Assembly: GCA_023251835.1 (NCBI GenBank)
Contig: JAHEXZ010000045.1
Coordinates: 1 to 43,865, forward strand
Origin: Bacteroidota bacterium
Lineage (GTDB): Bacteria > Bacteroidota > Bacteroidia > 2-12-FULL-35-15
Reading direction: 5' to 3'
DNA: 43,865 nt
Shown: one piece after another, positions 1 to 43,865 of the stretch
Position numbering within the stretch: position 1 is the first letter of the stretch
Layout: each line of letters starts with the position of its first letter
Program-made: the position numbers and the translations under genes
The notes under the pieces: generated by a model
Told to the model about the DNA's origin: nothing
The model's input: only the letters and a program-made list of their open reading frames with translations
Databases searched by the model: none

Positions 1-33
1 ATATCTAATTCAGAATATCTCTATATTTCCACC

Positions 34-115
34 TGTCATTTCGAACGCAGTGAGAAATCTTGTCAATCAATTGCAAAGATTTCTCTTCCTGCTTTCAGCA
101 GGATTCGAAATGACA
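34..115. repeat. Imperfect palindromic dispersed repeat
   Basis: The outer arms TGTCATTTCGAA (34-45) and TTCGAAATGACA (104-115) are exact reverse complements. Inner arms GAGAAATCTT and AAGATTTCTC also pair, so the 82-base unit can fold into a long stem with a central loop and a side hairpin (CCTGCTTTCAGCAGG). Units like this are frequent between genes in Bacteroidota genomes. It lies in a gene-free region and probably acts as a non-coding repeat or a transcript-end hairpin. This copy is seen only once in the window. Confidence 0.75.
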
Positions 116-720
116 ATGATTATGAATTTTTTATACCGCAAGTATTTAGATTTACGAAAAAAATAATGCTCAACGCTGCGGTATAACTGAGAGTATGTTT
201 CTTTATCAATTCTCTTGTCCATTACAAGTATAAAAGTCTATCATTTTTAAATCTTTTTCTTTGCGTAACATGACATAACAATTGTTTCGGTTTATTCAAA
301 ACCCTACCCGTCTTTATATCTTCATGTATATGTATATAGATTTAGTATACAAACATAAAAAAAATTGCAGATATTCTTTCATCTTCTTGTTTCTGTATGT
401 TGTTTTCTTGTTTCTGTGAATTGCTTCAATTTGTCTGTAGTTTGAGTTTTGTTCGGTTTACGGAAAACTCAGAAAAAGGTTTACTTTTTTAAAAAATTAT
501 TTGTTGCTTTATACCTTGCACCGGGAGTAAAATTCTTTTTTTACGGGAAAAACGGAAAGATGGGGGGCAGAAAAAATACCCTTTTAAAGTACTTTTTCAT
601 CTTTAATTTAACCTTCGGGTTCTTCCGTTTCTTTTTTATCCCGTTTAATGTATAGCTGAGGAAATTTAGCTCATTTGTAGTATAAATTTCTGAAATTAGC
701 TCATAATTTTGATAAATAGT
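116..720. other. Gene-free AT-rich intergenic region
   Basis: Short open frames on both strands here (for example 449-655 plus and 541-780 minus) encode Phe/Lys-rich low-complexity peptides with no recognisable domain, and they overlap each other. I see no tRNA, rRNA or strong terminator. The stretch probably holds only the repeat to its left and the 5' region of the dehydrogenase gene to its right. Confidence 0.55.
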
Positions 721-728
721 TAAATTTG
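721..728 (+). promoter_or_regulatory. Possible -7 promoter box for the E1 dehydrogenase gene
   Basis: TAAATTTG fits the Bacteroidota -7 consensus TAnnTTTG and lies 34 bases before the ATG at 763. No TTTG is found 19-21 bases upstream, so only half of the promoter signature is present and the call is weak. Confidence 0.3.
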
Positions 729-762
729 TGAATATTATTAAGATTAAAAAAAGTCTTTTTTC

Positions 763-3195
763 ATGGTGGATACAGAACAAACAATTCAGGAAGAAAAAAA
801 ACAGGTTTTCTCCAGGGAAGAATTTATAAAGATAGTTTTAAACGATTACCGTATTGCCAATGAAAGCAGGGAAGCCAGTTTGATGGGCAGACGCGAAGTA
901 TTGACAGGTAAAGCCAAATTTGGAATTTTTGGCGATGGAAAAGAAATAGCCCAACTGGCTATGGCCAAAGTTTTCCGGGATGGTGATTTCAGGTCGGGTT
1001 ACTATCGTGATCAAACTTTTATGTTTGCCACCAATAATCTAAGTTTACAGGAGTGGTTTGCCGGTTTATACGGACATGCCGATACAGATGCAGAGCCTAT
1101 GAGTGGGGGACGTCAGATGGGCGGACATTTTGGTACCCGTAGCCTCAATGCCGATGGTAGCTGGAAAGACCTGACAAAGATAAAAAATTCATCTTCTGAT
1201 ATTTCTCCAACAGCCGGTCAAATGCCACGTTTACTGGGGCTTGCAATGGCATCTAAATATTATAAAGAAAATGAACAGTTGCAGGGCAATAAATTTTCAA
1301 AATTTTCCAATAAGGGGAACGAAATAGCTTTTGGTACCATTGGGGATGCAAGTACTTCAGAAGGATTATTCTGGGAAACAATCAACGCTGCTGGTGTTAT
1401 GAAAGTGCCTATGCTGGTATCCGTTTGGGATGATGGCCATGGAATTTCAGTACCAAAAAAATACCAAACAACAAAAGAAAGCATTTCTGAAATATTAAAA
1501 GGATTTCAGCGTGAAAAAGGTGGTGCGGGATACGAAATATTTAAAACAAAAGGCTGGGATTATGCTCATTTGTGTGAAACCTACGAAAAAGCGGCCAAGG
1601 TATGCAGAGAAGAGCATGTGCCTGTATTGGTACATGTAGAAGAAGTAACTCAGCCACAAGGACATAGCACCTCCGGATCGCATGAACGTTATAAATCAAA
1701 GGAGCGCCTTCAGTGGGAAATTGATTTTGATGGAATAAAAAAGATGCGTGAATGGATATTGGCCAATAAACTAACTACAGAGGAGGAACTGAATAAAATT
1801 GAAGAAAATGCTAAAAAAGTTGTTCGTGAAGCTAAGGCAGTGGCCTGGAATGTATACCTGAATCCAATTAAGAGTGAGTTGAATGAAGTGGATGCACTTA
1901 TGGAAAAGATTGCAGGGGAATCTTCCCATGCTTCGTTTATTTCCCAGATACGAAATGATTTAAATGCTCTAAAAGAACCCATCCGAAAGGATGTTATTAT
2001 TGCAGCAAAACAGGTATTACGTTTAACAAGAAACGAAAGTGGCATTTACAGAACGCAGCTTGCCGGCTGGTTCAATGAAATAAAGCTGTCAAACCATGAC
2101 CGGTATAGTTCGTATCTGTATAGTGAATCAGAACAAAATGTTTCATCTGTAAAACCTGTAAAAGCTGAATATACTGAAAGCAGGTTGGTTGATGGCAGGG
2201 AACTGCTGCGTGATAATTTTGATGCGATACTTGCAAAATATCCTGAAGTGCTTATTTTTGGTGAAGATTCAGGTAAAATAGGTGGTGTAAATCAGGGTTT
2301 AGAGGGGTTGCAGGTAAAATATGGAGAGATACGCGTATTTGATACAGGTATCCGTGAAGCAACCATAATGGGGCAGGCTATAGGTTTGGCTATGCGTGGT
2401 TTGCGCCCTATTGCCGAGATTCAGTATTTAGATTACCTTTTGTATGCACTACAAATAATGAGTGATGATCTGGCTACTCTTCAATACCGGACTAAAGGCG
2501 GACAAAAGGCTCCTGTTATTGTGCGTACACGTGGTCATCGTTTGGAAGGGATATGGCATAGCGGGTCTCCAATGGGAATGATTGTAAATTCTATTCGTGG
2601 CATAAATGTTTGTGTTCCCCGCAATATGACACAGGCAGCAGGTTTTTACAATACGCTTTTATGTGCAGATGAACCAGCCCTAATTATTGAGCCCTTGAAT
2701 GGCTATCGTTTAAAGGAACAGTTACCTTCCAATATAGGTGAATATAAGGTTGCTTTAGGTGTTGTTGAAACTATACATGAAGGGAGCGATGTAACTCTGG
2801 TGACTTATGGCTCTTGCTGTAGGATTGCTGTGGAAACAGCTAAACAGTTGGCTGAAGCAGGTATTTCTATAGAAATAATAGATTTACAAACATTATTGCC
2901 CTTTGATTTGAATCAGTCAATTGTAGAATCAATTAAAAAAACAAATCGTTTGTTAATCCTGGATGAAGATGTGCCTGGTGGTTCCAGTGGTTATATTTTA
3001 CAGAAGATACTGGTGGAGCAGGGGGCATATCGGTACCTTGATGCTGAGCCTAAAACATTGAGTGCAAAAGAACACCGTTCTGCATACGGAACTGATGGAG
3101 ATTATTGTTCTAAGCCTAATGCCGAAGATGTGTTTGACTTTGTTTATGAAATGATGAGAGAGAGTAATCCGGAGAAATTTCCGGGGATTTATTGA
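763..3195 (+). CDS. Fused thiamine-dependent 2-oxoacid dehydrogenase E1 (alpha + beta)
   Basis: This 810-residue protein joins both subunits of a heterotetrameric-type E1, which decarboxylates a 2-oxoacid on thiamine diphosphate and acylates the E2 lipoyl group. The first ~330 residues are the alpha part, with the TPP-binding segment starting GDASTSEGLFWETINAA near residue 193 and a conserved GSHERYKSKERLQWE stretch near 306. Residues from ~480 are the beta (transketolase-like) part, with IFGEDSGKIGGV and the C-terminal transketolase fold (VTYGSCC, EIIDLQTLLPFD). Alpha/beta fusions of this length are common in Bacteroidota and are usually annotated as branched-chain or pyruvate-type E1; the substrate cannot be told from sequence. 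No E2 or E3 gene is adjacent, so it is transcribed alone. The start is the only ATG near the beginning of homology. Confidence 0.93.
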   Translation: MVDTEQTIQEEKKQVFSREEFIKIVLNDYRIANESREASLMGRREVLTGKAKFGIFGDGKEIAQLAMAKVFRDGDFRSGYYRDQTFMFATNNLSLQEWFAGLYGHADTDAEPMSGGRQMGGHFGTRSLNADGSWKDLTKIKNSSSDISPTAGQMPRLLGLAMASKYYKENEQLQGNKFSKFSNKGNEIAFGTIGDASTSEGLFWETINAAGVMKVPMLVSVWDDGHGISVPKKYQTTKESISEILKGFQREKGGAGYEIFKTKGWDYAHLCETYEKAAKVCREEHVPVLVHVEEVTQPQGHSTSGSHERYKSKERLQWEIDFDGIKKMREWILANKLTTEEELNKIEENAKKVVREAKAVAWNVYLNPIKSELNEVDALMEKIAGESSHASFISQIRNDLNALKEPIRKDVIIAAKQVLRLTRNESGIYRTQLAGWFNEIKLSNHDRYSSYLYSESEQNVSSVKPVKAEYTESRLVDGRELLRDNFDAILAKYPEVLIFGEDSGKIGGVNQGLEGLQVKYGEIRVFDTGIREATIMGQAIGLAMRGLRPIAEIQYLDYLLYALQIMSDDLATLQYRTKGGQKAPVIVRTRGHRLEGIWHSGSPMGMIVNSIRGINVCVPRNMTQAAGFYNTLLCADEPALIIEPLNGYRLKEQLPSNIGEYKVALGVVETIHEGSDVTLVTYGSCCRIAVETAKQLAEAGISIEIIDLQTLLPFDLNQSIVESIKKTNRLLILDEDVPGGSSGYILQKILVEQGAYRYLDAEPKTLSAKEHRSAYGTDGDYCSKPNAEDVFDFVYEMMRESNPEKFPGIY

Positions 3196-3258
3196 TTTTT
3201 GTTTTATTTTGAAATCTGCATGAATTTGATTAACTTTATATGTTAAATTTTAGTCATT

Positions 3259-3501
3259 ATGAACAATATTGAGTTAAAAGCCAATCTTCATTTGTTGATC
3301 GATAAGTTGGATAATACAAACTTATTAAAAGAGTACTATAACGAATTGAAAAAAATTATTACTATTTCTCAAGGGAAAATATGGGATTCTTTAAGCGATG
3401 AACAAAGAAAAGAAGTATTACTATCCTATTCAGAGAGTGAAGACGAAACGAATTTGCTTGATAGCGAAACGGTAATGAAGAAATATAAAAAATGGCTTTA
3501 G
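3259..3501 (+). CDS. Antitoxin of a RelE/ParE-type toxin-antitoxin pair
   Basis: This 80-residue acidic protein is mostly helical, with a Glu/Asp-rich C-terminal half (SYSESEDETNLLDSETVMKKYKKWL region). It resembles the small addiction-module antitoxins that precede RelE/ParE toxins in Bacteroidota. Its stop overlaps the toxin start by 10 bases (3492-3501), the coupled arrangement expected of a TA operon. The antitoxin would bind and neutralise the ribosome- or gyrase-directed toxin and probably repress its own promoter. Assignment rests more on position, size and charge than on a strong motif. Confidence 0.72.
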   Translation: MNNIELKANLHLLIDKLDNTNLLKEYYNELKKIITISQGKIWDSLSDEQRKEVLLSYSESEDETNLLDSETVMKKYKKWL

Positions 3502-3788
3502 AAATAAAATGGACGAAGCGAGCTGAAATTTCATTTCAAAGAATAGTTGAATATATAGAAGAAGAATGGAGTGAGAAGACGGCTGCAAAATTTGTAAAAA
3601 AAGTAAATATGTTTCTTAAAGCACTTGAATTGCAACCGGATATTGGTAAGATAGAAGTTGAAGATAAAGGCATTAGAGGATTTGTTTTTTCCCGCCAAAC
3701 AACAATTTTTTATCGTATAAAAAACAATAGAATCATTTTATTGAATTTTTTCGATAACCGAAAGAATTCTAAATCCAAAAGAATATAG
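3492..3788 (+). CDS. RelE/ParE family toxin
   Basis: This 98-residue basic protein has the RelE/ParE plan: an N-terminal strand (LEIKWTKRAEISFQRIVEYIEEEW), two helices, then the strand block ending FYRIKNNRIILLNFFDNRKN, which matches the family pattern of a Tyr-Arg strand followed by a final strand with Asp-Arg. ParE members poison DNA gyrase and RelE members cleave ribosome-bound mRNA; the sequence does not decide between them. It overlaps the antitoxin gene by 10 bases, which implies translational coupling. It is full length, with no sign of decay. The downstream gene galE is convergent. Confidence 0.85.
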   Translation: MALEIKWTKRAEISFQRIVEYIEEEWSEKTAAKFVKKVNMFLKALELQPDIGKIEVEDKGIRGFVFSRQTTIFYRIKNNRIILLNFFDNRKNSKSKRI

Positions 3789-3834
3789 TTTCGGGCTTTT
3801 TAACCTTAAACTTTAAATCTTAAACCTGAAACTT

Positions 3835-4872
3835 CTATACCAATTCTTTAGCTTGTTCTAACTCCCATTTCCAGGCGGTTTCCATCATTTGTTCCAGACT
3901 AAATTGAGGTTTCCAATGGAGTTTTTTTTCTGATTTCGTAGTATCAGAATAAATGGCTATTACATCACCAGGGCGTTTATCTCCAATTGTATAATTTAGC
4001 TTTTTCCCACTAACTTTCTCAAATGCTTTAATGGCTTCCAATACACTAACACCACTGCCTGTACCCAGGTTGAAAACTGAAAAACCGGATTCGTTTTTAT
4101 GGCCAATCAAATACATCAATGCTTTAATATGGGCATTGGCAATATCAGTAACATGAATGTAATCGCGAATACAGGTGCCATCACGTGTTGGATAAGTGTT
4201 GCCATACACCACCATTTGTTCATTTTTACCGATAGCTGTTTGTGTTATAATAGGGATTAGATTATTTGCTTTGTTAATAGGTAATTCGCCAATAAGCCCG
4301 GAGATATGTGCTCCAACAGGGTTAAAATAACGCAAAGCAATAGTTTGGAGTTGTGGATAAGCAATAGTATAGTCTTTAATTATTTCTTCACCAATTTGTT
4401 TGGTATATGCATAAGGTGATTCAGCTTTTCCAAAAGGTGTATCTTCCTTCACTGGCAGTTGCTTTATATTACCATATATTGAACAGGAGGAAGAAAAAAT
4501 AAAATTCGGGACGGAATATTTTAAACAACATTCTAAAATATTCAGTAAAGAATTAATGTTATTATAATAATATTTATAAGGGTTTACAACCGATTCAAAA
4601 ACAGATTTGAATGCAGCAAAGTGGATAATTCCTGTAATGTTTTCTTCCTGTTTAAAAATTTTTTCAATAGCGTTCTTATCGCATAAATCAGCATTGTAAT
4701 TGTTTATCTTTTTGCCGGTTATTTTCTCAATTCTATCAATTATTTTGGGTGAAGAATTAGAAAAATTGTCAATGGAAATTACATTAAAATCAGTGTTTGT
4801 AAGTAGTTCAATGATTGTATGGGAGCCAATGTAGCCGGCTCCACCTGTTACTATAATGGTATTTTTATTCAT
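3835..4872 (-). CDS. galE: UDP-glucose 4-epimerase
   Basis: This 345-residue extended short-chain dehydrogenase interconverts UDP-glucose and UDP-galactose (or the N-acetyl forms) in the cytoplasm, feeding surface polysaccharide synthesis. The NAD-binding motif TGGAGYIGS is at residues 9-17, the catalytic serine cluster SSSC at 127-130, and the YxxxK pair at Tyr154/Lys158 (YAYTK). RDYIHVTDIANAHIKA and GTGSGVSVLE are further GalE family blocks. Length is typical for the family. It follows the fic gene on the same strand by 57 bases. The glycosyltransferases at 9692-12081 are plausible consumers of its product, but there is no direct link. Confidence 0.95.
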   Translation of the reverse strand: MNKNTIIVTGGAGYIGSHTIIELLTNTDFNVISIDNFSNSSPKIIDRIEKITGKKINNYNADLCDKNAIEKIFKQEENITGIIHFAAFKSVFESVVNPYKYYYNNINSLLNILECCLKYSVPNFIFSSSCSIYGNIKQLPVKEDTPFGKAESPYAYTKQIGEEIIKDYTIAYPQLQTIALRYFNPVGAHISGLIGELPINKANNLIPIITQTAIGKNEQMVVYGNTYPTRDGTCIRDYIHVTDIANAHIKALMYLIGHKNESGFSVFNLGTGSGVSVLEAIKAFEKVSGKKLNYTIGDKRPGDVIAIYSDTTKSEKKLHWKPQFSLEQMMETAWKWELEQAKELV

Positions 4873-4929
4873 GATTTTTAAATAATTCTATAATCAGGTT
4901 CTAAATGATTTCCCCAACTTACCCCCCTA

Positions 4930-5487
4930 TTACTCATTGTCATCCTCTTTTTCATATCCTTCATAATAGTAGGATTGGTCTATGCCCTTGAAAATTATTT
5001 CACGGTTGTTTATTTCGTCTGTTAAATTGGCCGCAAGCAATGTTCGTAATTCCAAGTCGTTAATAGGACTTCTTTCCATTGCCTGTAAGTAGAGCGTTTT
5101 GTCAACAAACTGCCAGTTTACCACTTTTTTTAGTTTCGTTTTCAGTAGCATATCCAACCAAATACGCATGGTTCTGCCGTTACCTTCCATAAAAGGGTGG
5201 GCAATATTCATTTCTATATACTTGGAAATAATTTCTTCAAAAGTGTTTTCGGGCATTTGTTCGATTTTTATCAGAATCTCGCTCAAATACAAAGCGTTTG
5301 CAAATCTGAAACTACCCTTGGCTATGTTTTTTATGCGTATTTGTCCTGCAAAATCATATAATCCGGCAAACAGATATTTGTGTATTTGCTGCAATCCTTT
5401 TGTTGTGCCAATTTCAATTTTGTCTATATCGCCTGCTTCAAACAAGCGGTAAGCGTTTTCCAAACTTTTTTTATCTAAACTTTTCAT
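4930..5487 (-). CDS. Class III Fic-domain AMP-transferase (NmFic-like)
   Basis: This 185-residue protein is essentially one Fic domain, the fold that transfers AMP from ATP to target hydroxyls. The active-site motif HPFMEGNGR (97-105) is complete, including the catalytic His and the phosphate-binding GNGR. The C-terminal SYYYEGY (172-178) fits the class III self-inhibitory helix [S/T]xxxE[G/N], with Glu176 as the predicted inhibitory residue. In Neisseria meningitidis Fic, tyrosines in the same segment are auto-AMPylated to relieve inhibition. From memory, the whole chain is unusually similar to NmFic, whose reported target is the DNA gyrase B subunit; that target is inferred here. No separate antitoxin is needed in this class. 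The start [12 protein letters not shown] matches the family N-terminus, so the gene looks complete. Confidence 0.92.
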
Positions 5488-5506
5488 ATCAACTCTGAAA
5501 TTGAGA

Positions 5507-5731
5507 TTAAGATATATTGAATCTTACTAAATTTGCAATAGCAAAGGCAGTTAGATTCAGTAATACTGAGCGAATGAGTTTGTAGTTTTTCGCAAACTCA
5601 TTCAGCCGAAGTATACTTTCCACTGAGCTTTTATGCATTTTAGAAAAAGTAAACCATTTTTCACCCAGATCTTTGAGCGAAGCGCCTAAAGTTATATATT
5701 TCTTTGCCTGTCTTAATCTGTTTTTACTCAC
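5507..5731 (-). pseudogene. Possible remnant ORF upstream of fic, invaded by a repeat
   Basis: A GTG-initiated frame of 74 codons lies just upstream of fic. Its first ~37 residues (KKYITLGASLKDLGEKWFTF and around) look protein-like, but the rest is translation of the dispersed repeat at 5561-5616. I do not recognise a family. It may be the head of a gene truncated by repeat insertion, or chance coding. It is not needed as an antitoxin because the adjacent Fic carries its own inhibitory helix. Confidence 0.25.
5561..5616. repeat. Dispersed repeat, copy A (short form)
   Basis: The unit starts AATACTGAGCGAATGAGTTTG and ends CAAACTCATTCAGCCGAAGTATAC; the two ends are imperfect inverted repeats that can form a hairpin. 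Its terminal sequences match the repeats at 14671-14743 and 15641-15715 (core ACTGAGCGAAT ... CATTCAGTCGAAGTATA), but its interior is shorter. Confidence 0.75.
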
Positions 5732-5755
5732 TATACTCCTAAATAAACTCTAAAA

Positions 5756-8700
5756 TTAATACCTGACAATTTTTTTTGAAGCATTTCCTTTTGAATTTTT
5801 AATAGTAAGAGTATATATACCTTTTGGCCAGGTAGTTAAATCAATTGATGTTTCCATACTTCCTTTAAAAGAAGGGATATTTTTGAAATATATTTTTTTG
5901 CCTAAAGCATCTGTAATTTCAATGCTCAAATCACTGAGTTGGTTGCTTTGTAATACAAGTGTTGCTGGTCCGTTAGATGGGTTAGGGTATAGTATATAAC
6001 TAATTCCATTATTAAATTCTTCAATTCCAACATAGGGTGCTGAAGTAGCTGAACACAGGCCGATAGAGTCTGTAACAACAACAGTATATGAACCAAAAAT
6101 ACCTTGTGTTGGATACGTTTGAGCTGTAGCGCCAGGAATAATTGTTCCATTTAAATACCACTGATTTCCGCTTATTGCGCTTGATATAAGTGTATCATCC
6201 TGAATACTGATAGTAGGAACGGGCATGGCAGGAAATACATATATGCTTAACGTTGGTGAGGTTAGGACACATCCCATAGCATCGGTAACAGTGACTGAAT
6301 ATGTACCACTTGTATTGGCGTTTATACTCTGTGAGGTTTGGTTTGTTGGATGCCAACTGAATGAATTGCCGGTACTGGATGTTAATACGGTATTCTGGCC
6401 TTCGCAAATGGAGTCATTATTGCTTAATGAGATAACAGGCTGGATATGGGGGCTTATTGCGATATAACTGTTTTTAGTGACCGAATCAGTTCCATAAGTG
6501 TTGGTAACAACTAATCTAACATTGTTATAAGTGCCTGGGTTATTGTATGTTATAACCGGATTTTGTAAAGTAGATGTGTCAGGTGTTCCCCCCGGAAATG
6601 ACCATTGCCATGATGTTGGAGAATTGAGTGTACTATCAGAAAATTGAACAGTAAGCCCCGGACAACCACTCAGGCTATCTGCTGAAAAACTTGCAAAAGG
6701 AAGGTTAGAAGCGGGGTTATAGATGGCTGTTTCCCATAACCCCCGTCCATAGGTAGCTGCACGTAGTTTGTTGGTAGCATAATGAATCTCTAATTCATCA
6801 ACAATTACATTAGGTAAACCATTGGAGTAGGGCATCCATGAAGTTATACCAGCATCAGTATAATATACTCCCATATCAGTTCCTACATATACACCATCAG
6901 TAGTGCCTGATTGGTTTACAACACAGTTGACAGGTATATTTGGCAAATTGCCTGAGATGTTGTTCCAACTGCTTCCACCATTTGTTGATTTGTAAACCTT
7001 TTTATCAGCTGTATATCCCGAATAAGTAAGCCATATTTTATCAGGGTTACTTTCGGATACGGCAATATAAGTGAGTGTATTTATACTCCCGGCAGGGTTT
7101 GTTAAGGTATTCCAGGTAGTTCCGCCATCTGTAGTTTTATAAATTGTTGTTCCATCGGAAGCATAAATATATAAAGGGTTTGATTTAGCAACAGCCAGGC
7201 ATGTCAACCCTCCTGAATTAAATGCTGAAATTGCTGCCCAGGTATCGCCTCTGTCAGTTGATTTCCATACATTCAGAAATCCGGCATAAATAGTTTGAGG
7301 ATCTATCGGATCCTGCTGCCATGGGGTTATCCATTGGCCAGGCTCAGAGATATTATTTACAATATCAGAAAAATTAGCTCCTCCATCCAAAGAGCGGCTA
7401 AGTGCTCCATTTTGGTATTCGGCATACATATAAGTTGGATCACTCCAGTCTATAAAACATTCCATACCATCTCCACCTAATACTGCTTCCCAGTTGCCAG
7501 AACTATACAGGTTAGTTCCATTGTCCTGCCATCCTTGTAATACCAAGCTGGCATTTGTAGCAGCACATCCCAGCCTGTACATTTGTCCTATCTGTAATCC
7601 GCTGCTTTGGTCTAACCATGAAACTCCTCCATCAGAAGTGCTATATATGCCACCATCAGTAGCAGCATAATAAGTATCACCGTCAGGTCTGTAAATCAAA
7701 TCATGAATATCTGCATGAACATAAGGCGCTCCGCCATCTCCTGTCCAATGTGCATTCAGAGACCAGTTTACCCCGCCATCATACGATTTCCAGATATTAA
7801 CACCTCCTACTACAATTTCATTCTGACTTGCAGGAGACACTGCCAATGAAAGTGTGTACCATCCATTTCCACCTGAATCCTGGCCATCAGTGTCATAGCC
7901 TAATAAATTGGGCGAATCGGACTGCATTGTAAAACTTGTTCCTGAATTGATGGAACGGTATAGCCCAAGAAAACCAAAATCAGTACTATTGGTATATAAG
8001 AGGTATACATACGAAGGATCGGCAGGAGTTACAGCTATTGCAATACGTCCAACTGTTGAACTTACAGGTAAACCATTATTAACAACGGAAAAGTTGTTTC
8101 CGGTATTAGTGGATTTATAAAAGTTGGTAGATGATACTGCATAAATGGTGCTTGGATCACCTGGTTTAAGTTCGATGTCTTTAATATTACTCGCTGCCAA
8201 TACTTTTGTCCAGGTAATGCCTGCATCTATCGATTTAAAAACACCTGTATTTGCACCGGCAAATAGCATATTAGGATCATTGGGGTTGATAATGACACGA
8301 CAAATGTCTCTGGCCTGATTGGTAGTCCAGTTAAGTCCCGTGATGTTCCAGCTAAGCCCACCGTTAACCGATTTTAATATCCCAGTACTATACGTATCTG
8401 AAGCATCAATATCGCCAGTTGCAATATACATAATATCAGGATCGGTGGCATCAATAGCAATATCACTTATACCAATAGAGGGCAGCCCATCGGTATTGGT
8501 TGACCAGGTAAGGCCTCCGTTAGTTGTTTTCCATAAACCTCCTGAAGGTGCACCTACATATATGGTATTTTGGTTATTTGGATGAAAACGAATGCAGTTA
8601 AGGCGGCCCGCCCCACCACCATCCGCAGGAATAGTAAACGCTCCTAATGGTGACCAGTTACCACCAGCCTGCATGGCACTTTTGTAAAAATGATTGCTAA

Positions 8701-9022
8701 GTATTTTTTGAAATTCCTGATTTCCTGTCTGCATAACAGCTCTGTCACCGGAAGGATAAACACGCGGAGCAACATAGTGTTCCCAGCGTTTATATAAAAT
8801 ATAATTCTCATTTTCTTCTTCTATATTTTGCCCGAAGCTGAAAATTTTTTTTAGTTTTTCTTTCTTTTCTTTTTGTTCCTGGTATTTATTAAAAGATTTC
8901 TGTACATCATAAAAATTAACGGATGGATCCTGTATTTTATTAATCCATCCCTGTGCACCAGATTTATTGTATATAAAGACGAGTAGCAAGGCAATTAATA
9001 AGTGGGGTAGAATTTTATACAT
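5756..9022 (-). CDS. Secreted Asp-box/PKD protein with T9SS C-terminal sorting domain
   Basis: This protein of about 1088 residues starts with a signal peptide (MYKILPHLLIALLLVFIYNKSGAQ). The ATG at 9022 is preferred over an upstream TTG at 9049 because it places the signal peptide at the N-terminus. The body (roughly 120-790) contains about a dozen Asp-box/BNR repeats such as KTTNGGLTW, KSYDGGVNWS, KTTDGGTTWNT and KSTNGGSSWNN, arranged as in VPS10/sortilin-like beta-propellers. A PKD domain follows (PTSWQWSFPGGTPDTS), then Ig-like segments. The end, from SYILYPNPSNG through TWPKGIYTLTIKN to KKIVRY, is a type A T9SS sorting domain. It should be exported by Sec, then by the T9SS encoded at 22725-31052, and attached to or released from the cell surface. 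A catalytic role is not evident; adhesion or glycan binding is possible. Confidence 0.9.
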   Translation of the reverse strand: MYKILPHLLIALLLVFIYNKSGAQGWINKIQDPSVNFYDVQKSFNKYQEQKEKKEKLKKIFSFGQNIEEENENYILYKRWEHYVAPRVYPSGDRAVMQTGNQEFQKILSNHFYKSAMQAGGNWSPLGAFTIPADGGGAGRLNCIRFHPNNQNTIYVGAPSGGLWKTTNGGLTWSTNTDGLPSIGISDIAIDATDPDIMYIATGDIDASDTYSTGILKSVNGGLSWNITGLNWTTNQARDICRVIINPNDPNMLFAGANTGVFKSIDAGITWTKVLAASNIKDIELKPGDPSTIYAVSSTNFYKSTNTGNNFSVVNNGLPVSSTVGRIAIAVTPADPSYVYLLYTNSTDFGFLGLYRSINSGTSFTMQSDSPNLLGYDTDGQDSGGNGWYTLSLAVSPASQNEIVVGGVNIWKSYDGGVNWSLNAHWTGDGGAPYVHADIHDLIYRPDGDTYYAATDGGIYSTSDGGVSWLDQSSGLQIGQMYRLGCAATNASLVLQGWQDNGTNLYSSGNWEAVLGGDGMECFIDWSDPTYMYAEYQNGALSRSLDGGANFSDIVNNISEPGQWITPWQQDPIDPQTIYAGFLNVWKSTDRGDTWAAISAFNSGGLTCLAVAKSNPLYIYASDGTTIYKTTDGGTTWNTLTNPAGSINTLTYIAVSESNPDKIWLTYSGYTADKKVYKSTNGGSSWNNISGNLPNIPVNCVVNQSGTTDGVYVGTDMGVYYTDAGITSWMPYSNGLPNVIVDELEIHYATNKLRAATYGRGLWETAIYNPASNLPFASFSADSLSGCPGLTVQFSDSTLNSPTSWQWSFPGGTPDTSTLQNPVITYNNPGTYNNVRLVVTNTYGTDSVTKNSYIAISPHIQPVISLSNNDSICEGQNTVLTSSTGNSFSWHPTNQTSQSINANTSGTYSVTVTDAMGCVLTSPTLSIYVFPAMPVPTISIQDDTLISSAISGNQWYLNGTIIPGATAQTYPTQGIFGSYTVVVTDSIGLCSATSAPYVGIEEFNNGISYILYPNPSNGPATLVLQSNQLSDLSIEITDALGKKIYFKNIPSFKGSMETSIDLTTWPKGIYTLTIKNSKGNASKKIVRY

Positions 9023-9102
9023 ATCAAAAGGAGCGTAATGCTTGTACAAGATACGGTTTTGTATGTACTATTTCAAATAAAAAATTTTACGCGATATAGT
9101 CC

Positions 9103-9672
9103 TTAATTCCCTACCCAATTTTTAATCATTTCTAACCCACATTCTGTAAGTATACTCTCCGGATGAAACTGCACACCGCGTATGTTATATTTTTTATGAC
9201 GAAGACCCATGATATTGCCAAAAGAGTCTATGCAGGTAATTTCTAACTCCTGAGGTAAATTATCTTTACTCACCACCCAGGAATGATAACGCCCTACATT
9301 AAATTTTTTAGGAATATTTTTAAATAAAATATCATCAGTTATAACTTCCACAGGAGTAGCAACCCCATGAAACACCTCTTTCAGATTGGTTAATGTACCA
9401 CCAAACGCTTCTGCAATAGCCTGTTGTCCAAGGCAAATGCCCAATATATCTTTAGTTGGAGCGTATGTTTTTATCACATCTAATAATATACCTGCTTCAC
9501 AAGGGATACCGGGCCCGGGAGAGAGTAGTATTTTATCAAAACTATCAATGGCTTTTAAATTGATTTTATCGTTACGATGTATTTCAATTGTAGCATCTTC
9601 AGCTACCTTTTCAAGGTAGTGAACAAGATTATATGTGAAACTGTCGTAATTGTCGAAAACTAATATTTTCAT
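9103..9672 (-). CDS. Anthranilate / aminodeoxychorismate synthase glutamine amidotransferase
   Basis: This 189-residue class I glutamine amidotransferase releases ammonia from glutamine for a chorismate-using partner, in tryptophan (TrpG) or folate (PabA) synthesis. The nucleophile Cys80 sits in GICLGQQ, the catalytic His170 and Glu172 in FHPES, and the oxyanion segment is SPGPGIP (51-57). The N-terminal FDNYDSFTYNLVHYL is the family hallmark. TrpG and PabA cannot be separated by sequence alone, and no trpE/pabB lies nearby. It is 19 bases downstream of a glycosyltransferase gene on the same strand, so it is probably co-transcribed with the envelope block for reasons not visible here. Confidence 0.93.
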   Translation of the reverse strand: MKILVFDNYDSFTYNLVHYLEKVAEDATIEIHRNDKINLKAIDSFDKILLSPGPGIPCEAGILLDVIKTYAPTKDILGICLGQQAIAEAFGGTLTNLKEVFHGVATPVEVITDDILFKNIPKKFNVGRYHSWVVSKDNLPQELEITCIDSFGNIMGLRHKKYNIRGVQFHPESILTECGLEMIKNWVGN

Positions 9673-9691
9673 TTCAGGGGTAGAGAGGACA

Positions 9692-10861
9692 TCATTGTTT
9701 TTTATTGAATAATGAGTCTAATAGTGCTGTAGTGGTTTGCCAGTTAAAGTTAGTAGTTACATATTTATAACCATTTAGGGCTATTCTTTTTGCTTTTTCT
9801 TCATCCTGTAATAATTCAAAGATATACGCTGCATATTGTTCAGGAGTATCAGCAACCAAAATTTGTTCACCGGGTTTGGCACCTAAAGCATTATTAGCTA
9901 ATGTTGAAGTGATACATGGCAATTGCATTGCCATAGCTTCTAATAATTTGTTTTGTAAACCGATACTAATCTGCATGGGGGCAATTAATAATTTACATTT
10001 TGCAAAATTTTCGCGTATGTCGTCCACCCATCCGCTCACTTCTACTTTATTTGATTTTAGTGCTACCACCCTTTTGTGTGGAGAAGCTCCTGAAATCAAC
10101 AAACGTACATTTGGCAGCTTTTTCCATACTAATGGCATCACTTTACTTACAAGGTATTCAACACTTTCAATATTGGGTGGGTAATTCATATTGCCATTGA
10201 ACAGCAGTTCAAATTTTTTTTGATGTGTAATGTTTTTAAAATACTCTGTATCAACACCATTCGGAACTACCCTTATTTGTTGGCTTTTAGGGTGGTTTAT
10301 CAGATTTTTATCCTGCTCTGATATAATTGTTTTATTATTAAAATAGTCGAACACCTTACGTTCATATTTTAACAGCCGTCTGTGTTCAAGGAATAATAAT
10401 GGTTTCATATAAAAAGGATCGGTGTATTTTCTGCGTTCCATACCTTTGGAAAATACATCCATATAATCCAATGTTTTTGGGATATCTGAATACGATTTAA
10501 CGTATTCTGCTGTTCTGATAAGCTGGCAGTAGATATGATCGGGTTTATGTTTTTTTATTAGTTCGTCTACTTTTTTTTGTGCCTTACTAAAATAAAAATA
10601 ACCTGCCTGAAATGGCAAACCACTAAAAAAAGTCTTTAAAAGGTTAAAAAAAATAGTGAACCAGGAAAATTTAATTATAGAGATAGCTATACAGTATTTT
10701 TTTAATTCAGAAAGTGCAGTTTCATCTAATGTTGTATCATTTAAAGCAAATAATATGATTTGATGTTTTTTTGAAAGCTGCTTTATTTGATTGAATGCAC
10801 GTAGCTTATCACCTTTATCAAGTGGGTAGGGAACACGGGATAATAATACAAGCAACTTCAT
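9692..10861 (-). CDS. Glycosyltransferase, GT4 family (GT-B fold)
   Basis: This 389-residue cytoplasmic or membrane-associated glycosyltransferase transfers a sugar from a nucleotide donor to a glycan or lipid acceptor. The N-terminal half begins LLVLLSRVPYPLDKGDKLRAF, like the GT4 enzymes of exopolysaccharide clusters. The C-terminal donor domain contains RVVPNGVDTEYF, NYPPNIESVEYL, VRLLISGASP and the EX7E-type region LLEAMAMQLPCITS. Its ATG overlaps the stop of the preceding glycosyltransferase gene by ATGA (10858-10861), so the two are translationally coupled. Donor and acceptor cannot be inferred. The two neighbouring transferases are related in plan but not close duplicates. Confidence 0.88.
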   Translation of the reverse strand: MKLLVLLSRVPYPLDKGDKLRAFNQIKQLSKKHQIILFALNDTTLDETALSELKKYCIAISIIKFSWFTIFFNLLKTFFSGLPFQAGYFYFSKAQKKVDELIKKHKPDHIYCQLIRTAEYVKSYSDIPKTLDYMDVFSKGMERRKYTDPFYMKPLLFLEHRRLLKYERKVFDYFNNKTIISEQDKNLINHPKSQQIRVVPNGVDTEYFKNITHQKKFELLFNGNMNYPPNIESVEYLVSKVMPLVWKKLPNVRLLISGASPHKRVVALKSNKVEVSGWVDDIRENFAKCKLLIAPMQISIGLQNKLLEAMAMQLPCITSTLANNALGAKPGEQILVADTPEQYAAYIFELLQDEEKAKRIALNGYKYVTTNFNWQTTTALLDSLFNKKQ

Positions 10862-12081
10862 GGGTTACAGATAAACGAATAAAACTTAGTCAACCGCCTG
10901 CAAATGTCAGTATTATTATACTGTTCTGATGCTAATATTTTTGCATTTTTTCCTATTCTTTTGTAGAACTCCCGGTCAGAAACACACTTATTAACAGCTT
11001 CCGCGAATTCATCAGCACCGAATTCATCAGCACCGGATGCAATAATACAGTTTTTATTGTTTTCACAATCAATTCCCTGTATTCCGATTTTAGTAGTGAT
11101 AATTGTTTTTCCTAATGAGAGTCCTTCTATAATCTTTACCCGCATTCCTCCACCAGAAAGCAAAGGAACAATCATTATACCTTTTGATTGCATGAATTTT
11201 TGTGCATTCTCAACTTCTCCAACTATTATAACATTAGGTTTATTGAGTTGTTCCCATTCGCTGATTGGCATATTACGGCCAGCCATGTATAATTTTAGAT
11301 CAGGATGTTTCGCATGCACTTTATCCCATACCTGGCTTAAAAACCATTTTAGACCTTCTATATTGGGTTGCCAGTCCATTGCCCCAATGTGAAAAACAGA
11401 GGGATAATCTTCCTGTTGTTGAATATCTCCACTAATATTGGGTGTATCAATACCAAATGTAAAAGTTTGAATTGCTTTGGAAAAACCTGCTTTTCTGAAA
11501 CAGGTTTCATCATTTGCAGTAATAGCAGCTATAGCATCAATACTATTGATGCTATTTAATTCATATTTTTTTAAACGTATTGCAAGCAGTTTTAAGTATG
11601 CTTTTTTTAAAGGGTTAGCAGATTGTTGTGCAGCAAGCTCCCATAACTGGTATTCTATATTGTGTGCCCGTAATACTATTTTTGCTTTTGAATAATTACG
11701 GATAACATCAACATACATGTTTACATAGAGACTTTCTAACTGAATAATGTCAAACCTTTCAGACTTGAGTACTTCAATTAATTTTCTTTCAAATGTTTTA
11801 GAATAAAAGCGAATAATATTATATGATTTAGAGGAGAATAAATTAAAAAATGCTGCTACAGGTTTTACAGTAGTGTCTATAAAAACAGCTTCAATGTTGG
11901 TAGAGGAACGGTAGTCGGCAGGCAATTTCTCAATTTCGGTAAAATGTTTTTTTGTATTAATAGCCAATATTTTTACTTTATGACCTTCATTCAACAAGCC
12001 CTGTGTAAGGTTATTCATAGCCATACAGCCGCCATCTTTGGGTGGAAATGGCACTTTATTACAGATTTGCAATATATTCAT
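10858..12081 (-). CDS. Glycosyltransferase, GT4 family (GT-B fold)
   Basis: This 407-residue protein has an N-terminal acceptor domain starting NILQICNKVPFPPKDGGCMA and a C-terminal nucleotide-sugar domain with FTFGIDTPN, HIGAMDWQPNIEGLKWF, LYMAGRNMP and the binding segment LLSGGGMRVKIIEGLSLGKT. These are typical of GT4 enzymes acting in surface polysaccharide assembly. It is 16 bases downstream of the LptF/LptG-like permease and overlaps the next glycosyltransferase by 4 bases. Near the C-terminus the peptide GADEF is repeated in tandem because of an exact 15-bp DNA duplication (11005-11034). Specificity is unknown. Confidence 0.88.
   Translation of the reverse strand: MNILQICNKVPFPPKDGGCMAMNNLTQGLLNEGHKVKILAINTKKHFTEIEKLPADYRSSTNIEAVFIDTTVKPVAAFFNLFSSKSYNIIRFYSKTFERKLIEVLKSERFDIIQLESLYVNMYVDVIRNYSKAKIVLRAHNIEYQLWELAAQQSANPLKKAYLKLLAIRLKKYELNSINSIDAIAAITANDETCFRKAGFSKAIQTFTFGIDTPNISGDIQQQEDYPSVFHIGAMDWQPNIEGLKWFLSQVWDKVHAKHPDLKLYMAGRNMPISEWEQLNKPNVIIVGEVENAQKFMQSKGIMIVPLLSGGGMRVKIIEGLSLGKTIITTKIGIQGIDCENNKNCIIASGADEFGADEFAEAVNKCVSDREFYKRIGKNAKILASEQYNNTDICRRLTKFYSFICNP
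11005..11034 (-). repeat. Exact 15-bp tandem duplication within a glycosyltransferase gene
   Basis: GAATTCATCAGCACC occurs twice head to tail (11005-11019 and 11020-11034). It is in frame and adds five residues (GADEFGADEF). It looks like a recent slippage event that may vary between strains. Confidence 0.9.
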
Positions 12082-12097
12082 TAGAAAAACGGTTGGG

Positions 12098-13528
12098 CTA
12101 TTGCTTTTCTTTTCTACGGATAAACAAATTTCTTAATGGCTCAATATAAGCACTGGCATCAAACAGGCTGCTGTCGGAAGTTGCTTTGTAGGTTAAGAAT
12201 ACTCCAATAGGAAATAACAGAACTGTTGCCAGCCACATGCCCTGATATACTGGAATTTCACCCTCTTTAGCCAATTTCTCGCCAGTAATGGAGAGAATGT
12301 GAAAAATAATAAAGAAAACAACTGATATTACAACCGGCATTCCTAACCCACCTTTACGAATTATTGAACCAAGTGGGGCTCCTATAAAAAACAATACAAT
12401 GCAGGCAATTGACAGGGTAAATTTACGATGCCATTCTATTTCATATTTTAATATAGAAAAGTCCTCTGATTCATTTTCATTTACTATTGATTCAGAATAG
12501 GCTTTTGCACTACGGGCTGTGTTAGCAGCATTATCAATTATAGATAATTGCTGGGTTTTTGAGAGCTTTGAAAAATCGGTTGTATCAGTATAACTTTTAG
12601 AAACGGAATCATAATTTTTCAGAAAAGCTGTTGAATGTGCATAATAACTCATTTTTAACTGTTTGTTAAAGTTTTCCATGCGTTTTTCCCTTTTTAGGTG
12701 GAGTGAATCAACAGCTCCAATTAACTGTGAAAGGTTAAGCATCTGATGGTTATTTTTAAATAAATCTTCATTGGTCCGCGACATTTTAAATTCCGATAAA
12801 TCAAAATGAATAATGCGTTCTTCAAATTTATCTCTTACCAATGGCCGTGTTTGTATATCCTTGGGATTATCAGCTACTTCTTTATAGCTCACTCCATCTT
12901 TGAGTGTAAGCACTAAAAACATTTTATCCGGTGTTTCTTCCATAGTGCCACTCTTAGCTGCTAACACAATATTATTGCCCTGCATAGCCCTGTGATCATA
13001 TATCAATATATCCCGTAGCGTTTTACTATCCTTATCTTTTTTTCCAATACGAATACTAAATCCATCAAGACTATTGTTAAAAATTCCGTCTTTAAATAAT
13101 AATGCTGGTTTCGATTGGCGTACATCATATAATAATGCGCCTGCTTTTAAATTAGTGTAGGGTAAAATGTTGTTAGAAAAATAAAAGGCAGCAGTTGATA
13201 TACAAAGCGTTGTAAAAATTAAAGGAGTCATTGCCTTTTGTAATGATATACCGGAACTTTTCATTGCCGTTAGCTCAAAATGCTCTCCCAAATTACCAAA
13301 GGTCATTAAAGATGAAAGAAGAATAGCTAAAGGCAATGCCATTGGGATGGTTGTGAGTGAGAAATAAAAAAATAATTCTGATAAAATACCTGCACCTAAA
13401 CCTTTTCCTACAAAATCATCAATATATTTAAAAATAAACATCATAAAAAAAACAAACATTGCAATGAAGAAAGTCATTACAAAAGGCCCTATATATGATT
13501 TTAAAATAAACTTATACAGTGTTTTCAT
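12098..13528 (-). CDS. LptF/LptG family LPS export permease
   Basis: This 476-residue inner-membrane protein belongs to the YjgP/YjgQ (LptF/LptG) family, which forms the transmembrane part of the LPS extractor with the LptB ATPase. Hydrophobic helices lie at ~15-35 (PFVMTFFIAMFVFFMMFIF), ~50-75 and ~100-125, followed by a long periplasmic region (~135-365) and three C-terminal helices (SIACIVLFFIGAPLGSIIRKGG onward). The sequence LGSIIRKGGLGMPVVIS is a family block. LptF and LptG cannot be told apart here, so no symbol is given. An LptE-family gene is at 38387-38941. It heads the minus-strand block with the two glycosyltransferases, and its -7 box is very close to the start codon. Confidence 0.9.
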   Translation of the reverse strand: MKTLYKFILKSYIGPFVMTFFIAMFVFFMMFIFKYIDDFVGKGLGAGILSELFFYFSLTTIPMALPLAILLSSLMTFGNLGEHFELTAMKSSGISLQKAMTPLIFTTLCISTAAFYFSNNILPYTNLKAGALLYDVRQSKPALLFKDGIFNNSLDGFSIRIGKKDKDSKTLRDILIYDHRAMQGNNIVLAAKSGTMEETPDKMFLVLTLKDGVSYKEVADNPKDIQTRPLVRDKFEERIIHFDLSEFKMSRTNEDLFKNNHQMLNLSQLIGAVDSLHLKREKRMENFNKQLKMSYYAHSTAFLKNYDSVSKSYTDTTDFSKLSKTQQLSIIDNAANTARSAKAYSESIVNENESEDFSILKYEIEWHRKFTLSIACIVLFFIGAPLGSIIRKGGLGMPVVISVVFFIIFHILSITGEKLAKEGEIPVYQGMWLATVLLFPIGVFLTYKATSDSSLFDASAYIEPLRNLFIRRKEKQ

Positions 13529-13535
13529 GAGTGTA

Positions 13536-13543
13536 CAAATATA
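13536..13543 (-). promoter_or_regulatory. -7 promoter box for the LptF/G-like gene
   Basis: Read on the minus strand this is TATATTTG, an exact match to TAnnTTTG, with no clear TTTG at -33. It ends only 7 bases before the ATG at 13528, so a transcript from it would have almost no 5' leader. Confidence 0.4.
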
Positions 13544-13664
13544 ACAATAACTGTGCGTAAAATTGCTTTTAAGAGTTCGCGCTATAAAACCTTCAGTTAT
13601 TATAAAATATGAATTTTGTAATAAAGTAACTATTAATAAATATACTTATATTAGCAAAACAATT

Positions 13665-14057
13665 ATGATTCTTAATATGATACATTTAAAGGAGAAATTA
13701 CTTCAGGTGTTGGAAAAGAAAAATTATACCTATGCTGATCTGGCATCTTATCTTTCTGTTTCCGAATCTGAGTTAGATGAGGCTATAGAAAATAATACCA
13801 TTGAAATACGCACTCTGGAGCTTATTTCCAAAGAATTGCGTATCCCTTTGTATAGTTTTTTCCGGGAAAATATTGAGGGATTTGATTTTGAAAAAGAGCC
13901 TTACTATAATGTAAGTATATGGGATAAGGATGAAGAACCTAAATCAATTCAGGATATTAAAGCATTACGCCAGGAAATTGAAGCTTTACGTGCCGATGTG
14001 CGAAAAAAAGATTTAGTAATTAATGAATTAGAATCTAAAATTGCTAAACGTAAATAG
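13665..14057 (+). CDS. Small HTH-like protein with C-terminal coiled coil
   Basis: This protein of about 130 residues has an XRE-like helical segment (KEKLLQVLEKKNYTYADLASYLSVSESELDEAIE, residues ~6-39) and a C-terminal heptad-rich coiled coil (EIEALRADVRKKDLVINELESKI). The first part reads like a lambda-repressor-type DNA-binding fold, with ASYLSVSESELDEAI as the turn region. I chose the ATG at 13665, or alternatively 13677, because the longer frame back to 13563 runs through the divergent promoter region and adds nonconserved sequence. The next gene, an FAH-family hydrolase, begins 8 bases after its stop, so they are probably co-transcribed. A regulatory or structural role is possible; no target is known. 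Confidence 0.75.
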   Translation: MILNMIHLKEKLLQVLEKKNYTYADLASYLSVSESELDEAIENNTIEIRTLELISKELRIPLYSFFRENIEGFDFEKEPYYNVSIWDKDEEPKSIQDIKALRQEIEALRADVRKKDLVINELESKIAKRK

Positions 14058-14065
14058 TTCTTTAT

Positions 14066-14677
14066 ATGAAAATAATTTGTATCGGACGTAATTATGCTGA
14101 ACATGCAAAAGAATTAAATTCCGAAATACCTCAAGAACCTGTATTTTTTTTAAAACCTGATACCGCCTTATTAAAAGATAATAAACCCTTCTATTACCCT
14201 GATTTTTCAAAGGAAATACATCATGAAGTAGAGTTAGTAATTAAAATAAATAAGCCGGGAAAAAATATACAACCACAGTTTGCAAATAGATATTACGATG
14301 AAATTGGCATAGGAATTGATTTTACTGCTCGTGATATACAAGCTGAATGTAAAAAGAAAGGATTGCCCTGGGAAAAGGCAAAAGCATTTGATGGTTCAGC
14401 ATCTATCGGAAAGTTCCTTGATAAAAAACAGTTTGCTGAGGAAAAAAATATCAATTTTGAATTGATGATAAACGGAAATATTGTTCAGAAAGGCAATACA
14501 AAAAATTTGTTGTTTTCATTTGATGCAATTCTGGCTCATGTTTCCAGATTTATTACTTTAAAGACCGGTGATTTAATATATACCGGAACACCCGAAGGTG
14601 TTGGTCCGGTGAAGATAGGCGATAGGTTAGAAGCATACATTGAAAATCAGAAATTACTTGATTTTGAAATATACTGA
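14066..14677 (+). CDS. Fumarylacetoacetate hydrolase (FAH) family protein
   Basis: This 203-residue protein has the compact FAH fold used for hydrolysis or decarboxylation of oxo-acids, such as acylpyruvases and oxaloacetate decarboxylases. Metal-binding acidic residues are visible in HHEVELVIKI and GIGIDFTARDIQ, and GDLIYTGTPEGVGPV is the family C-terminal signature. ICIGRNYAEHAKEL at the N-terminus is also characteristic. Length fits the short, single-domain FAHD1-like subgroup. The true substrate cannot be deduced. Its stop codon lies inside the left end of a dispersed repeat (14671-14743). Confidence 0.92.
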   Translation: MKIICIGRNYAEHAKELNSEIPQEPVFFLKPDTALLKDNKPFYYPDFSKEIHHEVELVIKINKPGKNIQPQFANRYYDEIGIGIDFTARDIQAECKKKGLPWEKAKAFDGSASIGKFLDKKQFAEEKNINFELMINGNIVQKGNTKNLLFSFDAILAHVSRFITLKTGDLIYTGTPEGVGPVKIGDRLEAYIENQKLLDFEIY

Positions 14678-14743
14678 ACGAATAGGTTTGTGCAATGGTT
14701 AGTGAGCTTGTCAAACTATGAAAATTCATCCAGTCGAAGTATA
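14671..14743. repeat. Dispersed repeat, copy B
   Basis: Starts ATACTGAACGAATAGGTTTG and ends CATCCAGTCGAAGTATA. The interior AATGGTTAGTGAGCTTGTC is almost the same as in the copy at 15641-15715, in the same orientation. The left end overlaps the stop codon of the FAH-family gene. The complementary ends allow an imperfect hairpin. Confidence 0.8.
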
Positions 14744-14798
14744 AAATAATGCAGACAAGATAAAAAACTACTAATTTTAATAACTAATAACTTGAATT

Positions 14799-15548
14799 AT
14801 GACTAAAAAAATGATTTCAGCGTTTGCAGTAATTGTCATGACAATTACTGCATCTACAGGGCAAAATTTACAAAATATAGCCAACCAAATATTGTCCGGA
14901 ACTTCCAACTCTTCTACTTCAGGAGCAGGTTCTAAACCGTTAAGTAACGATGAGGTTGTACGTGGTTTAAAGGACGCATTAACCGTAGGGACTAACAACT
15001 CTACTAATATTGCTTCTAAAGTAGATGGTTTTTATAAAAATCCTAAACTGTTTATTCCTTTCCCTCCGGAAGCAAGAGATGTTAAAGAAAAAATGGATGC
15101 ACTGGGAATGAAACCACAAACTGATAAGTTTGTAATGACACTCAACCGCGCTGCTGAAGAGGCAGCAAAAAATGCTGCACCAATTTTTGTGAGTGCTGTC
15201 AAAGGAATGAGCATTAGCGATGGCTTTTCAATTTTAAAGGGTGGAGATAATGCGGCCACCCAATTTCTAAAGAATAAAACAACTTCAGAGTTAAAACAAA
15301 AATTTACGCCTGTAGTAAAAGCAGCTCTTGCTAAAGTAGAAATTACTAAGTACTGGACCCCGATTATTAAAAAATATAATAAATTACCATTAGTTAAAAA
15401 GCAAAATCCTGATTTAACAGCTTACGTTACTGATAAAGCCATTACAGGGTTGTTTATGCTGATAGCTGAGGAAGAGCTGAAGATACGTAAAGACCCCGCA
15501 GCACGTGTTAGTGAAATTTTACAGCGTGTATTTGGCAGTCTTTTTTAA
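14799..15548 (+). CDS. DUF4197 family exported protein
   Basis: This 249-residue protein has a signal peptide (MTKKMISAFAVIVMTITASTGQ) and a mature helical domain matching DUF4197: LSNDEVVRGLKDALTVGTNNS, then PKLFIPFPPEARDVKEKM, and a C-terminal ITGLFMLIAEEELKIRKDP. The family is widespread in Proteobacteria and Bacteroidota and its function is not known to me; a periplasmic location is inferred. It stands alone between two dispersed repeats, with its own hairpin terminator downstream. A perfect 28-bp palindrome lies within the signal-peptide codons. Confidence 0.88.
   Translation: MTKKMISAFAVIVMTITASTGQNLQNIANQILSGTSNSSTSGAGSKPLSNDEVVRGLKDALTVGTNNSTNIASKVDGFYKNPKLFIPFPPEARDVKEKMDALGMKPQTDKFVMTLNRAAEEAAKNAAPIFVSAVKGMSISDGFSILKGGDNAATQFLKNKTTSELKQKFTPVVKAALAKVEITKYWTPIIKKYNKLPLVKKQNPDLTAYVTDKAITGLFMLIAEEELKIRKDPAARVSEILQRVFGSLF
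14825..14852. repeat. Perfect 28-bp palindrome in DUF4197 signal-peptide codons
   Basis: TGCAGTAATTGTCA is followed immediately by its exact reverse complement TGACAATTACTGCA, with no spacer. It begins 26 bases after the A of the start codon. It could be a protein-binding operator or could form a hairpin in the early mRNA that affects translation. Confidence 0.9.
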
Positions 15549-15556
15549 ATGCATTG

Positions 15557-15613
15557 CAGTTACTGGTATTTAATTTACATTATAAATACCAGTAACTGTT
15601 TTGCTGTTTTTTT
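15557..15613 (+). terminator. Hairpin terminator after the DUF4197 gene
   Basis: A perfect 16-bp stem, CAGTTACTGGTATTTA (15557-15572) with TAAATACCAGTAACTG (15583-15598), encloses a 10-base loop and is followed by a T-rich run ending in seven T (to about 15613). Confidence 0.85.
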
Positions 15614-15640
15614 AACTATTATTCTACCCCTGTCTTTATT

Positions 15641-15715
15641 TATACTGAGCGAATAAGTTCTTAATGGTTAGTGAGGCTTGTCGAACTGTTGCAAATCCAT
15701 TCAGTCGAAGTATAC
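15641..15715. repeat. Dispersed repeat, copy C
   Basis: Starts TATACTGAGCGAATAAG and ends CATTCAGTCGAAGTATAC; the interior AATGGTTAGTGAGGCTTGTCGAACTGTT closely matches copy B. With copy B it brackets the DUF4197 gene in direct orientation. Confidence 0.8.
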
Positions 15716-15925
15716 ATTTTATTACCGTGATTTTCTCTGAAAGCCATATCAAAATCCAATGGAGTGTATACTCCACGTTATATTGATTGCTTCGTGGTTA
15801 TTGCTATCTAACCATGTTTAAAAATTGGATATCAACTATCTGTTAATAATATTTTTTCCCTAAAACCATTATGAATACTATTTTTGAAGAGATAAATGTT
15901 TCTTTTCTGAATCATAAAAGTAGTT

Positions 15926-18292
15926 ATGAAAGTTTGTATAGCAGAAAAACCCAGTGTAGCTAAAGAGATTGCGGTAGTGTTGGGTGCAAATCAGCGTAAG
16001 GATGGATATTATGAGGGCAATGGATACCAGGTTACATGGAGCTTCGGGCATTTGTGCGAGTTGAAGGAACCTCATGAGTACGATTCAGTTTACAGAGAGT
16101 GGAATCTGAATATGTTGCCCATATTGCCCGAACGCTTTGGCATTAAGCTAAAGAATGATAAGGGAATCGAAAAACAGTTCAGTATTATTGCAACATTATT
16201 TTCGAATGCTGAGCAGATTATCAACTGTGGTGACGCAGGTCAGGAAGGGGAATTGATTCAGCGCTGGATTATTTCAAAAAGCAACTGTAAGAAACCACTA
16301 AAACGGTTATGGATTTCTTCACTCACGGAAGAAGCTATTCGCGAAGGGTTTAAAAAACTGAAAGAGGGTAAGGATTATGAAAGTCTTTATTTTGCCGGTT
16401 ATTCAAGGGCTGTAGCGGATTGGCTATTGGGCATGAATGCCACCCGCTTGTTTACATTGAAATACAGCAATGGTAAACAGGTACTTTCTATCGGGCGTGT
16501 ACAAACGCCCACGCTGGCAATGATTGTAAACCGGCAGGCGGAAATCAATAATTTTAAGCCAATTGTTTTTTTTGAGCTAAAGACGAAATACCGCGATGTT
16601 ATATTCAGCGCTAACCTGAATCGTTTTTATGAAAAGAATAAAAATGAAGGAGAACATATACTATCTACCATTAAAGATGCTTTATTTGAAATAACTTCTG
16701 TAGAAACTAAAAAAGGTAAGGAATTTGCCCCGAGGCTTTTTGATTTAACTTCATTACAGGTAGAGTGTAATAAAAAGTTTGGCTTTTCCGCTGACGATAC
16801 ATTAAAAACGATTCAAAACCTTTACGAGAAAAAATTTGTTACTTATCCGCGTGTAGATACAACCTACCTTCCTAATGATATTTATCCGAAAATACCTGGA
16901 ATACTTGCTTCGATGTCAGATTATCAGCAATTGATACAACCATTGCTGGGAGTCCCTGTCCGCAAGTCGAATAAGGTATTTGATGATAAAAAGGTGACAG
17001 ACCATCATGCTATAATTCCTACAAATATTGCTGCACAAGGTCTGTCGGGTAATGAAGCAAAAGTGTATGATATAATCGCGAAACGTTTTATTGCCGCATT
17101 CTATCCTGATTGTGAAGTAGCGAATACTTCTGTTTTAGGATTAGTGAGGGATATTGTGTTTAAAGTTACAGGGAAACAGATTTTGGAATCGGGATGGAGA
17201 GGTGTTTATAGCAAAGAAGGTCTTTCTGAGGAAGAACAGGAAGAAACGCAGTTGCTGCCTGTTTTCCGGAAAGGGGAGACCGGACCACATGAAGCCTGGC
17301 TGGCAGAAGGCAAAACTTCGCCTCCAAAGCCATATACAGAGGCTACTTTGCTAAGAGCTATGGAAACTGCGGGTAAGCAGATTGATGATGAGGAACTGCG
17401 TGATTTAATGAAAGATAATGGTATCGGCAGGCCTTCTACACGGGCTGCTATTATTGAAACATTGTTCCGCAGGAATTATATCCGCAGGGAGCGTAAAAAT
17501 ATTGTTCCTACAGCCATTGGTATAGAACTGATTGAAACCATCAGCAACGATTTGCTGAAATCAGCTGAACTGACAGGTAATTGGGAGTTCAAGCTCAGAC
17601 AAATTGAGAAAGGAAATTACGGAGCTGAGGCTTTCATTCAGGAAATGAAAATAATGGTAAGTGACCTGGTAACACAGGTAAAGAATGAGCATTCGAAACG
17701 AATCGCTATCGCAATGATTGATTCGGGCATAAATGAAAATCATCAGGAAACAGTGTATTGCCCTAAATGTAAAAATGGTAAAATGTTGAAAGGTAAGACT
17801 GCTTTTGGTTGTAGCGATTTTAAGAAAGGTTGTGATTTTAAAGTGCCGTTTGAACTTATGAATAAACGTTTGAGTGATAACCAGATATTAACGCTGGTAG
17901 AAAAAGGTAAAACACCTGTTGTTAAAGGGCTTAATGTTGGCGAGAATAAAAAGGATGGTGTTTTAAAACTTACTTCTGCATTTAATATTGAATTTGAAGA
18001 AAAACCCCCCTCGGTTCCTAAACATAAGAAGGAGGCCGTGCTTAAATGTCCGAAATGCAAAACTGGTATTGTTATTAAAGGTAATGCTGCGTATGGTTGC
18101 AGTATATGGAAGGATGGGTGTAGTTTCCGATTGCCGTATGTGTTTATGGATAAGCAACTGAGTGAAGCAGCAGTACAGGCTCTGATAAGGAAGGGAGAAA
18201 CTGCCGTTATCAAAGGGTTATTGAGTAATGGAACTAAAGTGAACGGAAAACTAAAATTTGATACTGCTTTTAATTTGGTTATGGATATGTAA
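15926..18292 (+). CDS. topB: DNA topoisomerase III (type IA)
   Basis: This 788-residue type IA topoisomerase relaxes or decatenates DNA through a single-strand break. The Toprim domain begins VCIAEKPSVAKEIA (Glu8) and contains GDAGQEGELIQRW, where the usual Arg of the DAGREGE-type motif is Gln. The catalytic Tyr307 is in VTYPRVDTTYLP. The C-terminus (~610-788) has two tandem zinc-type topoisomerase repeats, each with CPKCK at the front and a second Cys pair (FGCSDFKKGC, YGCSIWKDGC). Length and Cys repeats fit the TopB group rather than TopA, which is separately encoded at 32425-34869. It is followed after 83 bases by the PolX-PHP gene on the same strand. Confidence 0.93.
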   Translation: MKVCIAEKPSVAKEIAVVLGANQRKDGYYEGNGYQVTWSFGHLCELKEPHEYDSVYREWNLNMLPILPERFGIKLKNDKGIEKQFSIIATLFSNAEQIINCGDAGQEGELIQRWIISKSNCKKPLKRLWISSLTEEAIREGFKKLKEGKDYESLYFAGYSRAVADWLLGMNATRLFTLKYSNGKQVLSIGRVQTPTLAMIVNRQAEINNFKPIVFFELKTKYRDVIFSANLNRFYEKNKNEGEHILSTIKDALFEITSVETKKGKEFAPRLFDLTSLQVECNKKFGFSADDTLKTIQNLYEKKFVTYPRVDTTYLPNDIYPKIPGILASMSDYQQLIQPLLGVPVRKSNKVFDDKKVTDHHAIIPTNIAAQGLSGNEAKVYDIIAKRFIAAFYPDCEVANTSVLGLVRDIVFKVTGKQILESGWRGVYSKEGLSEEEQEETQLLPVFRKGETGPHEAWLAEGKTSPPKPYTEATLLRAMETAGKQIDDEELRDLMKDNGIGRPSTRAAIIETLFRRNYIRRERKNIVPTAIGIELIETISNDLLKSAELTGNWEFKLRQIEKGNYGAEAFIQEMKIMVSDLVTQVKNEHSKRIAIAMIDSGINENHQETVYCPKCKNGKMLKGKTAFGCSDFKKGCDFKVPFELMNKRLSDNQILTLVEKGKTPVVKGLNVGENKKDGVLKLTSAFNIEFEEKPPSVPKHKKEAVLKCPKCKTGIVIKGNAAYGCSIWKDGCSFRLPYVFMDKQLSEAAVQALIRKGETAVIKGLLSNGTKVNGKLKFDTAFNLVMDM

Positions 18293-18375
18293 AGGTCTGC
18301 TACATTTTTCTCTGTTTCGTTAGAAATAGCAGGAGTATAGAAGAACTCGAACATATTTTACAAATAAGATTTATA

Positions 18376-19983
18376 ATGACAACTGAAGAAATAGCACGTG
18401 CGCTGAAACTCACAGCTCAGTTGATGGAACTGCACAATGAAAATCCATTTAAAATAAAGTCGATTGCCAATGCTGCTTATAAGCTGAATAAAACAGATAT
18501 TTCATTAGAAGGAAAATCGATGCATGAAATGGAGCAGATTGAGGGGATAGGAAAAGGTATTGCTGCGAAAATCAATGAGTTGCAAATCACAGGTAATCTG
18601 AAGGAACTGGCTGACATGGTGGAGAAAACGCCTGCCGGAGTTATTGATATGATGCATGTGAAAGGGATTGGACCTAAGAAAGTAGGACAGCTTTGGCGCG
18701 AGCTGGAAATTGAAAGTATTGGGGAATTGTTATATGCATGTAATGAAAATCGCTTGATTACCTTAAAGGGTTTTGGTGCTAAAACGCAGGCCGAAGTGAA
18801 AAAACAGATTGAGTTTCACGAGTTCAATCGTGGAAAATTTCATTATGCCTCTGTTGAACAGTTTGCTATAGATTTGGTAGAAATATTGAAAAAAAAATAT
18901 AATACAGAATTGGTATCTCTTACCGGAGCCATGCACAGGAAGTGCGAAGTGATTGATAAGATTCAGATTTTAATTGCTTCGGAAAATGATGTTACTATTG
19001 GTGATATAGAGAGCAGGATAAATGTATCGGTTGAATTAATAGTCTGTAGCCCTGCAGTATTTTATACACGGCTTTTTGAAACTACTGCTTCTGAAAAGCA
19101 TTTGGCACAAACGGGCTATTCAGTGGGTAATGTATATGCTTCGGAGCAGGAAATTTATAAAGCGCTTCAGCTACAATACATAGAGCCAGAGTTGCGTGAA
19201 GGGTTGAATGAGGTGGCTATGGCAAAGGAGAATAAAATACCCAAATTGGTAATGATTTCGGAGCTACGTGGTGCATTGCATAATCACAGTACTTATAGTG
19301 ACGGCTTGCACACCCTGAAAGAAATGGCTGAATATTGTAAAGAATTAGGATATGAATATCTGGGTATCTGCGACCATTCTCAATCGGCTTTTTATGCCGA
19401 AGGCTTAAAGCCGGAGCGTGTCTTACAGCAGCATGCAGAAATAGATAATCTGAACAAACAGCTTTTTCCGTTTAAAATTTTTAAGGGTATTGAAAGTGAT
19501 ATTTTAAATGATGGTTCATTGGATTATCCGGAAAGTATTCTGAAAACATTTGATTTTATTGTGGCTTCCGTACATTCCAATTTAAAGATGAATGAAGAAA
19601 AGGCTACAGCCCGTATTATCAAAGCTGTTCAGAATCCTTATACAACCATATTGGGACATCCTACAGGGCGCCTGCTATTGTCGCGTTCCGGCTACCCGAT
19701 TGACCATAAAAAAATAATTGATGCCTGTGCCGCTAATGGTGTTATAATAGAGCTGAATGCTCATCCTTACCGCCTGGATATTGACTGGCGCTGGATCCCA
19801 TATTGTATGGAGAAAGGGGTAATGGTATCCATTAATCCGGATGCACATCAAAAGCAGGGATATTATGATATGTATTATGGTGTATGTACTGCACGCAAAG
19901 GAATGCTGACCAGGGAGATGTGCTTTAACGCAATAGGCAGGGTGGAGTTACAGGCGTATTTTGAGAGGAGGAAAAATAAATAA
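18376..19983 (+). CDS. PolX-like protein with degenerate polymerase site and intact PHP domain
   Basis: This 535-residue protein has the bacterial PolX layout: an N-terminal 8-kDa-like domain and helix-hairpin-helix motifs (IEGIGKGIAAKI ~55-66, VKGIGPKKVGQLW ~95-107, LKGFGAKTQAEV ~130-141), a nucleotidyltransferase palm, and a C-terminal PHP phosphoesterase. The PHP metal ligands look complete: ALHNHSTYSDG, CDHS, GIESDI, VASVHSN, LGHPTGR, NAHPYR and NPDAHQ. In the palm, TGAMHRKCEVIDKIQILIAS (183-202) aligns without gaps to the active PolX motif, but the two catalytic Asp positions are Lys195 and Gln197. A third, VDLR-type site reads VELI. It is therefore probably a DNA-binding PHP nuclease or phosphatase without polymerase activity. 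It ends four bases from the convergent gene at 19988. Confidence 0.85.
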   Translation: MTTEEIARALKLTAQLMELHNENPFKIKSIANAAYKLNKTDISLEGKSMHEMEQIEGIGKGIAAKINELQITGNLKELADMVEKTPAGVIDMMHVKGIGPKKVGQLWRELEIESIGELLYACNENRLITLKGFGAKTQAEVKKQIEFHEFNRGKFHYASVEQFAIDLVEILKKKYNTELVSLTGAMHRKCEVIDKIQILIASENDVTIGDIESRINVSVELIVCSPAVFYTRLFETTASEKHLAQTGYSVGNVYASEQEIYKALQLQYIEPELREGLNEVAMAKENKIPKLVMISELRGALHNHSTYSDGLHTLKEMAEYCKELGYEYLGICDHSQSAFYAEGLKPERVLQQHAEIDNLNKQLFPFKIFKGIESDILNDGSLDYPESILKTFDFIVASVHSNLKMNEEKATARIIKAVQNPYTTILGHPTGRLLLSRSGYPIDHKKIIDACAANGVIIELNAHPYRLDIDWRWIPYCMEKGVMVSINPDAHQKQGYYDMYYGVCTARKGMLTREMCFNAIGRVELQAYFERRKNK

Positions 19984-19987
19984 AGTA

Positions 19988-20554
19988 TTACCCAATCCTC
20001 TTCTGCACAAAATGATCTACTTTTTCGAATAGCTGCTGTGGGGTAGAAGTTCTCCATGCTATATCGTTTAATTTGCCTCCGGAGAGGATGTAATAGTCAA
20101 TATTGGCACTTTGGAATTCATCCAGTACATGTTTGCGGAAATTCAGAAATGCAATCCAGCCGTCTTCAACTTCTTCAAACCATTCCTGGTAGTAACAATC
20201 GTCTGAGGCATGAAAATTCAATACATTTTCACCTATTAAAATAAATTTATTAACCCCATACTCCATTATTTTTTCAATAATATCGCGCTTTAGCAACATA
20301 ATATCATTGTTGATAAGGTCATTCCATTCGCCAATCAATTCAATTATTGCGTAGCCGAGGTCATAATCAACATTTAATACTTTTATGTAAAGGGTAGGAG
20401 AGTCGATATCATCCCATTGCGGATGAATAAGGTAATTGTAAATAGCATGCGTATATTCAAACTCACTGTATTCACGGCCGTAAAAAGGTGATTTTTCATC
20501 TTCGGAAGCAATGTAGATGTGACGCCAGTTGTAATATGGTTCTATATCTTGCAT
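19988..20554 (-). CDS. Conserved hypothetical protein
   Basis: This 188-residue acidic, aromatic-rich protein (Trp/Tyr abundant, for example PYYNWRHIYIASEDEKSPFYG and CYYQEWFEEVEDGWIAFLNF) has no signal peptide or membrane helix. I recognise it only as resembling uncharacterised cytoplasmic proteins of Bacteroidota. Codon use matches its neighbours and the frame is intact, so it is likely real. It is convergent with the PolX gene, with four bases between the stop codons, and lies downstream of the ABC-F gene on the same strand with a gap of about 98 bases. No function is proposed. Confidence 0.75.
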   Translation of the reverse strand: MQDIEPYYNWRHIYIASEDEKSPFYGREYSEFEYTHAIYNYLIHPQWDDIDSPTLYIKVLNVDYDLGYAIIELIGEWNDLINNDIMLLKRDIIEKIMEYGVNKFILIGENVLNFHASDDCYYQEWFEEVEDGWIAFLNFRKHVLDEFQSANIDYYILSGGKLNDIAWRTSTPQQLFEKVDHFVQKRIG

Positions 20555-20652
20555 GTATTACAAATTTACGAATGTACATGCTAAGAAAAAAGTAATGATG
20601 CTAAATCAATGTTAAAAAAATAAAAATATAAAGATGCCCAAGAAGTCAGACT

Positions 20653-22599
20653 TTATGATTTTTTCTTTACTAATTCATCCAATTTTTCCTGTAATGTTTC
20701 CCAATTGTTCATGATGATATCCAATTGCTTTTTCATCTGTTCGTATTTAGCATACGTTTCTTTGTTGTTAATTACAGATTGATATTGTGCAGGATCGGAA
20801 AGCTGGTCGTCAATTACTTTTATTTCCGCTTCTAATTTTGCAATTTCCGCTTCTGTTTTTGAAATCTGATTTTTCAGTTGCTTCTGCTCTTTTTCAAGCT
20901 CATTGTTCTGTTCTGTCGGTTTTTGTTTGTCTTCTTTTACTGTATCTGTTGCTTTAATGAAAGGATTTTTCACATTCATTTCATTTAAACGGTTCAACTT
21001 TAATTTCTGCATAAAATCAGAAATGTTGCCCAAATGTTCTTTTACCTGCCCATTCCTAAACTCATACATTTTTTCTGTTAAACCATTTAAAAAATCCCTA
21101 TCATGAGATACAACAATTACAGTACCTTCATAAGCGAGTAGTGCACGTTTAAGAACTTCTTTACTGCGTATATCTAAATGGTTAGTCGGTTCATCCAAAA
21201 GCAACAAATTGTATGGCTCTAACAATAGTTTACATAATGCCAAACGTCCTCGCTCTCCACCACTCAATACTTTTACTTTTTTATCAATATCATCACCCCC
21301 AAATAAAAAAGAGCCAAGAAGCATTCTTACACTTTTGCGAATTTCACCAACAGCCAGTTCATCAATTGTTTCAAAAACAGTTTTGTTTTGATCTAATTTT
21401 TCGGCCTGATCCTGGGCAAAATAGCCCATCTTTACGTTATGACCTATCTGAATGATGCCTTCGTAATCGGTTTGTTGCGCAATCATTTTCATAATTGTGC
21501 TTTTACCTTCACCATTCCGTCCCACCAGGGCTATTCTTTCTCCTTTGGTTAAGATGAAACTGGCATCCTTAAAAATACGGCTGTTTCCATATACTTTCCC
21601 GGCATGGTCAACCGTAAGTATTATTTTACCGCAAAGTGCCGGAGGTGGAAAACGAAAACGGATAGTTGTTGCATCACTTTCGTCTACTTCAACTATTTCC
21701 ATTCTGTCGAGTTTCTTAATAAGTGATTGTGCAAAAGATGCTTTGCTGGCTTTAGCGCGGTATTTATTAATCAGTGTTTCTGTCTGATCAATTATTTTTT
21801 GCTGGTTTTTTGCTGCGGCTTCCTGTTGTTCTTTACGTTCCTGGCGCAACACTAAATAACGGGAATAATTAGTTTTATAATCGTAAATTTTTTGATTAGC
21901 TATTTCTATAGTTCTTGAAGTAACCGTATCGAGGAATTGTTTATCATGGCTGATGAGTATTACTGCACCGGCATAAGTTTCCAGAATTTCTTCAAGCCAT
22001 TGTATTGATTCAATATCAAGATGATTGGTAGGTTCATCTAAAAGAAGAATATCAGGTTTTCGTAATAATAGTTTAGCAAGTTCAATGCGCATGCGCCAGC
22101 CTCCGCTAAATTCAGGTGTTCGTCTTGTAAAATCAATGCGTTCAAAACCAAGTCCTTTCAACACTTTTTCAATTTCTTCTTCTTTGTTGCCCGCACCCAA
22201 ATAATCCAAACGTGTGTTAATATCTGTAAGTTCAGTGATTAATCTCATGTAAGCATCACTCTCGTAATCTGTTCTTGTAGTTAGTTCGTGATTAATCGTT
22301 TCCAGACGAGCTTCCAGGCGTTGTATTTCTTCAAAGGCGGTAGCAGCTTCCTCGTATACTGTGCGTCCCTGTTGATGGATCATATCCTGAGGTAAATAGC
22401 CTATCTGATAATCATTGGGTTTTGAGATTTCTCCTTTGGTGGGCTGTTGAAGTCCCGCCAGTAATTTAAGCATAGTTGATTTACCCGCACCATTTTTACC
22501 TGCAAGTCCTATACGATCTTTGGGATTAATCAGATAACTCACATTATCAAATAAACCGTGTCCTCCAAAGGATACTGTTACTGAATTAACTGAAATCAT
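20653..22599 (-). CDS. ABC-F family ATPase
   Basis: This 648-residue cytosolic protein carries two ABC nucleotide-binding domains and no membrane segment, which defines ABC-F proteins that act on ribosomes or tRNA. The Walker A motifs are GLAGKNGAGKST (~30) and ALVGRNGEGKST (~360), the signature sequences are EFSGGWRMRIELAKLLL and VLSGGERGRLALCKLLL, and both Walker B segments read LLLDEPTNHLDI. A linker of about 80 residues between the domains contains the P-site tRNA-interaction motif region (KYRAKASKASFAQS). A long charged coiled coil forms the C-terminus (~540-648), as in the Uup/YfmR type. Whether it is a housekeeping factor or gives antibiotic protection is not decided here. A TACCTTTG box lies 21 bases upstream. 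Confidence 0.92.
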   Translation of the reverse strand: MISVNSVTVSFGGHGLFDNVSYLINPKDRIGLAGKNGAGKSTMLKLLAGLQQPTKGEISKPNDYQIGYLPQDMIHQQGRTVYEEAATAFEEIQRLEARLETINHELTTRTDYESDAYMRLITELTDINTRLDYLGAGNKEEEIEKVLKGLGFERIDFTRRTPEFSGGWRMRIELAKLLLRKPDILLLDEPTNHLDIESIQWLEEILETYAGAVILISHDKQFLDTVTSRTIEIANQKIYDYKTNYSRYLVLRQERKEQQEAAAKNQQKIIDQTETLINKYRAKASKASFAQSLIKKLDRMEIVEVDESDATTIRFRFPPPALCGKIILTVDHAGKVYGNSRIFKDASFILTKGERIALVGRNGEGKSTIMKMIAQQTDYEGIIQIGHNVKMGYFAQDQAEKLDQNKTVFETIDELAVGEIRKSVRMLLGSFLFGGDDIDKKVKVLSGGERGRLALCKLLLEPYNLLLLDEPTNHLDIRSKEVLKRALLAYEGTVIVVSHDRDFLNGLTEKMYEFRNGQVKEHLGNISDFMQKLKLNRLNEMNVKNPFIKATDTVKEDKQKPTEQNNELEKEQKQLKNQISKTEAEIAKLEAEIKVIDDQLSDPAQYQSVINNKETYAKYEQMKKQLDIIMNNWETLQEKLDELVKKKS

Positions 22600-22619
22600 T
22601 AATGTATTTAAAATTTTCG

Positions 22620-22627
22620 CAAAGGTA
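22620..22627 (-). promoter_or_regulatory. -7 promoter box for the ABC-F gene
   Basis: On the minus strand this reads TACCTTTG, an exact TAnnTTTG match identical to the box before miaB. No TTTG lies at the expected upstream distance. A start just downstream would give a leader of about 14 bases before the ATG at 22599. Confidence 0.42.
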
Positions 22628-22724
22628 GTTAATTTTTAGCCTTTTCAGGCTGGTGGAAGATGTTAAAGTAAAATAATTAAGTGAGAGACCTTTCTGTTGA
22701 AGGCTATTTCGAAGTGGGTTAAGA

Positions 22725-23594
22725 TTAATAATGCCAAAAGTCGTGTTCAAATTCAAAGATATCTTCTTTTATCTTTTCAGATTCTAATAACGCACCGATT
22801 CCTGAAGTGTATTCAGCAATATATCTGTCATAAACATTGCTCTCTTTTACTATATAACTTGAAAACATTCGCTTCCAGAATATGTCATCGAAGCTTCTTC
22901 TTTCTGCATCATTATGGCGCATATAAACATCATGGTTTGCCAGAACCGGACGTATTTCCGGAAAATAAACCCAAAATAATGGCTTATCCCCACCTGCATC
23001 TTCTCCATTTTCAGTTTTTTTTGCTGTTACTACTAATATTCCGAGGATCCTTACATCCATTACTGATCGCTGTTTGTCAAAGAACCAATCTTCTTTAATC
23101 CAATATTTGGTAATATCCTCAGAGGTAATTTCTTTTTTTATGGGAGAAGTAATCATTTCCCCAGGATTCTCGGGGTTTTCAGTTTGGTGTGTTGAGTCCC
23201 AATTAACAAGAATGGCTTCTATTTCGCTTCTGGATAAAGGAACCTGAAATTCATCGTCAGTAGGGCTAAAGCAGGTAATTGTACTGTCTTTAAGAGCCCC
23301 GTCCTTTATCACATCAAATAAACTTTTTCTGTCTTTTACCGGTATTGTTGGATAGTATAAAGGAAAATTGAATTTTTCTTTTAAATTAATTACACGCCAT
23401 ACCCGTTTGCTCCACATTACATCTGCTTCACGCACATTAGCATACGTAATGGGTTTTCTGTCGTAAACATGTTGTTTGGAATATATGTTTTGGGGAGGAC
23501 TTATAACTTTTGCATTTGGCGTTAATTGTCCGTAAACCATGCGAGCATACCCTGTAGTGATTAACACCGCTATCAAATACTTCAATATTTTCAT
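22725..23594 (-). CDS. GldN-like T9SS protein, second copy (gldO-like)
   Basis: This 289-residue exported protein (signal peptide MKILKYLIAVLITTGYARMVYG) is a close paralogue of the GldN encoded at 24893-25774. Shared blocks include READVMWSKRVWRVINLKEK, KPLFWVYFPEIRP and NVYDRYIAEYTSGIGAL, and both end in FEHDxWHx. GldN/PorN binds GldK and forms the periplasmic ring attached to the outer membrane in T9SS. In Flavobacterium johnsoniae gldN has a partly redundant neighbour, gldO, and this gene may be equivalent. It is separated from the core operon by a terminator and a DUF457 gene, so it is probably transcribed on its own. Confidence 0.9.
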   Translation of the reverse strand: MKILKYLIAVLITTGYARMVYGQLTPNAKVISPPQNIYSKQHVYDRKPITYANVREADVMWSKRVWRVINLKEKFNFPLYYPTIPVKDRKSLFDVIKDGALKDSTITCFSPTDDEFQVPLSRSEIEAILVNWDSTHQTENPENPGEMITSPIKKEITSEDITKYWIKEDWFFDKQRSVMDVRILGILVVTAKKTENGEDAGGDKPLFWVYFPEIRPVLANHDVYMRHNDAERRSFDDIFWKRMFSSYIVKESNVYDRYIAEYTSGIGALLESEKIKEDIFEFEHDFWHY

Positions 23595-23776
23595 GATGTT
23601 TAGATTATTAATTGTTATTACTATATTGAAGTAGCAGTTTTTACATGTAGAGTCTTTTGATTAGAACGATGTTGCAATTAAGTTTATTATAGAGATTTAA
23701 TAACTTGGGGTAATTGTGAGTTAGTTAGCATGACTGCAAATCCTGAATTTTATAATCTTATTGTGTGTTCGCCCCA

Positions 23777-24790
23777 TTATTTTCCTTTTATTCTGGTAAC
23801 GAGCGATGAAATGGCTTCAGAATAGGAAGTTTTAAGTTTGCTTCGGTCTAAGACTCCTGAATTATCTGCATTTTCATCAATTACAAAAGAAAATACAAAT
23901 GTTGAGTCAGGGTTGTTCCATGCACCAATTTGGCCGAAACGTATGTCATTAAAGTATATACTGCTATCCCTTTTTGTAATGCAGTAATATCCTTTTGAGA
24001 ATTGTTTCAATAGTTTAATGGATTTATTATTCAGATGAGGTAGAAGCAATGAATCATTTTTATTCACATGGAAATATTCTACGTCATTTGTTTTGTCAAA
24101 TATTGAATAATATCCAAACCAATAGCCAGATTTATCAGGAGCATAGGCCATCCATAAAAAATTATTCAGTGGGGTAGGGGTAGTTACAATATCTGTGGTC
24201 TGTATATATTTTTTTTCTAATAATGATTCATGCATTTTATTGTGTACATGCCATTTATTTATAATTGTAAAGCCCAGATAAAGCGTACTAATTATTAAAC
24301 CTGTTTTGTTCCATTTTATCCGTTTTGGTGAACCATTTTTTGCAATTAAGGCAATAATGACGCAAACCAGAAAAGGAAGTGTATAAAAAATATCTGCAAC
24401 AAAAATGGTGTTAAAAGCAACACGATAGCTGTTGAATGGTTCAAACCATCCTGTACCATAAGCAGTAAGGGAATCAATAATTATATGTGAAAACAAACCT
24501 AAGAAAAACAACCAAGACCAGCTTCTCCAGCTCACTTCTATTTTTTTATACCATCTGCTTAACAGCCATCCCAGCAAAGGAGACATAACAACAGCAAATA
24601 AAATAGAATGTGTGATACCACGATGGACCATTAACTGTTGTGCATTTGAAAAACAAGGTGCTGCAAAAACATCAAGATCCGGGATGGTATCTGCAATTGC
24701 ACCCCACAACATAGCATGACGGCCAATTCGTTTGCCCAGCACAGCTTCTCCTATAGCTGCACCTAATACTATATGTGTCAATGAATCCAT
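23777..24790 (-). CDS. DUF457 / YdjM-like membrane-bound metal-dependent hydrolase
   Basis: This membrane protein of about 337 residues begins MDSLTHIVLGAAIGEAVLGKRIGRHAMLWGAIAD-type sequence, the conserved start of the DUF457 (YdjM, predicted metal-dependent hydrolase) family. His and Asp residues in DSLTHI, DTIPDLDV, HRGITHS and FSHIIIDSLTAYG are the presumed metal ligands. Several hydrophobic helices lie in the first 180 residues, followed by a soluble C-terminal part. I chose the ATG at 24790, not the upstream 24817, because homology starts at MDSLTH. It sits between the two gldN copies on the same strand, and a terminator after gldN separates it from that gene. Its substrate is unknown, and a role in secretion is only a possibility. 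Confidence 0.85.
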   Translation of the reverse strand: MDSLTHIVLGAAIGEAVLGKRIGRHAMLWGAIADTIPDLDVFAAPCFSNAQQLMVHRGITHSILFAVVMSPLLGWLLSRWYKKIEVSWRSWSWLFFLGLFSHIIIDSLTAYGTGWFEPFNSYRVAFNTIFVADIFYTLPFLVCVIIALIAKNGSPKRIKWNKTGLIISTLYLGFTIINKWHVHNKMHESLLEKKYIQTTDIVTTPTPLNNFLWMAYAPDKSGYWFGYYSIFDKTNDVEYFHVNKNDSLLLPHLNNKSIKLLKQFSKGYYCITKRDSSIYFNDIRFGQIGAWNNPDSTFVFSFVIDENADNSGVLDRSKLKTSYSEAISSLVTRIKGK

Positions 24791-24820
24791 ATAACAATAA
24801 GAGTAATGGAATCTCAAAGT

Positions 24821-24854
24821 AAAAAGGCTACCATATTATGTTTTGGTAGCCTTT
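24821..24854 (-). terminator. Rho-independent terminator after gldN
   Basis: AAAGGCTACCA (24823-24833) and TGGTAGCCTTT (24844-24854) form an 11-bp stem with a 10-base loop. On the minus strand the stem runs into TTTTT. It lies 38 bases after the gldN stop and marks the end of the porP-gldKLMN unit. Confidence 0.82.
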
Positions 24855-24892
24855 CACTTTATATATTGAAGTATCTTCTTTGTTGGCGAACA

Positions 24893-25774
24893 TCAGAAAT
24901 GCCACAAGTCGTGTTCAAATTTAAATATATCTTCTTTTACTCTTTCGGCCTCAAACAGAGCGTTTATTCCACTTGTATATTCCGAAATATATCTATCGTA
25001 CACGTTGCTTTCTTTTATTACATAACTTGAGAACATACGTTTCCAAAAGATATCCTCTAAGGTTCTTCTTTCTGCATCATTATGACGCATATATACTTCC
25101 TGATTTGCTAATATTGGTCTTATTTCCGGGAAATATACCCAAAACAATGGTTTATCAGCACCTTGGTCCTCACCTGTTTCTGATACCTTAGGGATTACCA
25201 CTAATAGCCCGATTATACGAACATCAAGAACAGAGCGTTGTTTATCATAAAACCAATCTTCTTTCATCCAATATTTAGAAATTTTTTCTGAATTAATCTC
25301 ATTTTTTACAGGTGCAGAAATAAACTGGCCAGGGTTATTAGGGTCTTCAGTTGTAGCTGAGGAATCCCATTGAACCAATAAGTTTTCTACTTCGCTTTTG
25401 GTAAATTCAATCCGAAATTCATCATCAGTAGAATTAAAACATGAAATTACTCCACTTTTAAGAGCTCCATCTTTTAGTACTTCAAACAAACTCTTTCTAT
25501 CTGCTATAGGTTGAGTAGGATAATATAAAGGGTGATTAATTTTTTCTTTCAGATTAATCACGCGCCATACACGTTTACTCCACATAACATCAGCTTCACG
25601 TAAAGAAGTGTAGGGTATAGGCCGTCTGCTTTGGCTGTTTTCTTTTGTATAAACACCATTGGGGTATTTAGGAGGCTTTATTACCTCTGCTCCACCTGAA
25701 GTTTGTTGCATATAACCGCTAAAAGGGAAATATGCGATGAGAAACAATGCTAAAATAAATTTTAGATTTTTCAT
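24893..25774 (-). CDS. gldN: Gliding motility / T9SS protein GldN (PorN)
   Basis: This protein of about 293 residues has a signal peptide (MKNLKFILALFLIAYFPFSG). The ATG at 25774 is used because the longer frame to 25807 only adds a non-signal stretch. The mature protein matches GldN/PorN throughout, with DVMWSKRVWRVINLKEK, DRKSLFEVLKDGAL, KEDWFYDKQRSVLDVRI, PLFWVYFPEIRP and RHNDAERRTLEDIFWKRMF. GldN interacts with the GldK lipoprotein to form the large periplasmic ring beneath the outer membrane and contacts GldM. It is the last gene of the operon after gldK, gldL and gldM and is followed by a hairpin terminator. Confidence 0.95.
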   Translation of the reverse strand: MKNLKFILALFLIAYFPFSGYMQQTSGGAEVIKPPKYPNGVYTKENSQSRRPIPYTSLREADVMWSKRVWRVINLKEKINHPLYYPTQPIADRKSLFEVLKDGALKSGVISCFNSTDDEFRIEFTKSEVENLLVQWDSSATTEDPNNPGQFISAPVKNEINSEKISKYWMKEDWFYDKQRSVLDVRIIGLLVVIPKVSETGEDQGADKPLFWVYFPEIRPILANQEVYMRHNDAERRTLEDIFWKRMFSSYVIKESNVYDRYISEYTSGINALFEAERVKEDIFKFEHDLWHF

Positions 25775-25871
25775 GGCGCTTTTTTTTAGTGATTTAGTTA
25801 GTAACATATTTACAACTCATATTAATGTTTCATTTTAAGAAACATCTTAAACAAATTTTTATTCTCAAAAG

Positions 25872-27482
25872 TTATTTTATTTTAATATTACAACCTACAA
25901 TTTTCCTATCACCGTCAGGTCCCTGCACATGCACATTCTCAATTAATATTTTGGAACCTTTTTTTGATTTAGAGATAAGTGCCTTCATGCCTGATGTAGC
26001 AGAGGCTCCTCTTGCTGTTTCTTCCTGAAACAATCCATTAATGTTCATTGACACTGTCCACTGAGTAACCGGAAACTTTAAGTCGAATACAAAGTCAGAT
26101 AAGTCAGCAATACAGCCCCCGGCTGCTTCTATTTCTCCTTTTGTAACAGAGCCGTCACCTGTAACTCCGGCAAACTTAGCAACAGGACTAGGAACCCTTC
26201 TGATACGGAACTTTTGTCCGGGACCCATTGATTTGGTTGTATTTGTTTTTGGGTCTTTTATGGCAACATTAACTGTACACTCTGTTCCACCTGTAACAGT
26301 TACTTCATAGTGTCCCTGACCTTTATTATCTATTCTACCATTTCCGGCTAAAGTTGCAACAACATTTGTTGGTGCGGCACCTGCAACCGAAATATCTACA
26401 GGATTTTGAACACCAATATAAAATACGTTCATTTTTGTTGGCGATACAGCAAACGATGGTTTAGCAACCATATAATTTGATTCAAAAGGATAAGATTTTA
26501 CACTACCATCCGGTGCTGTTACATTTACTAATCCGCTCCATGTTTGTAAGCCTTCAGATGATGGTCTGACTTTATATTTACCTAAGCCATTCTCAACGGG
26601 AATAACTATTGGAGTTCCTTTAATAGTCTTTGCCGCAGTATCAACCGAGCCAACTAAGATTTCAGGATTTTTGGTGGTACTATAAGCTGCCACAAATATA
26701 TCAGCCGAATATTCTTCTCCTAAAACAATATAGCTGGTAGGAGCAACAACGCGTGCAGTAATCATGTCAAATTTAAAGTCACCAGCATCAATGGCCCTTA
26801 GCAGTAAAGTAACAATATCGCTTTCAGCATTTTTTATTTCATTTTTTACCCCTGCAAGAAGACACATACAAGCAGCCATGGTAGTATGATCAAAATTAGA
26901 AACTTCCCAAGGCACTGTTTTCTCAGCATGATGGTCAAATACATCTTTTGTATTTAAAGATATTTTAAATCCTGCTTTATCTTTCTCAGGAACCATAGAA
27001 AGTACCAGTTCTCTATATTCGGCAATTCTCTTTTTTATTTCAACACCTTTTCCTGTTGGCTTGGATGCTTCAGGCCCAATCAAATAATTAGTTGGAATAT
27101 CATAATTATCATTTGATGTACCATTTTTTAACTGAAAAGTATCTGCTACCTCCTTAGTAAGTTCGGGTTGAGCTTGCCTATACAATTCAGATTTTGCTTC
27201 ATCTATAAATTCACATAATTTTTTAGCTTCTTCTCTTACTTTAAATGCTTTATCTGCCCAAGGTTGAGTTTTTAGTTTGTTTTCGGCTAGTCCCTTCTCA
27301 AATTTGGCATACAAAACGTCATTTTTTTCATCAAAATTTTTATTTGTGTTGTTTAATCCGTGTTCAACAGTAATAAAAGCGAGAAGAACATCTTTGGATA
27401 TATTCATTGCCAATAGTGCCGTTAGTACCAAATACATCATACCAATCATCTTTTGCCTACCGGTTTCTTTTCCTCCTGACAT
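25872..27482 (-). CDS. gldM: Gliding motility / T9SS motor protein GldM (PorM)
   Basis: This 536-residue protein has a short cytoplasmic N-terminus (MSGGKETGRQKMIGMM), one transmembrane helix (MYLVLTALLAMNISKDVLLAFI, ~15-37) and a long periplasmic part of four domains. GldM pairs with GldL to form the inner-membrane motor that uses the proton gradient, and its periplasmic domains reach up to the GldK/GldN ring. PSFAVSPTKMNVFYIGVQNPV and KFRIRRVPSPVAKFAG are conserved C-terminal domain blocks. Length is typical of the family. It starts 91 bases after gldL and lies 97 bases before gldN. Confidence 0.96.
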   Translation of the reverse strand: MSGGKETGRQKMIGMMYLVLTALLAMNISKDVLLAFITVEHGLNNTNKNFDEKNDVLYAKFEKGLAENKLKTQPWADKAFKVREEAKKLCEFIDEAKSELYRQAQPELTKEVADTFQLKNGTSNDNYDIPTNYLIGPEASKPTGKGVEIKKRIAEYRELVLSMVPEKDKAGFKISLNTKDVFDHHAEKTVPWEVSNFDHTTMAACMCLLAGVKNEIKNAESDIVTLLLRAIDAGDFKFDMITARVVAPTSYIVLGEEYSADIFVAAYSTTKNPEILVGSVDTAAKTIKGTPIVIPVENGLGKYKVRPSSEGLQTWSGLVNVTAPDGSVKSYPFESNYMVAKPSFAVSPTKMNVFYIGVQNPVDISVAGAAPTNVVATLAGNGRIDNKGQGHYEVTVTGGTECTVNVAIKDPKTNTTKSMGPGQKFRIRRVPSPVAKFAGVTGDGSVTKGEIEAAGGCIADLSDFVFDLKFPVTQWTVSMNINGLFQEETARGASATSGMKALISKSKKGSKILIENVHVQGPDGDRKIVGCNIKIK

Positions 27483-27573
27483 ATTCTATTTTTTCTTTGT
27501 TTTAAATGTATTTATGTAATATGATTTTTTAATTTACCCTGAGTTGAAGAAAACTATTCCTCTGCCAAAATTC

Positions 27574-28470
27574 TTATCTTTTCATTGCGTTCAACATATT
27601 ACCATATACTGTGTTGAGAGCTTCAAGATTGGTCGATAACTGTGCTATTTGTTCTTTATACTTTCTTGTATCTTCAACAGAGTCGTTTAGATTTTTTAAT
27701 AAATCTTCCAGTCCGCCCTGAAAATGAGAGGTAGTTTTTATGTGGCTGTTAGAACTTTGTAGCTGTAATTCATAAGAAGCATTTAATGCAGATAAATTCT
27801 TTGCTACTTTTTGAAGTTCCTCTGTGAATGAATTTTGAGAATCATCATTTGCAAGGGCTTCAATAGCTGTGGTTGCTTTGCTATATGATTGCGAAAGTCT
27901 TTGAGTAGAAGTCTGCATAGTATCTTTCGCCTGATCGTAAGAATCAGCAAGTTCTTCAATTTTATCTTTTGCTTTATCATAGGAGCCTGAAAGGCTGCCA
28001 ACAGATGAAGCGGCACTTTTCATTGTGTTTGCAAATTCATTTGATGCAGCACCGGCATCAGCAATATCCGTTAGTTTAGCTGCCTGGTCACCAAGATGTT
28101 TCAGGTTATTTCCAAGACTTTCAATTAGTTCTGGTTCTAATTTAGCTTCTTCGAGCATATTATCTAATTGTTCAGTTAATGAACCTTTATCTTCTTCTAT
28201 TAAATTTTCTGTGAGCGCGTGACCTTCTTCACCATGCATACCTGCTAATTCCGGGTATACTAATGACCAATCAACCTCTTCGTGAGGCGGTTCAAAAGCT
28301 GAGAAAAAGAAGATAACAGCTTCTACGGATAATCCACAAACAAGCATTAGCCCTGCACCAGGCCAGTGCTGAATTTTAAACATAGCACCAACAATTACCA
28401 CTGCTGCGCCAATCCCATAGAGTTTGGCCATGAAATTTTTCCATCCTTTACTTCCAATAAAACCAGCCAT
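27574..28470 (-). CDS. gldL: Gliding motility / T9SS motor protein GldL (PorL)
   Basis: This 298-residue inner-membrane protein has two N-terminal helices (AKLYGIGAAVVIVGAMFKI and AGLMLVCGLSVEAVIFFFS) separated by the conserved QHWPGA turn. Glu50 in the second helix corresponds to the acidic residue thought to be needed for proton flow. The rest, from ~80 to 298, is a long cytoplasmic coiled coil rich in Ala, Gln, Ser and Lys, longer than in short GldL versions and more like PorL. GldL forms a pentamer around two GldM helices. It lies between gldK and gldM in the operon. Confidence 0.95.
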   Translation of the reverse strand: MAGFIGSKGWKNFMAKLYGIGAAVVIVGAMFKIQHWPGAGLMLVCGLSVEAVIFFFSAFEPPHEEVDWSLVYPELAGMHGEEGHALTENLIEEDKGSLTEQLDNMLEEAKLEPELIESLGNNLKHLGDQAAKLTDIADAGAASNEFANTMKSAASSVGSLSGSYDKAKDKIEELADSYDQAKDTMQTSTQRLSQSYSKATTAIEALANDDSQNSFTEELQKVAKNLSALNASYELQLQSSNSHIKTTSHFQGGLEDLLKNLNDSVEDTRKYKEQIAQLSTNLEALNTVYGNMLNAMKR

Positions 28471-28528
28471 AATTTTAATTTTTTAAAATGTTAATAAAAT
28501 AGTTATTTTGAGATTTAAGATTTTGCAA

Positions 28529-29968
28529 TTAAAGATCATCACCTTTTGCGCGGCCAAGATAAGTTTGTACACAACGGAAACCAATGTAGCATTTTGCAGT
28601 ATCCTGGTATTCGTATGTTCTTGTATTGGTTTGCAGGTAATAACCTACATCTTTCCAGGATCCACCTCTAATGACTTTGCGTTTGAAGACATTAGCTTCA
28701 TTATCCTGGGCTTCATATACGTAGTCAGGGTTTAAATCATGAGAGAAGTCGTAAGCAGACTCATCAAATGCATTGCTTGTCCATTCTGCCACATTACCAG
28801 CCATACAATATAATCCATAATCATTTGGATTATATGAAATAGCTTTTACAGTATGGAAACCACCATCATCAATATAACTACCGCGCATTGGTTTAAAGTT
28901 ACCTAAGAAACAGCCTAATGCGTTTCTGATATATGCACCTCCCCAAGGGTAAGGACTCAGGGCATTACCACCTCTTGCAGCGTATTCCCATTCTGATTCT
29001 GTAGGCAGGCGAAAATCATTAACATAAGCCTGGCCATTGCCTTGCAACCAGTTGTTAAATAATTGTGTTCTCCAAATACAGAATGCCCTTGCCTGTTTCC
29101 ATGTAACACCTACTACGGGGTAGTCATCATAAGCCGGATGCCAAAAATACATATTAGTCATTGGTTCATTGAACGAATAAGTGAAATCATGAACCCAGGC
29201 TAATGTATCAGGATATACGTTTACTATATCTTTTACTATAAAAACACTTCTGTCCTTATCGGTTCTTTCGCGAGTACTATATTTTCCTCTACCATCGGAG
29301 ATTTCATCTTTTACGTCATATTGTCCCAACGTTTTATTATCACCAACACTGGTAGATTGGTAGCCATTTATAAAATTCTGTCCTGTCTTTTCATCCGGAG
29401 AGTTTGCTGGTTTAAAGCGGTTGGTTTTAGCTGCAGCTAAACGAAGGTTTATCCAGTAATATTCAAAGTTTAACTTTCTGGTATCAATTTGTCTGCGTCT
29501 GTAAAAGCGTTCTTCAGGTGGCAGATACATAAACTCTAACACCTCTCTTACGTCTTGTTCATCATACTTTATTTTTTCATCCCAGTTGATCAGCGGTGGT
29601 TCAAGAGGTTGATCATAGGCATCAGTTTCAATACCATGTTCAGCAACTCCGCTTTCAAATAAAGCATGGTGAGCAATAGAATCCTGAACGTACTGTACAA
29701 ATTGGCGGTATTCATTATTGGTTATCTCTGTTTGGTCAATATAAAACGCCTGAACAGAAACTGTTTTTGCTCTTGTGGTATGTGCATAAGGGGCATCTTC
29801 ATCACTAGTTCCCATATTATAGCTGCCCATAGGGATATGTAACATACCGAAGGGATCAATATCATACCATTCAGGACGTCCCTGAACGCCTACTAATTCT
29901 CCAGTACTTGTTTTACAGCCTGTAGCGGCTATAATAACTATGGAACTTAATAAGATGGCCTTTTTCAT
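28529..29968 (-). CDS. gldK: Gliding motility / T9SS lipoprotein GldK (PorK)
   Basis: This lipoprotein of about 479 residues has a signal sequence and lipobox (MKKAILLSSIVIIAATGCKT); the ATG at 29968 is chosen because it places the lipobox Cys at residue 18. The longer frame to 29992 adds eight residues before it. The mature protein has the formylglycine-generating-enzyme/sulfatase-modifying-factor fold, with IPMGSYNMGTSDEDAPYAHT, FYIDQTEITNNEYRQF, PTESEWEYAARGG and the C-terminal GGSWKDVGYYLQTNTR and YIGFRCVQTY. In GldK this fold is structural: the protein is an outer-membrane-anchored ring subunit that binds GldN. It follows porP/sprF on the same strand. Confidence 0.96.
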   Translation of the reverse strand: MKKAILLSSIVIIAATGCKTSTGELVGVQGRPEWYDIDPFGMLHIPMGSYNMGTSDEDAPYAHTTRAKTVSVQAFYIDQTEITNNEYRQFVQYVQDSIAHHALFESGVAEHGIETDAYDQPLEPPLINWDEKIKYDEQDVREVLEFMYLPPEERFYRRRQIDTRKLNFEYYWINLRLAAAKTNRFKPANSPDEKTGQNFINGYQSTSVGDNKTLGQYDVKDEISDGRGKYSTRERTDKDRSVFIVKDIVNVYPDTLAWVHDFTYSFNEPMTNMYFWHPAYDDYPVVGVTWKQARAFCIWRTQLFNNWLQGNGQAYVNDFRLPTESEWEYAARGGNALSPYPWGGAYIRNALGCFLGNFKPMRGSYIDDGGFHTVKAISYNPNDYGLYCMAGNVAEWTSNAFDESAYDFSHDLNPDYVYEAQDNEANVFKRKVIRGGSWKDVGYYLQTNTRTYEYQDTAKCYIGFRCVQTYLGRAKGDDL

Positions 29969-30098
29969 GTTTATTATATTTATATTAAACATTCCCTTTT
30001 AGGTTTCAAATTATCATAAAAATTTGACAAATTTGTTTAAAAGGGTTTTAAGTGTGCTTGAACGGTATTTTTAATTAAAAGTTACAAAAAAATTATTT

Positions 30099-31052
30099 TT
30101 ATAAAAACCTCACATTCATGTGACTGGAGGATTTTGTATCGCCTTTTATTTTATAACAGAAACCTAACATGATCTCGTGGGAGCCATTGCTATGGTTTTT
30201 AATTCCAGAAGTTGTTATATCATAAGAGTAACCGAACTTAGCAGTAAGCTTGGGGGTGAAGCTTTTTTCCAACCCAACAATTCCAACCATTGCATCACTT
30301 AAACGATATGAAAAGCCAGCAAATATCATTTTATTCCATTTTGCAATTAAATTTAAGTCCAATTGGGTAGCAGAGGCATCAGATTTTGCTAATACGGATG
30401 GAGTTAAATCAAATTGATTACCCAATTGAAATGTATATCCTGCCATTACGTAATAATGTCTTGCTACTTTATAATTAAAATCATATGAAGCAGCAGCTTT
30501 TTTTAGTTCTTGCTGTGGCAGATGTAATGATGATAAACCAACATATAGTCTGTTAGTTGTATAATAAAGTCCTAAACCAACATCATAAGTTACAGCAGAT
30601 GTTCCTGACCAGGGAATAGCCTGATCATTTCCTGGATTAGCAGTTGTGGTGCCATCAGGAGCAATGAAGTTTCCGGTAAGTGCTTTTTGAATCATTCCAG
30701 CATCTAATCCAATACCTAAAGAACCTGGCCCGAGTGGCAAATGGAATGAATATGCCAATTTTGCTTTTAAGGTTTTATCAAACCCTAATTGATCCTGGTC
30801 AATGGTAAGACCAACACCACCGTAGAGAACTTCGCCAAAATCAACGCTTAATAACCCTGTTTTAGGTGCGCCAGGGAAGGCAGTCCATTGTTGACGGTAT
30901 AATAAAGTACCACAAAGCGCTTTATTCATACCAGCATAAGCGGGATTAACGGCCAAACGGTTAAACATGTTCATACTGAACTGTGCGTCTTGCTGTGCAA
31001 ATGCCACAAGTCCGGTAATCAATAATGTAACAGTAGTAAGTTTTATTTTCAT
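30099..31052 (-). CDS. porP: T9SS outer-membrane protein PorP/SprF family
   Basis: This protein of about 317 residues has a signal peptide (MKIKLTTVTLLITGLVAFAQQ). The ATG at 31052 is used instead of an upstream 31100 start that would hide the signal peptide. The sequence begins QQDAQFSMNMFNRLAVNPAYAG, which is diagnostic of PorP/SprF, and continues with alternating strands of an outer-membrane beta-barrel. PorP is a core T9SS component near the GldK/GldN ring, and some SprF-type copies help secrete specific adhesins. Its position directly before gldK gives the same order as the Porphyromonas porPKLMN cluster, favouring the core function. A promoter lies upstream. Confidence 0.93.
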   Translation of the reverse strand: MKIKLTTVTLLITGLVAFAQQDAQFSMNMFNRLAVNPAYAGMNKALCGTLLYRQQWTAFPGAPKTGLLSVDFGEVLYGGVGLTIDQDQLGFDKTLKAKLAYSFHLPLGPGSLGIGLDAGMIQKALTGNFIAPDGTTTANPGNDQAIPWSGTSAVTYDVGLGLYYTTNRLYVGLSSLHLPQQELKKAAASYDFNYKVARHYYVMAGYTFQLGNQFDLTPSVLAKSDASATQLDLNLIAKWNKMIFAGFSYRLSDAMVGIVGLEKSFTPKLTAKFGYSYDITTSGIKNHSNGSHEIMLGFCYKIKGDTKSSSHMNVRFL

Positions 31053-31109
31053 ACGATATATTGTTATATTAAAACAATCTCTGCAATTTTTTAGGTACAC
31101 TTCAGGTCG

Positions 31110-31140
31110 CTAAGTTAACTATTGTATTTATAAAAACAAA
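31110..31140 (-). promoter_or_regulatory. Probable promoter of the porP-gldKLMN operon
   Basis: On the minus strand TTTG (31140-31137) is followed by a 19-base spacer and TAACTTAG (31117-31110), which differs from TAnnTTTG at one position. It is about 58 bases before the porP ATG, a plausible leader length. Confidence 0.45.
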
Positions 31141-31187
31141 TTTTTTAATTAATTTATTGTTCAAGGTTCAAAAAATAATTTTTTGTA

Positions 31188-32357
31188 TCATCCTAACTTT
31201 TGAAATGTTTGCCACCATTTGTCGGGCATTTCATCATTGCATGCTGTTTTATAGTCATTATAGGAGCAGGGAACCACATGATGCCGTTCATGTTTTATTT
31301 GATGGTTAGGGGGGTATGGAACATCCATCCACCATCGGTCACTTTTATTGCTTTTATAAAAAACGATTTCGTAGTCATGGTCTTTTATAGATACTCTGTA
31401 TTTTGTGTATTTAGATTTGTCAACTATTGGATAGTCCTGTTTTCTATTGTAATAGCCATCAATAAAATACCATATCATTTGAGCAACAAGATGTGCGGTT
31501 TGTTTGCTTGGATCGAATATTTGATTCATTTCATAGAAACCAATTGATGATAATTTATCACTCAAACCAGCATATCTTGTAATTTGGCATGCTTCTTCTC
31601 CGTGAAACCCGTTGGGTGAAGCGTTGCCATTACCAGGAGCATCGCTTTGCCGTATTGCTGAAATATCGAAGCTCATTAGATCTGCATTTCGTACTATTGG
31701 TTCAACTTCTTCTATATTGGCACGTACGTGTCCTAACCGGTGGGCATCAAAATACAATTTGTTCATTAACTCAATTGCATTTTGTTCAACAAAATAAGTT
31801 TGGTAGCCTATGTTGCTGTAATTAAAAAGTATATTGGGTTTGTGTAAAATTATTTTACTAAGATAACTTTGTGAATTCAGTTCTTTTTCACCATCGCCAA
31901 TATCAAAACAAGAATCAACGGTAACAATATTTATTGTTTGTTCGAGACTTGTGTATGCTTTATAGTTACAATAGGTTAAGTCCTGACTACCTCCAATAAT
32001 AATAGGGACAATATTTTTTTTTAGTAATTGGGAAAGAACATCGGTAATTGCAAAATAACTATCTTCAATGGTATTTCCTTTTTTGATATTTCCCAAGTCT
32101 GCAATTTTAGCGTTGTAGTTTCCCTGATATAATTTATACAGGTTTTCTCTAACGTAATCTGCGGAAAGGCCACAACCTTCATTGTTAACAGCCTTTCGGT
32201 CTTCTTCTACTCCAATGATTGCAAGGTTGATATTTTCGAGGTCAGGGAAGTCATTTTCATCAATGTAAGTTCTGATACGCTTTCCGTAGGATGATTCACT
32301 ATAATTATTTACTCCACTAAAATTAGTGATATTGATTGGGGTAAAATATTCTTGCAT
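31188..32357 (-). CDS. Ureohydrolase-fold protein (formimidoylglutamase-like) with lost metal ligands
   Basis: This 389-residue protein has the arginase/ureohydrolase fold but is poor in the residues that bind the two manganese ions. The usual GGDHS reads GGSQD (122-126), DAHxD reads DSCFD (148-152), and SFDxDxxDP reads SFDISAIRQ (229-237). So the first His, the middle His and one late Asp are missing. A C-terminal extension of about 100 residues, rich in Tyr, His and Trp, follows the fold. Databases often name such Bacteroidota proteins formimidoylglutamase, but activity is doubtful here. It lies between topA and porP/gldK on the same strand, a neighbourhood I recall as recurrent in this phylum, so a link to T9SS is possible but unproven. 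Confidence 0.8.
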   Translation of the reverse strand: MQEYFTPINITNFSGVNNYSESSYGKRIRTYIDENDFPDLENINLAIIGVEEDRKAVNNEGCGLSADYVRENLYKLYQGNYNAKIADLGNIKKGNTIEDSYFAITDVLSQLLKKNIVPIIIGGSQDLTYCNYKAYTSLEQTINIVTVDSCFDIGDGEKELNSQSYLSKIILHKPNILFNYSNIGYQTYFVEQNAIELMNKLYFDAHRLGHVRANIEEVEPIVRNADLMSFDISAIRQSDAPGNGNASPNGFHGEEACQITRYAGLSDKLSSIGFYEMNQIFDPSKQTAHLVAQMIWYFIDGYYNRKQDYPIVDKSKYTKYRVSIKDHDYEIVFYKSNKSDRWWMDVPYPPNHQIKHERHHVVPCSYNDYKTACNDEMPDKWWQTFQKLG

Positions 32358-32424
32358 TTAGGTATGAACTTCAGCCAAGCCAAACCCTTTAATAAAGCAG
32401 GGTTTGGTTTGATTTTATATTTTA

Positions 32425-34869
32425 TTATTTTTTAGCTGTTTTTTTATTATTTATCTTTGTTGCCATCTTCCCACCTGAGGGACGGGCAGGTTTCACAGGT
32501 GTTTTTTTTGTCACTTTCTTTGCTGGTGAGACTTTTGTGGATGCCTGTGTTGTTTCTTTTTTCTTAAAACGATTTCCCTTGCTTGCATTTTTTGGATCGG
32601 CAGCTATTGCGAGGCAATCCTCTAATGTAAGTTTTAATGGATCAACGCCTTTAGGCAGTTTATAGTTATTTTTATCGATTGCCAGATATGGTCCCCATCG
32701 GCCATTCAGCAGTTGTACTGATGAATTTTCGGGGAATGATTTGATATATTTATCAATTTCTGCCTGACGTTTTGCTTTGATAAGCTCTATTGCACGTTCC
32801 GCAGAGATTGTCATAGGATCATCTTCTTTTTTTAGGGAGACAAAAGCATTGTTATGCTTGATATATGGGCCGAAGCGGCCTATAGCAACTGTCATTTCTT
32901 TTCCTTCAAACTCACCTACGGTTCGAGGCAGCTTAAACAAGTCCATTGCATCCTCAAAAGTGATAGAATCAATGCGTTGGTCTTTTCGTAATGCGGCAAA
33001 TCTGGGTTTATTATTTTCGTCATTACTTTCTCCGAGCTGAGCCATCGGGCCAAAGCGGCCGATACGTACATATAAATTTTTTCCTGTTTGGGTGTCAACT
33101 CCTAATAAACGTTCCCCGGAGGCGCGTTCAGAGTGTTCGGAAGTATTTATTACAGTTTTATGGAAAGGTTTATAGAATGCTTCCAGCATTTTTGTCCATG
33201 AGATTTTTCCTTCAGCAATTTCATCAAATTCTTCTTCCACTTTTGCAGTGAAATTGAAATCCATAATTTGAGGGAATTGGGTCAATAGAAAATCGGTTAC
33301 AACCATTCCAATATCGGTAGGAAATAATTTAGCTTTTTCGGCACCTGTATTTTCTGTTTTAATTTCTTCGGTTATTTTGCCGTTTATTAAGGCAGCGATA
33401 TTGTAATTGCGTTGTATACCCTGGCGGTCTTCTTTTACAACATATTCTCTTTTTTGGATAGTTGAAATTGTAGGGGCATAGGTTGATGGCCGTCCTATAC
33501 CCAGTTCTTCTAATTTTTTAACTAAACTTGCTTCGGTATAGCGTGCAGGGTGATGTGTAAATCGCTCTGTAGCTATAATTTCATTTGATTTGAGTGTTTC
33601 TCCTACTTTTAAAGGGGGTAATATAGCTTCCAGATTTTCTTCATCTTCATCATCAGTACCTTCGAGGTATATTTTCAGGAACCCATCAAATTTGAGTACT
33701 TCGCCTTGAGCAATAAATTTTTCTGAAGCGCCTGAAACAGTAATGGTAGCAGTAGTTTTTTCCAATTCAGCATCACTCATTTGTGATGCAATTGTTCGTT
33801 TCCAGATGAGTTCGTATAAGCGTTTGTCGGCAGCATCGCCAGAGATGGTTGATTTATCAATATAAGTAGGGCGAATGGCTTCATGCGCTTCCTGTGCTCC
33901 TTTTGATTTAGTTTTATAGTGTCGTATATTAAGATATTTTGCTCCGTAGTTTGCCGTAATTGCTTCTTTTGCCTGGCTGATAGCGGTATCGGAAAGGTTC
34001 ACTGAATCCGTTCTCATATAAGTAATGTTACCACTTTCATATAATCTCTGTGCAACAACCATGGTTTGTGCAACGGAAAAACCCAGTTTACGGCTGGCTT
34101 CCTGTTGGAGGGTTGATGTAGTAAATGGTGCTGAAGGAGATTTTTTAGAAGGTTTGGTTTCAACATTATCAATAATAAAGTCGGCAGCAGCACATTTTTT
34201 AAGGAATGTACGAGCTTCATCCAGTGTTTTAAATTTTGTTCCCAGTTCGGCTTTAATAATTGAGTTACTACCTGAGAGGAAAGTTCCAATTACTTTATAA
34301 GAAGATGTGCTTTTAAAATTTATTATTTCACGTTCACGTTCTACAATTAATCGAACGGCTACGGATTGAACACGCCCTGCAGATAAGGAGGGGCGAACTT
34401 TTTTCCATAGCACTGGAGAGAGTTCAAAACCAACAAGGCGATCAAGAATTCTGCGAGCCTGTTGTGCATCCACTAAATGTTTGTCGATAGAACGGGGATT
34501 TGCTATGGCATTTTTAATGGCATTTTTTGTAATCTCGTGAAATACAATACGTTTCGTTTTCTTTTTATCAAGGTTTAATGATTCAAACAGGTGCCAGGAA
34601 ATAGCTTCTCCTTCGCGGTCTTCATCGGTTGCTAACCATACCATGTTGGCTCCTTTTGCTAATTTTTTTAATTCGGCTACAACTTTTGCTTTGTCTGGCG
34701 GTATTTCATAGTTTGGATTGAAATTATTTTCTATGTCTACTCCAAACCCCTTTTTAGCTAAATCACGAACATGTCCATAACTTGATTTTACTGTAAATCC
34801 TTCCCCTAAAAATCCTTCAATTGTTTTCGCCTTTGCCGGGGACTCCACTATTACTAAGTTGTTACTCAT
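32425..34869 (-). CDS. topA: DNA topoisomerase I (type IA)
   Basis: This 814-residue enzyme relaxes negative supercoils. The Toprim domain has VIVESPAKAKTIEGFLG and TDEDREGE (81-88), the catalytic Tyr284 is in ITYMRTDSVNLS, and the SAGRVQSVAVRLIVERE block is at ~163-180. The C-terminal part has topoisomerase repeats without zinc cysteines (GRFGPMAQLG, IGRFGPYIKH, GRWGPYLAI). The tail (~765-814) is very rich in Lys, Pro, Thr and Ala, like histone H1 tails, and probably binds DNA nonspecifically. It is divergent from miaB. Full length; no anomalies. Confidence 0.96.
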   Translation of the reverse strand: MSNNLVIVESPAKAKTIEGFLGEGFTVKSSYGHVRDLAKKGFGVDIENNFNPNYEIPPDKAKVVAELKKLAKGANMVWLATDEDREGEAISWHLFESLNLDKKKTKRIVFHEITKNAIKNAIANPRSIDKHLVDAQQARRILDRLVGFELSPVLWKKVRPSLSAGRVQSVAVRLIVEREREIINFKSTSSYKVIGTFLSGSNSIIKAELGTKFKTLDEARTFLKKCAAADFIIDNVETKPSKKSPSAPFTTSTLQQEASRKLGFSVAQTMVVAQRLYESGNITYMRTDSVNLSDTAISQAKEAITANYGAKYLNIRHYKTKSKGAQEAHEAIRPTYIDKSTISGDAADKRLYELIWKRTIASQMSDAELEKTTATITVSGASEKFIAQGEVLKFDGFLKIYLEGTDDEDEENLEAILPPLKVGETLKSNEIIATERFTHHPARYTEASLVKKLEELGIGRPSTYAPTISTIQKREYVVKEDRQGIQRNYNIAALINGKITEEIKTENTGAEKAKLFPTDIGMVVTDFLLTQFPQIMDFNFTAKVEEEFDEIAEGKISWTKMLEAFYKPFHKTVINTSEHSERASGERLLGVDTQTGKNLYVRIGRFGPMAQLGESNDENNKPRFAALRKDQRIDSITFEDAMDLFKLPRTVGEFEGKEMTVAIGRFGPYIKHNNAFVSLKKEDDPMTISAERAIELIKAKRQAEIDKYIKSFPENSSVQLLNGRWGPYLAIDKNNYKLPKGVDPLKLTLEDCLAIAADPKNASKGNRFKKKETTQASTKVSPAKKVTKKTPVKPARPSGGKMATKINNKKTAKK

Positions 34870-35078
34870 ATATTATATATATTATAAAGTGTTAAAAGAA
34901 ATTCAGTTAAAATCCACTTTTTGAGACAAAACCTGCCACCAACAGCCTCTAAAAAAATGCAAAGAAAACAAATTCAAACCGGAATTTGCAAATATTATTT
35001 TAATCAGAATCATCAGCTTATCTGAAAACATAATAAAAACAAGAGATTCGGAGGACTTTCAATAATGGCGTGCGACAT

Positions 35079-35109
35079 TTTGTCATACACTTATTTTGTA
35101 TTACCTTTG
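35079..35109 (+). promoter_or_regulatory. Consensus Bacteroidota promoter for miaB
   Basis: TTTG (35079-35082), a 19-base spacer and TACCTTTG (35102-35109) match the Bacteroidota primary-sigma consensus at every defined position. It lies 54 bases before the ATG at 35164. The rest of the topA-miaB divergent gap (34870-35163) shows no gene. Confidence 0.75.
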
Positions 35110-35163
35110 TCGTCCCAATTTCTGTCCATTTAATTTTTAACGGGCGCAAATATAGAATAAAAA

Positions 35164-36597
35164 ATGAGCGAGAGTAAAATAATCGATGAAAGCAAACAAG
35201 GGGAGTCATTAATGGTATCTGCACCTGTTTCTCCGAATGGTAAAAAGCTTTTTTTAGAGAGTTATGGTTGTGCGATGAATTTTTCTGACAGTGAAATAGT
35301 TGCTTCTATATTAAAAGATAAAGGGTTTACTACCACAAAGGATTATACAGAAGCCGATATAATATTTGTAAATACCTGTGCAATACGTGAAGGGGCTGAG
35401 CAGCGTGTACGGAAGCGTTTAACGGATTTTAAAAAGATAAAAAAGACAAATCCGGATTTAATAGTAGGGATGTTGGGATGTATGGCAGAACGTTTAAAGT
35501 CAAAATTACTTGAAGAAGAGCAATTGGTAGATATAGTTGTTGGCCCGGATGCGTATCGTAGTTTGCCGGAATTGATTGAAACAGCAGAAACCGGACAAAA
35601 AGCAGTAAATGTGCTTCTTTCAAAAGATGAGACTTATGCAGATATAGCTCCGGTAAGGTTAGATTCTAATGGGGTATCGGCATTTATAAGTATTATGAGA
35701 GGTTGCGACAATATGTGTGCTTTTTGCGTAGTTCCTTTTACACGTGGGCGCGAACGTAGCAGAGATCCGGAAACTATTGTAAAAGAGGCGCAGGACTTAT
35801 TTGACAGGGGTTATAGGGAAGTTACTCTTCTTGGACAAAATGTCGACTCATATTTATGGGCAGGTGGTGGTCTGAAAAAGGAAAACCTTACTAAAGAAGA
35901 ATTGCAAAATGCCACTACGTTTGCACAGTTACTTGAGAAGGTTGCATTGGTGCATGCTGATTTGCGTGTTCGTTTCAGCACTTCTCATCCTAAGGATATG
36001 ACAGATGATGTTTTACACATCATCAATAGGTATGAAAATGTTTGTAAGTATATTCATTTGCCAGTTCAGTCCGGAAACTCACGTATTCTGGAAATGATGA
36101 ACAGAGGTTATTCACGCGAATGGTATATAGAGCGGATTGCTGTGATTCGAAGGATTGTTCCGGATTGTGCAATATCTTCGGATACTATTACAGGATTTTG
36201 CAGTGAAACGGAAGAAGAGCACCAGGATACACTATCATTAATGGAATCGGTAAAATATGATTTTGCCTATATGTTTGCTTATAGCGAACGTCCTAAAACA
36301 ATGGCAGAGCGAAAGTATGAAGATGATGTGCCTGAAGATATTAAAAAACACAGGCTACAGGAGGTTGTAGATTTGCAACAGAAACATTCTGGAGAACGGA
36401 CACGTGAAGGGTTAGGGAAAATACATAGGGTTTTAGTGGAAAAGGTATCAAAGAAATCGGATAATAGATTATCGGGTCGTAATTCGCAGAATGTTACTGT
36501 GGTATTTCCAAGAGAGAACTATAAACCCGGGGATTATGTGAATGTATTGGCGACAAGTTGCACAAGTGCGACATTGATTGGAGTTGTTGTGGAATAA
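35164..36597 (+). CDS. miaB: tRNA-2-methylthio-N6-dimethylallyladenosine synthase
   Basis: This 477-residue radical-SAM methylthiotransferase converts i6A37 to ms2i6A37 in tRNAs reading UNN codons. The N-terminal UPF0004 domain carries three Cys for the auxiliary cluster ([25 protein letters not shown]). The radical SAM CxxxCxxC is in [24 protein letters not shown]-type sequence, written here by its Cys spacing. [10 protein letters not shown] and [19 protein letters not shown] are MiaB-typical. A C-terminal TRAM domain (~410-477) completes the enzyme. The choice of MiaB over MtaB/RimO rests on [11 protein letters not shown] and the overall similarity. It heads the plus-strand run of sigma-54 activator, lptE, secG and groESL. 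Confidence 0.95.
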
Positions 36598-36629
36598 ATA
36601 TTTTCAATATAATAATAAATTTATTAAAA

Positions 36630-36836
36630 ATGACAAAAGTTGATATATTACTAAAAGAGATTGAAACATTAAAAACCAGTGAAATCCGATTAGTGTTTCA
36701 GAAGCTGATAAAAAAAATCAGAGAAATGGAAGATACACAAAAACTTTTATCTCAATATAAAGGGATAGGAAAGGGGGTTTGGAAAAAGGATGCTCAGGAA
36801 ATCATAAATGAAAGCAGAGCCGATGAAAGGATTTAA
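36630..36836 (+). CDS. VapB-like antitoxin
   Basis: This 68-residue protein matches the small helical antitoxins that precede VapC PIN-domain toxins in Bacteroidota: IETLKTSEIRLVFQKLIKKI in the N-terminal half, then GIGKGVWKKDAQEIINESRADERI with the acidic/basic tail that enters the toxin active site. The start at 36630 is preferred because upstream codons run into the end of miaB. The expected toxin directly downstream is truncated (36840-37022), so this antitoxin looks orphaned. It probably still represses its own promoter if intact. Confidence 0.72.
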   Translation: MTKVDILLKEIETLKTSEIRLVFQKLIKKIREMEDTQKLLSQYKGIGKGVWKKDAQEIINESRADERI

Positions 36837-36839
36837 GAA

Positions 36840-37022
36840 GTGGATTTAGCAGTTGCTAAGCGTGCATCGAAGTTAAGAGCTAAATATACTTTTTTGAAAG
36901 GTTTTGACGCAATACAAATTGCTATTGCAATTGAAAATAATTGTGATGCATTTTTAACAAATGACAAACAACTAAAAAAAATAAGGGAAATTAAAATTGT
37001 TGTTTTGGAGGATTTAAAGTAA
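36840..37022 (+). pseudogene. Truncated VapC-like PIN-domain toxin
   Basis: The 60-codon frame contains only the C-terminal half of a PIN domain: helix AKRASKLRAKYTFLKGFDAIQIAIAIEN, with the conserved Asp of the 'DA' motif, and FLTNDKQLKKI, with the TND motif, ending VVLEDLK. The N-terminal half, which holds the first catalytic Asp (LLDTN-type) and the middle Glu, is absent. It would start from a GTG three bases after the antitoxin stop, in the same frame. About 60-70 residues are missing, consistent with an internal deletion, so the product should be inactive. Confidence 0.72.
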
Positions 37023-37083
37023 ACTTTGAATAATTAATTATAGAAGAGCTGGGAACGAGCTATCTTAATAATTGTGATAAACT

Positions 37084-38328
37084 ATGACAATTCAAGAAAT
37101 AAAAAACCGTTTTGGTATTATCGGTAGTTCGTCCTTGCTGGACAGGGCAATTGATATAGCAAAACAGGTAGCACCCACTGATTTAACGGTTTTAATAACA
37201 GGAGAAAGTGGTACAGGAAAAGAAGTTTTTCCACAGATAATACATCATTTGAGTGCGCGTAAACACGGCCAATATATTGCTGTAAATTGTGGCGCAATAC
37301 CAGAAGGAACAATAGATTCAGAGCTTTTCGGGCATGAGAAAGGTTCATTTACCGGTGCACATGAAGCACGTAAAGGCTATTTTGAAGTAGCAAATGGCGG
37401 CACTATATTTTTGGATGAGGTTGCAGAGATGCCTCATGCTACTCAGGCGCGTTTATTACGTGTATTAGAAAGCGGTGAGTTTATAAAAGTGGGTTCATCA
37501 AAGGTGCAGAAAACGGATGTACGAGTAGTAGCGGCAACTAATGTTAATGTTCCTCAGGCTATAGAAAAAGGGAAATTCAGAGAAGATTTGTATTACCGTT
37601 TAAATACTGTACCTATTATAGTTCCTCCGTTACGTGACCGTAAACAGGATATATTTTTACTTTTCAGGAAATTTGCTGCCGATTTTTCTGCAAAATACAG
37701 AATGCCATCCATAAAGCTTGATGCAGAGGCAGAGCAGCTGCTGGTGAATTATTATTGGCAGGGGAATGTGCGCCAGCTAAAAAATATAACAGAGCAAATT
37801 TCAGTAATTGAAAAGCAACGGGATATTACTGCCGATATAATACGCAGTTATTTGCCGGAAAAAGCAATGCCACAGTTGCCTGTTCTTGTTAATAATGCTG
37901 CAGGGCAGGCCGGAGATTTTAGTGAGCGGGAGTTGTTATATAAGGTATTATTTGATATGAAAAAAGATTTGCAGGATCTGAAAAAGATTGTGGTTGATTT
38001 GATTGAGAATGATAATCAATTGAACCAGGATTTTGCTCCGGAAAATGCTTCTTTAATTAAAAAACTGTACCAGGAAGTAGGTACCCCGGAAACTACTCTG
38101 CACTTAGGATATAATGCAACTACACCGGCTTTTGTAAAGGCGAAGGAGGAGAATGTTCCTGTACATGCAATTGTGACAGAAGAAAATCTATCGTTACATG
38201 AGCTGGAAGAGGATATGATTAAGAAAGCGCTCACTAAACATAAAGGTAAACGTAAGAATGCCGCTAAGGAACTGGGTATTTCTGAAAGAACATTGTATAG
38301 GAAGATAAATGAATATGGGATAAAGTAG
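37084..38328 (+). CDS. Sigma-54-dependent transcriptional activator without receiver domain
   Basis: This 414-residue bacterial enhancer-binding protein starts directly with the AAA+ domain. Walker A GESGTGKE is at 40-47, the sigma-54 contact loop GSFTGA (usual GAFTGA) at 87-92, and Walker B FLDEVAEM near 109-116. The arginine-finger region is FREDLYYRLN. A variable linker (~250-370) leads to a Fis-type HTH at the C-terminus (MIKKALTKHKGKRKNAAKELG... ERTLYRKINE). With no receiver or GAF domain, its activity must be controlled by its level or by a partner. It precedes lptE on the same strand by 58 bases. A -24/-12-like element before groES (40764-40780) is a candidate target promoter; no enhancer site is proven. 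Confidence 0.93.
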   Translation: MTIQEIKNRFGIIGSSSLLDRAIDIAKQVAPTDLTVLITGESGTGKEVFPQIIHHLSARKHGQYIAVNCGAIPEGTIDSELFGHEKGSFTGAHEARKGYFEVANGGTIFLDEVAEMPHATQARLLRVLESGEFIKVGSSKVQKTDVRVVAATNVNVPQAIEKGKFREDLYYRLNTVPIIVPPLRDRKQDIFLLFRKFAADFSAKYRMPSIKLDAEAEQLLVNYYWQGNVRQLKNITEQISVIEKQRDITADIIRSYLPEKAMPQLPVLVNNAAGQAGDFSERELLYKVLFDMKKDLQDLKKIVVDLIENDNQLNQDFAPENASLIKKLYQEVGTPETTLHLGYNATTPAFVKAKEENVPVHAIVTEENLSLHELEEDMIKKALTKHKGKRKNAAKELGISERTLYRKINEYGIK

Positions 38329-38386
38329 TTGGGAGCCGGGAGTTTATAGTTGTGAGGTTAAAAGTAAAAAAATCAAAAGTCAAAAG

Positions 38387-38941
38387 TTGAAAACGTTTAG
38401 TCGGGGAAAAACAAGTATTTTAAATTTTATCGCTTTTGATTCGATAGTTATCGGATTTGGTCTTTTAATTTTTTCTTTAATACAAGGTTGTAAAGTAAGC
38501 TATTCTTTTAGTGGAGCTGCTATTCCACCAGAGGCAAAGACCGTTTCGGTTCAATATTTCCAAAATAACGCATCTCTCGCACCTCCTACGTTAAGTCAGA
38601 AATTTACTGAGGCACTTCGTGATAAATTAAGTTCCCAAACCCGTCTGGCACTTGTGAGCAGGGGTGGAGATTTAGCTTTTGAAGGCAGTATTATTGGTTA
38701 TATGACCGCTCCAATAGCTATTCAAAGTAGCGACCAAGCTGCTTTAAATCGATTAACGATTACGGTAAATGTAAAATATACTTGTGTTTTTGATGAAAAA
38801 AAGAATTTTGAACAGTCTTTTAGTCGTTTTTATGATTACGCAAGCACTCAAAGTTTGGCATCAGTGGAAGACCAATTAATTGAGCAGATTAATGATCAGT
38901 TAGTGCAGGATATATTTAACAGGGCATTGAATGACTGGTAA
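38387..38941 (+). CDS. lptE: LptE-family LPS assembly lipoprotein
   Basis: This 184-residue protein begins at a TTG and has a long hydrophobic signal ending in a lipobox-like SLIQGC (Cys35). The mature part matches the Bacteroidota LptE family: VSYSFSGAAIPPEAKTVSVQYFQNNA, LSQKFTEALRDKLSSQTRL and DLAFEGSIIGYMTAPI. LptE plugs the LptD barrel and helps insert LPS at the outer membrane. No ATG lies close enough to keep the signal, so TTG is chosen. A sigma-54 activator gene precedes it, and a TPR-like gene and secG follow, an arrangement I recall as common in this phylum. It complements the LptF/G-like permease at 12098-13528. Confidence 0.87.
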   Translation: MKTFSRGKTSILNFIAFDSIVIGFGLLIFSLIQGCKVSYSFSGAAIPPEAKTVSVQYFQNNASLAPPTLSQKFTEALRDKLSSQTRLALVSRGGDLAFEGSIIGYMTAPIAIQSSDQAALNRLTITVNVKYTCVFDEKKNFEQSFSRFYDYASTQSLASVEDQLIEQINDQLVQDIFNRALNDW

Positions 38942-38980
38942 GCCCTAACCCCCGGCTCATCTCCTATAGAGAGGGGAGTT
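38942..38980. repeat. Short Bacteroidota-type intergenic repeat
   Basis: CCCTAACCCCCGGC followed by CTCCTATAGAGAGGGGAG resembles the widespread CCCTAACCCC...CTCC...GGAG intergenic unit. It contains a small dyad and separates lptE from the next gene. Confidence 0.5.
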
Positions 38981-39004
38981 GTGCAAAGAGAAGATATTAA
39001 AAGA

Positions 39005-40303
39005 ATGAATCGCAATCAATTCATAACATTTATGGATAACCCTGATAAATTATCAGGGAGTGATGGTGTTTTACTTGCCGATTTATTAAGAGACTTTCCT
39101 TATTTCCAGACAGCTCACCTGTTATATGCTAAAAGCTTACACAATGAAAATAGTATTCATTACAACAATCAACTAAAAATAACGGCTACTTATGCAACGG
39201 ACAGAAAGATACTGTATCGTTTAATCACAAATAAGTTTGTTTCAGAATCTGTTAATGTTGTGGCGGAGGATATTAAGTCAGAAGTTAAAGAGATTACTGT
39301 TCAGGCTTCAAAGGAAAAAAATAAAGTAAATAATGATATTGAAGGGTTGATAGTTACTGCTACTGAAGAAAGAATTATAACAGAGTCGAATATTATAGGG
39401 GAAGTTGTTAATGAAGTTATTGAAGTTGCAGAAAATGTAGCAGAACTTTCAGAAACAGTTGCCCGGGAGATAAAACCGGAAAAGAAAGCCGCAACGGATG
39501 ATAAAGATTATATACATAATACCGTTTCAGAAACTCAAGAGCTAGTAAAAGATGAGAAGGGAAATTCTGCTGAAACTATAGAAAATGATGAACAGAAAAT
39601 AGATTTAGAATCAATAAATATTCCTAAAAATATTGTTGAGGTTGTTTCGGAAGATGTTGGTAATAAAGATAGTAGTCAAAATAGTGTTTTAATAACTGAG
39701 TCTGAAAAAGAAATAGCCGAAGAAAATTCTAACCAGGAAATTGGGGTTAATAAGTTAGAGAAGGAATACTTGGCAGAAGCAGCTATTGCTGAAACGGAGT
39801 TAAAACTAATACACAGGGAATTTGAAGCTCAGGATTATTTTTCCGAAGTAGAAAGCCAGGAGAAGATAGAACCTGATTTTTTATTAAACAAATCTGTTGA
39901 AGAAACAAAAGCGGTATCCTCTGAAAGGTCTACAGAGTTTAACTATAATCAACCACATTCCTTTACCGAATGGTTAAATCATGCTTCTGAAATCGATAAA
40001 CAGGGAGTAACTAAAGAAGAAATTTCGGGAAAATTAAGTTCTGCCGATTTGATTGACAAATTTTTAAGAGAGGAACCAAAAATATCTAAACATAAAGCAG
40101 AATTTTATAATCCTGTGAATAAGGCTAAACAAAGTGTGACAGAGGATATAACTTTTATAAGTGAAACTTTGGCTAAAATATTGGTGTTACAGGGAAATTA
40201 TGTAAAAGCAATACAGGCATATGAAAATTTGCGTTTGAAATATCCAGAAAAAAGACTTTACTTTGCAACCCAAATAAAAAATATTCAAAAATTAATTAAT
40301 TAA
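39005..40303 (+). CDS. Acidic TPR-like protein between lptE and secG
   Basis: This protein of about 432 residues (ATG at 39005; an in-frame GTG at 38981 lies at the edge of a repeat and is less likely) has three parts. The N-terminus (~1-75; MNRNQFITFMDNPDKLSG, DFPYFQTAHLLYAKSL) is helical and looks conserved. The middle (~80-330) is a long low-complexity stretch very rich in Glu, Val and Asn, probably disordered. The C-terminus (~345-432) ends in a TPR-like helix pair (SETLAKILVLQGNYVKAIQAYENLRLKYPEK). No signal peptide or membrane helix is seen, so it is likely cytoplasmic. Proteins of this shape occur at this site in other Bacteroidota, with unknown function; a scaffolding role is possible. 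Confidence 0.82.
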   Translation: MNRNQFITFMDNPDKLSGSDGVLLADLLRDFPYFQTAHLLYAKSLHNENSIHYNNQLKITATYATDRKILYRLITNKFVSESVNVVAEDIKSEVKEITVQASKEKNKVNNDIEGLIVTATEERIITESNIIGEVVNEVIEVAENVAELSETVAREIKPEKKAATDDKDYIHNTVSETQELVKDEKGNSAETIENDEQKIDLESINIPKNIVEVVSEDVGNKDSSQNSVLITESEKEIAEENSNQEIGVNKLEKEYLAEAAIAETELKLIHREFEAQDYFSEVESQEKIEPDFLLNKSVEETKAVSSERSTEFNYNQPHSFTEWLNHASEIDKQGVTKEEISGKLSSADLIDKFLREEPKISKHKAEFYNPVNKAKQSVTEDITFISETLAKILVLQGNYVKAIQAYENLRLKYPEKRLYFATQIKNIQKLIN

Positions 40304-40322
40304 TTAATAAAAACAATAAAAC

Positions 40323-40661
40323 ATGGGAACGGTTATATCCATATTAATAATAATAGTTTGTGTGCTTCTTATACTGGTAGTATTGGTACAAAACTCTAAG
40401 GGAGGCGGCCTGGCATCTTCTTTTGCATCTTCTAACCAGGTAATGGGAGTACGTAAAACTGCTGATTTTTTAGAAAAAGCAACCTGGACACTGGCAATTT
40501 CTTTATTGGCATTAAGTTTAATATCAACGAGTTATAATCGGTCTGAAGGAGTTGAAAAAGGTAGCGAATCTATTACCCGTCAAAAAGGTGGGGAAGCTTC
40601 TCCTTCTGCACCTGCTCCAGGAGCAAACGCTGTTCCTGTTGCCGGGGATAGTACTAAATAA
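40323..40661 (+). CDS. secG: Preprotein translocase subunit SecG
   Basis: This 112-residue inner-membrane protein has two hydrophobic helices (VISILIIIVCVLLILVVLVQ and WTLAISLLALSLISTSY) joined by the conserved loop NSKGGGLASSFASSNQVMGVRKTADFLEKATW, which contains the SecG hallmark GGGLA and the ADFLEK segment. SecG assists SecYE/SecA translocation, the first step for T9SS cargo. The C-terminal tail after the second helix is low in complexity (Gly, Ala, Pro, Ser). It starts 19 bases after the TPR-like gene and is followed by a terminator. Confidence 0.95.
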   Translation: MGTVISILIIIVCVLLILVVLVQNSKGGGLASSFASSNQVMGVRKTADFLEKATWTLAISLLALSLISTSYNRSEGVEKGSESITRQKGGEASPSAPAPGANAVPVAGDSTK

Positions 40662-40683
40662 TTTACCAGATTTGCAAATTTTT

Positions 40684-40730
40684 AAATGTCAGAGTGTCAT
40701 TTCATTCTGACATTTTTATTTTTTAACTGA
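40684..40730 (+). terminator. Rho-independent terminator after secG
   Basis: AAATGTCAGA (40684-40693) pairs with TCTGACATTT (40706-40715), and is followed by T-rich sequence (TTTATTTTTT). It lies 23 bases after the secG stop and separates it from groES. Confidence 0.75.
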
Positions 40731-40763
40731 AAAATTGTCTTTTTTAAAATACTTATTACTATT

Positions 40764-40780
40764 TGGCACAAAAACTGCCA
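40764..40780 (+). promoter_or_regulatory. Sigma-54-like -24/-12 element or inverted repeat before groES
   Basis: TGGCACAAAAACTGCCA places GG (40765-40766) and GC (40777-40778) exactly 10 bases apart, as in TGGCACRNNNNTTGCW. It differs at the T before GC and at the last base. A start near 40790 would give a leader of about 42 bases to the ATG at 40832. The same bases form an inverted repeat TGGCA-N7-TGCCA, so a repressor operator is the alternative. No CIRCE element (TTAGCACTC-N9-GAGTGCTAA) is present. Confidence 0.5.
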
Positions 40781-40831
40781 CAAAAAGGCGCATTTAAATT
40801 TTAAAATATTAACTTTTAAACTATAAAAAAA

Positions 40832-41134
40832 ATGGCAAAAGAAAGCACCAAAGTAAACATCAAGCCAGTAGCGGGCAGCCAAAACAGAGTGGTTGTTGAA
40901 GCTGCTTTGGCAGAAGAAAAAACTAAAGGAGGAATTTTTATTCCGGATACAGCAAAAGAAAAACCAGTATTGGGTAAAGTAGTTGCTGTTAGTGAAATAG
41001 ATGAAAAAGGCAATAAGCCTGCCGTAAAAGTTGGCGATACCATACTTTATGGTAAATGGGCAGGAACCGAAGTACAGCTTGAAGGTAAAGATTATTTGAT
41101 CATGCGTGAGACAGATATTTTCGCAATAGTATAA
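40832..41134 (+). CDS. groES: Co-chaperonin GroES (Hsp10)
   Basis: This 100-residue protein forms the heptameric lid of the GroEL folding chamber. GROES blocks are clear: [16 protein letters not shown], the mobile loop [19 protein letters not shown] with the IFI-type hydrophobic contact, [24 protein letters not shown] and [13 protein letters not shown]. Length and order are standard. The groEL gene starts 114 bases downstream and the pair is probably one transcript, although the spacer holds a small inserted repeat. The sequence before the gene contains a -24/-12-like element. Confidence 0.98.
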
Positions 41135-41141
41135 TAAACAA

Positions 41142-41184
41142 CGAATAACGCCCCTTCGACTTCACTCAGGGTGACGCGAATAAC
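41142..41184. repeat. Short repeat with 8-bp flanking direct repeats between groES and groEL
   Basis: The core CCCTTCGACTTCACTCAGGG is the common Bacteroidota CCTTCGACTTCGCTCAGGGTGAC type of repeat. CGAATAAC occurs exactly on both sides (41142-41149 and 41177-41184), which could be a target-site duplication. Confidence 0.7.
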
Positions 41185-41230
41185 AAATTGTTTTTTGAAG
41201 GGTGGTAGAAAAATTAAATTATAAACTTAA

Positions 41231-42886
<1,656 letters not shown>

Positions 42887-42910
42887 TAAGAGGTTTGTTA
42901 CATTCTACAA

Positions 42911-42953
42911 GAAAAACTCCCGATTCATAGTTGAATTGGGAGTTTTTCTTTTT
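42911..42953 (+). terminator. Strong Rho-independent terminator after groEL
   Basis: GAAAAACTCCCGATTCA (42911-42927) pairs with TGAATTGGGAGTTTTTC (42932-42948) over 17 positions with one G-U pair and a 4-base loop, followed by T-rich sequence. Confidence 0.9.
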
Positions 42954-43019
42954 TAAATGTACTTATTCCACATAGAAATGATTATTTTTAACCTTGCTAA
43001 ACTAAGGTAGATTTAAGAT

Positions 43020-43442
43020 ATGGAAATAGACACCACTTATTATGAACGTTGTATCAGTACTTTGGAAAAAGCGCATGAGTTATTATTAAAATCAAATCCT
43101 GAGAATATTGATTATGATATGTACCGTTCTGCCTGCATTAAAGAATTTGAAATTATTATAGAGCAAAGTGGAAAGTTATTACGAAAAGTTCTAAAGCCTT
43201 ATTTTCATTCATCTAAGGCTGTTGACCAGCTCTATTTTAAGGAAGTTTTCCGTCATGCTGTATTACGAAATCTGATAAGTAACGAAACCTGTGAAAGATG
43301 GTTGCAATACTGGGATAATAGAAATAATACAACACACGATTACGGAGTAAATTTTGCGGAGGAAACACTGAAGTTATTGCCTCAGTTTATTTCGGATGCT
43401 ACGGATTTGGCAGTAGTTATAAAACAACAAAACAACAACTAA
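43020..43442 (+). CDS. HEPN-domain toxin (HepT-like)
   Basis: This 140-residue helical protein is a HEPN-fold RNase-type toxin. The catalytic motif is RNNTTHDY: Arg101 and His106 give R(x)4H, and Tyr108 completes Rx4HxY, where Tyr is the residue known in HepT proteins to be AMPylated by the cognate MntA antitoxin. CIKEFEIIIEQSGKLLRKVL is the long helix typical of the nucleotidyltransferase-substrate-binding family. The MNT gene starts one base after its stop, so the two are coupled. It is complete. It would cleave tRNA or mRNA when unmodified; the precise substrate is unknown. Confidence 0.9.
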   Translation: MEIDTTYYERCISTLEKAHELLLKSNPENIDYDMYRSACIKEFEIIIEQSGKLLRKVLKPYFHSSKAVDQLYFKEVFRHAVLRNLISNETCERWLQYWDNRNNTTHDYGVNFAEETLKLLPQFISDATDLAVVIKQQNNN

Positions 43443-43443
43443 T

Positions 43444-43755
43444 ATGTTATTAAGGAATAAAGATAAGCAAACGTTGTTGCAAATTTTTGCCGAAGTAATT
43501 ATTCCAATAGAGGTGTGGGCTTATGGCAGCAGGGTAAAGGGTAGTGCTCACGAAGGTAGTGATTTGGATTTGGTTGTAAGGAGTAGGGATTTGAAGCCAT
43601 TGCCAGCAGATGTATTTATAAATATAAATGAAAAAATAAAGAACAGTAATATTCCTATATTGGTGGAATTGAGAGATTGGGCTATGTTGCCTGAAAGTTT
43701 TCACAGGAATATAGAACAGCAATATGAAGTGTTGTTTAGCAAGGCATATTACTGA
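43444..43755 (+). CDS. MNT-domain nucleotidyltransferase antitoxin (MntA-like)
   Basis: This 103-residue minimal nucleotidyltransferase has the GSx10DxD motif: Gly28-Ser29 and Asp40/Asp42 in YGSRVKGSAHEGSDLDLVV. The third acidic site may be Glu in ILVELRDW, where an Asp is more usual. Proteins of this type transfer AMP to the Tyr of the partner HEPN toxin and so switch it off. It directly follows the HEPN gene (one-base gap). Length is normal, and it ends before a hairpin terminator at 43806-43841. Confidence 0.9.
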   Translation: MLLRNKDKQTLLQIFAEVIIPIEVWAYGSRVKGSAHEGSDLDLVVRSRDLKPLPADVFININEKIKNSNIPILVELRDWAMLPESFHRNIEQQYEVLFSKAYY

Positions 43756-43805
43756 AAAATGGTTGGTGGAATCCTCTGTTCACCTTACTGTATAAAGGTT
43801 TGGAG

Positions 43806-43841
43806 AAAGCTTAGTGAAAGTGGTTTCACTAAGCTTTTTTT
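43806..43841 (+). terminator. Rho-independent terminator after the HEPN-MNT pair
   Basis: AAAGCTTAGTGAAA (43806-43819) and TTTCACTAAGCTTT (43824-43837) form a perfect 14-bp stem with loop GTGG, followed by a run of T. Confidence 0.9.
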
Positions 43842-43865
43842 GTACATGAAAAAATCAAAAAAAAG

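Follow-up and report, generated by a model that had tools for sequence, protein, structure and literature searches.

The window analysed here, a stretch of 43,865 nucleotides from a Bacteroidota genome, holds a gene for a protein (UH) whose modelled ureohydrolase fold has lost metal site B and is followed by a C-terminal domain of its own. UH has a single origin, is widely conserved in its class and is uncoupled from the T9SS, beside whose genes it lies in the window. Comparison with its orthologues and with enzymes of the arginase family makes it well supported that UH is a pseudoenzyme. As to its function, our preferred account, in which our confidence is evenly balanced, is that UH is a Bacteroidia-specific, non-catalytic and probably cytoplasmic binding or scaffold protein, perhaps a T9SS accessory and not a core part of that system. 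The features on which this account rests are listed in Table 1.

Table 1. Positions, in window coordinates, of UH, of its parts and of the neighbouring genes.
Feature	Coordinates	Strand	Remarks
UH gene	31188..32357	minus	389 aa; well-supported ureohydrolase-fold pseudoenzyme; stop codon 31188-31190
Ureohydrolase fold (predicted), residues 17-306	31440..32309	minus	AlphaFold2 pLDDT 94.0; VIA-align to 4myn
GGSQD, residues 122-126	31980..31994	minus	His ligand replaced by Q125; orthologues Q 117/141, H 12, N 9
DSCFD, residues 148-152	31902..31916	minus	D148 kept in 135/141, D152 in 129/141; second His replaced (H in 6/141)
E219-P-x-x-R223 patch	31689..31703	minus	specific to UH and near-invariant (E 100%, P 99%, R 100%); enzymes do not conserve it
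SFDISAI, residues 229-235	31653..31673	minus	D231 kept in 136/141; position 233 lacks the second Asp of DxD (Asp in 2/141)
UH-specific C-terminal domain, residues 307-389	31191..31439	minus	beta-rich, then two helices
RWWMDVP, residues 341-347	31317..31337	minus	W342 invariant in 88 aligned orthologues
VPCSY, residues 362-366	31260..31274	minus	C364 invariant in 88 aligned orthologues
topA, DNA topoisomerase I	32425..34869	minus	upstream neighbour of UH, 67 bp gap
porP/sprF-family gene	30099..31100	minus	downstream neighbour of UH; TIGR03519 226 bits
gldK/porK	28529..29992	minus	TIGR03525 570.6 bits
gldL/porL, motor	27574..28470	minus	TIGR03513 226.5 bits
gldM/porM, motor	25872..27482	minus	TIGR03517 327.7 bits
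gldN/porN	24893..25807	minus	TIGR03523 205.1 bits

The UH gene and its fold

The preliminary description of this DNA had given the gene the span 31188-32357, which is exact, and had placed it between topA and porP-gldK-gldL-gldM-gldN, which is likewise what we found, with all of these genes on one strand. The plus strand over the same span is full of stops. A chance open reading frame was ruled out by the presence of a homologue in 31 of 31 relatives, the window's own genome counted, together with a match to the Pfam Arginase family PF00491 (3.3e-24; 86.2 bits against a cut-off of 22). Two copies from a single genus, in genomes G032 and G376, are 66% identical and have intact frames; pN between them is 0.228 against a pS of 0.83 (dS is saturated), and this difference, with the conservation seen across orthologues, shows the gene to be under purifying selection. 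Along the minus strand from topA to porP no terminator-like site was found, and a promoter scan, using a Bacteroidota-type pattern, returned one -33/-7 candidate at 31774, within the UH gene; we attach no weight to either result. UH is probably cytoplasmic, judging by the lack of a signal peptide on inspection by eye.

An AlphaFold2 model of UH, calculated with 88 orthologues in the alignment, reached a pTM of 0.93. When UH residues 17-306 were compared with formiminoglutamase 4myn by VIA-align, 278 residues were aligned with a Z of 37.8 and an rmsd of 2.0 at 19% identity, and as modelled UH has the three-layer alpha-beta-alpha fold of the ureohydrolase superfamily. The solved structures nearest to UH, by fold and by sequence, are formiminoglutamases: those of T. 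cruzi (4mxr/4myn) and B. subtilis (3m1r) resemble it over UH residues 11-307 (Z 36-38), but UH differs from them in the low identity, in the loss of the second His and of the second Asp of the DxD motif, and in its additional C-terminal domain. In a tree of 27 UH and 28 enzyme sequences, from which L183 was left out because the wrong reading frame had been picked for it, UH formed a single clade with support 100/100. The genome from which the window comes has two further arginase-family genes, one of which (L184) shows canonical motifs.

The metal site and the C-terminal domain

Three altered motifs had been read in UH, GGSQD, DSCFD and SFDISAI, and all three are present at residues 122-126, 148-152 and 229-235. 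The accompanying statement that the binuclear Mn site has largely disappeared goes too far: Q125 and C150 each stand for a His and S233 for an Asp, but these are only three of the six ligands, and D148, D152 and D231 are kept. The window protein thus falls short, with 3/6, of the six binuclear ligands of a catalytic member. Among 141 distinct UH orthologues, a set from which L153, L155, L163 and L164 were excluded as partial (an exclusion that favours conservation), three ligands are kept in 112, four in 16 and two or fewer in 13, and five or six were found in none. By comparison, 28 of 30 enzyme loci have all six (HDHDDD) and the remaining two have five, these being the arginase-family loci from a search of 37 phylum genomes, with frames picked without the motif. 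Position 150, the place of the second His, is occupied by 15 residue types among the 141 orthologues, 133 of which have a non-canonical residue at 150 and at 233 alike. A Q/H/N-D-D-D pattern is nonetheless retained in 126/141, and D126 is conserved at 97%. Other near-invariant residues of UH, few of them conserved in enzymes, are Q186, F203, E219, P220, R223, C257, G264, W296 and G301.

In arginase numbering, the substitutions fall at H101, H126 and D234, and D124, D128 and D232 are kept. On this numbering, the alignments indicate that metal site B of UH is dismantled and that site A keeps three of its four ligands, without its His. Like UH, the T. cruzi formiminoglutamase is without the first His, having Asn at the H101 place (GGGND); since that enzyme is active, the losses at H126 and D234 are the ones that count. 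The preliminary description had held that UH is a pseudoenzyme and not formimidoylglutamase, and this view is borne out: UH is one clade, has at most four of six ligands in 141/141 members against six of six in 28/30 enzymes, and lies far below every curated NCBIfam cut-off. From its ligands, we infer that UH would be without ureohydrolase activity.

In two families the old site has decayed further, while the tail largely persists. At the f16 loci L151 and L152, N,S,I,S,N,D are found in place of the six ligands, and the tail motif is recognisable but altered (LWYF, IPCS). In two f18 proteins of 277-278 aa (L153 and L163) the first half is unrecognisable, but they keep EPF(I/V)RE, the RYAG helix, FYKSK.SGRWW and SCSYxDY; in L164, from the same family, the tail is eroded as well. 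Because the old metal site decays in these families and the gene stays, selection there is not on old-site chemistry.

The C-terminal extension, previously described as aromatic and about 100 residues long, is indeed rich in aromatic residues (16.9% F/W/Y against 11.8% elsewhere) but measures 83 residues. Its conservation is close to that of the rest of UH, with a mean commonest-residue frequency of 0.63 against 0.64 (0.66 for residues 317-389), and F333, too, is invariant among the 88 aligned orthologues. When the tails of 88 UH members were compared with Pfam, none came near a cut-off; the best match was to SH3b_P2 (E 0.0022; 4/88), and the phage baseplate plug Pam3_gp18 was matched in 5/88. 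A profile search of the PDB gave as its best match phage gp84, a weak one at E 0.038. The isolated tail was folded without an alignment and its model has a pLDDT of 65.4, a weak basis for fold searches; with it, the best Foldseek match was likewise weak (E 2.2), and VIA-align returned at best WRKY (Z 4.3), with PARP2 WGR also among the weak best matches, all within noise. The 88 members match 22 Pfam families in all, and neither WRKY nor WGR is one of them. A known fold for the tail was accordingly abandoned, all matches being weak and the model of low confidence, and, as far as these weak searches reach, neither Pfam nor the PDB offers a convincing relative of the domain.

Gene neighbourhood and co-occurrence with the T9SS

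Gene order around UH was compared in 80 named loci, which represent the closest relatives and not a random sample. Of the 62 loci that extend 3 kb upstream, 57 have topA adjoining UH; of the 56 that reach 2.5 kb downstream, 39 have porP next to it; and both neighbours are in place in 28/44; among 17 loci without an adjacent porP, topA still adjoins UH in 14. A wider, hand-chosen set of 80 genomes comprised 69 of 105 class genomes (every one of the 8 that lacked a match was retained, and close relatives were thinned out) and 11 relatives. In its 72 UH-positive genomes topA lies within 10 kb of UH in at least 35 and gldM within 15 kb in at least 29, counts that are minima owing to contig ends. 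Linkage to gldKLMN/porP, whose conservation the preliminary description had proposed to count and whose lack it had named as a refuting outcome, is common, and it varies by family: topA and gldM are both near UH in 18/18 genomes of f17, neither is near in 28/28 genomes of f14, f15, f21 and f22, and in f16 topA is within 10 kb in 6/7 genomes without linked gldM. Adjacency to topA is at least as well kept as linkage to the T9SS. Where loci have long flanks, the conserved block runs on through miaB, lptE, secG, groES and groEL, and since the whole groEL-to-gldN block is conserved, the linkage between UH and the T9SS is a weak argument.

Other arrangements also occur. In 3/5 genomes of f18 (L153, L163 and L164; gene names were determined for G094 and assigned by similarity in the others) UH and murF meet tail-to-tail, gldJ comes next and porU is nearby, and in two of the three porP, porU and porV are found beyond. 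UH is divergent from an NAD-dependent epimerase-like gene in f14, f11 and f2. The ring/motor operon itself has a second context at L195, L196, L201, L203, L204 and L205, where the order is hemD-(porP)-gldKLMN instead of topA-UH-(porP)-gldKLMN. hemD precedes porP or gldK in 6/6 genomes of f14, f15, f21, f22 and f23, which were picked for a gene of 254-276 aa before porP or gldK; G299 (f15) is without such a gene there.

Several further genes of the window and its relatives deserve mention. The window has two gldN/porN genes on the minus strand, at 22725-23594 and 24893-25807 (TIGR03523 223.7 and 205.1 bits), with a YdjM-like membrane gene (23777-24817) between them, and a second full-length gldM is found at G000:C165. 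A likely T9SS cargo, with Sortilin-Vps10 and PKD domains and a type A sorting tail, is encoded at 5756-9049 on the minus strand. On the plus strand, at 15926-19983, a second topoisomerase gene lies beside a PolX-like HHH/PHP gene (PolX being our own reading).

Across 392 genomes sampled from the phylum, UH was present in 97 of the 105 genomes of the class, as counted from the table, and a second query on eight UH-negative genomes was again without a significant match. Outside the class no match among those listed passes model position 321 of 385, so none of these has the tail. A MAG labelled Chlorobiota (L066) carries a UH 60% identical to that of the window and is perhaps mislabelled or a mixed bin.

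Co-occurrence with the T9SS was followed through SprA, with absences of UH and of SprA read as upper bounds, as the initial search may miss divergent copies. In a class sample of 148 genomes, UH was found in 141 and SprA in 143; 139 have both and three, all of family f24, have neither. UH occurs without SprA in two (G032 and G455, the latter a draft that is 95% complete), and SprA without UH in 4/143 (G425, G457, G367 and G403). Within the order of G260, SprA is present in 151 of 159 genomes and UH in 110, a count obtained from 116 by removing six enzyme-only matches (G566, G569, G597, G614, G662 and G683). Here UH is found in 0/8 genomes without SprA against 110/151 with it, and 41 of the 151 SprA-positive genomes are without UH. 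The association is significant by Fisher's test, kinship not being corrected for, in both the order (p 5e-5) and the class (p 6e-4).

In the set of 80 genomes, 5 of 76 with GldM are without UH, and all three f23 genomes (G220, G279 and G385) have GldM and SprA and no UH. Conversely, G376 has an intact UH and neither GldM nor SprA, and G032, a single contig, has an intact UH and GldM but not SprA; in G032 gldL-gldM is divergent from gldN-gldK, and no porP was found beside them. Across their genus, g14, SprA is present in 11 of 40 species and absent from 29. UH is thus not present wherever the T9SS is, nor missing from every genome without SprA, and UH and the T9SS are uncoupled in both directions. 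GldL length was considered as a correlate of UH loss and dropped, as the 16 gldM loci compared revealed no pattern with UH presence.

Candidate roles for UH

On our preferred account, UH would catalyse no ureohydrolase reaction and would serve for binding or as a scaffold. The C-terminal RWWMxVP/VPCSYxDY domain and the E219-P-x-x-R223 patch probably make up its binding face, and one metal ion, structural or sensing, may be held by the three carboxylates that are left. The likeliest partner would be the cell-envelope machinery, the best single candidate being the GldLM motor on its cytoplasmic side, where UH would serve as an accessory factor and not as a core part. The site-A carboxylates weigh against this account, as most members keep them and a pure scaffold would not obviously need them. 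So do the genomes that have a T9SS and no UH, the presence of UH without SprA in G032, G376 and the draft G455, and the length of GldL, which does not track UH presence. A more specific version, which we offer tentatively and hold to be rather unlikely, is that in most Bacteroidia UH is a cytoplasmic accessory of the T9SS/gliding motor, with its RWWM/PCSY domain docking either on GldL, at the cytoplasmic part, or on a T9SS component just after synthesis, and its three-carboxylate pocket reporting a metal or guanidino ligand.

There are precedents for an enzyme fold put to such use. GldK/PorK is reportedly a T9SS ring lipoprotein with a repurposed FGE enzyme fold, and like UH it belongs to the same gene run; it is, however, an outer-membrane lipoprotein and a core component, while UH probably resides in the cytoplasm and is missing from some genomes that have the T9SS. 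TbARG, an arginase-like protein of Trypanosoma brucei, is said to have been described by Hai in 2015 as having the ureohydrolase fold without the binuclear cluster, a likeness to UH, but it is eukaryotic and presumably has no C-terminal domain of the UH type. A further parallel concerns metformin hydrolase, whose inactive subunit (MetCb, or MefH beta) is reported to be a metal-free pseudoenzyme of the ureohydrolase family that acts by partner binding (PMC11271267, PMC11399263). It sets a precedent for action by binding, although its partner is an active ureohydrolase of the same gene cluster; in the window UH has no such gene as a neighbour, and it carries a new domain. The terms formimidoylglutamase, formiminoglutamase and arginase were not found among the matches listed in our literature search, which covers only part of the matching papers.

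The preliminary description had suggested recruitment to secretion or gliding, which is supported only in part. In the strong form of that idea UH would belong to the T9SS/gliding apparatus alone, perhaps as a subunit on the cytoplasmic side of the GldLM motor, or as a regulator either of that motor or of the biogenesis of PorP/GldK. We regard this as possible but unlikely. The topA-UH-(porP)-gldKLMN order in many families, f17 among them, speaks for it, as do the second T9SS neighbourhood in f18, the absence of UH from all eight SprA-negative genomes of one order, and the parallel of GldK. The idea is weakened by the T9SS-positive genomes that do without UH (f23, G367, G403 and those of the order of G260), by the persistence of UH without SprA in G032 and G376, and by the four families in which UH is not near gldM. 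In f18, moreover, UH is not co-transcribed with T9SS genes, as murF runs towards it, and the conserved block also contains miaB, lptE, secG, groES and groEL.

It is also conceivable, and in our judgement improbable, that UH is still an active enzyme, acting on a new substrate through a metal site that has been rebuilt and may be mononuclear. The retention of D148, D152, D231 and D126 fits such an enzyme, and the Asn of the active T. cruzi formiminoglutamase suggests that Q125 alone is not fatal. Yet positions 150 and 233 are jointly non-canonical in nearly all orthologues, position 150 is open to many residue types, and in f16 and f18 the carboxylates are lost too and the gene stays.

We give little credence to a housekeeping role for UH, linked to topA or to nucleic acid, with its proximity to the T9SS an inherited order. 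Adjacency to topA, which holds where porP is not adjacent and in f16, favours it, and the weak best matches of the tail include the WRKY and PARP2 WGR DNA-binding domains; but those matches, at Z 4.3 or less on a model of pLDDT 65 and with Foldseek E above 2, are at noise level, and the median net charge of the domain is only +1. topA is, moreover, present in 80/80 genomes while UH has been lost repeatedly, and it is unlinked in f14, f15, f21 and f22.

That UH is formimidoylglutamase (HutG), the name which the preliminary description called usual, is very improbable indeed: of the NCBIfam models hutG fits the window UH best and matches 86/88 members, and the best solved relatives are formiminoglutamases, but UH scores 85.4 bits against a cut-off of 229.15, and the lost ligands of site B, the separate clade and the extra domain also speak against this identity.

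A histidine-degradation call resting on UH would probably be wrong. A gene found across the class (141/148 genomes of the class sample, and 110/159 in one order) resembles HutG-type enzymes, is without a complete metal centre and has a domain of its own. Were UH an accessory of the motor, its gene run would hold two dead enzyme folds, that of GldK and its own. In genus g14, where 29 of 40 species are without SprA, there is a natural experiment on T9SS loss and on whether UH serves the T9SS.
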